Origin: Haloferula rosea
GTDB lineage: Bacteria > Verrucomicrobiota > Verrucomicrobiia > Verrucomicrobiales > Akkermansiaceae
Length of the DNA stretch: 64,000 bases
Assembly (NCBI RefSeq): GCF_016595525.1
Contig: NZ_JAENII010000005.1
Span: 124,001-188,000 of the forward strand
Direction of reading: 5' to 3'
Both the position numbers and the translations under genes were made by a program. Positions 1 through 64,000 of the stretch are shown here, piece by piece. Position 1 is the first letter of the stretch; every line of letters starts with the position of its first letter. The notes under the pieces are model-generated. The model made no database searches. It was not told where the DNA came from and worked only from the letters and a program-made list of their open reading frames with translations.

Positions 1-2
1 AG

Positions 3-998
3 TTCGCCGAAGCCGGTGAGTACAAGCCGTGTTCCTTCGAGCGGATCTACTTTTCCCGTGGCAACGACCCGGACATCTATCGCGAGCGCAAGGCGATGGG
101 GGCGGCGCTGGTTCCCCAGGTGGTGGATGCGATCGGCGGCCAGACCGAGAAGGCCGTGTTTTCGTTCATTCCAAACACTGCCGAAACGGCCTGGTATGGT
201 CTTATGGACGGTCTGCGGATGCATCGGCGCAAGAACGTGCGAGCCAAGTTGCTCGAAGCACTCGAAAGCGGGGATCTGGACGAAGACAAAGTCGATGATT
301 TGATCCTGCGGAACTGGCCGCGTGGCGAGAAGATCGCGCACAAGGACATCAAGATGCGGACCTTCATTGCCCAGGAGAAGGGCCGTGATCAATTGGTCTC
401 CCACGTCTATGACATCACCTACGGCATGGTCGAGGAAGGCGATGCCCTCGTGGCGCTTGACGACTCCATTGTCCGAGGAACGACGCTCAAGAAGTCGATC
501 CTCAAGATTCTTTCGCGAACCTCACCGAGCAAGATTGTGGTTTGTTCGACGGCTCCACAGATCCGATATCCGGACTGCTATGGCATCGACATGTCCGAGA
601 TGGGCAAGTTCATCGCCTTCCAGGCGGCAGTGGCCCTCCTGCAACGCTCCGGTCGTCAGTCGGTGCTTGATGATGTTTACGAGGCTTGTCGTAGGGAGAT
701 CCGCAAGCCGGCCGGGGAGATGGAGAACTGCGTGAAAGGCGTTTACGCATCCTTCGCCCCTGAGGAGATCTCAGACGAGATCAGCCGGATGGTCACTCCC
801 GAGGAGAACGAATGGAAGGGAGAGGTCCAGGTGATTTTCCAGACGATTGAAAATCTGCATGAGTCGATCAACGGGCCGTGCGGTGACTGGTATTTCACCG
901 GGGACTACCCGACCCCGGGAGGGTATGCGACGGTGAATGCCGCCTACATCCGTTGGTATGACGGTGTCGGTGGTCGGAGTTACGATCTTCCCCTGTAG
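3..998 (+). CDS. purF: Amidophosphoribosyltransferase, C-terminal part (cut by the left edge)
   Basis: The enzyme makes 5-phosphoribosylamine from PRPP and glutamine, the first step of purine synthesis, in the cytoplasm. Only the phosphoribosyltransferase half is present; the glutaminase domain lies outside the window. The frame opens with the family segment CSFERIYFSRGND, continues with IYRERKAMG, and carries the PRPP loop DDSIVRGTT encoded near 465-485. The C-terminal tail includes DWYFTGDYPTPGG, an extension I associate with PurF proteins of Bacteroidota and related phyla. The stop is TAG at 996-998. The next gene starts five bases later, so the two may be cotranscribed. The identification is firm; only the N-terminus is missing. 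Confidence 0.95.
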   Translation, partial: FAEAGEYKPCSFERIYFSRGNDPDIYRERKAMGAALVPQVVDAIGGQTEKAVFSFIPNTAETAWYGLMDGLRMHRRKNVRAKLLEALESGDLDEDKVDDLILRNWPRGEKIAHKDIKMRTFIAQEKGRDQLVSHVYDITYGMVEEGDALVALDDSIVRGTTLKKSILKILSRTSPSKIVVCSTAPQIRYPDCYGIDMSEMGKFIAFQAAVALLQRSGRQSVLDDVYEACRREIRKPAGEMENCVKGVYASFAPEEISDEISRMVTPEENEWKGEVQVIFQTIENLHESINGPCGDWYFTGDYPTPGGYATVNAAYIRWYDGVGGRSYDLPL

Positions 999-1003
999 GA
1001 GCG

Positions 1004-3010
1004 ATGAGCGGGGTTCTCGGGAGGGACGATCAGCCTGCTCGAGAAGACGCCGGGCGGAATCATCCAAGTGCTCCGCCATTCACTGCGGTTCTGTCGAAGT
1101 GGCTGATCATCAGTGTGCTCGTCGCTGCTTGTTCCTGTTTCGCCGTCTCCTGGGTGGCTCACGCGGTCGTTGACGATCTCGTCAACCTACTGGCTGCGTG
1201 GATCATGCAGATCCCCATCGTGGTTGGCGCTGCGTCAGTGCACTGGATGGGACTCGTGCTCGTGGGGTGCATGAATATCAGGATGATGCGCGCGTTCCAG
1301 TTGTGCTGGGGGGCGCTGGTCATCTTAGCCTTTCTTTTGGTCTATGCTGGTTCCCACCGCCTACGGGCGGACGTGGGCGTGTTTCTTTCTCCGGATATCC
1401 TTGGGGTCGTCCTATCGAACCTGAGACAAGTTCTCCCGGATATGGTCAAGGGGTATGGCGTCGATATCCTTCTTCTCGGAGCCATCTCCACGGGGTTGGC
1501 GCTCTGGTGCATGGGCACCGCGAAAGTGAAAAGGCTTTCGCTGATAGGAGTGGTCCTGCTTCCTGTGGCCTTGCTGGTTCTTCCTGTGTCGTTGGCAGTG
1601 ACGTTCGCCTATGCCGAGGAGGAGAGGGGAAACCAAGCGGGATACCAGTATCTACCCACGACAAGTCTCGGTTGGTCGGTTGCTCGGAATGCTCTGGGGC
1701 GCGGTGGGCTGTCTTTTCAAGAAGCGACCACGCTGGATCTTGTTGAAGCCAAACCGTTGAACGCGTTTGTCGAAGCGCATCCGCTTCGCGATCGTCCACC
1801 GGTCTTTGTCATCATCCTTGAATCCGTCCCATGGGATCGTTTCGGATTTTTGGGTTCGGGCGGGAAGGATGTGACGCCTCAGATCGATGTCTTCTCTGAA
1901 GATTGCGTCGTGTTCCCGAGAACCTATGCGACGGCGAACCACTCGAACTACGCGCAGACAAGTATCCATTCGTCCCAGTATCCCATGCGTAGTGAGGCGC
2001 TGGATTCGTTTGAGGCGATCGACTATCCGACGACCTTGTTGAGTGATGTGCTTGGAGGCTACGGCTACCGGACCGGATTCTTCTCCGCGCAGAATGAGGA
2101 CTGGCAGGGCATGAAGAACTTCATTTTTGCCAACTCCGGGTTTGATCGTTTCTTCCATTCGAAGAGTGTGACCGATGTGGAACTGGTCGAGGCCAAGTTG
2201 GAGGATTCGGTTGTGGTGGATGAGGTGCTTGAATTCCTGGCTTCCGGTGATGGGGTGTCGCCCGACTTCATCTACGTCAATCTGCAGAATACGCACTTTC
2301 CCTATGCCCCTCAAGAGGGTGCGGACCAAGTGTTCGAACCATGTTCGGTGGATGGCTTCGAGTTCAATTTCTTCCGCTACGACCAGCGCTTCAACGAACA
2401 TGTGGAGAATCGCTTCGACAACGCATTGCGCAATGTGGACCGGCAGGTGGGTCGGCTTCTCGATGCCCTGAAAGAGGCGGGGATCTACGATGAAAGCCTG
2501 ATCGCGATTTCCTCAGATCATGGAGAAGCCTTCTACGGAGCTGGATACCCCACGCATGGGACCACGCTCTACGATGATCAGATCAGGGTTGCGACGATGT
2601 TCAAGCTGCCTGGTGCGAAAGGTCGACGGGTGAGGGACGACATCGTCTCAGGCGTTGATCTCGCTCCTTCGGTGCTCGAAGGCCTGGGCTTGCCCAATCA
2701 TCCCAATTTCCAAGGGCAGCAAGTGCTTGAGGCTCCGCGTGAAGGTCCTGTGTTCCTGCTGTCGCATGGAGTCCGGCCGATGTCTGGATTGGTTTCCAAT
2801 GGATGGAAACTTGTCGTTCCAAAGCAGCAACGGCCGATCTTGACGCGTGTCGGCCTGCAGAATGACGAAGCGGAGAATCTGGCGCAGCAGTTTCCTGATG
2901 TCGTGAACGAGATGAAATTCAAACTCGATCGGTATGAAGGGAGGCAGAAGAGCTATTACCTTGGCCTCTCGTCACGCAAGCGGTCGAGTCATTACCCTCC
3001 GAAGCAGTAG
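1004..3010 (+). CDS. Membrane-anchored sulfatase / phosphoglycerol-transferase-like protein
   Basis: This 668-residue protein has LtaS-like architecture: about four or five hydrophobic segments in the first 220 residues, then an extracytoplasmic alkaline-phosphatase-superfamily domain. Metal-site motifs are visible as IILESVPWDRFG, SSDHGEAFY and PTHGTTLYDD. The candidate nucleophile region is ANHSNYAQTS. Such proteins transfer phospho-alcohol groups onto surface glycans or lipids, or hydrolyse sulfate esters. The sequence alone does not decide between these, and the CxPxR signature of formylglycine sulfatases is not seen. It starts five bases after purF, with AGGAG just before the ATG. Its position beside a glycan-precursor operon suits a role in envelope decoration, but that is inference. 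Confidence 0.75.
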   Translation: MSGVLGRDDQPAREDAGRNHPSAPPFTAVLSKWLIISVLVAACSCFAVSWVAHAVVDDLVNLLAAWIMQIPIVVGAASVHWMGLVLVGCMNIRMMRAFQLCWGALVILAFLLVYAGSHRLRADVGVFLSPDILGVVLSNLRQVLPDMVKGYGVDILLLGAISTGLALWCMGTAKVKRLSLIGVVLLPVALLVLPVSLAVTFAYAEEERGNQAGYQYLPTTSLGWSVARNALGRGGLSFQEATTLDLVEAKPLNAFVEAHPLRDRPPVFVIILESVPWDRFGFLGSGGKDVTPQIDVFSEDCVVFPRTYATANHSNYAQTSIHSSQYPMRSEALDSFEAIDYPTTLLSDVLGGYGYRTGFFSAQNEDWQGMKNFIFANSGFDRFFHSKSVTDVELVEAKLEDSVVVDEVLEFLASGDGVSPDFIYVNLQNTHFPYAPQEGADQVFEPCSVDGFEFNFFRYDQRFNEHVENRFDNALRNVDRQVGRLLDALKEAGIYDESLIAISSDHGEAFYGAGYPTHGTTLYDDQIRVATMFKLPGAKGRRVRDDIVSGVDLAPSVLEGLGLPNHPNFQGQQVLEAPREGPVFLLSHGVRPMSGLVSNGWKLVVPKQQRPILTRVGLQNDEAENLAQQFPDVVNEMKFKLDRYEGRQKSYYLGLSSRKRSSHYPPKQ

Positions 3011-3051
3011 TGCGCTCCCGCTTCGTCGTATCCGGGTGGGGTGTCAGGCAT

Positions 3052-4665
3052 TCACTGTTCTGGGTTGGCTTGGTGTTCGGCTCTCGTGGTGAAGATGACG
3101 CCGGCGGGGAGGGTGGTCTTGAAATCAGCCAGTAGGGATTCGATCGCATCGGCTTGGTTCGGATGAGTCGCGTAGAAGCTGACCCTGCTTTGAGCCGGCG
3201 TGATGCGAGGCTTCGAAAGTCGCATCTCGGCCACCTTGACCCAGTGGGCAGGTTTCGCGGGGAAGGCCTCCTGATAGATGATGGCGAGTTGGGTGCCGTG
3301 CTGTTCGGTCAGGCGCTGCATCCAGTTCGGGTCGGTGCCAGTGGTCTGGGCAACGAGTGCTTCGTGAGATGCCAGCCCCCAGAGGTCGAGGACGTACTGA
3401 TCGTTGCGGTAGGCGACCAGGCCGAGGTCGTTGACTGCGACGGGGCGCTGCCACCGTTCGGCGAGGAAGCGGTGCATCTGATACTGCTGCTCGTAGATGT
3501 TGTTGGCTGCGGTGGGGACCTGGAGTAGGCCGACCAAGTAAGGAAATGCGAGGACACCTGAGGCGACGAGGGCGAAGATTCCGGTTGAGAGCGGGAGTGA
3601 GCGCTTGCTGGTCGTGGCCGCCGCCAGCGCAAGTGCGAGAACGCCGAAGGCGACTGCGCCGCTCACGTATGCCTCATAGCGGTTGAACCAACCGAACTTG
3701 CCAACCAGCAGGTGCATCAGCCCGGCCGCGGCGACCCCGGCTGCAACCTTCGCCAGTCCATCAAAGGGTCGTCGGCAGCAGGCAAAGCCTAGCGCGACGA
3801 GAATCATCGATGCCACAGCCTGCCCGCGGGCAAGTTGCAGCGCCGAGGCGAGGTGGGCCCACATGCCACCCAGCAGCGAGTCACTTCCGGTTGGCCCGGT
3901 CATGGCGAGTTTGGCCTGAACGGAGTTCGGCAATGGTTCCAATCCGAGGGTGAGGAGGAAGACGGTGTAGCCCGCGATGGCGGTCAGCGCACATAGCCCA
4001 GCGATGAACGCGGGTTTCCAGTGGCGGGATAGCAGCAGGAAGCCACAGCCAGCGACCGTGAGCGCAAGGTTTTCATAGCGAACCAGTGGGCCGGCGATGA
4101 GGGCGGCCCAGTGCCACCACTCCAGCGGGCGTTCCCGGTTGGTTCCGCTGGCCACGTTGAGCATGGCGTCCACGACCACCACGGCGCAGAGAAGTTGAAG
4201 GGTATGTTCCATGCCGGTGAAGACCAGGCCGAGGGCATTGCCAGAAATCAGAACCGCAACGGCCAGAAGGGCACGGAAAATATGGCCTTTCGGGGAGTGG
4301 TCGGTCGGTGTCGGAGACAGTCGCCGGAACCGTCTGACGAGAACGAACCCGGTGATGGCACCGCAAAGCGCATTGAGAAGGAGAGGGGCGAGTTCGCCGC
4401 TGGCATGCCGGGCGAACGGAGCCAGAAGAAGTGGCCAGATCGCACTTGAGGATGGCGAACTGGGCTCGCCTGCATTGACGCCGTAGTGTCCCTGGCTGAT
4501 CTGCTCAGCGAGCGCCAGGTGAATGTAGGGGTCATCCAGGGTGTAGATGAACGTGCCCTGATTCATGCTGAGGATCATCAGGTAGACACCGATGATTCCG
4601 AAAAACCACAGCCCCTGCACGATAAGGTGATCGAGTGGGGGTGTGTCTTGTTTGGTCTGGGTCAT
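3052..4665 (-). CDS. Polytopic GT-C-type glycosyltransferase, AftB-like arabinosyltransferase candidate
   Basis: This 537-residue protein has roughly ten membrane segments and a soluble C-terminal part of about 130 residues. After the first membrane helix it carries LDDPYIHLALAEQI, followed by GVNAGEPSSPSSSAIWPLL. This acidic-pair loop plus Gly-Glu-Ser/Thr-Ser pattern is shared by polyprenyl-phosphate-sugar-dependent GT-C enzymes such as mycobacterial AftB. The C-terminal part has NDLGLVAYRNDQYVLDLWGL, common in this group. It is the last gene of the minus-strand glycan operon, directly after homologues of the enzymes that make decaprenyl-phosphoryl-arabinose. A lipid-linked pentose donor is therefore plausible. 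The exact sugar and acceptor are unknown. It meets the sulfatase-like gene tail to tail. Confidence 0.65.
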   Translation of the reverse strand: MTQTKQDTPPLDHLIVQGLWFFGIIGVYLMILSMNQGTFIYTLDDPYIHLALAEQISQGHYGVNAGEPSSPSSSAIWPLLLAPFARHASGELAPLLLNALCGAITGFVLVRRFRRLSPTPTDHSPKGHIFRALLAVAVLISGNALGLVFTGMEHTLQLLCAVVVVDAMLNVASGTNRERPLEWWHWAALIAGPLVRYENLALTVAGCGFLLLSRHWKPAFIAGLCALTAIAGYTVFLLTLGLEPLPNSVQAKLAMTGPTGSDSLLGGMWAHLASALQLARGQAVASMILVALGFACCRRPFDGLAKVAAGVAAAGLMHLLVGKFGWFNRYEAYVSGAVAFGVLALALAAATTSKRSLPLSTGIFALVASGVLAFPYLVGLLQVPTAANNIYEQQYQMHRFLAERWQRPVAVNDLGLVAYRNDQYVLDLWGLASHEALVAQTTGTDPNWMQRLTEQHGTQLAIIYQEAFPAKPAHWVKVAEMRLSKPRITPAQSRVSFYATHPNQADAIESLLADFKTTLPAGVIFTTRAEHQANPEQ

Positions 4666-4716
4666 GACGGGTTCTTGAATGGGGAATGCCGGGCTCCTTG
4701 CGTGGCCGGGGGGCGA

Positions 4717-5457
4717 TCAAAGGGATGTTTTGTGGAAGATCAGGCGAGGGAGATGTCGGATGATGTTCATGATGACCCACCACCATGATGGGAGATAGGC
4801 GACGGCCTTGCCCTTCCGAATCGCGCGCCATGCCAGATGGCCGACCTTTTCGGCAGAGGAAAACAGAGGCCCCTTCGGTAGGTCCGCAGCCATCGGGGTG
4901 TCGGTCATGCCCGGCTTGAGCAGGACGACCTTGACCGTGGGGGTTCCCGCAAACTGATGGCGCATGCCCCCCGTGAATGTGGCGAGCGCTGCCTTGGTGG
5001 ATCCGTAGAGATAGTTTGATTGACGACCCCGGTCTCCGGCAACCGAGCCGATGACGGCCAGCGTGCCCTGCTGCTGATCCTCGAGGATCGAGGCGCACAC
5101 CGACATGATCCGGGCGGGGCTGATGAAGTTGATGTCGATCTCGCGGCCGATCGCATGGCGATCCGCCAGGGTCTCGGCCTGATCCGGCAGCGATCCGTGG
5201 GCGATGTAGAAAAGATCCCATCGGGTGCCGTCCAACCGTTGCTTCCAATCCTCGTCAGGGTTCAGCAGATCGACCGTGGCGACGTCACATTCCGCGCCAC
5301 GTTGGCGCAGGTCGTTGGCGATGGTCTCCAGTCGATCGTGATTCCTCCCCATCAGTAGGAAATGGGCGGGGCGCTCGGCGGCCAGTGCCCGCATCGTTTC
5401 GATGGCGATTGCGGAAGTGGCGCCGAAAACGGCGGCATGATAACGTTCGGTGCTCAT
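4717..5457 (-). CDS. dprE2: SDR oxidoreductase, DprE2-like 2-ulose reductase
   Basis: This 246-residue short-chain dehydrogenase has an N-terminal nucleotide-binding segment (AVFGATSAIAIETMRALA) and the catalytic pair in YLYGSTKAALATF (YxxxK with the upstream serine in VIGSVAGD). A C-terminal hydrophobic stretch may associate with the membrane. In mycobacteria DprE2 reduces the decaprenyl-phosphoryl 2-keto intermediate to decaprenyl-phosphoryl-arabinose with NADH. Assignment to this family rests on the sequence and on the neighbouring DprE1-like, GtrA and UbiA genes, the set found around Rv3789-Rv3791 and Rv3806c. Its start overlaps the stop of the GtrA gene by 4 bp. A general SDR with another sugar substrate cannot be excluded. 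Confidence 0.78.
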   Translation of the reverse strand: MSTERYHAAVFGATSAIAIETMRALAAERPAHFLLMGRNHDRLETIANDLRQRGAECDVATVDLLNPDEDWKQRLDGTRWDLFYIAHGSLPDQAETLADRHAIGREIDINFISPARIMSVCASILEDQQQGTLAVIGSVAGDRGRQSNYLYGSTKAALATFTGGMRHQFAGTPTVKVVLLKPGMTDTPMAADLPKGPLFSSAEKVGHLAWRAIRKGKAVAYLPSWWWVIMNIIRHLPRLIFHKTSL

Positions 5458-5855
5458 GGGGTGGAGAATGTGAATTGGCGGTCGAGTCGGTATTTCCAGA
5501 CGTAGCCGATGATCAGGCCGACGCCTCCGCCGACGTATTTCGCGGTCGTCCAGTTCGGGAAGCCGTGATGGAAGGCGATCTGGAGTCCCCAGAAGACTCC
5601 CGTCGTCAGCAGCCCTGTGGCGGCGTAGCGGAGGAAGCTCTTCCCGATGTCGGATGCATCCTTCAAATGATGGGCCTCGAACACATACTGCTTGTCTAGT
5701 AGATATTTGACGACCAGTCCCGCCCCGGTGCCGGCCATCAAGGCCGTCCAGAACCGGAAGGGGGTCGGGTCAATCCAACCAACCACGGCCTGGGTTGCCA
5801 GGTTTGCGGCGATCGCGATGGCGGCGAACAGACTGTAGATGACCGCAATCTTCAT
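5454..5855 (-). CDS. GtrA-family membrane protein
   Basis: A 133-residue protein with four hydrophobic segments and family landmarks: an aromatic/basic stretch YLLDKQYVFEA in the middle and YRLDRQFTFS at the C-terminus. GtrA proteins are proposed to flip polyprenyl-phosphate-linked sugars or to anchor glycosyltransferases. The mycobacterial relative Rv3789 lies beside dprE1/dprE2 and was linked to decaprenyl-phosphoryl-arabinose handling. The gene overlaps both neighbours by 4 bp, so it is translationally coupled to the DprE1-like and DprE2-like genes. This supports a role in moving the same lipid-linked sugar. The transport activity itself is inferred. Confidence 0.8.
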   Translation of the reverse strand: MKIAVIYSLFAAIAIAANLATQAVVGWIDPTPFRFWTALMAGTGAGLVVKYLLDKQYVFEAHHLKDASDIGKSFLRYAATGLLTTGVFWGLQIAFHHGFPNWTTAKYVGGGVGLIIGYVWKYRLDRQFTFSTP

Positions 5856-7147
5856 GAGTTCATCCGGTTCCAGAAGTCCGAGGTGAAGCCCGGGTCGACA
5901 TGCGGGCGGAATGCGTCGAGGCGCGGAAATGAACGCTCGAAATCCGCCCGGCTCATGCGGGCGTCCTTGGCGGGGTAGAAGCGGCCTTGGGCTTGGCGCA
6001 CGACGGCATCGAGTTCATCGAAGAGTTTGAGCGTGCTTGCGCCCTGATTGGCGAAGTCGAGTGCCAGCGTGATGCCGGGGGAGGGGAAGGACAACATCCC
6101 GGGCGAAGGAACGTCGCCGAATGTCTTCAGCACTGCCAGAAAGGAGCCTTGCCCGGACTTTGCGATGCGCTGGAGCATCTCGTTCATCGGTTCCGGGCCG
6201 GCTTCGAAGGGGGTGACGCATTGATACTGATAGAACCCCCGTTTGCCGTAGATCCGGCTCCAGCCCTGGACCGAGTCGAGCGGGTGGAAGAAAGGCGAAT
6301 AGTGTTGTCGCAGTTCGTTGGTTTTGCCGAGGAAGCGGTGGTAGTAGGCGGTGTTGAATGCGTGGATGGAGAATCGATTGAGCGCGAAGTCCGGAAAGTC
6401 CAAGGGGATGGATGCTCCGCCGGTCTTGTGCGGTTCAAGATCACCGAACTTCGACCAGTTGCCGCGTATGTAGATCCCACGGCCGAGCGAGCGGCCTGAG
6501 GCGAGGCAGTCGATCCACGCCACCGTGTGTTCCCAGGACTCTGCGGAGTCCTTCGAGAGTTCCAGAAACTCATCCAACCCATTGAATCGGACCAGTTCGA
6601 CGTCGAGCAAGGCTGAGTGGATCGGGACCAGCTGGAGTTCGGCCCAGGTGATCAATCCGGTCAGTCCGAGTCCGCCGATGGTTGCGGCGTGGAGTTCCGA
6701 GCCTTCCGGGCAGGTGTGGCGGCTGCCGTCCGAGCGAAGGAGTTCGAAACAAGGGACGTGATTGCCGAAGCATCCTGCCTGATGATGGTTCTTGCCGTGG
6801 ACGTCGTTCGCAATGGCGCCACCCAGGGTGACCTGTCGGGTGCCCGGGGTGGTTGGCAGGAACCAGCCTTTGGGCACGGCAAAGCGTAAGATGGCATCGA
6901 GCGAGATTCCGCCTTCGGCGCGGAGCAGTCCGGTCGTGGTGTCGAAGGACAGGATGCGATCGAGAAAGCGCGTTTCGATCATGTGCCCACCATCAAGGAG
7001 GCATGAGTCCCCGTAGGAGCGACCCAGCCCGAAGGCGAGGTTGTTGGTTTCATGCAGGGAGATCTGGTCCGGCCAAGCGGGGGAGGCGACGTCTGCGGTG
7101 ACGGGTCGGATCCGACCCCAGGAGTGCATCTGGCGGGTCGTGTTCAT
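5852..7147 (-). CDS. dprE1: FAD-dependent oxidoreductase, DprE1-like decaprenylphosphoryl-ribose 2-oxidase
   Basis: This 431-residue protein is of the VAO/PCMH flavoprotein type. It has the FAD-pyrophosphate segment FGLGRSYGDSCLLDGG near residue 40, GGAIANDVHGKNHH near residue 115, and a C-terminal substrate region ending AKDARMSRADF. DprE1 oxidises the C2 hydroxyl of decaprenyl-phosphoryl-ribose, the first half of its epimerisation to arabinose. Aligned by eye with the M. tuberculosis enzyme, the benzothiazinone-target cysteine (Cys387) corresponds to Ala362 here (ITLALDF), while the following Asp and the AKD lysine are kept. I chose the ATG at 7147 because it gives a normal family N-terminus and a 4-bp overlap with the UbiA gene; a longer open frame runs upstream but is not coding. 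Confidence 0.85.
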   Translation of the reverse strand: MNTTRQMHSWGRIRPVTADVASPAWPDQISLHETNNLAFGLGRSYGDSCLLDGGHMIETRFLDRILSFDTTTGLLRAEGGISLDAILRFAVPKGWFLPTTPGTRQVTLGGAIANDVHGKNHHQAGCFGNHVPCFELLRSDGSRHTCPEGSELHAATIGGLGLTGLITWAELQLVPIHSALLDVELVRFNGLDEFLELSKDSAESWEHTVAWIDCLASGRSLGRGIYIRGNWSKFGDLEPHKTGGASIPLDFPDFALNRFSIHAFNTAYYHRFLGKTNELRQHYSPFFHPLDSVQGWSRIYGKRGFYQYQCVTPFEAGPEPMNEMLQRIAKSGQGSFLAVLKTFGDVPSPGMLSFPSPGITLALDFANQGASTLKLFDELDAVVRQAQGRFYPAKDARMSRADFERSFPRLDAFRPHVDPGFTSDFWNRMNS

Positions 7148-8598
7148 GCGGGCTTGGGAAGGGCGAAGAGAACGAAGGAGAGTCCAAGAAGTCCGAGGAT
7201 CCATGTGCCCCGGTCCTTGAGCGCAAATACGACCGGGTCGTCGTGCATGAGTCCACGGTGGGTCAGGAACCAGATCCGAGTGATCCAGTAGAGGGCGATC
7301 ACGCAGATGCCCCAGAACCACTGAGGGCGGACGTAGAGGGAAGTGACCTGCTCGCTGTTGGAATACAGTCCGAGAACGATGCAGGAGGCGACGCCTGCGG
7401 AGAGTCCGAGGCCCGACACGGTCGGAAAGTCCTCGCGGCTGTAGCCCCGGCCTTGAATTCCTTCGTCGCCGCGGTCGACCGTCATGCGGAGTTCCGTGTA
7501 GCGCTTGGCGGCGGCAAGAGAGAGGAAGAGGAGAAAGGTGAAGGCGAAGAGCCAGAACGACACGACCGCCTCCGAAATGATGATGCCTCCGACCACCCGG
7601 GAGAGGTAGAGCAAGGCAAGCATGAAGATGTCGGCAATGGCGACGCGCTTGAAATACAGCGAATACGACAGGGTGGTGGCTATGTAGGCCAGCAACAGGA
7701 GGCCGAATGTCGGGTCGAGGGCGAAACCTCCGAGTAGGCCGGCGCCGACGAGGGTGCAGGAGGCGAGGATGATGCGCTGGAGGCTGGTTTTGCCTGATGC
7801 CGCCAAGCGTTTCCGCTTCCGTGGGTGGGCCCGGTCGTATTCCAGATCGAGCAGGTCGTTCCACAGGTAGGTGCCCGAGGCACACAGACTCATGGCGAGA
7901 AAGGCGGCGAAGAGTCCGGCGAGTTCCCAGCCGGTGTGGAAGTGGTGCCCTGCAAGAAAGGGTAGGGCGATGAGGAGGTTCTTCGCCCACTGGTGGATCC
8001 GCAGGGCCTTCACCCAATCCGGCCAAGAGGTGGAATTGGTGCAGAAGGTACGATCGACGTCGTAGGTCCGCTCCGCCCACGCGAGACGTTGCTTCGAATG
8101 GAAGACGGGGACGGCCTTACGGGCGTGGTCCCAGATGGCGGTATCGCTGGAGGAGTCTCCTGCGTAATCGAATCCGTTTTCTCCAAATCGTTCGACCAGA
8201 TAGAGGGCCTTTTTTTCGCCCTTGAGGTTCAAGGTGTCGTTCGACGCGATGATTTCATCGAAGGGGAAGAGGTCGCGAACCGGGCCGAGCGCTTCTTCGT
8301 GGGAAGCGGTGACGAGCAGGATCTGCCGTCCTGCAGCCTTCTCCTCCTTGAGCCAGGCTTCAATCTCCGTGTTGACCGGAGGGGCGTGTTCGGGAGGGTC
8401 GAGGGCACGGGCCAGTTCTCCCTTCAGGGTGGCTTTTCCGCGAGCGAGCCAAAGGGGAAGTCGCCATGCGCTCAGGGGCTTGTGGCGGAGGAGTCGCAGC
8501 ACACCCTCGATCAGTAGATCCGAGCGGATGAAGGTTCCGTCGAGGTCCACGCAGAGCGGGACTTCGGTCGCCTTGCCATTCTGGTTGTCGGAACTCAT
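7144..8598 (-). CDS. HAD phosphatase fused to UbiA-type prenyltransferase (phosphoribosyl-polyprenyl-phosphate synthase-like)
   Basis: This is a 484-residue fusion. Residues 1 to about 190 form a HAD domain with the nucleophile motif CVDLDGTFIRSD and motif IV YAGDSSSDTAIWD. Residues 200 to 484 form a polytopic UbiA domain with the polyprenyl-diphosphate loops NDLLDLEYDRAHPRKRKR and RVVGG. The mycobacterial UbiA homologue Rv3806c transfers 5-phosphoribose from PRPP to decaprenyl phosphate, and the 5-phosphate must then be removed. The fused HAD domain is a natural candidate for that step; this is inference. The arrangement with DprE1-like, GtrA and DprE2-like genes downstream supports the pathway. 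The gene overlaps both neighbours by 4 bp. Confidence 0.82.
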   Translation of the reverse strand: MSSDNQNGKATEVPLCVDLDGTFIRSDLLIEGVLRLLRHKPLSAWRLPLWLARGKATLKGELARALDPPEHAPPVNTEIEAWLKEEKAAGRQILLVTASHEEALGPVRDLFPFDEIIASNDTLNLKGEKKALYLVERFGENGFDYAGDSSSDTAIWDHARKAVPVFHSKQRLAWAERTYDVDRTFCTNSTSWPDWVKALRIHQWAKNLLIALPFLAGHHFHTGWELAGLFAAFLAMSLCASGTYLWNDLLDLEYDRAHPRKRKRLAASGKTSLQRIILASCTLVGAGLLGGFALDPTFGLLLLAYIATTLSYSLYFKRVAIADIFMLALLYLSRVVGGIIISEAVVSFWLFAFTFLLFLSLAAAKRYTELRMTVDRGDEGIQGRGYSREDFPTVSGLGLSAGVASCIVLGLYSNSEQVTSLYVRPQWFWGICVIALYWITRIWFLTHRGLMHDDPVVFALKDRGTWILGLLGLSFVLFALPKPA

Positions 8599-10385
8599 GG
8601 AGCTTCGACTTCCTCCGAGAGTTTGGCACGCGCGTCTTTCAGCTGAGCCTCGAGTTGGGTGTTGTTCGGATAGATCTCCAGTCCCCGGACCAAGGTGTTG
8701 ACCCGGTCGTGATGGCGCTTCGCGCGGTCGAACAGATCGGAGGCTTCGAGGATGGTTTGGAAGTGGAGCTTTGAATTGTGGTGTTTCAGGACTTCGATGA
8801 ACTCGGCGAATGCCCGATCCGCCTGCGTCGGGTCCCTCGCGATCAGCCGGCCCAGATAGAAGTGGGTGATGAGCCTTGTTTCCTGGGTCAGGTGTCGCTT
8901 GTTTGCTGCGATCTGGAAGAGTGCGGCTGCTTCATCGAACTGGCCCTGGTCGTAGCGGAGTTGGCCGAGTGTGGTGAAGGGGAGTGCGAGTTCTTCGGTG
9001 TCCTGGAGGGTGCGTCCTGCGTAGTCTTCGGCCAGTTCGCGCTTGCCGATCTCGAGCATGGTTCCGGACAGGATCGCCTTCGAAAGGTACTGATAGGGCC
9101 GGGCTGCCGCGGTGTGCACGAGGATCATGACCGGGTTTCTCCACGCCTGCACCCAGCCTTGGAATGCGGTGAGATTCACGACCCGGCTCCCGGCGATGAG
9201 GAAGATGAGGGCCCACGCGAGACGCCTGGATCCCTGGGCGTGCCCACTGTTGGGACGGGTCACCTTGACCAGGCCTCGGAGGATGGCGACAGCTACGAGG
9301 GCTAGGCCGATGGCCGGGATGGGGATGTAGTAGTCTGCGTAGGGTGTGTTTTTCAGGGGGATGAAGTTGCTGGACGGGAAGCTGGCGATGAAAAACCACG
9401 CGAGCCCGAATATGACCAAGTTACCGGCTCTCCAGAATCGGATGCACAGGCAGGCTGCGCCGATCAGCAGGAGCCAGCAGAAGGGAAGGATGATGGCGGG
9501 GATGGACAGGTCCCAGAGGTAGCTGCCCAAGCATTCGAGCCGACCCCATGGAGCCAACCACATGAGAAAATGGGTCCAGAGAAAGTAGGGGGCTGAGGCG
9601 GAAACCTGCCAGGTTTCGATGTCCAGGGCATAACTCGGGTTGTCCGCCCTTGTTGCATCGGCCCCTTGCAGTCCCCGGATCAGAAGGTAGCAGATGACCA
9701 AGGCGGCAATTCCTGCGTAGCGAATCATCGCCCCCTTTTTGAAGAGTTCGCGTCCCCGATAGAGATCGAGGAGGACGACCAGCGGAGCAAGGGAAACGGC
9801 GGTCTCATACGAGCAGAGGGCGAGGGCGAAGAGAACGAAACTCAGGATTCCAAAGGAAGGGCTGCCGTTGGTTTCCCGCCACTTGTCCCATGCCCACAAT
9901 CCGAACGTCATGGCTGCTGCGGCGACGCTGATGTTCAGGCAGCTGGCCCATGCTCCGATGGTCACATTCGATGCGGATAGGGCCCAGAGGGCAGCGGCGG
10001 CAAGACCCCACAGCGGATGACCGAGAAGCCTTTGGCAAAGGACGAATACGCCGACCGTGGCGAGAAGGTAGGCTGCGACGGTGGCCATGTGGTAGGCCGG
10101 GTGCATGGCGTCCGACTTGACCATGATGAAGAAGAACAGGTTCTTCACCGGGCGAAAGTAGGAGAAGGCGTCAGGTTGGAGGGCCTCGGTCCAATGTTCC
10201 ATCTTGGTGACCTGATTGACCGAAAAGGTGTCGTCCGAAAACAAGGGGGCATGAAACAGCGGGGCAAACAGCGCCACCAGCAGTGCGCAAAGGGCAACGA
10301 GGCCGACAATCGCGATCCAGCGGGTAGCCGCGGGCACTTCAGTCGTTGGAGAGTCGGATTCTGCCATGGAGCTGCCAACTTCCAT
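8595..10385 (-). CDS. Polytopic membrane protein with C-terminal TPR-like repeats, putative glycosyltransferase
   Basis: This 596-residue protein has about ten membrane segments over residues 20-420 and a soluble tail rich in TPR-like helices (ALPFTTLGQLRYDQGQFDEA and following). The early loop SDDTFSVNQ followed by SYFRPVKNLFFFIM resembles TMTC-like and bacterial O-glycosyltransferase-like GT-C proteins, which use polyprenyl-linked sugars. No catalytic activity can be proven from the sequence. It is the first gene of the minus-strand glycan operon and overlaps the HAD-UbiA gene by 4 bp. An alternative start six codons downstream (10367) is equally possible; neither has a strong ribosome-binding site. 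Confidence 0.6.
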   Translation of the reverse strand: MEVGSSMAESDSPTTEVPAATRWIAIVGLVALCALLVALFAPLFHAPLFSDDTFSVNQVTKMEHWTEALQPDAFSYFRPVKNLFFFIMVKSDAMHPAYHMATVAAYLLATVGVFVLCQRLLGHPLWGLAAAALWALSASNVTIGAWASCLNISVAAAAMTFGLWAWDKWRETNGSPSFGILSFVLFALALCSYETAVSLAPLVVLLDLYRGRELFKKGAMIRYAGIAALVICYLLIRGLQGADATRADNPSYALDIETWQVSASAPYFLWTHFLMWLAPWGRLECLGSYLWDLSIPAIILPFCWLLLIGAACLCIRFWRAGNLVIFGLAWFFIASFPSSNFIPLKNTPYADYYIPIPAIGLALVAVAILRGLVKVTRPNSGHAQGSRRLAWALIFLIAGSRVVNLTAFQGWVQAWRNPVMILVHTAAARPYQYLSKAILSGTMLEIGKRELAEDYAGRTLQDTEELALPFTTLGQLRYDQGQFDEAAALFQIAANKRHLTQETRLITHFYLGRLIARDPTQADRAFAEFIEVLKHHNSKLHFQTILEASDLFDRAKRHHDRVNTLVRGLEIYPNNTQLEAQLKDARAKLSEEVEAP

Positions 10386-10522
10386 ACAGGAACCTGATAT
10401 TTTGGAAATGCTAAAGATCCTTGGAATTCGGGCTCAATGCGGCATGAAACCCATCCAATTCGGGGTTCCTGAGGATCGCTGTCGCCCTCCCGTGCGAGGA
10501 GTCTTGGCCCCAAGCGATGGCT

Positions 10523-10897
10523 CTAGTCCTCGTCTTCCTTCTGGAGTTCCTCGAGTTGTCGGCGTGCTCGCTCAGCGCGCAGTGTGCGGACGGTGCTGAC
10601 AAGAACGACGAAGGCGATGACCAGAGCAGCTGCCTGATAGGGGGCGGCCGGAGCGTCCGGTTTGCCGAGCGCGAGTACGGCGGGAGCGCAGCGTGCGGCT
10701 CCGAGGAGGGCGAGCACTCCGGCTGCAATGAGCCCGTGCCAGTACCACTGTTTGCTGCCGGTGAAGAACCCGCAAATGATCCATGCGCCTCCGAGCGTGA
10801 TGGCACCCTGGAACAAGGCCGGGTCTCCCAACTTCGATTCGGCGGCAAAACCGAGAACGGTGGTCATGATGCCGGCGGTAAATATCAGTCGTCTCAT
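10523..10897 (-). CDS. Small four-helix membrane protein of unknown function
   Basis: This 124-residue protein has four predicted hydrophobic segments and a charged C-terminal tail, RARRQLEELQKEDED, that would lie in the cytoplasm. I do not recognise a family. It begins only 14 bp after the stop of glnD on the same strand and is therefore probably cotranscribed with it. Nothing visible ties it to nitrogen control beyond this position. The clean hydrophobic pattern and tight spacing make it likely to be a real gene. Confidence 0.6.
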   Translation of the reverse strand: MRRLIFTAGIMTTVLGFAAESKLGDPALFQGAITLGGAWIICGFFTGSKQWYWHGLIAAGVLALLGAARCAPAVLALGKPDAPAAPYQAAALVIAFVVLVSTVRTLRAERARRQLEELQKEDED

Positions 10898-10911
10898 CGT
10901 CGTAGGTGGGT

Positions 10912-13659
10912 TCAGCGCCGTTCCAATGCCTCCTCAAGCTGGGTGTAGAGGTAGTGGAGTTGTCCCCCGTCCGTGGCCTGTCCGCCTCCGGGAAGAGTGA
11001 CGTAGAGGGTGTCCATGGCGGCCCCCTTCTCGGTGCAGATGCGGGCGTGGACGGTATCGAGTCCTGCCTTGTTGATCGAGTGGAGCAGGTCGTGCAGCAG
11101 TCCGATCCGGTCGATCGCCTGGATCTCGACGGTGGTGCAGTTCGGCAGGATGTCGTTGGAGATGGTGGCACGCACGGGGAAGTCGATGCCTTGTTGCTCC
11201 CTCGGGCGCAGCAGGTTCTTCTTCGGCTTGAGGTAGGCGGAGGGGTCATAGCCATCCATGTTCCCGAGCTCGTAGAGGGTCTTGAGGAAGCGTTCGCGCA
11301 GCTTTGGATCCGTCACCGGCTGGAAGTCGGTGGTGCAGACGCGGAAGATGTCGACCACGACTCCGTCGGTCCGTGTGTGGAAATCGGCGGAGAGGATGTT
11401 GATGCCTTGGGCGGCAATGGCGCAGCAGACCTTCTCGAGGAAAAGCGGGCGGTCGCGCGAGGCGATGACCAGCTCGGTGTATCCCTGGTCCGTGAGGTCC
11501 GTGGCAAGTCCTGCACATTCGAAGGCGCCGTTCGACTTCGCTTCGCGTTCGAAGAATTGCCGGATCGTCTTGATGTGTCGAGGGATGCTGTTCGGATCCC
11601 GGAATCGGAAGTAGCTCGCGGGCATCCGCTCGAAGTGTTCTTCGATTTCCTGAGCGTAGGATTCGCCCAGCTTCTTGTGGGTCTTTTCCTTCAGCTCATC
11701 CTTTTCGGAAAGGACGGAGGCTTCGAACTTCTCGCGACCCTGGGTCAGGTACTGGCGGGCGGCCCGGTGCAGTTGGCGGTGGAGGGTTTCCTTCCAACTC
11801 GTCCACGAGTCGGGGGAGGTGGCATTCGAGTCCGCGTAGGTGAAGAGCATGAGGGCATCGAGCCGCTCCGGCGTCTTCATCAGCTCGGCAAATTCGGCGA
11901 TCACTTCGGGGTCGTCGATGTTCTTGGTCGTCGCGTAGCGCCAGAAGGTCAGGTGGTGATCGACGAGGAACATGATCATCCGGCGTCGGGTTCCCCGGAC
12001 CTGCAGGCGGTTGCAGAGGCGCTGGGCGAGCATGGCGGAGCCGTCGATGTGTTCGCGGACGTTTTCGGACCGGCCGGTATCGTGCAGGATGATCGCGAGG
12101 TAGAGCGGATAGGGGTCCTTGATGTTCAGCAGCAGGTCGCGGAACAGGGCTACGGAGGGATCCGGGTTGTCGACGAGGGCGTCGATGTGCTCAACGAAGC
12201 GCAGGGTGTGTTCGTCCGCGGTGTAGCGGTGGAAGAATTCATGCTGCACGAGGCAGTCGAGCGCGCCGAACTCGGGGAGGTATCGGCCGAGGAATCCGAC
12301 CCGGTGCATGCGGCGCAGGACTTCGGCCACTTCGCCCTTGCGGCTGAGCATGGCTTCGAAGAGATCGCGGTTCACCTTCGAGTAGCGGAATGCCCGGTCG
12401 ATGTCCTCCCAATGGGCCTTCACCAGTTTCCGCATGGGCGGGCTGAGCCTGAGATTCCGGCGTTGGGTGTGTTGGAACATCCGCATGAGTTGATGCGGGT
12501 CCCCTTTGAAGACGTCGTTGTTCTCGGCGTAGATGCGTCCATCCCGGGCGATGAAGCCATCGAAGCTCTCTTGCTTCTGTCTGCGCAGGGTGAGGAAGGA
12601 GACGAGCCCCTGATCGCGGCTTTCCTCCTCCTCGATCTCAAAGATCTCCATCAGCGAGTTGGTGTGCTGGTAGAGGTGGCGCGTGTGGGTGTAGTAGTCG
12701 CGCATGAAGGCCTCCGTGCGACGGAGGATGGAGCGCTGCGGATAGCGGAAGTTGGTGGCGACCACGCCCTGGAGGCGGAGTGTGAGTTGGTCGGATCCAC
12801 GGCCGGCCTGGTAGTGGAGTTCGTTGCGGACGCGGTGGAGGAAGTCGTAGGCTTCCAAGATCTCGCGGTGGGCGGTGCGGGTCAGGAGGCGGGCGTCGAC
12901 CAGCTTCTTCAGGTCGCGGATGCCCCGCTTGGCGTGGGCGACCCAGAGGATGTTGTGGTAGTCGCGCATGCCTCCGCATCCTTCCTTCACGTTGGGCTCC
13001 TGAAGGAAGACGGTCTTCGAGTATTTCTTGTGCCTTCCGCGGAGGTCGCGGCGGCGCAGATCGAAGAAGGCTTCCTGCTTCTTCGCGACGGCTTCCTTTT
13101 CGAAGCGCTTCCGCCAGGTGGAAAACAGGGTGCGGTCTCCGGTGATCCGGCGACCATCCATCATGGCGGTCTTGTTCTGTTGGTCGGACTTCGCCTGCTG
13201 CACGCACTCGGTGATCGACCGGCACGAGTGGCCGACCTTGAAGCCGACGTCCCAGAGGAGGTAGAGGACTTCCTGCACCACGGCTTCCAGATCCTTCGGC
13301 AGATTGTTGGAAGCCCGGGGGACGAGGAACAGGAGGTCGATGTCGGATCCTGGATTGAGCGTGCCGCGTCCATAGCCACCGATGGCCATCAGCGTCATGG
13401 CGGCCGGCGCCTTCCCCTTGCGCTTGGCGAGGGCGGTCTTGAAGACGGCACGAAGGACGACGTCGAGGAGTTCGGCCCGTGCCTTCGCGATCTCGAGACC
13501 GCCGCCACCGGCTCCATGGCGCAGTTTGATGCGGTGTTCCTCGATCTTCAGGAACCGCTTGTAGAGGGCGATGCGTTCAGCCTGCGAAAGGTGACCCTGG
13601 CTGGCGGGCTTGAGGGCTTTCTTGGCGTGGGCGGCGAGCGTCTTGAGGTGGGCGGACAT
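10912..13659 (-). CDS. glnD: PII uridylyltransferase / uridylyl-removing enzyme
   Basis: GlnD uridylylates PII proteins when glutamine is low and removes UMP when it is high, making it the primary nitrogen sensor of the cell. The 915 residues show the expected order: nucleotidyltransferase site GGYGRGTLNPGSDIDLLFL near residue 95, the GlnD linker region, an HD hydrolase domain (AIILHDTGRSENVREH, about residue 520), and two C-terminal ACT domains, the last one ending in the VHARICTEKGAAMDTLYV strand. The length is typical of the family. It is followed by a small membrane protein gene. Its presence in the same window as the nitrate genes is consistent with nitrogen control, but it lies about 30 kb from them. 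Confidence 0.95.
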   Translation of the reverse strand: MSAHLKTLAAHAKKALKPASQGHLSQAERIALYKRFLKIEEHRIKLRHGAGGGGLEIAKARAELLDVVLRAVFKTALAKRKGKAPAAMTLMAIGGYGRGTLNPGSDIDLLFLVPRASNNLPKDLEAVVQEVLYLLWDVGFKVGHSCRSITECVQQAKSDQQNKTAMMDGRRITGDRTLFSTWRKRFEKEAVAKKQEAFFDLRRRDLRGRHKKYSKTVFLQEPNVKEGCGGMRDYHNILWVAHAKRGIRDLKKLVDARLLTRTAHREILEAYDFLHRVRNELHYQAGRGSDQLTLRLQGVVATNFRYPQRSILRRTEAFMRDYYTHTRHLYQHTNSLMEIFEIEEEESRDQGLVSFLTLRRQKQESFDGFIARDGRIYAENNDVFKGDPHQLMRMFQHTQRRNLRLSPPMRKLVKAHWEDIDRAFRYSKVNRDLFEAMLSRKGEVAEVLRRMHRVGFLGRYLPEFGALDCLVQHEFFHRYTADEHTLRFVEHIDALVDNPDPSVALFRDLLLNIKDPYPLYLAIILHDTGRSENVREHIDGSAMLAQRLCNRLQVRGTRRRMIMFLVDHHLTFWRYATTKNIDDPEVIAEFAELMKTPERLDALMLFTYADSNATSPDSWTSWKETLHRQLHRAARQYLTQGREKFEASVLSEKDELKEKTHKKLGESYAQEIEEHFERMPASYFRFRDPNSIPRHIKTIRQFFEREAKSNGAFECAGLATDLTDQGYTELVIASRDRPLFLEKVCCAIAAQGINILSADFHTRTDGVVVDIFRVCTTDFQPVTDPKLRERFLKTLYELGNMDGYDPSAYLKPKKNLLRPREQQGIDFPVRATISNDILPNCTTVEIQAIDRIGLLHDLLHSINKAGLDTVHARICTEKGAAMDTLYVTLPGGGQATDGGQLHYLYTQLEEALERR

Positions 13660-13772
13660 CCGGGGGAAATGTCCATGGATGCCGCCTGCTTGTCGACCGA
13701 TGAATGCGGCGAGATGGCCGGGGTGAGCAGCGGAGTCGGATTTTCAGTGCTGAGACGGGCCGGGGGGCGGGT

Positions 13773-16565
13773 TCAGTGGTTGAAGATGAACTCCTTGGAA
13801 TTCAGGATGGCCCAGAAGATGTCGTCGAGGATCGCGCGGACTTCCTTCGGTTCGTCGCCGGCTTCCTTGATGAATTTCTCCAATTGGCCGCGCTCGTTTT
13901 CGGTTGGTTCGCGTCCGAGGGTCCGCAGGTAGAGGTGGTTGACAATCTCCATCGGGGGCATCTTCTTCTCGAGCCGTGAGCTGATGATGGTGCTGCGCTT
14001 GATGCGGTTGTGGGTCGCGTCCCCGTTGAGCAGGTGGAGGGCCTGGGACAGGTTCGGCTCCATCTTGACCTCGCATGAGCACACGGTGGCACGGGTGGCA
14101 CGGCCGAAGGTGGTGAGGAAGTAGGACGAGGTGTTGCCGTCGGCGATCTGGACCGCCGATGCGCCGAGTGGCAGGCCCTTGAACTTGTTCGGGGTTTCGG
14201 TGGCTTGGGAAATGGAGTCGAGCAGGATCTCGGCGCGCATCCGGCGGATCAGCGCGTGGGAGAAGTTCGTTTCATCCGTCGCATTGGTTTCGTTGATCTT
14301 GGTCGCGAGTTGGTAGGTGCGCGAGTTGCAGATGTCGCGAACGATACTGCGAATGTCGTAGTTGGATTCGATGAAGTGCTTGGCAAGTGCATCGAGGAGG
14401 GCCGGATTCGAAGGAGGGTTGGAGATCCGGACGTCGTCGACGGGGTTGGTGATGCCGACGCCGAGGAAGTGGGCCCAGGTGATGTTGGCGACGTTGCGGG
14501 CGAACCACGGGTTCTCCGGTGAGGCGAGCCAGTCGGCCATGGCTTCACGGCGCGACTTGTCCTTCGGGAGTTCGTCGGGGGTCGGAGTCCCGAGGAACCG
14601 TGGCTTGGCGTTCTGCTTGGTGACGGGGTGCTGGACCTCGCCGCCGCCGTCGAAGATGATCCGTTCCCGGGGATCCTCGGCGCGTTTGCGTTTCACCTGG
14701 GCGAAGAACGAGGCGAAGCCGTAGTAGTCGTCCATCGTCCAGCGGTCGAAGGGGTGGTTGTGGCACTGGGCGCACTGAATCCGGGTCCCCATGAAGACCT
14801 GGGCGACGTTCTCGGTCAGTTTGAGGACGTCGGACTCGATCTGGAAGAAGTTGGTCGCGGGTGAATCGAAGGTGCCGCCTTCGGAGGAGAGCAGTTCCCG
14901 CGCGATCTCGTTGAACGGGGTGTTGGAGGCGATGCGGTCGCGAAGCCACCCGTAGTATCCGAGTGCCGCCTTGTAGGACACCTGGTTCTGGCCCTGATTG
15001 AAGGTGCGAATCTGCAGCAGTTCGGCCCACTTCATGACCCACATTTCGGTGAATTCCTTGCGGCCGATCAGGTCGTCGATCAAATGGGCGCGCTTGTCGG
15101 GCCGGGTGTCGGCGAGGAAGGCCGCGCGTTCATCCACGCTTGGCAGGCGGCCTATCACGTCGATGAAGAGACGCCGGACGAAGATTTCGTCGGTGCAGAC
15201 GTCGGACGGGATGATGCGGAGTTTGTGGAGCTTTTCGTGGACGTGTTCGTCGATGTAGTTGAAGGCCTCGAGCTGGGGGCGGGTGTAGGGCAGGTCTTCG
15301 GGGATGACGATGGCCTGCGAGCCCTCGGTGAAGGTGTGGAAACGGGCGAGCAGGAAGGCTTCGCCGCGGTGCTTGGATTCCGCCACGCCGCTCAACTCGC
15401 CGATGGGCGCCGAGTTGTCGTTTGAGGTGGAGTAGGAGGAAAGCGTGGAGACATCGCGATCGGTGCCGTCCGAATAGGTGGCGCGGACGGTGAGCGGGAT
15501 CTCGAGGTCGGGGCCTTTCATCACCAGTTGGGGCGGCTCGATGGTGATGCCGGTGGGCTCGGGGATTTCTCCCTCGTCGTATTTGGCACCTGCCTGGATC
15601 CATTTGAGCAGGGTGTCGTAGTTGGCGCTGTCCTTGTCGAAGAGTTTGCCGCCGGTGTGGGGGACGTCGCCGACCGACTTCGTGAGTAGCAGCGAGGTCT
15701 CGGGCAGGGCGAGATTGATGCGTCGGCCCGCCATTTCCCGCGTCAGCCGGAAGTGGTCACCTTCGGGGTCGAAACCGTAGAGGGTGAGGTGGAATCCATC
15801 CTGTCCTCGCGCCGATCCGTGGCAGGAGCCGGTGTTGCAACCCGATGAGGTCAGCACCGGCATGACATCGAGCTGGAAAGAAATGGGGCGAGCCTTGGTC
15901 GCGTCCTTGACGGTGACCGGGATTTCGGTGGTGAGTCCGCGGTATTCGATTTTCAGGGTGGTGGTGCCATCCTTCAGCGGGCGCAGGGTGGTGTCGCTGA
16001 GTGAGGCGAGCGAGGGGTCGGTCAGGGTGACTTTGGCTTGTCGGGTCACGTCATGGGTGGCGGCGTCCTTGAAGTGCGCGATGACGATCACGCGGTGAAA
16101 GTCGGCCGCGGTCTCGAGGGTGACTTGCTTCGGGTAGGCCTCGATGCGGTCGATGGACGGATCGATCGGGGCGTTCCACTCCGGCAGGGCGGTTTTGGGT
16201 CGCGGTGACATCGTGATGCCTTCCGGCCATGGGGCACCGGCTGAGACCCACGCCTTGAGGGCGTCGATCTGTTCCGGGTCGAGGGGGCCGCCCTTGGGAG
16301 GCATCAGGTCGTCGTGGTCTTCCTCGAGGCACACGCGCTCGATCAGCAGCGACTTTGCCGGGTCACCGGGAACCAGCGACGTGCCGGAGTCCCCTCCGGT
16401 GATCATTTCCTGCTTCGTGGTGAGGAGCAGGTCGCCCTTCGTCTTGCCGGGGTGGTGGCAGGACAGGCAGTGAGTTTCCAAAACCACGCGGGCAGGGAGG
16501 AAGGTATCTGCCGTGGCCGGTAGTGTCGCTGCCAGAATCAAGCTGATCCTCAAGGAAAAGGTCAT
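13773..16565 (-). CDS. PSCyt1 / DUF1549 / DUF1553 domain protein, secreted cytochrome-like
   Basis: A 930-residue exported protein with an N-terminal signal peptide ending near TLPATADT. Order of regions: a planctomycete-type cytochrome c domain with CLSCH near residue 35; a Big-2-like beta domain around residues 125-215; a second cysteine motif CNTGSCHG near 240; DUF1549 (VRRLFIDVIGRLPSVDERAAF) around 470-680; and DUF1553 (WFARNVANITWAHFLGVG) at the C-terminus. These multi-domain proteins are abundant in Planctomycetota and Verrucomicrobiota and usually sit beside a DUF1501 protein, thought to act in polysaccharide degradation or redox chemistry. No DUF1501 gene is adjacent here: the next gene is glnD, 113 bp downstream. 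The function is unproven. Confidence 0.9.
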   Translation of the reverse strand: MTFSLRISLILAATLPATADTFLPARVVLETHCLSCHHPGKTKGDLLLTTKQEMITGGDSGTSLVPGDPAKSLLIERVCLEEDHDDLMPPKGGPLDPEQIDALKAWVSAGAPWPEGITMSPRPKTALPEWNAPIDPSIDRIEAYPKQVTLETAADFHRVIVIAHFKDAATHDVTRQAKVTLTDPSLASLSDTTLRPLKDGTTTLKIEYRGLTTEIPVTVKDATKARPISFQLDVMPVLTSSGCNTGSCHGSARGQDGFHLTLYGFDPEGDHFRLTREMAGRRINLALPETSLLLTKSVGDVPHTGGKLFDKDSANYDTLLKWIQAGAKYDEGEIPEPTGITIEPPQLVMKGPDLEIPLTVRATYSDGTDRDVSTLSSYSTSNDNSAPIGELSGVAESKHRGEAFLLARFHTFTEGSQAIVIPEDLPYTRPQLEAFNYIDEHVHEKLHKLRIIPSDVCTDEIFVRRLFIDVIGRLPSVDERAAFLADTRPDKRAHLIDDLIGRKEFTEMWVMKWAELLQIRTFNQGQNQVSYKAALGYYGWLRDRIASNTPFNEIARELLSSEGGTFDSPATNFFQIESDVLKLTENVAQVFMGTRIQCAQCHNHPFDRWTMDDYYGFASFFAQVKRKRAEDPRERIIFDGGGEVQHPVTKQNAKPRFLGTPTPDELPKDKSRREAMADWLASPENPWFARNVANITWAHFLGVGITNPVDDVRISNPPSNPALLDALAKHFIESNYDIRSIVRDICNSRTYQLATKINETNATDETNFSHALIRRMRAEILLDSISQATETPNKFKGLPLGASAVQIADGNTSSYFLTTFGRATRATVCSCEVKMEPNLSQALHLLNGDATHNRIKRSTIISSRLEKKMPPMEIVNHLYLRTLGREPTENERGQLEKFIKEAGDEPKEVRAILDDIFWAILNSKEFIFNH

Positions 16566-16660
16566 GAAGTGTGGTTACGTGACGGACCGGAAGGGTGTTT
16601 CATTCGATGCGAAGTTGCTGCTGGGGGTGTCGGTCCGGACGGGTCGCCTGGCCCGTGGGG

Positions 16661-16716
16661 CATCCGTGGGGCAGGTGAGCTTTTGCTTTCGCGGGATCAG
16701 CGGGCGGGGAGGAATG
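16661..16716 (+). repeat. Direct repeat A, copy 1
   Basis: The copy begins CATCCGTGGGGC, runs through GTGAGCTTTTGCTTTCGC and ends GGGCGGGGAGGAATGG. The same words return at 17038-17105 with two or three substitutions and a short insertion near the left end. The repeat ends in a purine-rich AGGAATG that resembles a ribosome-binding site plus start codon. Confidence 0.75.
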
Positions 16717-16793
16717 GAGAACCCTTGCAACCGCGAAAGGAGCGTGAAATCTGAGGAGTGCGTGGGCGCCGTGCAGGATAAAGGCGTAGCCTG

Positions 16794-16823
16794 CTTTGGA
16801 GTGCGGTGGTCTGACACCGCTTT
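16794..16823 (+). repeat. REP-like palindromic element, copy 1
   Basis: The 30-bp element contains the dyad GCGGTG-GTCTGA-CACCGC, able to form a short hairpin. Its reverse complement recurs at 16981-17010 with two mismatches, so the two copies face each other about 160 bp apart, as in BIME-type repeat pairs. Confidence 0.75.
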
Positions 16824-16980
16824 GCGTCCCCAGCATTCTCCAGTCCTGCTCGGATTCGTGACCGAGACGGTCATGCCACGTTGCATTCCCGACTCTGTTT
16901 TTGAAGAACTTCCAGTCGCGCGAGTTCCTTTAAACGGGTCGACATCGGTCTTCTCGATTCGACGCGGCTGGGCTGCTCCC

Positions 16981-17010
16981 AAAGCGGTGTCAGGCCACCG
17001 CACTGCAAAG
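16981..17010 (-). repeat. REP-like palindromic element, inverted copy 2
   Basis: This is the inverted partner of the element at 16794-16823: AAAGCGGTGTCAGG then CCACCGCACTGCAAAG. It keeps the GCGGTG/CACCGC dyad. Two of 30 positions differ from the first copy. Confidence 0.75.
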
Positions 17011-17037
17011 TCTCGCTTCGCTCGACGGGACCTCGGA

Positions 17038-17105
17038 CATCCGTGGGGCGAGTGAACTTTTGTGAGCTTTTGCTTTCGCCGAATCAGCCGGCGGGGCAGG
17101 AATGG
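17038..17105 (+). repeat. Direct repeat A, copy 2, running into the AddB-like start codon
   Basis: This is the second copy of the repeat at 16661-16716. It shares CATCCGTGGGGC, GTGAGCTTTTGCTTTCGC and the GGCGGGG-AGGAATGG end, and has about 12 extra bases after the first block. Its last bases supply the ATG at 17102 used or bypassed by the AddB-like gene, so the start region of that gene may have been delivered by the repeat. Confidence 0.7.
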
Positions 17106-19804
17106 GGGTGATGGATGGACGTGTGTTTTTGGGGTGGGACGAGCCGCTTTTGGAGCGGGTGCTGGAGTGGCTTTGGGAACGTCGGGAGGAGTTGCCGGGC
17201 ATGACGGTGGTGGTGCCGACCGCTCAGGCCGGCCGGCGTTTGCGGGAAGGTCTGGCGGAGCGCGGTGGATGCCTGGCTCCGAAGGTCGAGACGCCGGGGT
17301 ATTTCCTGCGCACGGAGAGCTGTGTCTCGGCAGATTCGCAGGCGGCTCCACCTTCGGCGGAGGTGCTTGCTTGGGTGGAGGTGCTGGAGGGAGTGGGGGA
17401 TTGGTCGCGATTTGAGACGGTTTTTCCGATCGAGCCCGGAAAGGATGAAGCTACCGGGTGGGCGCTGCCGCTGGCGCGGTCCTTGATGGATTTGGAACGG
17501 GCGATGCAGGAGGCGGCGGTGACGCTGGAAGGGGCGGCACGACGACTGGAGAGCTCGATCGAGGCAGAGCGGTGGCAGGAACTTGCTGAGTTATGGCGGC
17601 TGAAGGAGAGCCTGCTCTCCGACTGGAAGATGGCCGGGCGCTCTCGTCTTTTGATGAGTCTGCTGCAGGAGCCGGTCGAGGGAAGGATCGTGCTGGCAGG
17701 GGTTCCGGATTTACCGGAGGCGGTGGTTCGACGTTTGGAAGGGGCCGATTGCACGGTGCTGGTGGGTGCGCCCGAAAGCGAGGTAGAGGGCTTGGATCAT
17801 TTCGGCCGTCCGATCCCGGATGCCTGGTCCGAGCGTGAGCTTCCGTGGCCGATGAAAGGCGACGTGTGCCTGGCGGCCGATCCGCGGCAGCAGGCTGAGA
17901 TGGCGGTCGAACGGGTGGCTCGGGAGCAAACCGAGTCGTCCGAGTTGGCGCTTGGCTCGGCCGACGACGAAACCGCGGACGAATTGGTGCGGGCCTTCGG
18001 TCGGCAGGGATGGATCGTGCACAATCCGGCGGGAGCCGGGGTCTCTCCGGCGCGGGCATGGTTGTCGGCGTGGAGGGGCTGGATTTCCAAGCCGGCGGTG
18101 GGTCAGGCCATCGACCTGCTCGGTCATCCGGGGACGGTCGGGATCGCGGGTGGCATGCGTGCTCAGCGGGTGACTGCGCTGTCGAAGGCGCGGGACCGCT
18201 GGTTGGTCCGCGATCGTGAGGACATCGTGCGTGCCGCTGCGTTGAGCGAACGAGACCGGGAATCCCTAGAGCAAGCGGCCGAGGTGTTGGAGAAGTTGGA
18301 GACCTCGCGGAGCCTCTTCCTGCGTCGTCCCTTTGGCCCCGCCATGTCGGACCTGCTTGGGCGGGTCGACCGCGAGGGCGCCTGGCAGGAGGTCGGGACG
18401 TGGCTGAGCGACATGGAAGGGGCGATGTCGCGGACCAAGCGGGATTCGGTCTTCTGGCTGGATCTGCTGATGAGCGAGTTGACCGATCCAACGAAGGAAG
18501 CTCCGGAGGGGCGGGCGGTCGATGTGCAAGGGTGGTTGGAGTTGCTTCATGAGCCCGGGGGCCACCTCGTCGTGTGTGGTTTGAACGAAGGTCGGGTGCC
18601 CTCGACGGCCGGTAGCGACGCCTGGCTATCCGATGGAGTTCGGCAATTGCTGGGTCTGACCACCGATGCCCGCCGCGCAGCTCGCGATGCCTATGTGTTC
18701 AGCGCGATCACTTGCTCCCGATCGGCGGGACGGGTGGATTTGCTCCTGGCCAAGTCGAGTGCCGATGGTGATGCCCTGTTGCCGTCGAGATTGTTGTTGG
18801 CAGCTCCGGCCGAGAAGCTTCCCGAACGGGTGAAGACGCTCTTCGCGGAGGTGGAACCGCCGGATGCCGGGATGAGTTGGACCCCGGACTGGAAATGGCA
18901 AGTGCCGGTCGTGGAACCTCCTGGCCGGCTCAGTGTCACCGCCTTCTCGGACTACCTGGCATGTCCGGTACGCTTCTATCTGAAGCATGTGGTTCGCATG
19001 TATGAAGGGGAACCCGAGCGGGTCGAATGGAACGCGCGCGATTTCGGCAACATCTGTCACAAGGTGTTGGAGAATTGGGCCAATGATGAGGAAGCCCGTG
19101 ATTATTCGAAGTCGGAGGCACTGGAGAAGTGGCTGTTGGAGGATCTGGATCGGGTGGTCGCCGAGCGCTTTGGAAGCGAGGTTCCGCTGGCGGTGCGCAT
19201 TCAGATCGAAGGTTTGAGGCAACGGCTCACGTGGTTTGCCCTCAAGCAGGCCTGCGAGCGCGCCAGTGGTTGGCGGGTGATTGCGGCCGAGGAGAAATTT
19301 GAGCGCGAGATGGATGGAGTCACGGTGGTCGGCACGGTGGATCGCATCGATGTGCATGAAGACGGTCGCAAACGAGTGGTGGACTACAAGACCTTCAATG
19401 AACTGAAGGATGTCGAGAAGAGTCACCGGCTGACGGTGACGGCGAGCACCCGCTTGCCGGCTCATCTGGAAGGTGTCGACGAGGTGCAGGTCGCCAATGC
19501 CAAAGGCAAACCGACCCGCTGGACGAATCTTCAGGTGCCCCTCTACTCGTGGGCCATCGATGACGTGACCGAGGCGGGATACTTCGTCCTCGGTGCCTCG
19601 GAGAATCAGGTCGGCCTGTCCTTGTGGAACGGATTCTCCGCCGATGACGAGGAATCGGCCGTGGCGTGTGCGCGCTGGGTCATCGGCCAGGTGAAGGCGG
19701 GCGTGTTCGATCCGCCGGCGGAAAAGGTTCTCTACGATGATTTCGAAGTGCTGGGCGTGGGGCGTCCACTCGGTGAGCTGTTGGCGAAAGGAGGGGTGAA
19801 ATGA
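17102..19804 (+). CDS. AddB-like protein: degenerate helicase with C-terminal PD-(D/E)XK nuclease
   Basis: This 900-residue protein is the partner of the AddA-like helicase that follows. The N-terminal half looks like an inactivated superfamily-1 helicase core; a start like VVVPTAQAGRRLREGL is typical of AddB. The C-terminal third is a RecB-family nuclease: SDYLACPVRFYLKHV, GNICHKVLENW, VVGTVDRIDVHEDG with catalytic VVDYKTF, and the QxxxY motif in LQVPLYSWA. AddAB complexes resect double-strand breaks for recombination. The stop overlaps the AddA-like start by 4 bp. The start is uncertain: ATG 17102 has AGGA almost touching it, while ATG 17111 has better spacing. An iron-sulfur cysteine set is not obvious. 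Confidence 0.78.
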   Translation: MGVMDGRVFLGWDEPLLERVLEWLWERREELPGMTVVVPTAQAGRRLREGLAERGGCLAPKVETPGYFLRTESCVSADSQAAPPSAEVLAWVEVLEGVGDWSRFETVFPIEPGKDEATGWALPLARSLMDLERAMQEAAVTLEGAARRLESSIEAERWQELAELWRLKESLLSDWKMAGRSRLLMSLLQEPVEGRIVLAGVPDLPEAVVRRLEGADCTVLVGAPESEVEGLDHFGRPIPDAWSERELPWPMKGDVCLAADPRQQAEMAVERVAREQTESSELALGSADDETADELVRAFGRQGWIVHNPAGAGVSPARAWLSAWRGWISKPAVGQAIDLLGHPGTVGIAGGMRAQRVTALSKARDRWLVRDREDIVRAAALSERDRESLEQAAEVLEKLETSRSLFLRRPFGPAMSDLLGRVDREGAWQEVGTWLSDMEGAMSRTKRDSVFWLDLLMSELTDPTKEAPEGRAVDVQGWLELLHEPGGHLVVCGLNEGRVPSTAGSDAWLSDGVRQLLGLTTDARRAARDAYVFSAITCSRSAGRVDLLLAKSSADGDALLPSRLLLAAPAEKLPERVKTLFAEVEPPDAGMSWTPDWKWQVPVVEPPGRLSVTAFSDYLACPVRFYLKHVVRMYEGEPERVEWNARDFGNICHKVLENWANDEEARDYSKSEALEKWLLEDLDRVVAERFGSEVPLAVRIQIEGLRQRLTWFALKQACERASGWRVIAAEEKFEREMDGVTVVGTVDRIDVHEDGRKRVVDYKTFNELKDVEKSHRLTVTASTRLPAHLEGVDEVQVANAKGKPTRWTNLQVPLYSWAIDDVTEAGYFVLGASENQVGLSLWNGFSADDEESAVACARWVIGQVKAGVFDPPAEKVLYDDFEVLGVGRPLGELLAKGGVK

Positions 19805-22794
19805 AAAAGGATATTCTGAGCAGGAACCTGATGATTCTCGCTTCGGCGGGATCGGGGAAAACCTATCAACTGGGCAACCGGGTGATCGGCAAGGTGGGGG
19901 CCGAGGAGGTGGATCCGGAGCGCATTGTTGCGCTGACTTTCACCCGCAAGGCAGCGGGGGAGTTTGCGGATTCAGTCCTTTCGAAGCTGGCGGAAGCATC
20001 GACTGACCCGAAGGACCGGGACCAGTTGTTCAAGGACCTGCGTCGAACGATTGATGTCGAGGCGACGCTGCAGAAGATCGTCCGTGCCTTGCCTCGATTC
20101 CAATTGGGGACGATGGACGGCTTCTTCGCCCGGATTGTACGGGGATTCCAGTATGAGTTGGGTCTGACGGGGGGGAAGTTCGATCTCGTTCAGGGACCGA
20201 AACTTGAGGCTGCAGTGAGTGACATCCTTTCCGGTCTGTTGGTCGATGCCTTGGAGGGTGGGGAGGCGGAAGAGTTTCTCCATGCCTTCAAACGGGCGAC
20301 GATGGGTCGCGAGGAACGCCGCGTGGCGGATCTGCTGTCGGACTTTTTCAAGCAGTGGCAGGGGCTCTGGAAGAGCGGTCTGAAGTTGGATGGCATGGAC
20401 GAGGTTTTTGGGGCGCTTCCCGCGGTGGAAGAGTGGGAGGAGAAGAAGCGCGGGTTCGCCCAATCCCTTCGCAAGACCGTGGGAGGGATCGAATGGACCC
20501 GGAAAGGCCAGGACAAGGCCTATGAGAAGTTGATCGATGCCTTTGAATTCCACACCATTGGCAGTGGTTCGCTGGGCAAGGCGGGCAAGATGTTTGAGGG
20601 TGTGTGCGAGTGGTCGCTGGGCGGTGGGTCGATGGTGCTCAAGCACTACAAGGAATTCACACCGGGCCCGGTTGCCGAAGATGTCTTCCGCAACATGCTG
20701 GACCTGCTCCGCGGCTGTGAAATGTCGGCCGCTGTGGAGAGGACGAAGGCCGTGGTCGATCTGGTGCGGCGATTCGACGACGAATGTGAGCGGAGGCTGC
20801 GCCGCAAGGGGATGCTTGGCTTTGACGACGTGAAGTTGCTGATGGGCGACTGGGTCAAGGATGAGGAAAAACGTCTTCGCCGGGAGGCAGTCGATTTTCG
20901 GCTCGATGCCCGCTATGATCACTGGTTGCTCGATGAGTTCCAGGACACCAGCCGCGCCGAGTGGCGTGGGATGGAACCCCTTCTCAATGAAGCCTTCTCT
21001 GACTTCGACAAGTCGGTCTTCATCGTCGGTGACACGAAGCAGGCGATCTACGGCTGGCGAGGTGGTGATGTGGCGCTCTTTGATGAGATCAAGGAACACT
21101 ACGCGGGTCAGCTCGAAGTCGATTCCATGCCGGACTCATGGCGGTCGTGCGACGCGGTGCTCGATCTGGTGAACCAGGTTTGCGGCGACAAGCATTCCAT
21201 CGGTGAACTCTTTGGCGACAGCTTGGCGACCCGATGGCCGTGGCAGGAGCACGTGGCGGCGAAGAAGGGCGTCACCGGGGAGTCCCGGGTCGAGGTGGTG
21301 GCCGGCAAGTCCGAAGAACGCTACGGGCGAGTGGTGGAGCTGCTTCACGAGTTGGGCATCGGAAAGAAGGACCTGAGCTGTGGGGTGTTGGTGCGCACCA
21401 ATGCTCAGCTGACCTCCTTGGCTGAATTGCTGCGTGCCGAAGGTTTTGATGTGATCGAAGAAGGTTCGCGCAAGCCGACCTCGGATCACCCGGTGGGTGT
21501 TGCCATCCATCAGTTGATCGCGTGGCTGGCGGACCCATCGAACGATTTCGCCCGCAAGGTTCTGGCCATGTCTCCCCTCGAAGCGGTGCTCGAGCAGCGC
21601 TTCGAAGGCATCGCCCTCAAGGCGTGGGAACAGCTCCTTGCCCAAGCGGGAGCCGAAGGTTTCGCCACGATGGTCGAGTCGCTGCTTGAACCGGTCTGGG
21701 AGGAAATCTCGGAGTTTGGTCGTCGTCGTGCCGGCGATGTCATCGGTGCGCTGGCAGCCTTCGATGGCGGTGGTGGCGGCAGTGCGCGCGATGCCTTGCG
21801 CTGGATCACCGATTTGGAAATCCCGCAGAGTCCCGGCTCTGCAGCGGTGCAGGTCATGACCGTCCACAAGTCCAAGGGGCTTGGTTTCGACGTGGTGATC
21901 CTGCCGGAGATCGATGATGCCCAGGTGCCGAATGGTGGGCGGTTCCAGATTTCGCGGGGACCGAACTGGGTGCTTCAGAATCCTGCTTCCTGGGTGCGGG
22001 AGGCCTACCCGGTGCTCGCGGCGGAGGAGTCGAAGTGGGAAGAGGAACAACGCTATGAAGCGATGTGTGTGCTTTACGTCGCCCTGACCCGCGCCAAGCG
22101 GGGGCTGTATGTGCTCCTGCCCGAGGATAAGAAATCGCGTGACGATGGCTGGGCGTCTCCGGCAAATCTCGTTCGACGCGCTGTGGGTGCGGATGGGGAA
22201 GGTGAGGTCTTCGGCTCGGGCGATGCCGGCTGGTTGAATGAGGTCAAGGACCGCGTGGTGACTGAGGAGAGCGAGAATGTGGCGCTTGGCGCAGCCCTGC
22301 CGATGCGCGGGCGATCCACGCCCAGCGGGGCGAAGGCGGAAGCCAAGGGGGAGGTGGTTGATTCACCGACGGGCAAGAAATTCGGCAGCGAAGTGCATGA
22401 AGTCTTCGAGCAGGTCGGTTGGGTCGACGAAGCGACGCCGGGGCTCCCGGATACGGAGGCGGGCCAGTTGGTGAAGGAACTACTGGAGGTTCCGGACATC
22501 CGACAGGGATTCGAGCGCGCCGGGGGGGATTTGCAGCTGTATCGGGAGCAATCCGTCGAAGTGATCGATCAGGGGAAATGGCTGAGTGGCATTGTCGATC
22601 GCCTCGTGGTGGGTGAGGGACGCGTCGAGATCATCGATTTCAAGACCGATGCCGTGGACTCCGCGGAGGTGCTCGTCGAGCGCTACCGGGGGCAGATGGC
22701 GGCGTATCGGCGGGTCATGCAGAAGCTGTATCCTGATCATGAAATCTCGTGTCGGATACTGTCCACCAAGCTTGCGACATGGATTGATTGTTAG
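19801..22794 (+). CDS. AddA-like UvrD-family helicase/nuclease
   Basis: A 997-residue UvrD/RecB-type helicase with a C-terminal nuclease. Visible motifs in order: Walker A ASAGSGKTYQL near residue 15; motif Ia TFTRKAAGEF; Walker B LDEFQDTSRAEW near 375; motif III VGDTKQAIYGWRGGD near 410; motif V TVHKSKGLGFDVVILPE near 690; motif VI YVALTRAKRGLYVL. The C-terminal nuclease site is IIDFKTDAV with QxxxY in GQMAAYRRV. With the upstream AddB-like protein it should unwind and degrade broken DNA ends before RecA-dependent repair. It is translationally coupled to that gene by a 4-bp overlap, and a terminator follows 30 bp after the stop. Confidence 0.9.
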   Translation: MKKDILSRNLMILASAGSGKTYQLGNRVIGKVGAEEVDPERIVALTFTRKAAGEFADSVLSKLAEASTDPKDRDQLFKDLRRTIDVEATLQKIVRALPRFQLGTMDGFFARIVRGFQYELGLTGGKFDLVQGPKLEAAVSDILSGLLVDALEGGEAEEFLHAFKRATMGREERRVADLLSDFFKQWQGLWKSGLKLDGMDEVFGALPAVEEWEEKKRGFAQSLRKTVGGIEWTRKGQDKAYEKLIDAFEFHTIGSGSLGKAGKMFEGVCEWSLGGGSMVLKHYKEFTPGPVAEDVFRNMLDLLRGCEMSAAVERTKAVVDLVRRFDDECERRLRRKGMLGFDDVKLLMGDWVKDEEKRLRREAVDFRLDARYDHWLLDEFQDTSRAEWRGMEPLLNEAFSDFDKSVFIVGDTKQAIYGWRGGDVALFDEIKEHYAGQLEVDSMPDSWRSCDAVLDLVNQVCGDKHSIGELFGDSLATRWPWQEHVAAKKGVTGESRVEVVAGKSEERYGRVVELLHELGIGKKDLSCGVLVRTNAQLTSLAELLRAEGFDVIEEGSRKPTSDHPVGVAIHQLIAWLADPSNDFARKVLAMSPLEAVLEQRFEGIALKAWEQLLAQAGAEGFATMVESLLEPVWEEISEFGRRRAGDVIGALAAFDGGGGGSARDALRWITDLEIPQSPGSAAVQVMTVHKSKGLGFDVVILPEIDDAQVPNGGRFQISRGPNWVLQNPASWVREAYPVLAAEESKWEEEQRYEAMCVLYVALTRAKRGLYVLLPEDKKSRDDGWASPANLVRRAVGADGEGEVFGSGDAGWLNEVKDRVVTEESENVALGAALPMRGRSTPSGAKAEAKGEVVDSPTGKKFGSEVHEVFEQVGWVDEATPGLPDTEAGQLVKELLEVPDIRQGFERAGGDLQLYREQSVEVIDQGKWLSGIVDRLVVGEGRVEIIDFKTDAVDSAEVLVERYRGQMAAYRRVMQKLYPDHEISCRILSTKLATWIDC

Positions 22795-22824
22795 GTCGGT
22801 ATTCTACAGGCAAGCAGACACGAA

Positions 22825-22852
22825 AAAGCCGGGGCGGTGAGGCCCCGGCTTT
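22825..22852. terminator. Bidirectional intrinsic terminator between the AddA-like gene and hpf
   Basis: The perfect 11-bp stem AAAGCCGGGGC / GCCCCGGCTTT has a 6-base loop. On the minus strand it is followed by a run of T residues (AAAAA on the plus strand at 22823-22827), so it is best suited to end the hpf transcript. It also lies just after the plus-strand AddA-like gene. Confidence 0.85.
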
Positions 22853-22874
22853 GTGAGATTCGTGGAGTGTTGGA

Positions 22875-23468
22875 TTACTCCGGTTGGTCGATGTTGACCG
22901 CTGCGTATTCGCCGTCCTTCCGGCGATAGAGGATGGTCAGGCAATCACGCCGGGCACTCTTGTAGAGAACGAACGGACGGTCGGTGAGTTCGAGTTCCAT
23001 GACGGCGTCTTCCTTGTACATGGTGCGCAGTTGGAAGCGGTCGTTGTGGACGATGAATGGCTCGGGGTCCTGCTCGGACTCCTCGGGGTGATCGAGCGCG
23101 GTTTCGTCGAAGTAGCTTTCGTCGAAATAGCGGATCGACTCGTTGCGATGCGGCCGCTTCTTCTTGAGGAGGCGGGTCTTCTGCTTGCGCATGCGACGGG
23201 CGATCTTGCTGATGGTCTCGTCGATGGCGGCATACATGTCCGGCCCTTCCGTGTGTGCTTCGATGACGATGTGGTTCGCGCAAAAGAGAAGAACTTCCGC
23301 GATGTGGCGGTTCTTCTGAACGTCGAGGATGGCCTTGGCTTCGATGATGCGTGGGTAGTCAAGGTGCAGCCCTTCGATCTTCTTCTGGGCGTAATCGCGC
23401 AATGAGTCGGTCACGGCTTCGTGACGGACAGTCACGGTGATGGGCAGGTTCACGTTTTCGGTTTGCAT
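22875..23468 (-). CDS. hpf: Long-form ribosome hibernation promoting factor
   Basis: HPF binds the 30S decoding region and, in its long form, dimerises ribosomes into inactive 100S particles during starvation. Residues 1-105 are the S30AE domain (ITVTVRHEAVTDSLRDYAQK and ADMYAAIDE-type helix, here PDMYAAIDETISKIARRM). Residues 135-197 are the dimerisation domain (FQLRTMYKEDAVMELELTD to YAAVNIDQPE). The linker is charged. The start is supported by AAGGAG five bases upstream (23476-23481). The gene is monocistronic: it has its own terminator downstream and a 174-bp spacer upstream. Confidence 0.93.
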   Translation of the reverse strand: MQTENVNLPITVTVRHEAVTDSLRDYAQKKIEGLHLDYPRIIEAKAILDVQKNRHIAEVLLFCANHIVIEAHTEGPDMYAAIDETISKIARRMRKQKTRLLKKKRPHRNESIRYFDESYFDETALDHPEESEQDPEPFIVHNDRFQLRTMYKEDAVMELELTDRPFVLYKSARRDCLTILYRRKDGEYAAVNIDQPE

Positions 23469-23475
23469 CGTATTT

Positions 23476-23481
23476 CTCCTT
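23476..23481 (-). promoter_or_regulatory. Ribosome-binding site of hpf
   Basis: AAGGAG on the minus strand, about seven bases before the hpf ATG. It is one of the few near-consensus Shine-Dalgarno sites in this window, where most genes have weak or no such signal, and it fixes the hpf start. Confidence 0.75.
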
Positions 23482-23642
23482 ATTGGTTATGGTGATTGGA
23501 TGATCGGTTTTATCCGCTCTATCCACTACGTAATCTGAACCAAGATCGGGAAGTGTGCCATGCTCTTCTTGATAAAAATGCGGCATCATTGATGCGGCAA
23601 GGGATGGAGCCGGCGAGGGTATTCACATCGTGGGGACGACTG

Positions 23643-24281
23643 CTAGGCGGAGCCCCTCAGCAGCTGGCCCAGCTGGTCCGAGTTCTCCGCGACCGTGTCG
23701 CCAAGACCGGTGGCGGAGTGGTAGCCCCAGGCGACTCCGATGAAGGGGATGTGTGCATTTTCTGCGGTCTGACGATCGACGTCGGAGTCGCCGATGAAGC
23801 GGGCGTCGGAGGGGGGGATCTCCCACTGATCGAGGAGAAAGCAGGCGGCATCCGGGGCTGGCTTGCGTGCGAAGCGCTCGGACTTCCCGAGGACTTGGGT
23901 GAAGATGTCTCCAGGGAAGAAGTGGTCGACGATTTCGCGAGTGAAGGCGTCGGGTTTGTTGGAAAGGATGGCGAGCTGGTGTCCGTCGAGGTGGAGGCTG
24001 TGGATCAGGGTGTCGATGCCCGGGTAGAGGTGGCTTCCGGCCTTCCACTGATCGGCATACTCGCGCTGGAATGCGGCGTCCAATTCGTGAGCGAGTGGGT
24101 CGGGTGAGCCGCTCGGCATGGCCTGGCGTGCGAGTTCGAGGGAGCCCTTGCCGATGAAGGTGGTGACCGCGGACTCGGGATGGGTGGGCAGGCCCAAGGA
24201 TTCGAGGGCGCGGTTCAGAGCGGAGGCGATGCCGGCGAGTGAATCGACGAGCGTGCCGTCGAGGTCGAAGATGAGGTGCAC
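23643..24281 (-). CDS. HAD-superfamily phosphatase, phosphoglycolate-phosphatase-like
   Basis: A 212-residue HAD hydrolase of the Gph/PGP subfamily. Nucleophile motif I is FDLDGTLVDS at residues 4-13; motif II lies in AILSNKP; the motif III lysine is in ERFARKPAPDA; motif IV is FIGDSDVDRQTA. The helical cap between motifs I and II is of the Gph type. Likely substrates are 2-phosphoglycolate or small sugar phosphates, but substrate cannot be read from sequence. It stands alone, 74 bp downstream of the small membrane gene on the same strand. Confidence 0.85.
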   Translation of the reverse strand: MHLIFDLDGTLVDSLAGIASALNRALESLGLPTHPESAVTTFIGKGSLELARQAMPSGSPDPLAHELDAAFQREYADQWKAGSHLYPGIDTLIHSLHLDGHQLAILSNKPDAFTREIVDHFFPGDIFTQVLGKSERFARKPAPDAACFLLDQWEIPPSDARFIGDSDVDRQTAENAHIPFIGVAWGYHSATGLGDTVAENSDQLGQLLRGSA

Positions 24282-24355
24282 GCGGAAGAATTGCCGAGCC
24301 GGACGGTGAGGTCCAACCCGGAGGGTGTCGTTCTTCCCGGAGATCGGCGACGGTC

Positions 24356-24736
24356 TCAGTAGACGATCAAGCTGACCAATTCCGCGTCAGAAAACTCCGA
24401 GGGATACTCGGCGGCGACCAGCAGGGCCTCGGAGCGCACGATATCGTCGAGGACTTCGAGGGATTCGGCAGCGGGAGTGACGACGACTTCGGGCGAAGTC
24501 ACGCCAGTGGGCTGCTTCATGATGGCCATGGCGACGATGGCAGCCGTGGCGGCGGTGGTCAGGCCACCGAGCGAGAGAGGCAGTGCGAAACGCTTCCACC
24601 AGGGTTTTTCCTGCCCGGAGAGGCGCGCAGCACGGACGACGTCATCGACAAATCGAGGGCTCGCCTCTTTGCGGGGCGTTTGGCGCAGGAGGTCCCAGAC
24701 GGGATCCTGATCGATGGGGTCTTGCTCGTGATTCAT
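24356..24736 (-). CDS. Small single-span membrane protein, anti-sigma-like layout
   Basis: This is a 126-residue protein: a soluble N-terminal helix region (WDLLRQTPRKEASPRFVDDVVRAA), one membrane span near residues 50-72 (ALPLSLGGLTTAATAAIVAMA), and an acidic outer tail. The layout resembles small anti-sigma or sigma-associated proteins common in Verrucomicrobiota, but no sigma factor gene is adjacent; the upstream gene is queE. I chose the ATG at 24736 over a longer upstream frame because the extra N-terminal sequence overlaps the spacer and is not protein-like. The function is unknown. Confidence 0.55.
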   Translation of the reverse strand: MNHEQDPIDQDPVWDLLRQTPRKEASPRFVDDVVRAARLSGQEKPWWKRFALPLSLGGLTTAATAAIVAMAIMKQPTGVTSPEVVVTPAAESLEVLDDIVRSEALLVAAEYPSEFSDAELVSLIVY

Positions 24737-24795
24737 GGACGACAGGGGTGTGATCTGGCGTGGTAACCCGCGAGGGAGGAGAAAGTTGCGGGATT

Positions 24796-25548
24796 TCAGA
24801 CCCCTCTTTTTTCTCCCCACAAGCGGACATGGAGACGATCGCAGAATCTCCACCCGCGGTCGAGGCAAAGGGCCGCGACTTCCTCTCCATGGCGGTCGAG
24901 CTCGGCAGGGGTCCTGCCTTCCGGCATGAGGAGAATCCGTTCGGCGGGGATCTGGAAGCGGGTGGCCAGTGCTTCGATCTCGTTGATTTCGTGGGACTTG
25001 CTGACGACGAACTTGAACCAGCTTTTCGTGCTGGCGGCGAAGTGGGTGAGCGGCTCGTCGACGATCCGGGTGGATTCCTCCATGCCGGAATTGGAGAGCT
25101 TGGGGGAAACGTTGAATTGATCGATCCGGGCCTCCATTTCCGGGGAGGGGAGTCGGGTGCCGTTGGTTTCGACCTCGAAGGTCCAGCTGGGGTCATCGGC
25201 GCGCAGCAGGTCGATGAGCCGGACCCAGTCGTCCTGCTGAAGAAGCGGTTCGCCCCCGGTCAGCACGACCCGCCGGGTCGGGTAGCGCTTGAGCTCCTCC
25301 GCGATCTCCTCGGGAGAAATTTCCAGTGTGACCTCGTCGCGCACGTATTTCCGGTAGCCCGGCGTGCCGTCCAGGTCATGGGGCCATGGGGTGCCCTCGA
25401 AGTTCCAGGTGTAGTCGGTATCGCACCAGCGGCAGTGGAGGTTGCAACGTGACGCTCGAACGAAGATGGCGGGCAGCCCGGCGGAGACGCCTTCCCCCTG
25501 AAGGGTGTGGAAGATTTCGGGGCCGTCGTTGAGCTTGGCGAGTTTCAT
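24796..25548 (-). CDS. queE: 7-carboxy-7-deazaguanine synthase
   Basis: QueE is a radical-SAM enzyme that converts 6-carboxytetrahydropterin to 7-carboxy-7-deazaguanine in queuosine biosynthesis. The 250-residue protein has the cluster motif CNLHCRWCDT (CxxxCxxC) near residue 35, the TGGEPLLQ segment near residue 98 and the substrate-binding start EIFHTLQGEGVSAG. The ATG at 25548 gives the usual short N-terminus; a longer open frame upstream adds about 30 unrelated residues. Other queuosine genes are not in the window. It is transcribed away from the cobalamin adenosyltransferase gene. Confidence 0.9.
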   Translation of the reverse strand: MKLAKLNDGPEIFHTLQGEGVSAGLPAIFVRASRCNLHCRWCDTDYTWNFEGTPWPHDLDGTPGYRKYVRDEVTLEISPEEIAEELKRYPTRRVVLTGGEPLLQQDDWVRLIDLLRADDPSWTFEVETNGTRLPSPEMEARIDQFNVSPKLSNSGMEESTRIVDEPLTHFAASTKSWFKFVVSKSHEINEIEALATRFQIPAERILLMPEGRTPAELDRHGEEVAALCLDRGWRFCDRLHVRLWGEKRGV

Positions 25549-25641
25549 GCGTAGTCGGGGGGGGAATTGCGAAGGTGGGAATCCGGATTGTCGAGGCAAT
25601 TGGGATTTGATCTTCCCGAATGCTGACCGGAGTTTCACGGC

Positions 25642-26175
25642 ATGAGCATCATCACGGGGCGGGGAGACAGCGGGGAGACCGATCTGTTGTTTGGGCGGAG
25701 GACTGCGAAGACCGGGAAACGCGTTGAAGCGCTCGGTGCTGTGGATGAATTGAATGCCGCCCTGGGCTTGGCTCGGTCAGCGGGTGCGGCGGCCGAGGTG
25801 GAGGAGGTGATTGATCGGGTGCAGGAGAAGCTGGTGGCCTTGATGGGAGTGCTGGCCTGCTTGCCAGAGGATGCGGAGAAATATCGGGAGAAGGGTTTTT
25901 CGCCTTTCGGCGACGAGGATGTGGCGTGGGTGGAAGCGAGAGCCAAGGAGTTCGAGGGCAAGGGCATCCGCTTCGAGGGTTGGGCACGTCCGGGGGTCGA
26001 GCATTCGGTGGCGCGAGCCGGATTGGATTTAGCGAGGGCGGTGGCGCGTCGAGCGGAGCGACGGGTGTGGGATCTGCACGAGTCGGGAGAAGGTCTGCCG
26101 GAGGCGGTTCGACTGTATTTCAACCGGGTGTCGGACCTTCTGTGGATCCTCGCCAGAGTGGACGACAGGGATTGA
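25642..26175 (+). CDS. pduO: ATP:cob(I)alamin adenosyltransferase, PduO type
   Basis: This enzyme transfers the adenosyl group of ATP to cob(I)alamin, giving coenzyme B12. The 177-residue protein carries the PduO/MMAB signatures TGRGDSGETDLLFG at the N-terminus, VEALGAVDELNAALG near residue 30, and RRAERRVWDL with YFNRVSDLLWILAR at the C-terminus. The first motif differs slightly from the common TKTGD form. No B12-dependent enzyme or other cobalamin gene is adjacent, so it probably serves a salvage role. It stands alone on the plus strand. Confidence 0.88.
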   Translation: MSIITGRGDSGETDLLFGRRTAKTGKRVEALGAVDELNAALGLARSAGAAAEVEEVIDRVQEKLVALMGVLACLPEDAEKYREKGFSPFGDEDVAWVEARAKEFEGKGIRFEGWARPGVEHSVARAGLDLARAVARRAERRVWDLHESGEGLPEAVRLYFNRVSDLLWILARVDDRD

Positions 26176-26335
26176 GCGGGAGGCCGTGCTGGGGCAAGGG
26201 GGGCAGGGCGGGTGCCTCGTCCTGATTTGTTGGAGGATGGTATCGAGTCCGTTCGTGGAGGCGGGGTGGATTGGATGGTGCGTGGGACCGGAGTATGGAT
26301 GAGGGTGGGGTGCTGGCTCACCATGGTAACCGAGA

Positions 26336-26347
26336 AAACCCGGGTTT
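26336..26347. promoter_or_regulatory. Perfect 12-bp palindrome upstream of the GH3 gene (candidate operator)
   Basis: AAACCCGGGTTT lies 78 bp before the start of the GH3 glucosidase gene, in a 249-bp spacer. A palindrome with a central CG step is the usual form of LacI-family operators for sugar genes. No regulator gene is present next to it, so this is a suggestion only. Confidence 0.3.
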
Positions 26348-26424
26348 CGGAGTGGCTCATGCCCTTCTAATGAGTGCGAGGCATCCGGGGACCGAAAGGG
26401 TCGGAGCCAACCAACACTTGATTC

Positions 26425-28833
26425 ATGAAATACGGGAATTTGATTTCACTGGGGTGCTGCCTGTCGGTGGGCCTGCTTCACGGGCAAGCGGCTGACAAGG
26501 CCGATGTGGAGATCTATCAGGAGGGTTGGATCGACCGGAACAAGAATGGCCAGAAGGATCCCTACGAGGACCCATCGATTCCCGTGGAGGAACGGGTGAA
26601 GGACCTCATCGGCCGGATGAACATGGATGAGAAGACCGCGCAGATGGGGACCATCTACGGTCACAAGCGGGTCCTGAAGGACACGCACCCGACGCCGAAG
26701 TGGAAGGAACGTGTTTGGAAGGACGGGATCGGGAACATCGACGAGCACTGCAACGGGGTTCGTGGCGTGATGGACATGACGGGGCATGAGGAGCACGCCG
26801 AGTTGCTCAATACGATCCAGAGGTGGTTCATTGAGGAAACCCGGCTGGGGATTCCGGTGGATTTCACCAACGAGGGGATCCGCGGGCTTTGCCATAGTCA
26901 CGCGAGCAATTTCCCGACCCAGATTGGTGTCGGCGCGACCTGGGACCGCGACCTTGTCCGACGGATCGGCGAGATCACGGGGAAGGAAGCGAAGGCCTTG
27001 GGTTACTCCAACATCTACTCGCCCATTCTCGATGTGGTGCGGGATCCCCGGTGGGGACGTACGATCGAATGCTATGGTGAGTCGCCGTACCTCGTGGGTG
27101 AACTGGGATTGCAACAGGCACTCGGAATCCAGTCCCAGAATGTGGCGTCCACGGTGAAGCATTTCGCTGCCTACAGCACGCCGAATGGCGGGCGTGATGG
27201 TCATGCCCGGACGAATCCGCAGATTCCCTACCGTGACATGCATGAATTGCTGATGCATCCCTTCGAGAAGGTGATCAAGGAGGCGAAGCCGAAAGGAGCG
27301 ATGAGTTCCTACAACACCTATGACGGGGTTCCAGTGAGCAGTAGTTCGTATTTCCTGATCGACCTGCTCCGCGGGGAATATGGTTTCAACGGCTATGTCG
27401 TGTCGGACAGTGGCGCGGTGTCGCGTCTGCACGCGCAGCACGAGGTGGCTGCCGACTTCGATGAAGCCGTGGTGCAGGCGGTGAATGCCGGCCTCAATGT
27501 GCGGACGAATTTCAAGAAGACGGAGGACTTCGTGCTGCCGCTGAGGAAGATGGTTGCCGAGGGGAGGATCACCGAGGAAACGATCGACTCGCGCGTAGCG
27601 GACGTGCTGCGGGTGAAGTTCGAGCTCGGGCTTTTCGACGAGCCATTCGTCGATCCGAAGGCCGCCCCGAAGGTGGTGTATACCCCCGAGCATGAGGCGG
27701 CCACTCTGGAGGCGGCGCGCAAGGCGATGGTGCTGCTGAAGAACGATGGTATCCTGCCGCTGGATCCGTCGGCCTACTCGAAAATCCTGGTGACTGGTCC
27801 GGCCGCCGACGATGTGGTTCCGATGATCAGCCGCTACGGTCCGGGCGCGTCCGACGTGATTTCCCCCTTTGTCGGCATTCGCGACTTCATCGGGGACCGT
27901 GCGGAGGTCAGCTACACCGAGGGCGTGTATTACCATGATCAACGTTTCCCGCTTTCCGGGATCCTGCCCGAGCCACCGGATGACGACGAGCAGGTGAAGC
28001 TCGACAAGGCGATCGAGATGGCGAAGGAGTCGGACCTGATCATCACGGTGCTTGGTGACAATCACGATACCTGCGGTGAGTCACGCTCACGCAGCGATCT
28101 CGACCTTCCCGGTCATCAGACCTTGCTTGTGCAGAAGATGGTGGAGACGGGAAAACCGGTGATCGTGGTGCTCATGCCCGGTCGGGCTGCTTCCATCAAC
28201 TGGATCGATGCTCACGTGCCCGGGATTCTTTGTGCCTGGCACGGTGGGGAGAAGGTCGGACAAGCCATCGCCGAAACCCTGTTTGGAGAGAACAACCCTG
28301 GGGGGAAAATCCCGATCACGTTTCCAAAGTCGGTCGGCCAGATTCCGCTCGCATTTCCTCACCGCAACGGATCATGGGGCGGACAGAGCACCGGGCACGA
28401 TCCGAATGGGTGGGGGACCACACGGGTGCTTGGTCCCCTCTATCACTTCGGGCACGGGCTGAGTTACACCACCTTCGAGTATGGCGACCTGAACATCGAG
28501 CCTGCCGAGCCGACAGCCGACGATGAGATCACGGTGACCTGCGAGGTGAGCAACACGGGCAAGCGGGCCGGCGATGCGGTGGTCCAACTCTATGTGAAGG
28601 ATGTGGTCGCGACGGTTGCTCCCTTCGAACAACTGCTGCGCGGGTTCGAGCGGGTTTCATTGGAGGCAGGGAAAAGCAAGGTGGTGAGCTTCAAGCTGAA
28701 GCCGCGTCGGGACCTGAAGATGCTCAATCGCGCGAACGAATGGGTTGTGGAACCGGGCGACTTTGAGTTGATGGTCGGTGATGCCTCCGGTAGTGACGGC
28801 ATCAGGAAAAAGGGGCGAGTTACGCTTCGTTGA
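26425..28833 (+). CDS. Secreted glycoside hydrolase family 3 beta-glucosidase-like enzyme
   Basis: This 802-residue exported enzyme has a signal peptide ending near LLHGQA. The GH3 N-terminal TIM barrel holds the substrate-site KHF in VASTVKHFAAY and the nucleophile Asp328 in GYVVSDSGAV. The second alpha/beta-sandwich domain holds the candidate acid/base Glu552 in CGESRSRSDLDLPG. A C-terminal fibronectin-III-like domain starts near EPTADDEITVTCEVSN. The mature N-terminus contains DRNKNGQKDPYED, a calcium-loop-like segment. Likely activity is removal of beta-linked glucose or xylose from oligosaccharides outside the cytoplasm. A TRAP transporter starts three bases after the stop, suggesting that the released sugar or sugar acid is taken up by it. 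Confidence 0.9.
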   Translation: MKYGNLISLGCCLSVGLLHGQAADKADVEIYQEGWIDRNKNGQKDPYEDPSIPVEERVKDLIGRMNMDEKTAQMGTIYGHKRVLKDTHPTPKWKERVWKDGIGNIDEHCNGVRGVMDMTGHEEHAELLNTIQRWFIEETRLGIPVDFTNEGIRGLCHSHASNFPTQIGVGATWDRDLVRRIGEITGKEAKALGYSNIYSPILDVVRDPRWGRTIECYGESPYLVGELGLQQALGIQSQNVASTVKHFAAYSTPNGGRDGHARTNPQIPYRDMHELLMHPFEKVIKEAKPKGAMSSYNTYDGVPVSSSSYFLIDLLRGEYGFNGYVVSDSGAVSRLHAQHEVAADFDEAVVQAVNAGLNVRTNFKKTEDFVLPLRKMVAEGRITEETIDSRVADVLRVKFELGLFDEPFVDPKAAPKVVYTPEHEAATLEAARKAMVLLKNDGILPLDPSAYSKILVTGPAADDVVPMISRYGPGASDVISPFVGIRDFIGDRAEVSYTEGVYYHDQRFPLSGILPEPPDDDEQVKLDKAIEMAKESDLIITVLGDNHDTCGESRSRSDLDLPGHQTLLVQKMVETGKPVIVVLMPGRAASINWIDAHVPGILCAWHGGEKVGQAIAETLFGENNPGGKIPITFPKSVGQIPLAFPHRNGSWGGQSTGHDPNGWGTTRVLGPLYHFGHGLSYTTFEYGDLNIEPAEPTADDEITVTCEVSNTGKRAGDAVVQLYVKDVVATVAPFEQLLRGFERVSLEAGKSKVVSFKLKPRRDLKMLNRANEWVVEPGDFELMVGDASGSDGIRKKGRVTLR

Positions 28834-28836
28834 GTC

Positions 28837-29868
28837 ATGAAGTCTTCCAGCTCACAGTTTGTTCTCGGCCTACTCGTTGGCGCGTTGCTGTGCTGCCTGG
28901 GCTTTGCGTGGCTCGGCCAGGGTCGCGAGGATGAGGATGGCGCCCGCTCGGTGCGTGAGATTACCGTCGCTCACGGTCTCGCGGTGACGCACCCGGTGCA
29001 CAAGGGCATCGAGGAGTTCGGTCGGGAGCTGACCAGGCTGTCCGGCGGCACCATGAAGGTGAATATCTTCCCCGGGGAGCAACTGGGGGACGAAACGGTG
29101 TGCCTCGAGAAGACACAGCAGGGTGAGATCGACGTGACGAAAGTCAGCTGTGCCCCGATCGGTAACTTTGTTTCCGTGTTCAAGCTGTTCAGTCTGCCCT
29201 ACTTGTTTCGCGACGAGGGTCACTTCTGGCGGGTGCTGGATGGCGAGGTCGGATTGGACTTGTTGGACGCTCTGGGAGTGAACGACGAAGGTGGGCGGAG
29301 CGGGCTTGTCGGCCTGGCCTACTACGATGCGGGTAGTCGCAGTTTCTACGCAACCCGCCCGCTCACGGGTCCGGGGGATCTCGATGGATTGAAGATCCGG
29401 GTCCAGCAGGATCCCGTGGCCGAGGCGACGGTGAAGTCACTGGGTGGATCGGCCGTGACGATGTCGTTCGGGGAATTGTATACGTCGCTCAAGCAGGGCG
29501 GGGTCGACGGTGCTGAGAACAATCCGCCTAGCTTGTTGTCGAGTCGCCACTTCGAAGTCTGCAAGCACTACCTGTTGGACGAGCACTCCCGCATCCCGGA
29601 TGTGCTCGTTGCCGGGGCGAAGTTCTGGGACAGCCTGAGTGAGCGCGAGCGGGAGTGGGTGGAGCAGGCATCCAAGCACTCGAGTGAGTTCCAGAGAGAA
29701 CTGTGGGCGGAGGAGAACCAGAAGGCCCTCGATGAACTGGCGGCCGCTGGGGTGACCATCCGTGAAGCAAATGCCGAGGAGTTCCGCAAGCTGACCGCGG
29801 GGGTGGTCGGAACCTATGCGACCGGTGCACGCAAGGAGTTCGTCACCCGTATCGAGGGCGTGGAATGA
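28837..29868 (+). CDS. dctP: TRAP transporter substrate-binding protein
   Basis: This 343-residue DctP-family receptor has an uncleaved or cleavable N-terminal hydrophobic helix (VLGLLVGALLCCLGFAWLG). It has the family signatures GEQLGDETVCLEKTQQGEIDVTKVS, the ligand-arginine region LKIRVQQDPVAEATVKSLG, and GVDGAENNPPSLLSSRHFEVCKHYLL, where the NN asparagines and helix are characteristic. It captures an organic acid, often a uronate or other sugar acid, in the periplasm for the DctQM permease. It begins three bases after the GH3 gene and overlaps dctQ by 4 bp. Confidence 0.93.
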   Translation: MKSSSSQFVLGLLVGALLCCLGFAWLGQGREDEDGARSVREITVAHGLAVTHPVHKGIEEFGRELTRLSGGTMKVNIFPGEQLGDETVCLEKTQQGEIDVTKVSCAPIGNFVSVFKLFSLPYLFRDEGHFWRVLDGEVGLDLLDALGVNDEGGRSGLVGLAYYDAGSRSFYATRPLTGPGDLDGLKIRVQQDPVAEATVKSLGGSAVTMSFGELYTSLKQGGVDGAENNPPSLLSSRHFEVCKHYLLDEHSRIPDVLVAGAKFWDSLSEREREWVEQASKHSSEFQRELWAEENQKALDELAAAGVTIREANAEEFRKLTAGVVGTYATGARKEFVTRIEGVE

Positions 29869-30365
29869 AGTTTTTCGAACAGCTCCAGAAGGCCCTTGCG
29901 AAGACGCTCGGGGTGATCTGTGTGGTCGTGTTCTCGGTGTTGGTCATCGATGTGCTGTGGGCGGTCTTTGCGCGCGAAGTGCTGGATGCCCAGCCTGCCT
30001 GGACCGAGCAGTTGGCACGCTTGCTTCTCGTTTGGCTGGCGATCCTCGGTGGCGTGCTGGCCTACTCCGGCGACCGACATCTCGGCGTGGATGTGCTGGT
30101 GTCCCGGTTCCATCCGGCGAGCCGGCGACACGCTCATGTGATCGGCCATCTTTGCGTCTTCGGATTTTCGGTGGCGGTCCTGCTGGTCGGTGGAATCCAC
30201 TTGTTCCGTGACCGCCTTGCATCCGGCCAGATGATGGCCACGCTCGGGATCAGCAAGGCGTGGTTCTATCTCGTGCTGCCTGTCGGTGGCGCGTTGATTT
30301 CGCTGCTTTCCATCGAGAAGATTCTGGCGCTCCTGTTGCCGGTGGACGGAAAGGGGGACGAATGA
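29865..30365 (+). CDS. dctQ: TRAP transporter small permease subunit
   Basis: A 166-residue DctQ-family protein with four membrane helices and the family region VLDAQPAWTEQLARLLLVWLA in the second helix, followed by the conserved DRHLGVDVLV loop. It pairs with DctM to form the membrane part of the transporter. It overlaps both neighbours by 4 bp, so the three subunits are translationally coupled. Confidence 0.9.
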   Translation: MKFFEQLQKALAKTLGVICVVVFSVLVIDVLWAVFAREVLDAQPAWTEQLARLLLVWLAILGGVLAYSGDRHLGVDVLVSRFHPASRRHAHVIGHLCVFGFSVAVLLVGGIHLFRDRLASGQMMATLGISKAWFYLVLPVGGALISLLSIEKILALLLPVDGKGDE

Positions 30366-31675
30366 GTGTCGGTCTCGCGGTATTGCTGGTGTCCTTCGTG
30401 GTGCTCCTCATGCTCGAGGTGCCGGTGGCTTTCGTCATCGGTCTGGCCACCCTGCTGGGGGCGCTGGCTCTGGGGCGGGATGGATCACTCGTGAGTGTGG
30501 CGAGCGACATGGCCAACGGCTTGGACAGTTTCCCGCTGCTTGCGATCCCGTTCTTCATTCTGGCGGGGGAGTTGATGGCGACCGGCGGCTTGGCCCGCCG
30601 ACTGATCGACTTTGCTTCGTCGATCGTGGGTCGGTTGCCGGGCGGCTTGTCCGTGGTCAATACCCTGACCTGCATGCTTTTCGGCGCGGTATCGGGATCG
30701 GCGACCGCGGCCATTTCCTCGGTGGGTGGAGCGCTGATCCCCGAGATGGAGAAGAAGGGATATCCGCGTGATTTCAGCGTGGCCCTCACGGCAACGGCGG
30801 CGACGACGGGATTGTTGATTCCGCCGAGCAACGTGATGATCGTGTATGCCTTGGTGGCGACCAACGTCTCGGTCGGCGCCCTGTTCCTCGCGGGCCTGGT
30901 GCCGGGCATGGTGACCGGGCTGGCGGTGATGGTGGTGGCGTTTCTGGTGAGCCGACGATTCAAGACAGCCTCCGACGGCGACGGTCCCGCGCCCCTCGTG
31001 GAAGTCCCGGCATTCTGGAGTTCTTTTTTCAGGGCCTTGCCCAGCCTTTCCATGCTGTTCCTGGTGGTCGGAGTGATCATTCAAGGGATCATGACCCCGA
31101 CCGAGTCGTCGGCGATCGCCGTGCTGTGGTCCCTGATTCTGGTCTGCGTGTGCTACCGCGAGGTGAACTGGAGACAGCTTCCATCGATCCTGATCAGTTC
31201 GGCCCGGACGACCGGCATCGTTCTGTTGTTGATCGGAACGAGCGCGGCGATGAGCCGGCTTCTGACGATTGAACAGGTTCCGCAGGCGGCGGCAGCGGCG
31301 TTGCTGGCGGTTTCCGAGAACCCCTTGGTGGTCCTGATGCTGATCAATCTGGCTCTTCTGACCGTCGGCATCTTCATGGACATGACGCCCGCGATTCTCG
31401 TGTTCACCCCCATTTTCCTGCCGGTGGCGATCGGGATCGACATTCACGCCGTCCACTTTGGTGTCATCATGGTGGCGAACTTGTGCATCGGCTTGTGCAC
31501 TCCACCGGTCGGATCCTGCCTGTTCCTCGGATGTGGTGTGGGAAAGGCAAAGATCGCCGGGGTCTCGAAGGCGATGATCCCATTCTACGCGGCGATGTTT
31601 GCAGCCCTGCTGTTGATCACCTACTGGGAGGATCTGGTGCTCTGGCTGCCGCGCGCGCTTGGTGAGCTGGATTGA
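30362..31675 (+). CDS. dctM: TRAP transporter large permease subunit
   Basis: DctM is the sodium-driven transport channel. The 437-residue protein has about twelve hydrophobic segments and the family motifs PLLAIPFFILAGELMATGGLA, FGAVSGSATAAISSVGG, TGLLIPPSNVMIVYA and the C-terminal repeat half with MTPAILVFTPIFLPVA. I placed the start at 30362, inside the 4-bp overlap with dctQ; a longer open frame upstream lies within dctQ. The ligand is unknown. It is the last gene of the GH3-TRAP operon. Confidence 0.93.
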   Translation: MSVGLAVLLVSFVVLLMLEVPVAFVIGLATLLGALALGRDGSLVSVASDMANGLDSFPLLAIPFFILAGELMATGGLARRLIDFASSIVGRLPGGLSVVNTLTCMLFGAVSGSATAAISSVGGALIPEMEKKGYPRDFSVALTATAATTGLLIPPSNVMIVYALVATNVSVGALFLAGLVPGMVTGLAVMVVAFLVSRRFKTASDGDGPAPLVEVPAFWSSFFRALPSLSMLFLVVGVIIQGIMTPTESSAIAVLWSLILVCVCYREVNWRQLPSILISSARTTGIVLLLIGTSAAMSRLLTIEQVPQAAAAALLAVSENPLVVLMLINLALLTVGIFMDMTPAILVFTPIFLPVAIGIDIHAVHFGVIMVANLCIGLCTPPVGSCLFLGCGVGKAKIAGVSKAMIPFYAAMFAALLLITYWEDLVLWLPRALGELD

Positions 31676-31953
31676 TCGGACTTCAAGGGGGGCGGTTCAT
31701 GCGACCCGATCGATGTGAGGTGGATCGGCTTCAAGCCCGACCCCCAAGCATGGGTTTCTGGGGGCTTGTGTCCGTCTGGAGATGGGGATTTTCTTCTCGA
31801 TGGTCCTTGAATCGAAATGTTCCGCTTTGCCGCGGCGCTCCAACATGCCCCGGAGCGATGCCTGGAAGCTGAAAAAGCAACAGAATCGGCTTTACAAGCG
31901 GGCTTTGGTCCCTATTTTCCGCGTCCCCACACGGGAATCACCATTTTTCGACC
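31676..31953. other. 278-bp spacer between dctM and rpmJ
   Basis: No protein-coding sequence is visible. A weak inverted repeat, CAAGCCC to GGGCTTG, spans about 31731-31772 and could mark the end of the TRAP operon, but it has no T tract. The promoter for rpmJ should lie in the AT-richer stretch near 31860-31950. Confidence 0.4.
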
Positions 31954-32118
31954 ATGAAAGTTCTTTCTTCTCTTTCCTCCGCCAAGCGCCGCCACACTGA
32001 CTGTCAGGTGGTTTCCCGCAAGGGCACGACTTACGTCATCTGCAAGACGAACCCGAAGTTCAAGGCCCGTCAGGGTGCGACCAAGGGCACGCGTCTTTCC
32101 AAGAAGGGCGTGAAGTAA
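31954..32118 (+). CDS. rpmJ: 50S ribosomal protein bL36, zinc-ligand-poor type with C-terminal extension
   Basis: This is a 54-residue protein starting [20 protein letters not shown] and continuing [15 protein letters not shown]. It belongs to the C-minus (YkgO-like) bL36 group: the first CxxC cysteine pair is reduced to HTDC and the final histidine ligand is replaced, so zinc binding is unlikely. The usual protein ends near residue 41; this one has about 13 additional basic residues, [13 protein letters not shown]. It sits alone, away from secY/infA and the rpsM-rpsK genes where rpmJ is usually found, and has its own terminator 25 bp downstream. No Shine-Dalgarno sequence is visible. Confidence 0.92.
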
Positions 32119-32143
32119 GACATCCTGGTTTTTCATGACCTTG

Positions 32144-32170
32144 AAAGGCGGCCCTCGGGTCGCCTTTTTT
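32144..32170 (+). terminator. Intrinsic terminator of rpmJ
   Basis: The hairpin AAAGGCGGCCC / GGGTCGCCTTT contains one G-T pair and is followed by a run of T residues to 32170. It lies 25 bp after the rpmJ stop and also before the convergent tcdA gene. Confidence 0.85.
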
Positions 32171-32191
32171 GTGCTCGGATGGCCGCTGCGG

Positions 32192-32974
32192 TTACTTGGC
32201 GGCGAGCCATTCCAACACACGCCCGGCCGCCGCGAGCCCGAAGGTGGCTGTGACATGGGTGGCGGATCCGTAGCCGGCGTCACAACGAAGGCCGCCGGGA
32301 AGGTCTCCGGGGCGGTCCTGGCTGACGTCGCCATCACAGGTCGGATAGACCGGGGTTTCCTCGGAATAGACGGCCTCGATTCCGAAGTCGGGAACCTGAC
32401 CACGTTCCGGCGCTTTCGGGAATCCGTAGTTGGTCCGCAGTTGTTTCCTGACGGCGGCCAGGAGCGAGTCCTTGCTGGTGTGTGCGAGGTCCGCGACGCG
32501 AATCCGGATGACGTCACGACGTCCCCCGGCAGCACCGGATGCGACGACCGGGATGCCCCTTTCATGGCAGGCGGCCAGCAGGTGGCACTTGGCACGGAGT
32601 GAGTCGATCGCATCGATGACCGCATCGGGTCGGGGAGTGAGGAGCTCGTCGGCGTTCCGCTCTGAGTAGAAGGATTGCACTTCGGTCACCTGAATGCCCG
32701 GTTGAATGAGTCGGAGGCGTTCGGCGAGCACTCCGGCTTTCGGTTTGCCGTAGGTGCCGTCGATGGCGTGGATCTGGCGATTGGTGTTGGTCACGCAGAG
32801 GTCGTCGGGATCGACCAGTGTCAGCTTGCCGATGCCCGAGCGCGCGAGGCTTTCCGCTGCCCACGATCCCACTCCACCAATTCCCACGACCACGACGCTG
32901 GATTGCTGGAATTTCTCGAACGCAGCGTTTCCATACAAACGCGCGATGCCGGACAGGCGATCGGTGACGGACAT
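32192..32974 (-). CDS. tcdA: tRNA threonylcarbamoyladenosine dehydratase
   Basis: TcdA (CsdL) uses ATP to cyclise t6A37 of tRNA to ct6A. The 260-residue protein is E1/MoeB-like: the nucleotide-binding loop GIGGVGSWAAESLARSGIG near residue 30, followed by LTLVDPDDLCVTNTNRQ, and DAIDSLRAKCHLLAAC near residue 105. The C-terminal part, with GSATHVTATFGLAAAGRVL, matches TcdA rather than ThiF or MoeB, and no CxxC zinc pair is present. I chose the ATG at 32974 to give the family N-terminus (RLSGIARLYG). It faces rpmJ tail to tail. Confidence 0.9.
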   Translation of the reverse strand: MSVTDRLSGIARLYGNAAFEKFQQSSVVVVGIGGVGSWAAESLARSGIGKLTLVDPDDLCVTNTNRQIHAIDGTYGKPKAGVLAERLRLIQPGIQVTEVQSFYSERNADELLTPRPDAVIDAIDSLRAKCHLLAACHERGIPVVASGAAGGRRDVIRIRVADLAHTSKDSLLAAVRKQLRTNYGFPKAPERGQVPDFGIEAVYSEETPVYPTCDGDVSQDRPGDLPGGLRCDAGYGSATHVTATFGLAAAGRVLEWLAAK

Positions 32975-33058
32975 GGGGGGAGAATGAGTGCGCGGTCCGC
33001 TGAGTTGAAACCCAAAAAACTCGCTTGGGATGAGTCCGCTGGGCGATGGAACTCGCAC

Positions 33059-33946
33059 TCAGGCGTCGAGCAGGTGCTGTCGCATGTTGGACAGGATCTC
33101 GGCGCAGCGGTCAGCGTCTCCTCCTTTGACTTCGGCGGTTGCCCAGCCGGTGAATCCGATCTCCTCCAACGCCTTGCGGACCTCTGGCCAATCGACATCG
33201 CCATCACCAATCTTGCAGAACCCTGCCTGAGTGCCCCAGTCCTTCACGTCGAGTTTCACAATGCGCCTTCCCAGCAGGCGGATCCAGTCGGCGGGTTTTC
33301 CGAAGCGCTGATGATTGCCAATGTCGAAGTATGATCCGACCCAGGGCGAATTGATTTCGTCGAGGTATTTGGCAAGCGATTCGGCGGATTGGCGGTTGCC
33401 GCCCTTCTCGTCGTAGAACATCCGGTTCCATACGTTCTCGATGAGGATGTGGATGCCTTTTGATGCGGCGAGCGGCAGGGCGGCACGGATCGATTCGATC
33501 GACCTCTTCCAGGCTTCCTCGTGGGTGGTGTGCTTGTCGACCACGCCAGGCACGAGCAGCACCGACGAGCCTCCAACCTGAGCGCATTCAGTGATGGCCG
33601 TGCGCAAGCCTTCCAGGGCCTTGGCCCGGATCTCTGCAGATGGGTCGGAGAGCCGGATTTTCCAGTGAATGGAATCGACCACCCCATGGATGGGAAGCCC
33701 GGTGGACCCGGAGGCTGAGAGAGCCTCCTTCTTGTTCTGACCCCCGGGAGAATCCAGTTCGATGCCGTCGTAGCCGAGTCCCTTAAGGATCGTGAACTTT
33801 TCTTCCAGGTTGGTCCCGAACTTGGCCATCCCCGCCTTGAGTGCGAGTTGGATCGTGGGTGATGGGGGCCCGTCCTCGTTCAAGCCGAAGGCGGTCGGCA
33901 GCAGGGCGCTGGAACCGAGCCCTGCAAGGAAATGTCTGCGCTGCAT
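33059..33946 (-). CDS. Exported xylose-isomerase-like TIM barrel protein (sugar phosphate isomerase/epimerase family)
   Basis: A 295-residue AP-endonuclease-2/xylose-isomerase-like barrel. The N-terminus QRRHFLAGLGSSALLPTA resembles a Tat signal with a twin arginine. Barrel landmarks include LKGLGYDGIELDSPGG, ILIENVWN with the metal-ligand glutamate, VGSYFDIGNHQ and WATAEVKGGDADRCAEILS. Such exported barrels are very numerous in Planctomycetota and Verrucomicrobiota, and their substrates are mostly unknown sugars or inositols. The alternative start is ATG 33955, three codons upstream. It lies between tcdA and the photolyase gene, all on the minus strand, with no obvious functional link. Confidence 0.82.
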   Translation of the reverse strand: MQRRHFLAGLGSSALLPTAFGLNEDGPPSPTIQLALKAGMAKFGTNLEEKFTILKGLGYDGIELDSPGGQNKKEALSASGSTGLPIHGVVDSIHWKIRLSDPSAEIRAKALEGLRTAITECAQVGGSSVLLVPGVVDKHTTHEEAWKRSIESIRAALPLAASKGIHILIENVWNRMFYDEKGGNRQSAESLAKYLDEINSPWVGSYFDIGNHQRFGKPADWIRLLGRRIVKLDVKDWGTQAGFCKIGDGDVDWPEVRKALEEIGFTGWATAEVKGGDADRCAEILSNMRQHLLDA

Positions 33947-33997
33947 GGGGTGCATACGGCGCTTATGGATTCATTCCTTGCGGAAAAGTGACAGGGT

Positions 33998-35422
33998 CTA
34001 TTGATCCCCTTGCTGGCGGTGTCGCTTGAACCTCGTCAGTGTTTCTGCACGCTCGGTCGAGTGATCAACGCAGGGAAGGGGGTAGCCCTTGGCTAGTGGC
34101 TCATTTCCCTCGGGAGGCGAGTGGAGCCGCTTGGCGGGGATGTCCTTGAGTTCCGGGATCCAGCGTTTGATGTACTTCCCATCCGGGTCATGCCTCTTCG
34201 ACTGGGACCATGGGTTCTGGATCCTGAAGTAGGGGGCTGCATCCGCGCCGGTGCCGGCGGACCATTGCCAGCCGCCGTTGTTCGAAGCAATCTCGCCGTC
34301 CACCAGATGCTGCATGAAGAATGACTCACCCAGGCGCCAATCAATGTGCAGGTCCTTGGTGAGGAACATGGCGACGATCATCCGCACCCGATTGTGCATG
34401 AAACCGGTAGTGAGCAGTTCGCGAATGCCGGCGTCGACGATGGGGAAACCGGTCTCACCGCGCTTCCACGCTTCAAAGTCATCTCCGGGCTCATCCCAGG
34501 GCAGTCCCCGCCAATCGGCCATGAATTCCTGCTCAAGCACGTGCGGATAGTGATGAAGAATGGCCATGTAGAACTCCCTCCAAGCCAGTTCCTTGACGTA
34601 GGTTTGGAGGCTTTCCCTCGCCGATGGAGCAGCGGACTGCCTCGCCTTGTCCAGCTTCTGGTAGACCGTGCGGATCGAGATAAGGCCGAAGCGAAGATCT
34701 TGGGACAGGCGTGAGGTGCCGTCGGCGGACGGAACATCGCGCAGGTCGGCGTAGCTCTCCACCCGCTCGTTGATCAGGCGCTTGAGCCGGTCGTGGGCGG
34801 CCCGTTCACCGGCAGGGAGAATCGAGCAATCCTCAGGCAATTCGATGGACCAATGATCCAAGGATGGAAGGGGATCCGAGTCCAGGGAAGCGGGTGTCCG
34901 GAGTGCTTTGGGCTTGCCGCCGGGTTCCGGTTTGTCGCGACCCAGCCAGTTTTTGCTGTAGGGAGTGTAAACCCGATAGGGCTGGTCCGACTGAGTGAGG
35001 ATCTCTTCGGCCGTGTGGAGGGTGTGATCGTGGAATCCCCGGCATTCGATTCCCCGCTCCTTGCAAGCATCCTGCAAGCGGTGTTCCGTTGCCTTCCCGA
35101 AGGGATCCGGGTCGCGGTTGAAAAAGATGGCGTTGGCTCCGGATTCCTCGGCGAGGGTCAGGAGCGCATCGACCGCTTCACCGCCGCGGACGATCAGTCG
35201 GCCGTCGATGGTTTCCAGGTTCCGGTTCAGCGATTTCAGCGATTCGCAGAGGAAGTGCTGGCGCTTGGCTCCGGTCCAGTTGTGGGAGCCCGACCAATCG
35301 CTAACGATATAGGCCGGGATGACAGGTCGTCTTTCCCTCGAGGCCTTTAGGAGACCTGTATTATCAAGGATTCGGAGGTCTCTGCGGAACCAATGGATGA
35401 CGGGTGGGGTAGATGATGACAT
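33998..35422 (-). CDS. phrB: Deoxyribodipyrimidine photolyase (class I)
   Basis: The enzyme repairs UV-induced cyclobutane pyrimidine dimers using light and FADH. The 474-residue protein has the N-terminal antenna domain (IHWFRRDLRILDNTGLLKAS), the FAD-binding C-terminal domain with ELAWREFYMAILHHYPHV, GFPIVDAGIRELLTTGFMHNR, and FFMQHLVDGEIASNNGGWQW with the TGADAAPYFRIQNP motif. These features are those of PhrB-type CPD photolyases. The ATG at 35422 is preferred; an extra eight residues upstream are possible. A strong hairpin terminator of the upstream small gene precedes it, so it must have its own promoter or depend on read-through. Confidence 0.93.
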   Translation of the reverse strand: MSSSTPPVIHWFRRDLRILDNTGLLKASRERRPVIPAYIVSDWSGSHNWTGAKRQHFLCESLKSLNRNLETIDGRLIVRGGEAVDALLTLAEESGANAIFFNRDPDPFGKATEHRLQDACKERGIECRGFHDHTLHTAEEILTQSDQPYRVYTPYSKNWLGRDKPEPGGKPKALRTPASLDSDPLPSLDHWSIELPEDCSILPAGERAAHDRLKRLINERVESYADLRDVPSADGTSRLSQDLRFGLISIRTVYQKLDKARQSAAPSARESLQTYVKELAWREFYMAILHHYPHVLEQEFMADWRGLPWDEPGDDFEAWKRGETGFPIVDAGIRELLTTGFMHNRVRMIVAMFLTKDLHIDWRLGESFFMQHLVDGEIASNNGGWQWSAGTGADAAPYFRIQNPWSQSKRHDPDGKYIKRWIPELKDIPAKRLHSPPEGNEPLAKGYPLPCVDHSTERAETLTRFKRHRQQGDQ

Positions 35423-35440
35423 GGCCAGAAAAGCAAAAGA

Positions 35441-35478
35441 CCGCACGGCCCCCCGCGATCGGGGGGCGTTCGTGCGGT
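35441..35478 (-). terminator. Strong hairpin terminator after the AP2-like gene
   Basis: CCGCACG pairs with CGTGCGG and an inner GCCCCC block pairs with GGGGGC, giving a long GC-rich hairpin. On the minus strand it is followed by a T-rich stretch (TCTTTTGCTTTT). It lies 18 bp after the stop of the small basic protein gene. Confidence 0.85.
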
Positions 35479-35495
35479 GTGAATCGCAGGGGGGA

Positions 35496-35828
35496 TCAGA
35501 CGCTTCTCAGGAGTTTCTCGACCTTCCGAACGGTAGTATCGTTCAGTTTGCCGTTCACTCGACGAGAACGTGCAATGATCTCCTTGATGTCCTCAAGAGC
35601 CTGCTCGGCAGCTTCAAGAGCCTTCCGTCCTCCGCCGTATTGTTTGTCAGAAAAATACTTGGTGAAGGTGGCTCCTCCTCGGCTGATGCACAGGCGCCAG
35701 CCTTGGAAAGCAGTGCTTTCGTAGGTGAATCTTGTCAGATTCCGTTTGGATTTCATCGAACGCGTTGGTTTGGTTTTCCGGGGTGTCTTTCGTTTGCTAG
35801 TCGTTGTCTTCACATTGTAGGGTGGCAC
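35496..35828 (-). CDS. Small basic protein with AP2-like DNA-binding domain
   Basis: This is a 110-residue protein. Residues 1-30 are a lysine/arginine/threonine-rich tail (KTTTSKRKTPRKTKPTRS) resembling histone H1-like tails. Residues 38-80 match the bacterial AP2/ERF-like fold pattern: GWRLCISRGGATFTKYFSD then YGGGRKALEAAEQALEDI, the three-strand-plus-helix arrangement. The tail end is a basic helix. A DNA-binding, possibly nucleoid or regulatory role follows from this, but no target is visible. The start codon is GTG at 35828; an internal ATG at 35756 would remove most of the tail. It has its own strong terminator. The AP2 assignment is by eye. Confidence 0.6.
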   Translation of the reverse strand: MPPYNVKTTTSKRKTPRKTKPTRSMKSKRNLTRFTYESTAFQGWRLCISRGGATFTKYFSDKQYGGGRKALEAAEQALEDIKEIIARSRRVNGKLNDTTVRKVEKLLRSV

Positions 35829-36183
35829 CTGTTGGGATGGTTGGCGAAGGATTTTTCATTGGGATTTGTTAGGGTTTTTACGCATCGCTTGTTGGGGCGC
35901 CGTGGAATCCCGGGCCGAGGGGAGCGCCAATCCTTTTGAACTCAATCGATCGACCTACCCGACCCGGTGCGCGGGGGATGGTGGGGAGGTGAAGGACAAG
36001 GGATCGCGGGCGATCGGAAAAATCGGGGGTTTTTGGCGAAATTTGCTTTGCCAACGGGCCTCGAACCCCTTTTAGTCCCCGCCCGCGCGAGCCTGCCGAA
36101 CCGCCGTAGGTCCTCCGGGCACTCTGCTTCATTGCAGGACTGTCATGCTCGTCGGAGGGAAACCCGGCAAATCGAATCCAACC
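35829..36183. other. 355-bp spacer between the AP2-like gene and rpoA
   Basis: This divergent spacer must hold promoters for the small basic protein gene and for rpoA. A T/A-rich patch at about 36020-36055 (GGGGGTTTTTGGCGAAATTTGC) is the likeliest rpoA promoter area, giving a leader of over 100 bases. I see no coding sequence, and no recognisable S4-binding leader could be folded by eye. Confidence 0.45.
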
Positions 36184-37272
36184 ATGTCTGAATCCACGAC
36201 CAAACTGTCTCGTTTCGAGATCCCGAATCGTCTCGTCCGCAACGAGGAAACCGCTACCGACGTTTTTGCTGAATTCACCGCCGAGCCATTCGAGCGGGGA
36301 TACGGCCACACCCTCGGTAACTCCCTTCGCCGCGTCCTTCTCGGATCGCTGGAAGGTGCCGCCATCACGTCTGTGCGTATCGCCGGCGTTCAGCACGAAT
36401 TTTCGAGCCTCCCTGGTGTGGTTGAAGATGTCACTGACATCATTCTCAACCTCAAGAAGGTGAAGTTCAAACACCACGACAAGGAGTCCCGCATCCTCAC
36501 CATCAAGGTGGAGAAGGAAGGCGTGGTCACCGCGGGTGACATCAACGACGACAACATCTACGAAGTCGTCAACAAGGATCAGGTCATCTGCCACCTCGAC
36601 AAGAAGGTGAAGTTCGACTGCGAGTTCGAAATCCGCGTCGGACGTGGGTTCTCCACCGGTGACGAGAACAAGCGTAAGGATCAGCCGATTGGCGTGATCG
36701 CGATCGACTCGATCTTCTCGCCCGTGACCCGTGTGAAGTATGCCGTGGACGCGACTCGTGTGGGTCAGATGACCGACTACGACAAGCTGGTCCTCGACAT
36801 CTGGACCGACGGTCGCATCACTCCCCAGGACGCACTCCTTCAGGCGTCGGCCATCCTTCGTCACCACCTCGACGTGTTCGTCAACTACGACGAGAACGCC
36901 GTGGACTTCGAGGAAGCACCTGCGGAAGCAAGCGAAGAAAACGCTGCGCTGAAGAAACTTCTCAACATGTCGGTGAACGAGATCGAGCTTTCGGTCCGTG
37001 CCGCCAACTGCCTCAACAACGCCAACATCACATCCGTGGGTCAACTGGCGATGAAGACCGAGGCGGAAATGCTCAAGTACCGCAACTTCGGTAAGAAGTC
37101 GCTGAACGAGATCAAGGACAAGCTCTCCGAGCTTGGTCTGGGCCTCGGCATGTCGCTTGACCCATCACTTCTGACCGGCCCTGTTGCCGGTGGTGCGGCT
37201 CCACGCCTGGGCGTGGAAGATGAGGCCCCGGTGGGCCTTGCCGATCTGATCGCACAAAACCTCGACGACTAA
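36184..37272 (+). CDS. rpoA: DNA-directed RNA polymerase alpha subunit
   Basis: The 362-residue protein is full length. The N-terminal assembly domain has [23 protein letters not shown] and [19 protein letters not shown]. The C-terminal domain has [20 protein letters not shown] and [17 protein letters not shown], which contacts UP elements and activators. I prefer the ATG at 36184 ([12 protein letters not shown]) to a start 13 codons earlier. It is followed after 19 bp by rplQ. The usual upstream genes rpsM, rpsK and rpsD are absent; the neighbour is an unrelated small gene on the other strand. Confidence 0.97.
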
Positions 37273-37291
37273 TCCTAAAGGGAGAATCCCA

Positions 37292-37744
37292 ATGAGACAC
37301 CGTAACAAAACTGCCAAGCTCAAGCGCACTGCCGAGCACCGCCGCTCGCTGCTTGCCAACCTTGCTTGCAGCCTGATCGAACACGGACGTATCCGTACGA
37401 CCCTTGGCAAGGCCAAGGCTCTGCGTCCTGTGGCTGAAAAACTCGTGACCCTGGGCAAGCGTGGTGATCTTCACGCACGCCGTCAGGCCGTCGCATTCCT
37501 TCGCCACAAGGATGTCGCCAAGAAGCTTTTCGAGGAAGTTGCTCCTGCTGCAGCGGACCGTCCGGGTGGCTACTGCCGCATCACCAAGCTTGGTGCACGG
37601 ATGACCGACGCGGCTCCGATGGCATTCATCGAGTGGGTTGATCTTCCTGCTGGCGACGAGGACATCGAAGCTGTCGACGCGGAAGCGGAGGAGACTCCAG
37701 CTGCCGAAGAGACTGCTGAGAAGGCTGAGGCCAAGGCCGAGTAA
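37292..37744 (+). CDS. rplQ: 50S ribosomal protein bL17 with acidic C-terminal extension
   Basis: This is a 150-residue protein. The first 118 residues match bL17: [40 protein letters not shown] and [19 protein letters not shown]. The last 30 residues are an Ala/Glu-rich tail ([20 protein letters not shown]), longer than the standard 120-130 residues. It is preceded by AAAGGGAGAA at about 12 bases, a good ribosome-binding site. It is cotranscribed with rpoA and ended by a clear terminator. Confidence 0.96.
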
Positions 37745-37768
37745 TCGGACTGCCGATTCACGATTTAC

Positions 37769-37803
37769 AAGCACCCGTGGGGAAACCCGCGGGTGCTTTT
37801 TTT
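37769..37803 (+). terminator. Intrinsic terminator of rpoA-rplQ
   Basis: AAGCACCCG pairs with CGGGTGCTT around a GC-rich loop that can pair further (GGG/CCC), followed by seven T residues. It lies 25 bp after the rplQ stop. Confidence 0.9.
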
Positions 37804-37879
37804 CGTGAGGAGTCCGTGACCCGGGTGCCGACGGAGGTGTCCCGCCCAGACGGGTCTGTGGGGCGGAGTCCTCAGCTCC

Positions 37880-38305
37880 TCAATGGCCGGCGCAGTGGTC
37901 GCAGCGGACCCATCCGGAATCGCCGCTGGTGAAGAACTCCTTCTTCCAGATCGGCACGCGTGATTTCACCTCATCGATGATGTAGCGGCAGGCATCGAAA
38001 GCGGCATCGCGGTGGGCGGAGGAGACACAGACCACCACGGCGAGGCCGCCTATTTCGATGGGGCCCGTCCGATGGCTGCACACGGCGTGCAGCAGTTCGA
38101 ACTTCTCGGTCGCTTCGGCAAGGATCCGGTGGCCCTCCTTCTCCGCCAGCAGTTGGTAGGCTTCGTATTCGAGGTGTTGGACTTCATGGCCTTCGTGATG
38201 GTTCCTGACCCATCCTTCGAAGCTGCAGAACCCGCCGGCAGCGGGGTCGAGCACCTGATCTCGCAGGGCGCTTGGATCGAGGGGGTCTGGTGTGATCGTG
38301 AACAT
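37880..38305 (-). CDS. moaE: Molybdopterin synthase catalytic subunit
   Basis: MoaE inserts two sulfurs, carried by MoaD thiocarboxylate, into precursor Z (cPMP). The 141-residue protein has GGFCSFEGWVRNHHEGHEV near residue 24, LEYEAYQLLAEKEGHRI, SSAHRDAAFDACRYIIDEVK and the catalytic-lysine region VPIWKKEFF. The length is normal. It is the last gene of the minus-strand cofactor operon moeA, moaC, mobA-moaD, moaE, and lies 27 bp after the fused MobA-MoaD gene, whose C-terminal domain would be its partner. Confidence 0.93.
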   Translation of the reverse strand: MFTITPDPLDPSALRDQVLDPAAGGFCSFEGWVRNHHEGHEVQHLEYEAYQLLAEKEGHRILAEATEKFELLHAVCSHRTGPIEIGGLAVVVCVSSAHRDAAFDACRYIIDEVKSRVPIWKKEFFTSGDSGWVRCDHCAGH

Positions 38306-38332
38306 GCGTCGGGAATGAACGGAGGGCGTTGA

Positions 38333-39151
38333 TCAACCGCCTGCGACCGGCGGGATGAAGACGATTTCGTCGCCGTCCTGGATCGGGGTCGACCAGTCGC
38401 AGAAGTCGCCGTTGCGGGCGCATCTGAGGGCATCGAGATCAAGGGGCAGGCGATGTTTGAAGCGCAGCTCTTCGTAAAGGCCGGCGCAGCTGTGGGCCCA
38501 GGATTCAACCTCTTCCTCGTCGGTCCCTCGGGACTCCCGGAGTTTGGCAAAGTAGAGGGTGCGCACGGTTTTGCGGGCGCTGCCGTGGGTCAGCTTGGCG
38601 AATGCTTCGTCGAGGTCGGCGGGCGTATTGGCATTGTCGAGGGCCACCGGGTTGCCGAGCTCCAGCAGGGTTGGACTCAGCGACTCGAGAAAGTGGCGGG
38701 CACAAAAGTCCCCTGCGTCGAGCTTCGTCTGGGCCAAGGGGAGGCTGGAAGCCTCGTAGATGGCACAGAGGGGTTCCGGGCGTCCATCGATGCGATTCGG
38801 ATAGGCGGTCGCCATGGCCGCGGGGTCACGGCCATCGAGCAGAGCAGCCAGAGTGGGGCGGTCGATCAGGAAATGGTCGCAGCCGAGAAGCAAGACGGGT
38901 TCGTCGGGGTGGCGCGCACAGAAGCTGGCGAGGGCGCCAAGCGGGCCGTCCCCGGGGTTGAGGTCGGGGAGGGTATGGGTGCCGTCGGGTGCGGTGTCAG
39001 GGTCGTTGGTGGAAAGGATGACATCCGGGACGACCGATCGAGCGAGGGCGAGGATGTGGTCGAGCTGACGGGTGCCGTCGGGGCGCTCGATGAGTGCCTT
39101 GTTCCGCCCCATGCGTTTGCTTTTACCGCCGGCGAGGATGAGAGACTTCAT
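38333..39151 (-). CDS. mobA: MobA-MoaD fusion: molybdenum cofactor guanylyltransferase with sulfur-carrier domain
   Basis: This 272-residue protein joins two cofactor proteins. Residues 1-190 are MobA, which adds GMP to molybdopterin: ILAGGKSKRMGRNKALIE at the N-terminus, GDGPLGALASF and LLLGCDHFLI. Residues 192-272 are MoaD-like: TVRTLYFAKLRESRGTDEEE and the ubiquitin-fold end DGDEIVFIPPVAGG, with the terminal Gly-Gly needed for thiocarboxylation exposed at the natural C-terminus. The ATG at 39151 is chosen because it starts the MobA glycine-rich loop; the open frame upstream translates the 50-bp tandem repeats and is not MobA-like. No other moaD gene is in the window. Confidence 0.88.
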   Translation of the reverse strand: MKSLILAGGKSKRMGRNKALIERPDGTRQLDHILALARSVVPDVILSTNDPDTAPDGTHTLPDLNPGDGPLGALASFCARHPDEPVLLLGCDHFLIDRPTLAALLDGRDPAAMATAYPNRIDGRPEPLCAIYEASSLPLAQTKLDAGDFCARHFLESLSPTLLELGNPVALDNANTPADLDEAFAKLTHGSARKTVRTLYFAKLRESRGTDEEEVESWAHSCAGLYEELRFKHRLPLDLDALRCARNGDFCDWSTPIQDGDEIVFIPPVAGG

Positions 39152-39167
39152 GGTGGGTCGCTGGAGT

Positions 39168-39317
39168 TTGAGGGGCGAGCTGAAGCTCGCGGTCCGGATG
39201 AAGGATTGGGCTGGGGGTTGAGGGGCGAGCTGAAGCTCGCGGTCCGGATGAAGGGTTGGGCTGGGGGTTGAGGGGCGAGCTGAAGCTCGCGGTCCGGATG
39301 AAGGGTTGGGCTGGGGG
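39168..39317. repeat. Three tandem 50-bp repeats, each with a small palindrome
   Basis: Three units of exactly 50 bp, at 39168-39217, 39218-39267 and 39268-39317, are almost identical; the first has one A for G change and the last ends CTA. Each contains the hairpin GCGAGCT-GA-AGCTCGC followed by GGTCCGGATGAAGG and TTGGGCTGGGGG. They fill nearly the whole spacer between moaC and the mobA-moaD gene. Confidence 0.9.
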
Positions 39318-39806
39318 CTATGGCTCGGGGTCCGCTTGATAGTCGGATTTGCCGCCGGCTTTCTCAAGCAGCCGCAGATCGGTGATGGTGATGCCCTTGT
39401 CCAGCGCCTTGCACATGTCGTACAGCGTCAGGGCGGCGATGTTCACGCCGGTCAGGGCTTCCATCTCGACGCCCGTCTTTCCAGTGGTTTTCGCGGTGCA
39501 TTGGATGGTCGCGGTCCGCCCTTCGAACTCGATGTTGATCTTGATGCTGTCCAGCGGCAGTGGGTGGCACAGCGGGATCAGGTTGCTGGTCTGCTTCGCG
39601 CCCATGACTCCTGCGAGGATGGCCGTTTGGAAGACGGGTCCTTTCTTCGAGACCAGGTCCTTGCCGTCGAACTGGGCGGCAACCGCCTCGTTGACATGGA
39701 CTTTCGCTTCGGCGGTGGCGGTACGTGCCGTGACTTTCTTGGCCGACACATCGACCATGGACGCACGGTTGGCGTCGTCGATGTGGGACAGGGAATCCGG
39801 GTTCAT
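39318..39806 (-). CDS. moaC: Cyclic pyranopterin monophosphate synthase
   Basis: MoaC acts with MoaA to convert GTP to cyclic pyranopterin monophosphate, the first step of molybdenum cofactor synthesis. The 162-residue protein has MVDVSAKKVTARTATAEAKV, GVMGAKQTSNLIPLCHPL and TGVEMEALTGVNIAALTLYDMCKA with the catalytic lysine region. It is preceded by moeA with essentially no gap, so the two are coupled. A 150-bp tandem repeat separates it from the mobA-moaD gene. Confidence 0.96.
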   Translation of the reverse strand: MNPDSLSHIDDANRASMVDVSAKKVTARTATAEAKVHVNEAVAAQFDGKDLVSKKGPVFQTAILAGVMGAKQTSNLIPLCHPLPLDSIKINIEFEGRTATIQCTAKTTGKTGVEMEALTGVNIAALTLYDMCKALDKGITITDLRLLEKAGGKSDYQADPEP

Positions 39807-39807
39807 G

Positions 39808-40980
39808 TTAGAGTGCGTAAGGATAGTAGGTGAGAGCCGCGCTTCTGGAAAAACTGCTGACGGGCGGGACTTCCAATACGCCGGTCGAAGGCGAGATCGA
39901 GATGTAGTCGCCCGAGTTCTGCGGCGGGTGAAGAGTGGTCTTCTTCCCCGTGGCGACGGCGACCGGTGCCAGCCAGGTCAGGTGTTCGAGTGGCTCAAGT
40001 GAATCCGGGGCCCGCAGGAGGCGGGTGGGGGGTGCCAGTCCCTGGAGTTGATGAAGTGCGGGACGGACGAAGCGCGCGAAGGTGGCGAGTGCCGAAACGG
40101 GATTGCCGGGAAGGGCGAAGACATCCGGTGGGCCGGGCCAGAAGGCCAGCGGTTTGCCGGGGCGTAGCGCGATTCCGTGGAAGGCGGGCTTTCCGAGACG
40201 GGCATCCAGCAGGCGGCGGACGAAGTCTTTTTTCCCCTTCGAGATGCCGCCGGAGATGATGAGCAGATCGACGGATTCCATGGCCTGCTCGAGGAGGGTG
40301 GTCAGGGCGTCTTCGTCATCGGGCCCATGCTGGTGGAAATTGAGGGGCAAGCCGAGCATGCTGATGAGAGCTGCAAGTGTCGGTCCATTCGACCTGCGGA
40401 TCTGCCACGGTTTCGGGGTGGCGGCCGGGTGGATGGCCTCATCTCCGGTCGTCAGGATGCCGACGCGGGGAAGCCGTGGGACAGTCAGGCTGTTCTGGCC
40501 AACCGAGGCCGCAATCGCGACTTCCGGCGCACCCAGGGTGGTTCCGGCGGGGATGAGGATGTCACCCTCCTTGGCATCGGAACCAGCCTTATGAATGAAC
40601 TGGCCGGGTTTGAAGCGCGAGGTGATGCGGGAATGGTCGTCGGCGAGGGATTCGTAGGGGACGACGGTGTCGCAGTCCTCCGGAACCATGGCTCCGGTCA
40701 TGATTTCCCATGCTTGTCCGGCCTCCAGGGCATCCGGTGGCGGATCTCCCGCCGCATGAAGCCCGGCAATCTCGATCTTGTCCGGATTGATCGAAGAGGA
40801 TGAAAACGCGATCCCGTCCATCATCGATCGGTCGTAGGGTGGGAGGCTCCGGTCGGCGAGGACGGGGGAGAGCAGGCGTCTTCCGATGGCGCGCGAGAGG
40901 GTTGCCCGTTCCGCAGGCAGGGTAGTCATGGATTCCCGAATGCAGGCATCCGCTTCGGCAACAGAGAGGAGATCGGCCAC
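39808..40980 (-). CDS. moeA: Molybdopterin molybdenumtransferase
   Basis: MoeA inserts molybdate into adenylylated molybdopterin. The 390-residue protein shows the N-terminal segment RSLPPYDRSMMDGIAF, the EIMTGAMVPEDCDTVVPYE domain, and the catalytic domain with LLIISGGISKGKKDFV and FALPGNPVSALATFARFV. It is the first gene of the minus-strand cofactor operon. The start is GTG at 40980, with no clear ribosome-binding site, so a start at residue 18 is possible. A dyad resembling the nitrate-gene operator lies 66 bp upstream. Confidence 0.95.
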   Translation of the reverse strand: MADLLSVAEADACIRESMTTLPAERATLSRAIGRRLLSPVLADRSLPPYDRSMMDGIAFSSSSINPDKIEIAGLHAAGDPPPDALEAGQAWEIMTGAMVPEDCDTVVPYESLADDHSRITSRFKPGQFIHKAGSDAKEGDILIPAGTTLGAPEVAIAASVGQNSLTVPRLPRVGILTTGDEAIHPAATPKPWQIRRSNGPTLAALISMLGLPLNFHQHGPDDEDALTTLLEQAMESVDLLIISGGISKGKKDFVRRLLDARLGKPAFHGIALRPGKPLAFWPGPPDVFALPGNPVSALATFARFVRPALHQLQGLAPPTRLLRAPDSLEPLEHLTWLAPVAVATGKKTTLHPPQNSGDYISISPSTGVLEVPPVSSFSRSAALTYYPYAL

Positions 40981-41045
40981 GGAGCGAGGATGGAGTCTCG
41001 GCGGGCTTTCGCCAAGCTTCCTCGTTCGTGGTGTGGATGGAAAAC

Positions 41046-41060
41046 ATGACGGGAATTCAT
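41046..41060. promoter_or_regulatory. One-mismatch copy of the nitrate-gene operator between moeA and moaA
   Basis: ATGACGGGAATTCAT matches ATGAA-N5-TTCAT at nine of ten fixed positions. It lies 66 bp upstream of moeA and 25 bp before the preferred moaA start. The distance to moeA equals that of the exact copies to their minus-strand genes. Confidence 0.45.
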
Positions 41061-41084
41061 TTCCCCGCTGACGGGTTCTCAGGC

Positions 41085-42098
41085 ATGTTCATGGCCGTGA
41101 AGCGTCCCAACGATCGACTCGGCCGAAGCCTGAGGGATCTGCGCATCTCGGTGACGGATCGATGCAATTTCCGTTGTCGCTATTGCATGCCGATCGAGGA
41201 GTTCGGGCCGGACCATGAGTTCGTGCCCAGGGATGAGTTGCTCAGTTTCGAGGAGATTGTGCGTCTGGTCACGCTGAGTGTGCCATTGGGTGTGGGGAAG
41301 ATCCGCCTGACCGGTGGTGAACCGCTGATGCGGCGGGGAATCGAAGACCTGGTGGCGATGCTCGCGGCGGTCGACGGGGTCGAGGATCTGGCGATGACGA
41401 CCAATGGCGTGCTGCTCGCCCACCGCGCCGAAGAACTCGCTTTGGCCGGATTGAGCCGGGTGACCGTTAGTCTTGATGCCCTTGATCCCGAGCGGTTCGC
41501 CCGGATGAATGGGGTGGGAGCTAAGGTGGAGCGGGTGTTGGCTGGTGTGGAGAGTGCCCGGGCTTTCGGGCTTCCGGTGAAGGTGAATGCGGTCGTTCAG
41601 CGGGGTGTCAACGAGGAGGAGATCCTGCCGTTGGCACGATGGGCGAAGGAACAGCAGGTCGATCTACGATACATCGAGTACATGGACGTTGGAGAAACCA
41701 ACGGCTGGGAGATGTCGCAGGTCGTCGGAGGGAGGGAGATCCTCCAAAAGCTGGCTGAGGAGTTTTCGTTGGAGCCCGTGGATCCTGCCTATCGGGGGGA
41801 AGTGGCCAAGCGGTGGCGCCATGCCGATGGGTCATCCGAGATTGGCGTGATCACCTCGGTGACCCAGCCATTCTGCGGGGATTGTCATCGGGCGAGGATT
41901 TCAGCCGAGGGGAAGATGTTTACCTGTCTCTTCGCCGGTGAAGGACACGATTTGCGGGGGCTTCTTCGAGGGGAGGCGGATGATGATCTGATCGCTGGCG
42001 CGATCGCCGGGATCTGGGGCCACCGGGATGACCGATACTCTGAACTGAGGGGGAAAGTCGTCCAGCCGAAGGCGGAGATGAGCTATCTGGGAGGGTAG
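41085..42098 (+). CDS. moaA: GTP 3',8-cyclase
   Basis: MoaA is the radical-SAM enzyme that cyclises GTP for molybdenum cofactor synthesis. The 337-residue protein has the N-terminal cluster motif CNFRCRYC near residue 29, LTGGEPLMRRGIEDL, and the second cluster set CGDCHRARISAEGKMFTC in the C-terminal part. It ends with the conserved Gly-Gly. The start is unsettled: ATG codons at 41037, 41046, 41085 and 41091 are in frame. I chose 41085, which gives the usual N-terminal length and leaves the candidate operator outside the gene. It is divergent from moeA. Confidence 0.94.
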   Translation: MFMAVKRPNDRLGRSLRDLRISVTDRCNFRCRYCMPIEEFGPDHEFVPRDELLSFEEIVRLVTLSVPLGVGKIRLTGGEPLMRRGIEDLVAMLAAVDGVEDLAMTTNGVLLAHRAEELALAGLSRVTVSLDALDPERFARMNGVGAKVERVLAGVESARAFGLPVKVNAVVQRGVNEEEILPLARWAKEQQVDLRYIEYMDVGETNGWEMSQVVGGREILQKLAEEFSLEPVDPAYRGEVAKRWRHADGSSEIGVITSVTQPFCGDCHRARISAEGKMFTCLFAGEGHDLRGLLRGEADDDLIAGAIAGIWGHRDDRYSELRGKVVQPKAEMSYLGG

Positions 42099-42151
42099 GA
42101 ACTGCTGGCGGCCGAGCGCTCGGGTCCGCGCTGCACCAGCCGACGATGGGG

Positions 42152-42637
42152 TCAGGAGGTCGGCTCCACTTCGACTGGTCCGCAAGAGAGTCTGCCGGAC
42201 TCAAGGATGCGGCAGCGGAGGCCGCCATGTCCCTTCATGAGCTCTTCGGTGCCGGGTTTCCCGCATGCTTCATCCATCCAGTAGCACGGCCGGCATTCCT
42301 CGCTGCCTTCCAGAAGAATGCCGCCGATCCTGAATTGCCTGCCGATGAGTGTGTTGAGGTCGAGACCTTCGATGACGACATTGCGGCGGAATGCTTCCGC
42401 TGGCAGATCGCTCTTGCCCGCATGCTCGCGCACGGCCTCGATGATACGCACATCGATGAAGGTGATCTGGCCCTTGTAGTCGTCCTTCCAGTCGAAGAAG
42501 CGATCACCCTGGATGCCCCGGCCTGCGATCAACTCGATGCGTTCATGGCTCTCGATCGGGTGGGTTCCCGCGGGCTTGCCATGATGGCCATAGTAGTTGT
42601 GTCCGGGTGAAGTGAACAGGTGGTGAATGGTGGCCAT
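42152..42637 (-). CDS. MOSC domain protein
   Basis: A 161-residue single-domain MOSC (molybdenum cofactor sulfurase C-terminal) protein. Landmarks are IELIAGRGIQGDRFFDWKDDYKG (in parts), FRRNVVIEGLDLNTLIGRQF and the conserved cysteine region EECRPCYWMDEACG. Stand-alone MOSC proteins are thought to carry or transfer sulfur or the cofactor to molybdoenzymes. It follows the nitrate reductase gene by 107 bp on the same strand, which suggests it helps to mature that enzyme. It meets moaA tail to tail. Confidence 0.85.
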   Translation of the reverse strand: MATIHHLFTSPGHNYYGHHGKPAGTHPIESHERIELIAGRGIQGDRFFDWKDDYKGQITFIDVRIIEAVREHAGKSDLPAEAFRRNVVIEGLDLNTLIGRQFRIGGILLEGSEECRPCYWMDEACGKPGTEELMKGHGGLRCRILESGRLSCGPVEVEPTS

Positions 42638-42744
42638 CGTCGTTCTGGGTCGCTGATTCGACCGCGCGGATTTCCAGATGCGCGCCGGGTCGCTCCACGC
42701 TTTGTCGGTGAGGGCGGGCTGTCAAGGTCCCGAGCGGTTCCGTG

Positions 42745-44937
42745 TCAGACTTCCAGACGTGCGGCGCAGGCCTTGTAGTTCGGCTGGCGCGAGTGCTTGT
42801 CGAAGGACGGGTGAGTCAGCCGATTCACTTCCGGATAGTGCATGGGAAGGAACAGCTGGCCGGGTTGCACGGTGGGGGCGAGATAGGCGCTGGCCTTCAT
42901 GGATCCGCGGCGGGATCGCACGGTGATGACCTGATTGTTCAGAATGCCCAGCCGTCGCGCGTCACGCGGATGGATCTCGACGTAGGCTTGGGCGGGATAG
43001 AGTTTCCTGAGGATGTCAGATTTCCCGGTCCGGGTCTGGGTGTGCCACTGGCTGCTGGTGCCCCGTCCGGTGAGCAGAGTGAAGGAGAACTCGTCATCGG
43101 TCGGTTCCGGGAGCGGGGCGGGAGCGGAGAAGAGCAGTCTTGCCTTGCCATCAGGGTGATAGAATTGGCCGCTCTCGAAGAGGCGACGTTCGGCGGAGGG
43201 GTGAGGATCCGCATCGGATTCCGGGTAGGGCCACTGGATGCCTCCGGACTCGTCCAGGTGGTCGTAGTCCCGGATGCCGGTGATGTCGCAGGGGCGGCCC
43301 TGGGTGAGATCCCGCAGCAACTTGAAGGCGGCCTCCGGATCGGTCCATTGCTGGAACATCCCGCCGCAGCCCCAGGACTGCGCGAGCAACCTGAAGATCC
43401 GGAAATCGGTGAGGGCCTGCCCCGGTGCCTTGCGAACCGGTCGGATGGGGGCGAGGCGTCGCTCGGAGTTGATCAAGCAGCCGGTCTTTTCCCCCCAGCC
43501 GGCGGCCGGGAGGTAGAGGTCCGCGATCTCGGCGGACTCGGTGGAGTGATACATGTCCTGCACTACGAGGAAATCGAGCTTTTCGCGCAGCGCGGAGAGG
43601 CGTCCGCTGTTGATCCACGAGTGGAAGGGGTTGGTGGCGACGACCCACAGCGCCTTGATCTTCCCGTCTTCCGCGGCGCGCAGGATCTCATCGTAGGCAA
43701 GGGAGGGATCCGAGGTGATCTGTTCGATCGGAATGCCCAGTCCCACCGACACCTTGTTCCGGTGGTCTTCGTTGGCGAAGTCGTGTCCTCCTACGAGGGA
43801 TGTCGTATTGGAGAACAGACGCGATCCCATCGCGTTGCATTGGCCGGTGATGGAGTTGGCGCCGGTTCCCGGTTTGCCGATGTTGCCCGTGATCAGGGCG
43901 AGGTTGATCATTGCCTGAGCGGCCCGGACGCCTTCGTAGGACTGGTTGATTCCCATCGTCCACCACCAGGAGACGCGCTTGCCGGGCTCCGAAACGAGCC
44001 GCGCGACCTTCTCAATGGTGGCCGCTTCGAGTCCGGTCTGGTGGGCTGCCTGCTCGGGGGTGCGGTGTTGCACGAAGGCGGCGAAGTCGTCGAAGCCTTC
44101 CGTGTTTTTTATCGCATCGTAGTCGATCCGTCCGTCGCGGATGATGCAGTGGGCCAAGGCGTAGTAGAGGGCGAGGTCGCCCTTCGGCTTGATCGGCAGG
44201 TGAACGGTGGCGGCCTGCGCGGTTTCGGTGGCCCGGGGGTCGATGACGATGATCTCCGGACTGCGCTTGTTGCGCATGATGCGCTGCCATAGGATGGGGT
44301 GCGCGATGGCGAGGTTGGCGCCGCTGAGAATGATGACGTCGCTTTCTTCGAAGTCCGCATAGGTGTAGGGCGGGGCATCGAAGCCGAACGATTGTTTGTA
44401 TGCGGTCACGGCAGTGGCCATGCACTGCCGTGTGTTGGCATCGCCGTGCAGGAAGCCCATGCCGGATTTCCAGAGCAGGCCGAGGAAGGCCATTTCTTCG
44501 AAAGGGATTTGTCCGGTGGAGAGGAATGCGGCGGCATCGCGCCCGTGTGTCTGTTGGATCCCTTTGAGGCGGTCGGTGAAGGTGGCGATGGCGGTGTTCC
44601 AATCGACGGGTTGTCTGCGACCGGTCGCAGGGTCCCGCAGGAGGGGGACGGTTCCGCGGTCGGTTGCGGTGAGTGGATCAAGGGCCTGCCAGCCTTTCGG
44701 ACAAGCCATGCCGAGGTTGACCGGATAGTTCGCCTGGGGGCTCAGGTTGATCGCATTGCCTTCTTCATCGAGGTGGAGCTTCAGTTGGCACCCGGTTGCG
44801 CAGTAGCCGCAGATCGAGGTGGTGGTGGAGCTTGGGGTCAGTCGTGTCGGGACGTTGCCGAGTCCGAATGACCCCGGACTCTGGACGAGTTCGCGGGTGA
44901 GTGGCCCGGAGCTTTGCTTGAGAAGGGTCTCGATCAT
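42745..44937 (-). CDS. nasA: Molybdopterin nitrate reductase, assimilatory NasA type
   Basis: This 730-residue bis-MGD oxidoreductase has an N-terminal 4Fe-4S site, CGYCATGC plus the cysteine in MACPKGW. It has cofactor-binding segments [36 protein letters not shown] and the C-terminal dinucleotide-binding domain with [13 protein letters not shown] and [16 protein letters not shown]. It lacks a Tat signal, so it is cytoplasmic, and it lacks the extra C-terminal 2Fe-2S domain of some NasA proteins. It should reduce nitrate to nitrite. The order nirA, DmsBC-like, nasA, MOSC on one strand, with 4 bp before this gene, indicates an operon. Start ATG 44937 is preferred; an upstream extension lies in the preceding gene. 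Confidence 0.92.
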
Positions 44938-44941
44938 GGGC

Positions 44942-46558
44942 TCAGTGGGTGGGGTGGGCAGGGCCGAAGGTTCCGGGCATTTTGGGTGCCTGGACGGATT
45001 GGAAGAAGAGCTGGCGTTCGAGGATCTCGGATGCGAGCAGCAGCGGAAGGGCGAACCAGGGTGAGAAGATGACGGCTGCCATGGCGAGTGCGGCAAGGGC
45101 GAAGCGCCAGAAGGTGATGTTCCCGAGCGGTCCGAGTTGAAGGCGTGCGCTGTGGCGGAGTGGCGACCAATCGGTGTCGATGTCAGCGAGGCGCAGGACC
45201 CAGAGTTCCGGGAGGGTCTTGAAGGCGATGGCGGCGGCCGCGAACGGGCGAAGCAGCGGGAACTCGACGGATGCGCCGAGCAGGAGGAAGGCGAAGACCG
45301 TTCCGAAGAAGCGCGGAGCCGAAAGTGGGACGGCCCAGAGCGACCTACGGGTATCGGCGTAGATCATCACGCTGGTGAGAACGGCGAGCAGTCCGACGGG
45401 AAGGACCGAGGCCTGCACGAGGATGGAGACGTTTTCCTTGAACGGGAAATCGGGAAGCAATGGCAGCGCGCAGAGAACCAGTGGGATGGGTGCGAAGAGG
45501 GAAAAGGCAAGGATTTCGCGGGACAGCCAGCTGGTTCTCAGGCCGAGAAAGAACCTCCAGGCCTTGTGAGGTTGTCCGAGGTGGAAGACGGCGGCAATCA
45601 TGCCGGCATTGAAGAGGAGGGTGCCAAGGTAGAGAGGAGCGCTCGATGCGGTGGGTTGAAAACCCGCGCTTCCGACGAGGCCAATGCCGACGTGGGTCAG
45701 GACGAGCATGAAGACGAGCGGCCAGTGGGCATGCTCGGGGGTCAGTTGGTCGCGATCTGCCGCAACGGCGGTCGTGGGGACCTTCCTGCCGACGTAGCGG
45801 GTGGTGGGGAAGGTGATGTTCGACGACGGCAGCCCGGATTGCGGGTTGGGAATCGTGGATTGAAAGAGGTTCTTCTCGTGCTCGGTCCGGCGGCGTTCCG
45901 GGATGGCCGGAATGTTGGTCGGGACCTTGATGATGCGGATGGCCTCGGTCGGGCATGCCTGGACACAGGCAGGGGCTTCGCCTTCGGCCAAACGTTGGTG
46001 GCACATGTCGCACTTGCGCACGATGCCACGTGCCTCCGAATACTTCGGGACGTCGAAGGGGCACTTCAGGATGCAGTAGGAGCAGCCGATGCACTGATCA
46101 TCCAGATGGCGGACGATGCCGGTGTCTTCGTCCTTCTCATAGGCTCCTACCGGGCAGCCGTGCATGCACTCGGGCGACTCACAGTGGTGGCAGGCGGTGG
46201 TGACGGTCTGTTGCCATGACGGGGCGGCTTCACCTCCCAACAGGGCCCCGGTGTCACGCCACGATTCGTCGTCGTCGAGACCGTTGAGGTTGTGGCATGC
46301 CGAGACGCAGGCCTTGCATCCGGTGCATCGATCGAGGGAGACCTCGAAGGCGTATTGCTCATCCTTGCCCGGCTTGGTCAGTGGGATAAGGCTCCGGTAG
46401 TGATCGGCGAGATCCGGCTCGCGGTCGTGGACTTCCGCGAACTTCGCCGCCGGTGTCTGGAGTCGTCCTTGCTCCGCCAGCAGATCGTCAATCAGGGTCC
46501 GCACCTCGCGTGAGGGGGCGGAAACCGTTGGATCGGATGGTTGGAGATTGGAAACCAA
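44942..46558 (-). CDS. Fused DmsB-DmsC-like iron-sulfur and membrane-anchor protein, probable quinol donor of nitrate reductase
   Basis: This is a 538-residue fusion. The first 230 residues hold four 4Fe-4S motifs as in Dms[37 protein letters not shown] and [16 protein letters not shown] with CVQAC. From about residue 280 to the end there are eight hydrophobic segments of the DmsC type, which oxidises quinol in the membrane. Lying directly between nirA and nasA, it most likely passes electrons from the quinone pool to NasA. No signal peptide is present, so the clusters face the cytoplasm. There is no ATG near the N-terminus: TTG 46558 or GTG 46504 are the candidate starts. Confidence 0.82.
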
Positions 46559-46593
46559 TGGATGGGGCGGGCTGGGAGGGGACTCGGAGGAAT

Positions 46594-48348
46594 TCAGGCG
46601 GCTGCTTCGCCGGTCTTGGCTTCTTCGGTCAGCGATCGGATTTCCTCTGGCGTGAGGCGTCGGCTGAAGGCGGCGAATGATTCGTTGTCCTCGCGGTTGG
46701 CGAGGTAGGCACACAGCAGCTTTTCGACCAGCGGTTGGATCTCGGTGGCAGGGATCGACTTCCAGATTTCCCGGGCGATCGCCTGTTGGTCATCCACACC
46801 GCCGCCGAGGACGATGTTGTAGCCATCGAGCGACTCTCCGGATTCGCTTTTCACCTTGGTGCCCATCATGCCGATGTCGCCGATGTAGTGCTGGGCACAT
46901 GAATGGTGGCAGCCGGTGAGGTGAATGTTGATCGGCTGGTCGAGGATCATCCGGTCGGCGAGGTGGTTGCCGAGATCGACGGCGTTGCCCTTGGTGTCAG
47001 CCGCGGCGTATTTGCATCCGCGGGAACCGGTGCAGGCGATGAGGCCCCCCTTGATCGTGCTGTTCTGGTGGCTGAGCCCGGTTGCCTGGATCGCGGTGAG
47101 TGCGTCTTGGAGTTTGTCGTCGGGAATGCCGGGAATGAGGAGATTCTGCCACACCGTGAGGCGGATCTCGCCCCGTCCGAACTCATCGGCGATGTCGGCA
47201 AGGGCGAGCATCTGGGGAACGGTCACGCGGCCGACCGGGGTGAGCACGCCGACGTAGTTCAGTCCGTCGGATTGCGGATGGATTCCCAGATAGCCCTGCT
47301 TGTCCTTGGGCTTGGCGGGTTCGCATTTCTCCAAGGGGAAGTAGCGCAGATCGAAGGTCATCTTCTTCTCTGTCTCGGCGAGGGTCTTGTCGAAGCCCCA
47401 TTCGTCGACGAGGTACTTGAGGCGGGCCTTCTTGCGGTTGGTGCGGTCTCCGTTCTCGATGAAGACGCGCATCAGGGCGGCGGCGACCGGGATGGTTTCG
47501 GCGGGAGTCAGGAGCACGCCGCAGTCGGAAGCGAATTGCTCATGACCGGTGATGCCGCAGAGTTGCATGCGGAAGTAAACTCCGGGCTCCACGCCTTCAT
47601 CGTTCTCGCCGACGCGCACGGCATAGAACCCGATGTCATTGGTGTCGGCGCAGGTGGAGATGCCGCCGCCGGAGTCGTAGGAGATGTTGAACTTACGAGG
47701 GAGGCCGTAGAGGTCACGGTTCTTGAGGATGTAGTAGTGCATCGCCCGCGCGTAGGGGAGCACATCGATGAGTTCATCCGGATCGAATCCGGTCGTCGGG
47801 GTGGCGGTGATGTTGCGCACGTTGTCGGCGCCCGACCCCTGGGAGGTGAGTCCGAGGTCAGCGAGCTTCATCAGCACGTTGGCGCAGTTTTTCGGCTCCA
47901 GCTCGCGGATCTGAAGGTTGGCGCGAGTGGTCAGATCGGCGTGGCCCGGTCCCCAGTCCTGAGCCATCTCGGCCAATCCACGAAACTGATAGGTGCTGAG
48001 GGCACCTCCGGCGATCCGGCAACGGAGCATGAAGCTATCCTGGGCCGGAGCGACGTAAAACAGGCCGTGGAACTTGTAGCGGAAGATGTCGCCGTCCTTG
48101 GGGAACTCGTTACGGAGGCCGTTGGTCATGATGGCGTCCCAGCAATCGAGGCCATTCTGTTCATGTTTGATGAGTTCCTCACGGGAGAGCTCGTCGACCG
48201 GCGTTCCATGGACCGTTTCTTCTTCCTCGTGAGTGAAGCGTCCCTCGGCATCCTGGCCGAGGTGAGGTAGATTCTGTCCTTGGTTCAGCCCGGAAATGAA
48301 GGCCTTGAGGTAAGTTTCCTGCTCGTTGGTGAATCCGCTGGTGCTCAT
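46594..48348 (-). CDS. nirA: Ferredoxin-type nitrite reductase (siroheme, 4Fe-4S)
   Basis: This 584-residue member of the NirA/sulfite reductase family should reduce nitrite to ammonium in the cytoplasm. It has the two tandem ferredoxin-like/catalytic repeats, with [16 protein letters not shown] in the first and [15 protein letters not shown] in the second. The siroheme/4Fe-4S ligands are in [11 protein letters not shown] and [19 protein letters not shown]. NirA rather than sulfite reductase is favoured by the genomic context between nrtD and nasA. ATG 48348 is chosen; a start four codons upstream is possible. An exact operator copy lies 94 bp upstream, so the reductase operon can start here independently of nrtBCD. 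Confidence 0.9.
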
Positions 48349-48441
48349 GGCAGTTGGCATAGGTTGGCATGATCATGAGCAGACCCTGTGCAATCCGGGG
48401 GAGAACCCCTCATGGTCTCCTCCAAAGGGATCATTCAAATC

Positions 48442-48456
48442 ATGAATTGGATTCAT
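48442..48456. promoter_or_regulatory. Exact 15-bp operator dyad upstream of nirA
   Basis: ATGAATTGGATTCAT fits ATGAA-N5-TTCAT exactly and has the T-N11-A form of LysR-type sites. It lies 94 bp before the nirA start and 36 bp beyond the nrtD stop. Identical fixed bases occur upstream of nrtB and lysR. Confidence 0.65.
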
Positions 48457-48480
48457 GGAGGTGTCTGAACTCCATGAATC
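48450..48480. repeat. Inverted repeat overlapping the nirA operator
   Basis: GATTCATGGAG and CTCCATGAATC form a perfect 11-bp stem, extendable by one G-C pair, around a 9-base loop. The left arm shares ATTCATG with the operator at 48442-48456, so three CATGAAT words lie in one 40-bp stretch and two alternative hairpins could form. No T tract follows, so it is not a standard terminator. Confidence 0.6.
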
Positions 48481-48491
48481 CCACTCTGGTT

Positions 48492-49382
48492 TTAGGCCGC
48501 TGAGTGGGCCTGGTTATCTTTCTTCTTCTCACCCAAGCCGCAGAAGCCCATGAGGTTCTTTCGGTTGTGGATGCGGGTCTCGCCCTTGAGGTGGGCGCGT
48601 TGTTCAAGGAAGGCAAGGAGGTGCTCGCGATAGGAGAAGAAAGCGGGGTCGGAGAAGACTTCCTTGCGGTCCCGCGGTCGGGGGAAATCAATTTCCATGA
48701 TTTCCCCCACGCCGGCTTTTGGTCCATTCGACATCATGACGCAGCGGTCGGCCATGAAGACGGCCTCATCGACGTCGTGGGTGACGATCATGGCGGTGAG
48801 TTTCTCGCGAGCGAGGATGTCGATGATGACATCCTGGAGTTCCATGCGGGTGAGTGAGTCGAGGCGGCCGAAGGGTTCGTCGAGCAGGAGCACCCGAGGT
48901 TGCAGGGCAATGGCGCGGGCGATGCCGACACGTTGTTGCATGCCGCCGGACATTTCCCGTGGGTATTTCTTCATGGCATCGCCAAGGCCAACCACGGAGA
49001 GGGCGTGCTCGACGATCTGCTTCTGGGTTGCCTTGTCGGCGTGAGGGTAGATGTTTTTCACGCCGAGCATGACATTGCCGTAGGCCGTCATCCAAGGCAT
49101 CAGGCAAGGTGCCTGGAAGACCACGGCGCGGTCCGGTCCGGGGCCGTCGATCTCCTTGTTGCCGACGATGATGCCGCCGTCGGAGATCTCGTTCAGGCCG
49201 GCGAGCATGGTGAGGATGGTGGACTTGCCGCATCCCGAGTGGCCGATCAGTGAGATGAACTCGCCCTGGCGGATGTTCAGATTGAAGTCCTCGACGACGC
49301 GGAAGTCTTCGCCATAGGGGTTCGGGTATTCTTTGACGAGGTTGGAGATCTCGACGAAGCGCGTGTTTTCGTGACTGCTCAT
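48492..49382 (-). CDS. nrtD: Nitrate ABC transporter ATPase, NrtD type
   Basis: A 296-residue ABC ATPase of the nitrate/sulfonate/taurine group. Walker A is [11 protein letters not shown], signature [14 protein letters not shown], Walker [11 protein letters not shown] with the D-loop RLDSLTR, and the switch histidine is in [13 protein letters not shown]. The segment [21 protein letters not shown] is characteristic of NrtC/NrtD. It would energise the NrtB permease together with the second ATPase gene 22 bp upstream. It is the last of the nrtBCD genes. Confidence 0.9.
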
Positions 49383-49404
49383 GGTGCTTTCGAGGCGGCT
49401 TGGT

Positions 49405-50310
49405 TCAAGCGGCCGATTTTGGTTTTCCCGGCTGAGAGTGGCGGTTCTTCAGGCGGGGTGTGGCGGTCGGAAGGGCGAAGTCCTTGGGGCGGATGTCGGG
49501 CATCGGGACGATGTCGTTCTTGCGCAGTCCCTTGGACTCTTCGTTGAGGTCCATCATGAACTGGGTGATCTCTGACTTGAGTCGCATGAACTCGGGGTGG
49601 TCATTGAGGGTGTGGCGGTCCCGCGGGCGTTCCATCCGAACTTCGAACTCATCGGCGAGCGTTGCCTTCGGTCCCATGGTCAGGGGGATGATCCGGTCGG
49701 CCATGAGCACGGCTTCGTCGACGTCATTGGTGATCATGACGACGGTGCGTTTGTCGGTTTCCCAGATGTTGAGAATTTGATCCTGGATCTCCGAGCGGGT
49801 CAGGGCGTCCAGCGCGGACAGGGGTTCATCAAGGAGGAGGATCTCCGGGTCGAGCGACAGGGTGCGGGCCAGCGAGGCGCGTTGGCGCATGCCGCCGGAC
49901 AACTCGTGGGGTTTCTTGTCCGGGGCGTGGTCGAGTTTCACCATCTTGATGTAGTGGTGAATCTTGTCGGCCTTCTCGCTTTTCGAGAGTTCCGGGAAGA
50001 CGCGGTCGACGGCGAGCTTGATGTTGTCGAAGACCGAGAGCCAGGGCAGCAGCGAGTAGTTCTGAAACATCAGTCCGCGGTCGGGGCCGGGGCCCTGCAT
50101 GGGCTTGCCGTTCATGGTCACGCTGCCCGAGCTCGGTGCCTGGAGACCTGCGAGCAGCGACATGAGGGTCGACTTGCCGGCACCGGAGAACCCGATGATG
50201 GCGACGAACTCCTTTTCCTTCACGGAGAGGTTGATGTTGCTCAGGACTTCGGTGCGGCTGGAGGCGGGGCCGAAGCCGACGTTGACGTCCTTCAATTCGA
50301 GAAATGACAT
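49405..50310 (-). CDS. nrtC: Nitrate ABC transporter ATPase, NrtC type without the solute-binding-like domain
   Basis: This 301-residue ABC ATPase has Walker [12 protein letters not shown], signature [15 protein letters not shown] and Walker [15 protein letters not shown]. At the switch position it has asparagine (MITNDVDEA) where histidine is standard, a feature of NrtC. Cyanobacterial NrtC carries a C-terminal NrtA-like regulatory domain; here only about 60 residues of low-complexity tail follow the ATPase domain. A free-standing NrtA-like protein without signal peptide is encoded at 61725-62756 and might replace that domain. The gene lies between nrtB and nrtD with short gaps. Confidence 0.88.
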
Positions 50311-50343
50311 GAGCTGGATGGGTTGGAGTTGGGCGGGAGTGGA

Positions 50344-51969
50344 TCAGACCCCGGCGGCACCGCCTTCAAAGGAGACGAGGCGTTGGAAGACGATCATGAT
50401 CCGGTCGAGCAGCAGGCCGATGAAGCCGACGATGAAGACGACGACGACCATCTTGGCGAACGAGTCCGAAGCTCCGTTGTTGAACTGGTCCCAAACGAAC
50501 TTGCCGATGCCTTCCGAAGAGGAAAGGAGCTCTGCGGCGATGAGGACCATCCAGCCGACACCGAGGGAGATGCGGAGGCCGGCAAAGATGAGCGGAAGGG
50601 CGGAAGGAATGACGATCTTGAAGAGGCGTGACCAGAAGCCGAGCTTGAGCACGCGTGCGACATTCATGTGGTCCTTGTCGATGCTGGCGACACCGAGCGC
50701 GGTATTGGCAAGCGTGGCCCACAGTGAGCAGAGGGCGACGGTGCAGGCGGATGCGATGAAGGCGGGGTTGATGTCATAGTTCTTGAGGAACCATGCGTCC
50801 TCCCACATCCAGTTCATGAGCGTGCTGTCTTCCGGGGCGGGCACGTAGGCGCTGGCGATGATCAGGCAGATCGGGAGCCAGACGATGGGGGACACGGGCT
50901 TGAAGATGGCGACGAATGGAGTCATCGCCGCCATGAAGGTGGAGTTCAGTCCGCAGAGGATGCCGATGGGAATGGCAATGGCGGAGCCGAGGAGGAAACC
51001 GGTGAAGACGCAGAGGATGCTGCGGCGGGTTTGATACCAGAGCGTCTTGGCTCCGGCATAGTCGGAGGTCTCGGTTTTGACGAGTCGGGCCTCATCCTTG
51101 GCGATGCCCCTGGCGGTCTTGAACGCGTCGGCACCGGTCAGGGTGGTCAGAGTGGCGAATTCCTCGCTCATCTCGACCTTGGCGCTGGCGACCTTCTCGC
51201 TGCGGTTGTCGCGGGTGAGCTGGTCGACCTTCTTCTGCAGGAACTGCAGTTCTTCAGCGGCCTGGGTTTGAGCGTAGAGGGCTTTGGCCACATCCTTCGA
51301 TTTCTCATCGCGGATGTCATCGATTTCCGATTTCAGGGCGCGGACCTTGTCCTTTTCCTCATCGGTCTTGCTTACGTCATCTTTGACGGCGGCGAGGAAG
51401 GCTTCGTAGGCAGCAGTGTCTCCGGGCGTAAGGGCTTCCGACATTTCAGCAAGTGCGGCCTTGCGCGACGCTTGGGCCTCCTTGAACGCGGCGTCGGTCT
51501 TCTTGCGCTCCTCATCGAGTGGGGCGATCCGGGCCTCAATCTTCTCGGCATAGGCGGCCTTCGTGGTTTTTACGGCTTCGGTGGTCGACTCCACGATGGG
51601 TTCAATGGCGGCGATGAGCTTCTCCGTTACCTCGAGTTCCGAGATTCGTTCGTTGCCGCTCATGAGGTAAGCTTCCTCCTTGAGGGCCTCGTATTCCGCG
51701 AAGGTGTCGATGGCGGAGTAGGCGAGGAGGGTTTCTTTCGGCGACGGGAGGCGGCCGGACTTGGTGTGGATGTTGTCGGACGCCTGGTTCCACGCGAAGA
51801 TGAAGATCAGGATCGCGATGATCGGAATGATGATCCACTGAACGATCTTCTTGATCTGGACGGCGGGTTCTTCGCCGTAGCAGAGACGGACGACCGGGGA
51901 GAGGAAGGTCAGTCCGGAGAAGTCGATCCCCTTGAGAATGGGGTACTTGATGGTTTTCAGGAAATTCAT
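50344..51969 (-). CDS. nrtB: Nitrate ABC transporter permease NrtB with large coiled-coil insertion
   Basis: This 541-residue permease is almost twice the usual 270-300. The first membrane helix is near residues 40-62 (IVQWIIIPIIAILIFIFAW). Residues about 75-300 are a charged, Ala/Glu/Lys-rich helical region with heptad character (AAYAEKIEARIAPLDEERKK, AEELQFLQKKVDQL). The conserved permease core follows from about 305: GFLLGSAIAIPIGILCG, FKPVSPIVWLPICLI, and the EAA-loop region ALPLIFAGLRISLGVGWM. The insertion should lie outside the cytoplasm if the N-terminus is inside. It is the first gene of nrtBCD; an operator copy lies 68 bp upstream. Confidence 0.88.
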   Translation of the reverse strand: MNFLKTIKYPILKGIDFSGLTFLSPVVRLCYGEEPAVQIKKIVQWIIIPIIAILIFIFAWNQASDNIHTKSGRLPSPKETLLAYSAIDTFAEYEALKEEAYLMSGNERISELEVTEKLIAAIEPIVESTTEAVKTTKAAYAEKIEARIAPLDEERKKTDAAFKEAQASRKAALAEMSEALTPGDTAAYEAFLAAVKDDVSKTDEEKDKVRALKSEIDDIRDEKSKDVAKALYAQTQAAEELQFLQKKVDQLTRDNRSEKVASAKVEMSEEFATLTTLTGADAFKTARGIAKDEARLVKTETSDYAGAKTLWYQTRRSILCVFTGFLLGSAIAIPIGILCGLNSTFMAAMTPFVAIFKPVSPIVWLPICLIIASAYVPAPEDSTLMNWMWEDAWFLKNYDINPAFIASACTVALCSLWATLANTALGVASIDKDHMNVARVLKLGFWSRLFKIVIPSALPLIFAGLRISLGVGWMVLIAAELLSSSEGIGKFVWDQFNNGASDSFAKMVVVVFIVGFIGLLLDRIMIVFQRLVSFEGGAAGV

Positions 51970-51998
51970 GGTCAGCTCAGGTCACCGTTTCTAAAGCG

Positions 51999-52064
51999 AT
52001 TCGATGACCAAAACTGGCCGGAACTCATCTTCATCGATGAAGATGATTCATGCATTCGATGACC
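51999..52064. repeat. Direct 11-bp repeats flanking a 22-bp palindrome in the nrtB upstream region
   Basis: ATTCGATGACC occurs at 51999-52009 and again at 52054-52064. Between them lies the perfect 22-bp palindrome TCATCTTCATC/GATGAAGATGA (52025-52046), which overlaps the operator dyad at 52037-52051. The arrangement suggests several protein-binding sites in phase. Confidence 0.75.
52037..52051. promoter_or_regulatory. Exact 15-bp operator dyad upstream of nrtB
   Basis: ATGAAGATGATTCAT fits ATGAA-N5-TTCAT exactly. It lies 68 bp before the nrtB start, a position typical of a LysR-family activation site if the transcript starts shortly before the gene. Confidence 0.65.
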
Positions 52065-52152
52065 TCAGCTGAATCGGCGGGCGATCTCGTCATCGTGGGC
52101 GATGACTGCGATCATTGTAAGTCCTTTGCAACCAGAGGGTTCCAGTGGTGCG

Positions 52153-52893
52153 CTAAGACGCAAAGACCTTTGTCAGCAGCTTGATCGCCGCGACCAGCAG
52201 CACGATGGCGAGTAGCCTGCGGACGGTGCTGGATGAGAAGTGGTAGCTGCCCATGCGCGATCCGGCGAATCCGCCGACGAGGGCGAAGGGCAGGAGCGAG
52301 GCAAGGTGCCACGGGATGGGTTGCCCGGAGACGCTGAAGCCGATCAGGCCGCTGAGCGAGTTTCCTGCGATGAAGACGATGGAGGTGGCGGCGGCGGTCT
52401 TCGGGCCGGCCCATCTGGCCATGAGGAGAAGGGGGGTGAGGAAGATTCCTCCTCCGGTCCCGGTCAGTCCGGCGAGCAAACCCAACAGTGCGCCGACGGG
52501 AAGGCTGATCTTGATGGAGGGGGGTGTTGGTTCTTTCTCTGTGGATCCTGACGGGAGGAGAAAACGGATGGCGGAGAAGGCGAGGACGACACCGAGGATG
52601 AGGCTGAGCGGCTTTTGAGGAATCGCGATGATGCCTCCAAGAAACGCGAAGGGGATGGCTACCACGAGGAAGGGCCAGGTGAGCTTCCAGTTGAGGTGCT
52701 TTCCCCGGATGAAATGCCACACACCGAACACCGAGACGCCGAGATTCATCATGAGTGCGGCGGGGCGGATGTCCGGAACCGCGATGCCTGCCAGGGTCAT
52801 GGCGGCGATGTAGCCGGAGGCTCCCGCGTGGCCGACACTCGAGTAGAGGAACGCGAGGGTGATGATGGCGGCATGCAGAATCCAGTCACTCAC
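52153..52893 (-). CDS. TauE/SafE-family membrane transporter
   Basis: A 246-residue protein with seven or eight membrane segments and the TauE repeats: YSSVGHAGASGYIAAMTLAG at the N-terminus and GLLAGLTGTGGGIFLTPLLLM in the second half. The family exports sulfite, sulfoacetate or other small anions. In this setting, between the nitrate permease and the transglutaminase cluster, a small-anion exporter for a nitrogen or sulfur oxyanion is conceivable, but no substrate can be named. It starts 12 bp after the transglutaminase gene on the same strand. Confidence 0.82.
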   Translation of the reverse strand: MSDWILHAAIITLAFLYSSVGHAGASGYIAAMTLAGIAVPDIRPAALMMNLGVSVFGVWHFIRGKHLNWKLTWPFLVVAIPFAFLGGIIAIPQKPLSLILGVVLAFSAIRFLLPSGSTEKEPTPPSIKISLPVGALLGLLAGLTGTGGGIFLTPLLLMARWAGPKTAAATSIVFIAGNSLSGLIGFSVSGQPIPWHLASLLPFALVGGFAGSRMGSYHFSSSTVRRLLAIVLLVAAIKLLTKVFAS

Positions 52894-52905
52894 GGCAACA
52901 GGCTG

Positions 52906-53778
52906 CTATTCGGGGGTCACGGTGACGCCGATTTCCAACTTCTGGGCGCCGCCTCCGTAGACCGTTCCCCGGATCGGGCAGATGTCGTGGTAGTCGCGAC
53001 CGCGGGCCACGCGGATGTGGTCGGTTTCAGGAATGGCGTCGTTGGTGGCGTCGAATTCCGCCCAGCCGAGCTCGGGGACGAACACCGCGATCCATGCATG
53101 CGAGGCGTCCGCACCGATCAAGCGGGGTTGTCCGGGAGGGGGTTCGGTGCGCAGGTAACCGGAGACGTAGCTGGCGGGCAGACCGATCGACCGGAGGCAA
53201 GAGATCTGGAAGTGGGCGAAGTCCTGGCAGACACCGGCGCGCTTCTCGAACACCTCCATGACCGGGGTGCTGACGGTGGTGGCGGATGGGTTGAACTCGA
53301 AGTCCGCGTGAATCCGGTGGGTCAAGTCGGTCACGCCCTCAAGGATGGGGGTTCCTGGACGGAACGACTTCAGGGTATAATCCGCGATGGTGGGATGCAC
53401 CGTGCAAAGCGGCGATGGCGAAACGAATTCGGCGGCTTCCAGTGAGCCAGGGTCGGAAGGTTGGAGCATCCGGTCGCGGACCGATTCCCAGGCCGGGGAA
53501 AGATTGAGACTCAGATCTCGTGGTGGCTCGATGAGGACCTTGCAGTAGCTGTCGACGACCAATTCTTGGTGGGGGGTGGTGAGCGAGAAGAAGTGGGTGA
53601 AGTTGTTGAAATAGTCGCTGTGATCGCTGAGGATGTCCGGTGCGGGATTCACCAGGATTCTCGATGATATCCGGCGCTGCAGCGGGGAGTCCGACGGGGT
53701 CAACCGGGCGAGGTGGTGGGAGTATGAGACGTGGTCTTCATACACGTATCGCGTCCGGTGATGAATGCTGTAGAGCAT
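52906..53778 (-). CDS. Transglutaminase-like cysteine protease family protein
   Basis: A 290-residue protein with the bacterial transglutaminase N-terminal beta domain (MLYSIHHRTRYVYEDHVSYSH, in parts) and a papain-like core. The catalytic triad is visible: Cys in AGVCQDFAHFQ, His in ASHAWIAVFVP and Asp in WAEFDATND. Such proteins occur next to circularly permuted ATP-grasp/alpha-E proteins and are predicted to cleave or ligate peptides made by them. It has no signal peptide and is probably cytoplasmic. It lies 9 bp after the ATP-grasp gene. Confidence 0.87.
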   Translation of the reverse strand: MLYSIHHRTRYVYEDHVSYSHHLARLTPSDSPLQRRISSRILVNPAPDILSDHSDYFNNFTHFFSLTTPHQELVVDSYCKVLIEPPRDLSLNLSPAWESVRDRMLQPSDPGSLEAAEFVSPSPLCTVHPTIADYTLKSFRPGTPILEGVTDLTHRIHADFEFNPSATTVSTPVMEVFEKRAGVCQDFAHFQISCLRSIGLPASYVSGYLRTEPPPGQPRLIGADASHAWIAVFVPELGWAEFDATNDAIPETDHIRVARGRDYHDICPIRGTVYGGGAQKLEIGVTVTPE

Positions 53779-53787
53779 GGGCGGAAA

Positions 53788-56325
53788 TCAGGAGCGGGTG
53801 AAGGTGACGTGCGTGAAGAACTCCCAGCCCAGTTGTTCGGCGACATGAGGCAGTTCCTTGCGGAGGCTCGCGACGAATCGATGGAGTTCCTTGATGGATG
53901 AAGCTTCCGACTTCTTGTCTCCGGACTGCAGGAACTCGGTTTCCAGATAGTGTTGGGCCTTCAGGATGGTCCGGTGGGGAGGCCGTCTCAGGGTGTTTTC
54001 CGACGAGCGGGGCAGTTGGTCGAAGTCGCGGTTGAGATCCGTAAGCTGATAGATCAGTCCGCGTGGGTTGGCCGGGTCGAACAGGATCAGGTCGAGGGCA
54101 GGAAGCGCCTGCGGGGCGCCTTGGTAGCGGAACCGGTAGGTCAGCGTGCAGTCGATCACCGAGAGGATGGCGTCCAAGGTGCTGGACGAGAGTTCTGGAT
54201 AGGTGGTCAGGGCATGGTCGACCATCGTGACGATCCACGAAGTGCGTTCGAGCTTCCTGCCGATATTGAGGAAATGCCAACCTTGGGTCCGCGTCAGGTT
54301 TTCCCGGCTGGTGCCGTTGAAGGCTGAGTGCAGCTGGATGGCCTGTTGGAGGGTGCTCCGGAACTCCGAGAGGGTCGTAGGAGGGGCATGGCGCCCGAGG
54401 TCATCGAGCAGGCAGATGATCCGCCATGTTTCATTCGACAGGCGTTCCCGGGACAGGGAGGCGAGATTCCGCAGTCGGTTGAGGTTGTCGGGCAGGGTGT
54501 CCAAGCCGCTGGAGGGTTCTCCGGGCCCGGAGTGGAAAAGCGGAACCAGGGCCTGGAAGATCTGTTCCCGATCGCTGGCCTGTTTGATGGCTTCGTGAAT
54601 CTCGGCGTTGAGGTAGTCGAGACTTTCGAGGGATTGCAGCAGGGCGTGGATGCCGGGGGGGAAGGTTTCGTCGGATTCGGCGATGAGCGACTGGACGATC
54701 TCCAGCAGGACCCGGGAGGCACACTCGGCCCGTTCCGAGTAGCGTCCGATCCACAGCATGTTGTCGGCCGCCCGGCTTGAAAGGATTTCCTGGCCGCGCC
54801 GGATGGTGAGACGCGATGGGAGGTTCGATGCTTGGAGGGCAGGTTTCGGATTCCTCGAAATCACCCACAGGTCCTTGCTGCACGAGCTTTCGTGAAGCGA
54901 CAGTCCGGGCAGGGTGTCCGCGGAGGCGGCGCTGCGGACCAGCCCACCGGGCATCACATGGTAGTCGGATCCGTCCGAAAAGAGGATCATCCGGATCGCC
55001 ACGGGTCGGGCTTCGAGGCCTTGGCCGTTCCAGCAGGGTGCGCAGGAGAATGGCATCTCCTGCTGGATGACGTGCCGACCCGGTTGGCGGGCGATCTCCT
55101 GATTGAGTTCCTCCAACTGCGTGGGGGTGAGGTCCCGGGTCAGACGGGGGCGGAAGAGGTTTCGCGTGAAGGCGCTCTTGACGACGGCAGCCGGGTCGCC
55201 CGGCCGGATCGGATCCGACGGTTGACCTGTCCACCGGGTGTTGATGGACGGGATGAGGAGTTCCTCGCCGAGCAGGTCGCGCGAGATCTGCGGCAGGTAG
55301 GGAAGGAATGCGGGAGCCTCGGCGATGCCGGTGCCGGGCGGGTTGATCACCACGACCGAACCGGAGCGCATCGCCTGGAAGAGGCCGGGGATGCCATGGT
55401 TTCCCTGGCTGGGTGACTCGAGCGGGTCCGCTTCGTTCTCTGCCACCCTGCGGATGAGCACGTGGACGGGGCGGAGTCCGCTGACGGTCTTCAGGTAGAG
55501 CCTGTCGTTGCGGACCGTGAGCTCTTCGCCGATGGCCAGATTGATGCCGAGGTATCTGGAGAGGTAGGCATCCTCGAAGTAGGTCGGGTCGCCGGTGCCG
55601 GGCGAGAGCATGACGACATGCGGCGACTCGATGGCGGCGGGGGCCCTCTCGAACAAGGATTCCCGCAGCTTCTGGAAGTACGATGCAAGCCGTAGAAGGT
55701 GGAGCCGTTTGGTGGCCCCGGGAAAGACGTTGTTCAGGATGATCCGGTTCTCCAGCGCGAATCCCGCACCATTCGGGGTCTCGGTCCGGTCGGCGACGAC
55801 TGTCCAGGAGCCGTCGGGGCTCCTCGCCAGATCGAGGGCGTAGAGGGAGAGCAGCGGCCCATTCGTCTCGGGGAGATTGCGGAGCGAGTGCTGGTAGTTC
55901 GGTTGGGAAAAGAGAAGAGCGGGCGGAATGGTTCCGTTCTGCAGCAGCTTGCGTGGGCCGTAGCAGTCGCGAAGAATCCCGTCCCAGAGTCGCGCGCGCT
56001 GGATGGCTGCGGTGCTCAGGCTTTCCCACTCGGCCTCGTCGAGGGCCAGCGGGATGGGGTCGAGCGCCCACCGTCGATCGCTGCTCGATTCACTCGAGAG
56101 CAGGTTGTAGGCGATACCATTCTCGTGAAGGAGGTCCTGACCACGCTTCCACGCGGTTTGGATGCCTTCGGATCCGAGGGGATTGAGTTCCGAGAAGACG
56201 GACTTCCAGGCACTTGAGTGGATCTCATCGAACCGGCCGGCCATGGGACGGTAGGATGAGAGCAGGGCAGCCGCGGGGTTCGGCGGCGGGCCGGATGACT
56301 GGGTCTGGCGCATTTCCGGGTACAT
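53788..56325 (-). CDS. Circularly permuted ATP-grasp ligase fused to alpha-E domain
   Basis: This is an 845-residue fusion. Residues 1-500 are a circularly permuted ATP-grasp type 2 domain: RYLGINLAIGEELTVRNDRLYL with LRPVHVLIRRV, VINPPGTGIAEAPAFLPYLP, and VIQQEMPFSCAPCW. Residues from about 530 to the end are the all-helical alpha-E domain, starting LSSRAADNMLWIGRYSERAE. In most genomes the two are adjacent genes or a fusion, linked to transglutaminase genes, and are predicted to synthesise or tag small peptides. The product is unknown. It lies between the two transglutaminase genes of the trio with short gaps. Confidence 0.88.
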   Translation of the reverse strand: MYPEMRQTQSSGPPPNPAAALLSSYRPMAGRFDEIHSSAWKSVFSELNPLGSEGIQTAWKRGQDLLHENGIAYNLLSSESSSDRRWALDPIPLALDEAEWESLSTAAIQRARLWDGILRDCYGPRKLLQNGTIPPALLFSQPNYQHSLRNLPETNGPLLSLYALDLARSPDGSWTVVADRTETPNGAGFALENRIILNNVFPGATKRLHLLRLASYFQKLRESLFERAPAAIESPHVVMLSPGTGDPTYFEDAYLSRYLGINLAIGEELTVRNDRLYLKTVSGLRPVHVLIRRVAENEADPLESPSQGNHGIPGLFQAMRSGSVVVINPPGTGIAEAPAFLPYLPQISRDLLGEELLIPSINTRWTGQPSDPIRPGDPAAVVKSAFTRNLFRPRLTRDLTPTQLEELNQEIARQPGRHVIQQEMPFSCAPCWNGQGLEARPVAIRMILFSDGSDYHVMPGGLVRSAASADTLPGLSLHESSCSKDLWVISRNPKPALQASNLPSRLTIRRGQEILSSRAADNMLWIGRYSERAECASRVLLEIVQSLIAESDETFPPGIHALLQSLESLDYLNAEIHEAIKQASDREQIFQALVPLFHSGPGEPSSGLDTLPDNLNRLRNLASLSRERLSNETWRIICLLDDLGRHAPPTTLSEFRSTLQQAIQLHSAFNGTSRENLTRTQGWHFLNIGRKLERTSWIVTMVDHALTTYPELSSSTLDAILSVIDCTLTYRFRYQGAPQALPALDLILFDPANPRGLIYQLTDLNRDFDQLPRSSENTLRRPPHRTILKAQHYLETEFLQSGDKKSEASSIKELHRFVASLRKELPHVAEQLGWEFFTHVTFTRS

Positions 56326-56368
56326 CGATGTGCAATGACTCCCGTAGAGGTCCCGGGGCGGCGGGACT

Positions 56369-59300
56369 CTAGTGGCTGAATCGCTGCAGGTCTAGGGTCA
56401 TCGGGTAGTCTTTGCTGGGAACCGCAGGCAGGGGTTCGATGCGTCCCGGCGTGCGGTTCAGAACGGTGAATCGTGAACGACGACGGCTCTCGGCGACGAA
56501 GGCGTTCAATGGGAAGTCCTCGAAGGATCGGCCGCCCGGGTGGGTGACGTGGTATTGGCAGCCGCCGACGGATCGCTGGTTCCATGAATCGACGAGGTCG
56601 AAGGTGAGTGGCGAGTCGATCGGCTTGGTCGGGTGGAGGGCGGAGTAGGGTGCCCATGCCCGGAAGCGGATGCCGGCGACAAACTCGCCCTGCCTGCCGG
56701 TCGGATGAAGCGGGACGCTGTGCCCGTTGCAGCACAGGATGTGGCGGGAATCGGTCAGGCCCTGCAGCTTGACCTGCACCCGCTCGACGGATGAGTCGAC
56801 GTAGCGGGATGTTCCCCCGCTTCCCTGTTCCTCTCCGAGGACGTGCCATGGCTCGATGGCCTGCCGGAGTTCGAGGTGGAGGTTGCGGGTCTCCAGCTCG
56901 CCGATCAGGGGGAAGCGGAATTCATGGTGGGGCTCGAACCAGGCCGGGTCGAATGCCATGCCGTGTTCGTTGAGGTCGGTGATGATCTCGTTGAGGTCAT
57001 CCTTGATGAAATGGGGAAGCATCCAGCGGTCGTGGATGGAGGTGCCCCAGCGGACGAGCTTCTGGGTGCACGGTTCATCCCAGAATCGCGCGATGAGTCC
57101 CCGGATGAGCAGTTGTTGCGCGAGCGACATGTCGGCGTGGGGCGGCATTTCGAATCCGCGCAATTCGACGAGACCGAGACGACCGGTCGAGCTGTCGGGA
57201 CTGAACAGCTTGTCGATGCACAGCTCCACCCGGTGGGTGTTCCCGGTGAGGTCGACCATGTGGTTGCGCAGGACGCGGTCGATGATCCACTGCGTGTTCT
57301 CACGGGTGGTGTCGCCCTTCGGCACTGCATCGAGGGCGGTCTCCAGTTCGTAGAGCGTCTCGTTGCGGCTTTCATCGAGGCGGGGTGCCTGTGAGGTGGG
57401 GCCGATGAAGAGTCCGGAAAAGAGGTAGGAGAGGGAAGGGTGGTTGTTGAAGGTGCGGATCAGGGATGGGAGGAGATCGGGACGACGGAGGAAGGGGGAC
57501 TCGAGCGGAGTCGAGCCGCCGACCACGATGTGGTTTCCGCCGCCGGTGCCGGAGTGGCGTCCATCCTGCATGAACTTCTCCGTGCCGAGTCCGATGCTAC
57601 GGGCTTCCTCGTAGATGGCGCGGGTGCGGGAGGTGAGTTGGTTCCAATCCGATGATGGGTGGATGTTCACTTCGATGACGCCGGGGTCCGGTGTCACTGA
57701 GAACGAGGCGATCCGTGGGTCGGACGGTGGCTTGTAGCCCTCGATGCGGACCGGGGTGCCGAGGGACTTGGCGGATTCCTCGATGGCGGAGATGAGTTCC
57801 AGATAGTGGTCCGCCTTGACCAGGGGTGGCATGAAGACGTGGAGTCTTCCGTCGCGTGGTTCGACGCAGAGGCCGGTGCGGATCCGGCCTGAGGCGGATT
57901 CGCCGGGCTGCGGCTCGGCCAGGGCGTCGAGCTGTTGCTTGGAAATCGGGCGGTCACCGGGGCGGTCTCCGGCCTCGTGACCGGGGCTCTGTCCGCGAAC
58001 CTGGGTGGAGTGGGTGCCCGTGCGACGGTGGGCCCCGGGTGGAAGGATGCGGTTTTCCGGGAATGGCTCGCGCGGGATGGCGGGATCGTAGGGTTCGAGG
58101 ATGGGCTGGTCGGAGCGCTCGGCCCATGGGAGCCCGTCGATCGGAAGCCGGTAGCCCATCGGGTGGTTTCCGGGCGCCAGATAGAACTCCTCGTCGCGGG
58201 TGAACCACGGGCCGGTGAGCCATTCGTCCGGATGCGTTCCACGGGCGAGCGGAAGGAGGTAGCCGACCGCGGTGCCCAGCCCTTGATCGAAGACCTTGGC
58301 GATGGTTTTCCGTTCGAGTTCGTCATCGAGCCTCGGGTCGTCGACACTGACATTCATCGGCAGGCGACGTTCCTTCCACATGTAGTAGAAGATGTCTTCA
58401 TAGGCGGCCCGGATGTGGTCGGTTGGGAGATCGAGGTTGGCCGCGAGTTCCTTGGCGAAGGCCTCCGCTTCGGCGGCGCCGAAGCCATAGTTCACCCGGT
58501 GGTTGGCAATGAGGTCGAGGTCGTTCCAGATGGGAATACCATCCGTCCGCCAGTAGGATGAATACGCCCAGCGAGGGAGGGGTTCACCCGGATACCATTT
58601 TCCCTGGCCGTGATGGAGAAAACCTCCAGGGGAGAACTTGTGGTGCAGTCTTCTGAGGAGTTGGTCGGCGTAGAGTTCTTTGGTCGGCCCCAGGGCATCG
58701 GTGTTCCATTCATCCGCATCCATGTCGGTGGCGGAAACGAAGGTGGGTTCACCTCCCATGGTGAGGCGGATGTCCGACTTGCGCAGGCGTTTGTCGATGG
58801 AGTGGCCGAGTCGGTCGATTTCCTCGGTCTGCTCTTCCGTGTAGGGCAGGGTGACGCGCGGGGTCTCCCGCACGCGGCGGACATGCATGTCGAACTCGAA
58901 CTTGGTCTTGATCTTCTCCTGGGTCATCAGCGAGCCGCTGACCGGGGCGGAGTTCGAGTAGTGGGCGGTGGCGCTCAGTGGGATATGGCCTTCGCCGGTG
59001 AGGAGACCGGAGGTGGGGTCGAGCCCGACCCATCCCGCGCCGGGCAGATAGACCTCGGCCCAGGCATGCAGGTCGGTAAAGTCGTCGGACGGGCCTTCCG
59101 GACCTTCATCGATGGGTTTCTGGTCGGCTTTGAGCTGGATCAGGTATCCCGAGCAGAAGCGGGCGGCGATGCCGAAGCTGCGCATCACCTGGACCAGCAA
59201 CCAAGCGGAGTCGCGGCACGACCCGGAGCCCAGCTCGAGGGTCTGTTCCGGTGACTGGACGCCCGGCTCCATGCGGATCTTGTAGCTCACGGCGTTGCCG

Positions 59301-59758
59301 ACGGCCTGGTTGATGGCGACGAGAAAGTCATTCGTCGGCATCTCCTGCTTGGCGGGCAGGGATTCGAAGAATTTCCGGTAGCGTGGACCGTTGACCGTCT
59401 TGCGGAAGAATGGGGCGAGGTCGTCCTCGATCTCCTCGGGATAGGTGAAGGGCACCTTCTCGGCGTAGTCCTCGAGGAAGAAATCGAAGGGGTTGATCGT
59501 GGCAAGGTCGGCGATGAGGTCGACCTCGAACGAGAACTCGGTCACGGGCTCGGGGAAGACGATCCTTGCAAGGAAGTTGCCGTGGGGGTCCTGCTGCCAG
59601 TTGATGAAGTGCTTCTCCGGCGTGATCTTCAGCGAGTAGGCGGGTACGGCAGTGCGCGAGTGGGCCGCGGGCCGGAGCCGGATCGTTTGCGGGCCGAGCT
59701 GGACGGGCTTGGCGTATTGATAGGAGGTCCGGTGATGAAGCGAGCAGTGGATGGCCAT
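56369..59758 (-). CDS. Transglutaminase-DUF2126 protein
   Basis: This is a 1129-residue protein. Residues 1-290 are a transglutaminase domain: Cys in ELGSGSCRDSAWLLVQVMR, His in DLHAWAEVYLPGAG and Asp in WVGLDPTSG. Residues 310-1129 are DUF2126, beginning RLTMGGEPTFVSATDMDADE and including ELRGFEMPPHADMSLAQQLL and SGTGGGNHIVVGG. DUF2126 resembles amidoligase/glutamine-synthetase-like ATP-using folds according to published domain analysis. It is the first gene of the trio with the ATP-grasp/alpha-E and second transglutaminase genes. AGGAG lies about 13 bases before the ATG, inside a small inverted repeat. Confidence 0.9.
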   Translation of the reverse strand: MAIHCSLHHRTSYQYAKPVQLGPQTIRLRPAAHSRTAVPAYSLKITPEKHFINWQQDPHGNFLARIVFPEPVTEFSFEVDLIADLATINPFDFFLEDYAEKVPFTYPEEIEDDLAPFFRKTVNGPRYRKFFESLPAKQEMPTNDFLVAINQAVGNAVSYKIRMEPGVQSPEQTLELGSGSCRDSAWLLVQVMRSFGIAARFCSGYLIQLKADQKPIDEGPEGPSDDFTDLHAWAEVYLPGAGWVGLDPTSGLLTGEGHIPLSATAHYSNSAPVSGSLMTQEKIKTKFEFDMHVRRVRETPRVTLPYTEEQTEEIDRLGHSIDKRLRKSDIRLTMGGEPTFVSATDMDADEWNTDALGPTKELYADQLLRRLHHKFSPGGFLHHGQGKWYPGEPLPRWAYSSYWRTDGIPIWNDLDLIANHRVNYGFGAAEAEAFAKELAANLDLPTDHIRAAYEDIFYYMWKERRLPMNVSVDDPRLDDELERKTIAKVFDQGLGTAVGYLLPLARGTHPDEWLTGPWFTRDEEFYLAPGNHPMGYRLPIDGLPWAERSDQPILEPYDPAIPREPFPENRILPPGAHRRTGTHSTQVRGQSPGHEAGDRPGDRPISKQQLDALAEPQPGESASGRIRTGLCVEPRDGRLHVFMPPLVKADHYLELISAIEESAKSLGTPVRIEGYKPPSDPRIASFSVTPDPGVIEVNIHPSSDWNQLTSRTRAIYEEARSIGLGTEKFMQDGRHSGTGGGNHIVVGGSTPLESPFLRRPDLLPSLIRTFNNHPSLSYLFSGLFIGPTSQAPRLDESRNETLYELETALDAVPKGDTTRENTQWIIDRVLRNHMVDLTGNTHRVELCIDKLFSPDSSTGRLGLVELRGFEMPPHADMSLAQQLLIRGLIARFWDEPCTQKLVRWGTSIHDRWMLPHFIKDDLNEIITDLNEHGMAFDPAWFEPHHEFRFPLIGELETRNLHLELRQAIEPWHVLGEEQGSGGTSRYVDSSVERVQVKLQGLTDSRHILCCNGHSVPLHPTGRQGEFVAGIRFRAWAPYSALHPTKPIDSPLTFDLVDSWNQRSVGGCQYHVTHPGGRSFEDFPLNAFVAESRRRSRFTVLNRTPGRIEPLPAVPSKDYPMTLDLQRFSH

Positions 59759-59920
59759 GGGAGTGCGTCACTCCTAAGCTGGATTCGGGCCGAAATAGCA
59801 AGAAGCAGTATGGAAAAGTCTTCGTCCGGGTTCGTTGATCCGAGTGTGATGAGTCGAGTTGATGCCAGTAAGATCGTTGGTATGAGTTGGGCTCATTCTG
59901 GAGGGAGTGCGACCGCCGTG

Positions 59921-59957
59921 GACGCAAAACGGTCCGACCAGGAGCTGGTCGGACCGT
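59921..59957 (-). terminator. Intrinsic terminator of nrtA
   Basis: ACGGTCCGACCA and TGGTCGGACCGT form a perfect 12-bp stem with a 5-base loop. On the minus strand it is followed by GTTTTGCG. It lies 33 bp after the nrtA stop and separates nrtA from the transglutaminase cluster. Confidence 0.85.
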
Positions 59958-59989
59958 GAAAGGATGGGGGGCGATCCCGGATCGAGGAA

Positions 59990-61333
59990 TCACTCCGGAT
60001 CCTTGTTCCCGATCTTGTGGCTGTTCAGATACTTGATCGGCTCCTTGCCGTCGTATTCCACGCCATCGATGAAGTCCTTGGTCGCCGGTTTGAAGCCGTC
60101 GGTCTCCCATGGGATGTCTTCCTTTTGGATCTTTTCTTCCTCAAGGAGCATCTTGGCGGCCGCGAGGTAGATGTCGGGCTTGTAGACTTCCTTGGCGGTT
60201 TCGAGATACCAGTCCTTGCTCTTGGCCTCGGTGATCTGGCCCCAGCGGCGCATTTGGGTCAGGAACCAGATGCCGTCGGAGTACCAGGGGTAGGTGCACT
60301 GGTGCTTAAAGAAGACGTTGAAGTCAGGCATGGTCCGCTTGTCGGTTTTCTGGAAAAGGAAGTAGCCGGTCATCGAGTTCTTGATGACGTCATAGTCGGC
60401 TCCAACGTAGTCCGGGCGGGAGAGGATGCGTGCGGCTTCCTCGCGGTTGACGAGTTCGCCGGCCTCATTGGTTTCGTCGAGCCATTGGCCGGCGAGGATG
60501 AGTGCTTTGGTGACGGCGAGGTAGGTCTGGGGGTTCTCGTCCGCCCATTCCTTGCTCACGCCGAAGACCTTTTCGGGGTTGTTCTTCCAGATGTCGTAGT
60601 TGGTGGTCACCGGGACACCGATGCCCTTGGCGACGGCCTGTTGGTTCCATGGTTCACCCACGCAGTAGCCCTGGATGTTGCCGGCTTCGAGAGTGGCGGG
60701 CATCATGGGTGGAGGGGTGACGGAGAGCTCGACTTCGGCATCGGTACGGCCACCGATGTCGGTCTTGGTATACATGCCGGGATGGATGCCAGCGGCAGCA
60801 AGCCAGTAGCGGATCTCGTAGTTATGGGTCGAGGTGGGGAACACCATGCCCATTTGAAGTTTCTCGCCGTCCTCGAGTTTCTCCTCGACGATGGGCTTCA
60901 GTGAGTCGGCAGTGATTGGATGGGGAGGCGTCGGGGAGTCGAGCTTCGCGTCGTTCTCCTGCATCTGGCTCCAGATGTCATTGGATACGGTGATGCCGTT
61001 GCCGTTCAGGTCCATGGTGAAGGCCGTGATGATGTGGGCCTTGGTCCCGAATCCGATGGTGGCGGCGATGGGCTGCCCGGAGAGCATGTGGGCGCCATCG
61101 AGTTCGCCGGAGATGACATTGTCGAGCAGGGTCTTCCAGTTGGGCTGGGCGATGACCTCGACCTGCAGGCCTTCATCCTCGAAGAAGCCTTTCTCCTTGG
61201 CGATGACGATGGGGGCGCAGTCGGTAAGCTTGATGAAGCCGAACTTCAGTTCGTCCTTTTCGACATCGAGTTGGTCGGCGTGGCAGAGGCCGACGGCGAC
61301 GCTGGTGGCAAGTATGGTGTGCTTGAGTTGCAT
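59990..61333 (-). CDS. nrtA: Nitrate ABC transporter substrate-binding protein
   Basis: NrtA captures nitrate or nitrite in the periplasm for NrtBCD. The 447-residue protein has a Sec-type signal ([19 protein letters not shown]), then [66 protein letters not shown] and [18 protein letters not shown], all landmarks of the NrtA/CmpA family. ATG 61333 is chosen because it starts the signal peptide. The gene is separated from nrtBCD by the TauE and transglutaminase genes and has its own terminator. A stretched operator-like dyad lies 67 bp upstream. Confidence 0.93.
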
Positions 61334-61724
61334 GGTTGGATGTGAGTGTTCGTTCCGTCTCCCATCGAGCGGATGGCATGCCATGTCTTGTCCTGGCTCA
61401 TGAACGACGAAGCTGGATTTTCATCGCCCGGGTGAATGCTGCTAATGGTAGCGAAAGCAACTGGTTCCCAGTGTGGCGCGAGCGGGTGGATCCGGTCCGT
61501 TGAGAGGATGAATGGTCGGATTGCCCGGTGGTCATGAGTGAATGGCATCGACTGTTGCGCTCGTGATCCGTCCTGCTCATGGCACGGGTGCGGCTCTCCT
61601 GTCGAAACGCTGGGGTAAGAGATGCCGTCCCACTCGCGGGCCTGGGGATCTGCGACGGAGATAGCCTACGTGTTCCGCTTGTCCCGCCGGTTTCTTACTG
61701 GCTTGAGTGCCTGAATCGGCCGCC
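61334..61724. other. 391-bp spacer between nrtA and the NasS-like gene
   Basis: No protein gene or known RNA is recognisable here. It should contain the nrtA promoter. Three signals stand out: the 12-bp palindrome ATGGCATGCCAT (61373-61384), the stretched dyad ATGAA-N15-TTCAT (61400-61424), and the everted pair TTCAT/GTGAA just after it. I tried to recognise a riboswitch or tRNA in the GC-rich part (61560-61720) and could not. Confidence 0.45.
61400..61424. promoter_or_regulatory. Operator-like dyad with ten extra bases upstream of nrtA
   Basis: ATGAA and TTCAT are separated by 15 bases instead of 5, exactly one helical turn more than in the three exact copies. It starts 67 bp before nrtA, the same distance as for nrtB and moeA. 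This is suggestive but weaker than the exact copies. Confidence 0.35.
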
Positions 61725-62756
61725 TCAGGCCGGGAGGAGCATCTTTTCCGAAGCGCGGAAGAGGTCCTGCCTGTAAAGGCGGGTGAGGGGAGGTGAGGTG
61801 GTCTCCGGAAGGAGTCCGGTGCCGCGCATGCCGGCAAGGAACCAGGATGCCTTTTCGGCGGTGGGTTGATTCAGGTCGTTGCCGTAGAAGAGGTGGAAGT
61901 CGCTGGCGTCGAGGTTGCCCCTGCCACTGACGAACGAGGGACCGAGGCTATTGAAAAGGGTGGCTTCCGAACAGCCGGTGTATTCCGGGCGGGCGAGGAT
62001 GGACACCAGTTCATCGCGGAAATCCGGTTGCTGGCAGAGACGGCAGGCGTGCAGGAGTGCGGCGCCCATGGCGATCACGTCGTCCCGCTGTTCGTTCACC
62101 AGTTGTCCATCGACGATGAGGATTTTTTCGGGGTGGCCTGTCGACAGTTCCGAGGACGTCGCGGGGCACCAGCCGTAGTTCTTGAGGATCGATTCTGAAT
62201 TCCATGGCTCGCCGACGCAGTAGCCATCGATATGGCTCGCGGCCAGACTGGCGGGCATCAGCGGTGGCGGGAGGAAGACGATCTCCACATCGCGGCCCGG
62301 CTCGACGCCATGGCGGCGTAGCCATGAGTGGAGGAGGATGTGGTGCGAGGAGTAGCGGTGGGCGGCGGCGAGGGTGAGCGGTCGTTGCTTCTTCCACCGG
62401 TGTTTGATGAAGGGGGCGAGGCCGGATCCGTCTCCGATGCTGTCTGCAGGCAGATCATTTGACAGGGTGATCGCATTCCCGTGGGCGCTCATGACCAATG
62501 GTACCGAGATCTCCCGGCGGAGTTTGGTGAGACCCATGGAGAGGTAAAAGGCGATGCCGGCGATGGACTGGGCGGCGTCGAGTTCGCCATAGAAGAGCAT
62601 GTCCCGAATGGTTGCCCATCCAGGTTGTTTGGAGAGGGTGACGGATACCCCGTAGGAGCGGAAGAGTCCGAGTTCCTTGGCTACGGCAACCGGCGCACAA
62701 TCATTGAGAGGAACGAATCCAAGTCGAATGGATGAGCGCGAGTCGGTATGTGCCAT
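61725..62756 (-). CDS. nasS: NrtA-family protein without signal peptide, NasS-like nitrate sensor candidate
   Basis: A 343-residue protein of the NrtA/CmpA/NasS family: RLGFVPLNDCAPVAVAKELG at the N-terminus, FYGELDAAQSIAGIAFYLS, SAHGNAITLSND and [20 protein letters not shown]. It lacks an export signal and is 100 residues shorter than NrtA, as is NasS, the cytosolic nitrate/nitrite sensor that holds the antiterminator NasT. No NasT (ANTAR) gene is present in the window. Its divergent neighbour is a LysR regulator, and the shared 87-bp spacer has an exact operator. It could instead act on the NrtC ATPase, which lacks its usual NrtA-like domain. Confidence 0.75.
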   Translation of the reverse strand: MAHTDSRSSIRLGFVPLNDCAPVAVAKELGLFRSYGVSVTLSKQPGWATIRDMLFYGELDAAQSIAGIAFYLSMGLTKLRREISVPLVMSAHGNAITLSNDLPADSIGDGSGLAPFIKHRWKKQRPLTLAAAHRYSSHHILLHSWLRRHGVEPGRDVEIVFLPPPLMPASLAASHIDGYCVGEPWNSESILKNYGWCPATSSELSTGHPEKILIVDGQLVNEQRDDVIAMGAALLHACRLCQQPDFRDELVSILARPEYTGCSEATLFNSLGPSFVSGRGNLDASDFHLFYGNDLNQPTAEKASWFLAGMRGTGLLPETTSPPLTRLYRQDLFRASEKMLLPA

Positions 62757-62830
62757 GAAGAAGTCGTAAGCGGAAAGAGTGCCAAGTCCGGGGTATTGGC
62801 ATGTTCTCTGCTCGGTTGTGGCAGAATTAG

Positions 62831-62845
62831 ATGAATATCGTTCAT
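62831..62845. promoter_or_regulatory. Exact 15-bp operator dyad overlapping the lysR start codon
   Basis: ATGAATATCGTTCAT fits ATGAA-N5-TTCAT and T-N11-A. Its last bases are the first bases of the lysR ATG, so binding would block that gene, while it lies 75 bp upstream of the divergent NasS-like gene. This is the classical layout of an autoregulated LysR gene. Confidence 0.7.
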
Positions 62846-63761
62846 GAGTGAAGTCCTTCCCGATTTGAGACAGTTGCGGGCCTTTGTGGCTGTGGCGGAC
62901 GAGGGAAGCTTCACGCTTGCGGCCAAGAAGCTGTTTCTGACCCAGTCGGCGATCAGTCACTCGATGCGCGCGCTCGAGGACAGTCTCGGTTGCCGTCTTC
63001 TCTCCCGCCTTGGGAAGAAGACCGTCCTTACGGAAGAGGGGGCGGTGCTGTTGCGCCGATGCCGATCGATCCTCGCTGAGCTCGAGCAGGTGGGACGCGA
63101 GCTGGATGGCTTGAAGCGCTGGGGGCAAAGCCGAATTCGGATCGGGGCTCCCCATTCCTTGTGCCAATTCTTGCTCCCGACGGTTCTCCGTGAGTTTCGC
63201 GATTGCTTTCCCCGCTGTGAGCCGTCGATCGAGGCGGGCGACACGGACGCCTTGCTGGAACGGCTCGACGATCATGAGTTGGACGTCGTCCTGGGGCTTC
63301 AGCCCAGTGTGCCGCGGGAGAAGGGAGCTCGCGCCTTGTTCCGCGATCGGATGACCTTCGTGGTGCCACCGGTTCATCCCTGGGCGGAAACCGGGGTTCC
63401 TGACACGAATGACTTCGAGCATACGCAGTTCATCATCTATGCGCGGGCGACGGGCACCCATCGTCTGGTGGAGAACCACTTCGCCGAGCTCGGGATCCGG
63501 CCCAAGGCTCCTCTGGTGCTGGGGGACATGGAAGCGATCAAGGAGATGTCCAAGATCGGGATCGGTGTGGGGATCGTCGCCGATTGGGTGGTGAAGCGCG
63601 AGGTGGATGAAGGAACGCTGGTCGCCTTGCCGGCTTCGGAAGGTCACGAGATCGAACGGGAGTGGGCGATTTTCTGGAACGACGAGCGTCCTTTGAGCCT
63701 CGTCGAGGAGACGTTCGCGGGGATTTCGGGGATGGTGGGTGAAGCGCTGGCCGGGAAGTAG
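62844..63761 (+). CDS. LysR-family transcriptional regulator, candidate nitrate-assimilation regulator
   Basis: This 305-residue LysR protein has the N-terminal winged helix-turn-helix (LRAFVAVADEGSFTLAAKKL, then TQSAISHSMRALEDSLGCRL), a linker helix to about residue 90, and a periplasmic-binding-protein-like effector domain (IRIGAPHSLCQFLLPTVLREF onward). The effector site may bind nitrate, nitrite or a nitrogen metabolite. It is divergent from the NasS-like gene. The dyad in the shared spacer recurs exactly upstream of nrtB and nirA, so I infer that it controls these operons and perhaps moeA/moaA and nrtA. The start at 62844 is the first ATG of the domain. Confidence 0.9.
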   Translation: MSEVLPDLRQLRAFVAVADEGSFTLAAKKLFLTQSAISHSMRALEDSLGCRLLSRLGKKTVLTEEGAVLLRRCRSILAELEQVGRELDGLKRWGQSRIRIGAPHSLCQFLLPTVLREFRDCFPRCEPSIEAGDTDALLERLDDHELDVVLGLQPSVPREKGARALFRDRMTFVVPPVHPWAETGVPDTNDFEHTQFIIYARATGTHRLVENHFAELGIRPKAPLVLGDMEAIKEMSKIGIGVGIVADWVVKREVDEGTLVALPASEGHEIEREWAIFWNDERPLSLVEETFAGISGMVGEALAGK

Positions 63762-63841
63762 GGCCACCAAGGCTTCCGGTTTCACCGACGGCCATGCAGG
63801 TGATTTGGAAATCACCGGTCCCGCCTGCGATTGAAGGAGGT

Positions 63842-64000
63842 ATGGGTGATGGCACGGAATCCTGCAACCGGAGGCGCTTTTCCCACCGAAAGCATTATCG
63901 GTGGCCAATCCTGCTGTCCCTGCCCTCGGCAGCCATGGCCGTGGTGCTGGGCATCTCTTTCGGAATGAATGGGTTCTTCGCCGGCGTCTATGCGGGGGTC
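63842..64000 (+). CDS. Start of an unidentified membrane protein (cut by the right edge)
   Basis: The last 53 codons read as a short basic N-terminus (CNRRRFSHRKHYRW) followed by hydrophobic sequence (LPSAAMAVVLGISFGMNGFF), as in an inner-membrane protein. GAAGGAGG directly precedes the ATG, which is unusually close; the better-spaced ATG at 63849 is in another frame and stops after about 40 codons. The protein cannot be identified from this piece. Confidence 0.35.
   Translation, partial: MGDGTESCNRRRFSHRKHYRWPILLSLPSAAMAVVLGISFGMNGFFAGVYAGV

Follow-up and report, generated by a model that had tools for sequence, protein, structure and literature searches.

Which regulator acts on the inverted repeat ATGAA-N5-TTCAT that recurs in this nitrate-assimilation cluster, and from what type of promoter would it work? 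The window, that is the whole 64-kb stretch of Haloferula rosea DNA analysed here, carries on its plus strand a lysR gene (62844..63761) whose product is a LysR-type regulator with the recognition helix TQSAISHS. The nitrate genes are all on the minus strand: a nasS-like gene for a nitrate-binding protein (NMT1_2; 61725..62756), nrtA for the binding protein of a nitrate ABC transporter (59990..61333, start taken at Met-Gln-Leu-Lys), nrtB for its permease (50344..51969), nrtC and nrtD for the ATPases (49405..50310 and 48492..49382) and nirA for ferredoxin-nitrite reductase (46594..48360, start possibly at 48348). They are followed by the gene of a nitrate reductase Fe-S/membrane subunit (44942..46714, an ORF probably over-extended at its 5' end) and by nasA for assimilatory nitrate reductase (42745..45096, 5' end of the ORF probably extended, match under the NCBIfam cut-off). 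The first-pass annotation had proposed a single LysR regulon covering nitrate uptake, nitrate reduction and molybdenum cofactor supply.

A pattern search of the window found the three exact copies on which this proposal relied, upstream of nirA (ATGAATTGGATTCAT, 48442-48456), upstream of nrtB (ATGAAGATGATTCAT, 52037-52051) and in the nasS/lysR spacer (ATGAATATCGTTCAT, 62831-62845), where the box, as noted in that annotation, overlaps the lysR start codon, its last two bases opening that codon. The rarity claimed for them is real: by arithmetic, ten fixed bases should match about 0.06 times per 64 kb. The box does have the T-N11-A form of LysR sites, of the MetR type, and the near-edge distances of 94, 68, 75, 66 and 67 bp given for five proposed copies are correct provided that nirA begins at 48348 and nrtA at 61333. 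The own genome (4.68 Mb) contains only four exact copies, three of them inside a 14.4-kb part of the nitrate cluster. Looser matching is less informative: with up to one mismatch, the window has four matches against a shuffle mean of 1.09, a weak excess reached by 6 of 100 shuffles, and the genome has 78 places against 19 for the pattern read backwards. The copy at 41046-41060, assigned to moeA/moaA, is present with its one mismatch but is at chance level because of these weak counts. Similarly, the letters of the stretched nrtA copy (ATGAA-N15-TTCAT, 61400-61424) are there; they are better read as a degenerate box, ATGAAAATCCAGCTT (61410..61424, minus strand), with three mismatches to ATGAR-N5-YTCAT, whose ATGAA is one arm of the stretched form and whose right half has been lost.

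This refined form, ATGAR-N5-YTCAT, was derived from relatives and has seven copies in the own genome, against one for the control: at nirA, nrtB, position 59882, nasS/lysR, a porin gene 9.2 kb outside the window, amtB and a hypothetical gene. The copies at amtB (C68:26710) and the hypothetical gene (C23:4446) sit on likely start codons, have no strong in-phase sigma-54-type element and were taken as probably due to chance, as was the one at 59882, before a DUF2126 gene, which has neither an in-phase element of this type nor the additional half-site described below. Genome-wide, the box alone is a poor separator, with at least one copy in 244 of 244 family genomes; within the genus of the window, the sole genome without a lysR match has two copies and the others 5 to 15.

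In relatives, the refined box marks the heads of nitrate uptake and reduction units. Eighty of 95 lysR relatives were taken in, and the per-gene counts omit genes with a match beginning after residue 80 or situated too close to the end of a contig. In the 50 loci with nasS divergent from lysR, the box is found at the lysR start or immediately upstream of it (exact in 35, with one mismatch in 11, absent in 4), beginning at -10 to -21 relative to the aligned start. It precedes nirA (exact 10/22, up to one mismatch 21/22), nrtA (12/31 and 24/31) and nrtB (exact 4/7). Genes inside the units carry no box in these relatives (nrtD 0/26, nasA 0/12, nasB 0/20); nrtC has it in 2 of 26 cases with up to one mismatch, the single exact case coming from a locus with 5.5 kb between nrtC and nrtB. 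A motif-free scan for 4-bp dyads ranked ATGA-N7-TCAT at the top, in 71 of 103 promoters (200 shuffles: mean 0.23, maximum 2); among 5-bp dyads, GCCAA-N10-TTGGC (41 promoters, nasS only) outranked ATGAA-N5-TTCAT (21). The predicted conservation at orthologous nasS/lysR, nirA and nrtA promoters is thus observed, and it supports the nitrate uptake and reduction part of the single regulon. The molybdenum cofactor branch fell: moaA has the box in 0 of 6 related promoters and moeA in 0 of 15 exactly and 1 of 15 with up to one mismatch, five of these 15 moeA relatives being only 35-40% identical and possibly paralogues. The 41046 copy itself could represent the start codon of moaA (ATG ACG GGA ATT CAT), and no strong in-phase element accompanies it (the best candidates score 10 on the minus strand, at offset 63, and 12 on the plus strand, at offset 36).

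Downstream of the box we found a sigma-54-type (-24/-12) element, TGGCA-N8-GC[TA]. In the window, all on the minus strand, it is present at nasS (TGGCACTCTTTCCGCT, 62769..62784; GG 62 bp from the box start; score 13/16) and nrtA (TGGCATGCCATCCGCT, 61368..61383; offset 42 from the degenerate box; 13/16), in a sigma-54-like form at nirA (TTGCACAGGGTCTGCT, 48378..48393; offset 64; 12/16) and weakly at nrtB (TGGTCATCGAATCGCT, 51995..52010; offset 42; 11/16, a score common in the background); scores of 13, 12 and 11 are reached by 51, 290 and 1088 of 3000 random window segments. The -24 part of the nirA element is weak. The nirA promoter also has an extra half-site ATGA (48431..48434, minus strand) 22 bp from the box start, a possible activation half-site; among promoters whose box has at most one mismatch, together with those of the window itself, it recurs in 22 of 24 nrtA and 14 of 21 nirA promoters and is not conserved at nasS or nrtB. 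Element-bearing targets comprise nasS, nrtA, nrtB, nirA, the porin gene and NarK-type transporters, and NirB in other genera. Relatives keep GG-N10-GC in its TGGCA and GCT context; the information content of these bases is 1.7-2.0 bits in nasS and, apart from the A (0.7), 1.8-2.0 bits in nrtA, values that are partly circular since the alignment was built on the best-scoring match.

The box and this element are in helical phase. For the refined box in 112 loci chosen by lysR or nirA only (1.085 Mb), the offsets from box start to GG were 32 (4 cases), 43-45 (4), 54-55 (2), 62-66 (61) and 91 (2), with no further offset within the 140-bp segments and 0.026 cases expected per offset. They step by about one helical turn, and the spacing shifts by whole turns between genera. 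Eight porin loci, fetched through their composite match and with identical segments collapsed, bring the counts to 66 at 62-66 and 3 at 91, and all three promoters at 91 have a second box at 65. The relaxed box ATGA-N7-TCAT adds single matches at 31, 53, 56 and 112. A small scrambled-dyad control gave 24 strand occurrences with one promoter, against 234 box strand occurrences with 76. The composite of box and element occurs in 72 of 96 genomes with lysR and in 20 of 148 without a lysR match at E 1e-60, three nirA genomes among the latter; 24 of the 96 gave no match to the pattern, which is also blind to offset 32 and to weak -24 parts. Among the 150 matches listed, 10.5-bp periodicity is strong in lysR genomes (R 0.84, n=130), persists there for offsets up to 61 (R 0.63, n=26, Rayleigh p ~3e-5) and is not clear in genomes without a lysR match (R 0.26, n=20); these statistics treat genomes as independent while orthologous promoters are related, so the p-values overstate the case. 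Each of two composite searches of the own genome gave two additional matches outside the known targets. The sigma-54-type promoters in phase with the box, and the porin gene as a member of the regulon, had both escaped the first-pass annotation.

As for the proteins, the lysR product has HTH_1 and LysR_substrate domains, and 80 orthologues (40-84% identity) conserve the helix TQSAxSHS at 95% or more. The 25 NCBIfam matches listed of 56 are to LysR families other than MetR, none of these being above its cut-off. RpoN is encoded in the own genome and in 17 of 18 genomes of the genus in all. ANTAR/NasT was not found in the own genome and ANTAR is above cut-off in 3 of 244 family genomes; NasS-NasT leader control was dropped for lack of ANTAR in the own genome. 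Five strong Sigma54_activat proteins are present, one of them RtcR; the other four are receiver-AAA+ proteins, with best NCBIfam matches (AtoC, NtrC) under cut-off. None of the five has a relative in the 80 lysR loci (tblastn, E 1e-20).

We consider it fairly probable that the LysR regulator gives nitrate specificity to sigma-54 promoters together with an unlinked ATPase partner. Chance, or shared ancestry of intergenic DNA, deserves practically no credit as the source of the motif: orthologous promoters do share descent and the number of one-mismatch matches in the window is close to random expectation, but the enrichment is far over shuffles, an identical box precedes unrelated genes and the distances shift by whole turns between genera, which refutes it for the three exact copies and leaves it standing for 41046. 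It is very unlikely that TGGCA-N8-GC[TA] belongs to a sigma-70 promoter or to another binding site in an ordinary LysR regulon. The weak -24 part at nirA and the overlap of the element with the second dyad, GCCAA-N10-TTGGC, in nasS promoters (41/51) would suit such a reading; against it are the GG-N10-GC spacing with strong TGGCA and GCT conservation (from the partly circular alignment), the recurrence of this element before nasS, nrtA, nrtB, porin and narK genes, the presence of RpoN and the lack of a conserved -10 element after it in the aligned promoters with a box.

Two other explanations keep the sigma-54 promoters and change the role of the box. It could serve an unlinked AAA+ enhancer-binding protein as its upstream activating sequence, the overlap with lysR resulting only from the short nasS spacer. 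Sigma-54 promoters require an ATPase activator, the own genome has five strong candidates and the composite also occurs in some genomes without a lysR match; however, the dyad has the LysR form T-N11-A and is the MetR box, the LysR helix matches that of MetR, the composite tracks with lysR across genomes, none of the five activators has a relative in the lysR loci and such close phasing at -50 to -83 is unusual for looping enhancers, which makes this explanation improbable. We grant a small chance to the other explanation, in which LysR occupies the box purely as a repressor, an anti-activator at sigma-54 promoters that an enhancer-binding protein fires alone. Nac reportedly acts at its own promoter as an anti-activator of a sigma-54 promoter; the box position at the lysR start fits repression, and blocking a loop would also depend on phasing. 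DNA bending by LysR proteins, described in the available part of PMC8407307, points the same way. On the other side, the 60 bp above the box hold no second conserved enhancer-like element in the nirA and nrtA promoters listed, and the extra ATGA half-site at +22 resembles an activation site.

Our preferred reading, joint action of LysR and sigma-54, is hinted at by the sequences as follows. ATGAR-N5-YTCAT would be the recognition site of the adjacent LysR-type regulator, and the divergently encoded NasS-like nitrate-binding protein is probably a sensor or modulator for it. One regulon for nitrate entry and assimilation would include the porin gene, nrtA, nrtB, nasS, and nirA together with the downstream reductase genes, its promoters being sigma-54 promoters with the box kept on one helix face relative to -24/-12. 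With the centre of its site at roughly -50 to -83, bound LysR would recruit, position or license an activator when nitrate is present; at the lysR start the box would repress lysR itself. Since a LysR-type protein lacks an AAA+ ATPase, we infer an unlinked NtrC-type enhancer-binding protein that hydrolyses ATP; the binder of the box, the sign of the regulation and its signal are inferred likewise. A more specific version, which we hold as a tentative idea, is a split activator in which LysR provides the DNA-bound nitrate address and the signal while an AAA+ protein having no enhancer at these promoters hydrolyses ATP. One candidate in the own genome may be the NtrC-like receiver-AAA+ protein at C11:22287. 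Pfam detects no Fis-type DNA-binding domain there, though by eye the end of the protein resembles a degenerate one; its neighbours show no nitrogen link.

Several known systems share parts of this arrangement. MetR of E. coli acts from sigma-70 promoters. Its helix (TQSALSHQ) resembles TQSAISHS, and metR/metE are divergent like nasS/lysR; however, its targets are methionine genes, whereas in the window nitrate genes are the targets, their promoters being of sigma-54 type, and the verrucomicrobial box is variable (R/Y) at the inner base of the half-site. In the excerpts available, the 15-bp MetR site is ATGAA-n5-TTCAT (PMC5002191), the same dyad as in the window, and the MetR box is given as TGAANNNNNTTCA (PMC13393422). 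NtcB, which is among the 33 PDB sequence matches of the window LysR, is a LysR-type nitrate regulator of the cyanobacterial nir operon. To our knowledge, cyanobacteria have no sigma-54; the NtcB partner is the CAP-type NtcA, whereas the partner promoter here is of sigma-54 type. That NtcB acts with NtcA as second activator is stated in a title in the reference list of PMC3898017. NasS-NasT antitermination also uses a NasS-like nitrate-binding protein, but here nasS is instead divergent from lysR. NasR antitermination is another pathway-specific input in proteobacterial nitrate control. According to the accessible portion of PMC12316311, proteobacterial nitrate transport and nitrite reductase genes are under sigma-54 with NtrC, as proposed here for the sigma factor, their pathway-specific input being NasT antitermination, whereas here a LysR-type box is phased with the promoter. 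At Borrelia rpoS, BosR, which is not an enhancer-binding protein, is required with Rrp2 at a sigma-54 promoter, as far as the excerpt of PMC3037356 goes; BosR is a Fur/PerR homologue, unlike the LysR-type box in fixed phase across an entire regulon described here.

Sigma-54 promoters depend on AAA+ activators, and LysR-type regulators are assumed to act with sigma-70. The pairing of LysR with sigma-54 is not standard: we know of no LysR-type protein acting as a direct sigma-54 partner, and no paper on such a pairing at nitrate genes of this group was found in the open-access literature. A LysR box that stays in phase with -24/-12 while the spacing changes by one, two and three turns suggests direct structural coupling, and the analysis offers a nitrate regulon for the Akkermansiaceae/Verrucomicrobiaceae group, where NasT is rare.

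All the copies of the 15-bp dyad ATGAA-N5-TTCAT (the box) reported by the first-pass annotation, three exact, one with a single mismatch and one stretched, are present at the positions it gave. The window carries lysR, a divergent nasS-like gene, nrtA, nrtB, nrtC, nrtD, nirA and nitrate reductase genes, together with the cofactor genes moaA, moeA and a mobA-like gene, and the box had been taken to mark one LysR regulon over nitrate uptake, reduction and molybdenum cofactor supply. The exact dyad is rare in the whole genome (4 copies in 4,682,580 bases on 69 contigs, 3 of them in the window), but when one mismatch is allowed it occurs at 78 places, versus 19 in a backward control, so that one-mismatch copies carry little weight.

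Conservation was then assessed in relatives. When genome contigs were searched with the LysR protein as query, 38 loci came up; most carry Akkermansiaceae or Verrucomicrobiaceae in their titles, and strains of Luteolibacter and Haloferula are among them. Of 244 family genomes, 96 (own included) have the protein with an E value of 1e-60 or lower, and loci were fetched from 80 of the 95 others, in 50 of which nasS is divergent from lysR. The box again lies ahead of the same genes, with A or G as fifth base and T or C as eleventh, giving a refined box ATGAR-N5-YTCAT. Among the 50 nasS-linked loci it is exact in 35, has one mismatch in 11 and is absent from 4 (L127, L130, L142 and L163); its first base falls between -10 and -21 relative to the aligned start of lysR. 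Upstream of nirA it is exact in 10 of 22 relatives (21 with at most one mismatch), upstream of nrtA in 12 of 31 (24), and it precedes nrtB in 4 of 7. Inside the units it is mostly missing: nrtC has an exact copy in 1 of 26 relatives (2 with at most one mismatch), the sole exact one being in locus L139, where nrtC stands 5.5 kb from nrtB, and none was found for nrtD (0/26), nasA (0/12) or nasB (0/20). A motif-independent scan ranked ATGA-N7-TCAT first among 4-bp dyads, in 71 of 103 promoters (nasS 43/51, nirA 15/21, nrtA 13/31; mean 0.23 and maximum 2 in 200 shuffles). The leading 5-bp dyad was GCCAA-N10-TTGGC (41), followed by ATGAA-N5-TTCAT (21); the CCAA and GCCA cores of the former are confined to nasS promoters. 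The cofactor branch did not hold in relatives, the box being exact ahead of moeA in 0 of 15 (1 with at most one mismatch, L264) and ahead of moaA in 0 of 6; these genes were dropped as regulon members, and the one-mismatch copy at 41046 is possibly the start of moaA.

Aligning the promoters on the box revealed a second fixed element, resembling a sigma-54 (-24/-12) promoter. In promoters with a box, the GG of TGG-N10-GC mostly falls 64 or 65 bp past the box start (the offset): 64 in 26 of 47 nasS promoters, 63 in 7 and 65 in 6; 65 in 16 of 24 nrtA promoters and 64 in 6; and 64-66 in 4 of 5 nrtB promoters, the fifth, at 42, being the window's own. At nirA the -24 part is weaker, and the element scores best at 64 or 65 in 19 of 21 promoters. 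Information content reaches 1.7-2.0 bits at TGGCA and GCT in nasS promoters and 1.8-2.0 bits in nrtA promoters, save the A (0.7), values that are partly circular because the alignment was made on the best-scoring match; no -10-like element follows TGGCA/GCT in either alignment. In 41 of 51 nasS promoters GCCAA-N10-TTGGC overlaps the -24 element (62769-62800 in the window). Of the 18 genomes in the genus, 17, own included, encode RpoN; the remaining one is 72% complete.

In the window, candidate elements lie at 62769-62784 for nasS (box 62831, offset 62, score 13/16), at 48378-48393 for nirA (box 48442 with a half-site at +22, offset 64, 12/16), at 51995-52010 for nrtB (box 52037, offset 42, 11/16) and at 61368-61383 for nrtA (degenerate box 61410-61424, offset 42, 13/16). 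The window alone would not prove sigma-54, because random segments also reach such scores (of 3000 window segments, 51 have a best score of 13 or more, 290 of 12 or more and 1088 of 11 or more); the case for a putative sigma-54 promoter comes from the relatives. A 10-bp inverted repeat, ATTCATGGAG/CTCCATGAAT, at 48451-48479 between the nrtD stop and nirA has half-sites in common with the box and may form a hairpin or serve as an additional operator. The interval from nrtA to nrtB (52153-59758) contains amidoligase/transglutaminase-type genes (DUF2126, a circularly permuted ATP-grasp with Alpha-E, and Transglut_core) and a TauE-type gene; of the 7 relatives whose nrtB start was matched, 6 have nrtA no more than 230 bp away.

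The spacing follows the helical repeat. In 112 loci (1,084,854 bases, 140-bp segments) for which lysR or nirA was the sole selection criterion, the offset of TGGCA-N8-GC[TA] downstream of the refined box takes the values 32 (4), 43-45 (4), 54-55 (2), 62-66 (61) and 91 (2), and no others in these segments, with 0.026 expected per offset. A relaxed box, ATGA-N7-TCAT, added single matches at 31, 53, 56 and 112. With the refined box, including 8 porin loci picked for the composite (box plus element) gave 66 at 62-66 and 3 at 91; in each of these three a further box stands at 65, 26 bp below the one at 91. Six scrambled dyads, a small control (24 strand occurrences versus 234 for the box), gave 1 promoter within 20-80 bp versus 76. 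Other genera and other genes account for the short offsets: nirA of G018 and nirB of G009, G025 and G012 have 32; nirA of G137, G150, G115 and G094 has 43-45, as do four porins when the relaxed box is used; and nirA of G001 and G050 has 54-55. NirB of G025 is over the NCBIfam cut-off, that of G009 is a fragment below it, and that of G012 was named by likeness to these two. The composite also precedes NarK-type transporters in G012, in G108 of the own genus and in G007, where the match falls slightly short of the NCBIfam cut-off. Among the matches listed from the whole-genome search for the composite, offsets show a 10.5-bp phase in lysR genomes (R 0.84, n 130; R 0.63, n 26 for offsets up to 61), and the phase is not clear in genomes without a lysR hit (R 0.26, n 20).

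The refined box has 7 copies in the own genome (control 1): at nirA, nrtB, 59882, nasS/lysR, a porin-like gene and two likely start codons elsewhere. The porin-like gene, 9.2 kb beyond the window, has a weak Alginate_exp match below cut-off and an element at offset 65, and homologous porins with the same composite were found in relatives. Several porin promoters (L246-L253) show by eye a GTGCG...CGCAC-like dyad between box and -24, and three carry tandem boxes 26 bp apart. No strong in-phase element accompanies the refined boxes at 59882-59896 (ahead of a DUF2126 gene), at amtB (L056 1501-1515, C68:26710, on a likely ammonium transporter start codon) or on contig C23. Two composite searches each gave four own-genome matches, two being nasS and the porin; the further ones (G000 C33:181113, C55:252287, C1:176373 and C69:40708) include two in unusual or relaxed form.

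The composite occurs in 72 of 96 lysR genomes versus 20 of 148 others. The 24 lysR genomes without it count against the proposed pairing of LysR with sigma-54, as do G001, G041 and G095, which have composite and nirA without a lysR hit at E 1e-60; G001 is 72% and G095 83% complete, in the genus to which G041 and G095 belong the scores of several lysR relatives lie close to that threshold, and in G093, the sole genome of the genus without a lysR hit, no composite was found. The box, a T-N11-A dyad, is identical to the E. coli MetR repeat ATGAA-n5-TTCAT, as given in PMC5002191 and PMC13393422. The recognition helix TQSAxSHS, at least 95% conserved in 80 orthologues of 40-84% overall identity, has TQSAxSH in common with TQSALSHQ of E. 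coli MetR; in the own genome, which encodes five HTH_1 proteins, one paralogue has TQSALSRQ and another SQPTISEQ. The own genome also encodes five strong sigma-54 activators (one RtcR and four receiver-AAA+ proteins), relatives of which were absent from the 80 lysR loci at E 1e-20. In one of these, an NtrC-like receiver-AAA+ protein (L171 1063-2445, C11:22287) a Pfam search found no HTH_8/Fis-type DNA-binding domain, and its end resembles a degenerate HTH_8 by eye. A rigid phase that puts the box centre some 50 to 83 bp upstream of the start would be easier to reconcile with a protein touching the promoter complex than with an enhancer acting by looping.

For a sigma-54 promoter with a second activator other than an enhancer-binding protein, PMC3037356 offers a precedent. 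PMC8407307 places the usual LysR site near -65 and describes RpoN with several LysR proteins on one promoter; PMC3404531 and PMC3898017 give further context. A sigma-54 regulon survey (PMC12316311) refers to nitrate transport and NasT in Pseudomonadota, and no mention of LysR was found in the sections consulted; nor did searches of open-access papers bring up a LysR-type plus sigma-54 case at this group's nitrate genes. The NasS-like protein probably does not act through NasT, because a search of the own genome gave no ANTAR protein and such a protein is over cut-off in 3 of the 244 family genomes. Its steady position opposite lysR suggests that it may feed the LysR protein.
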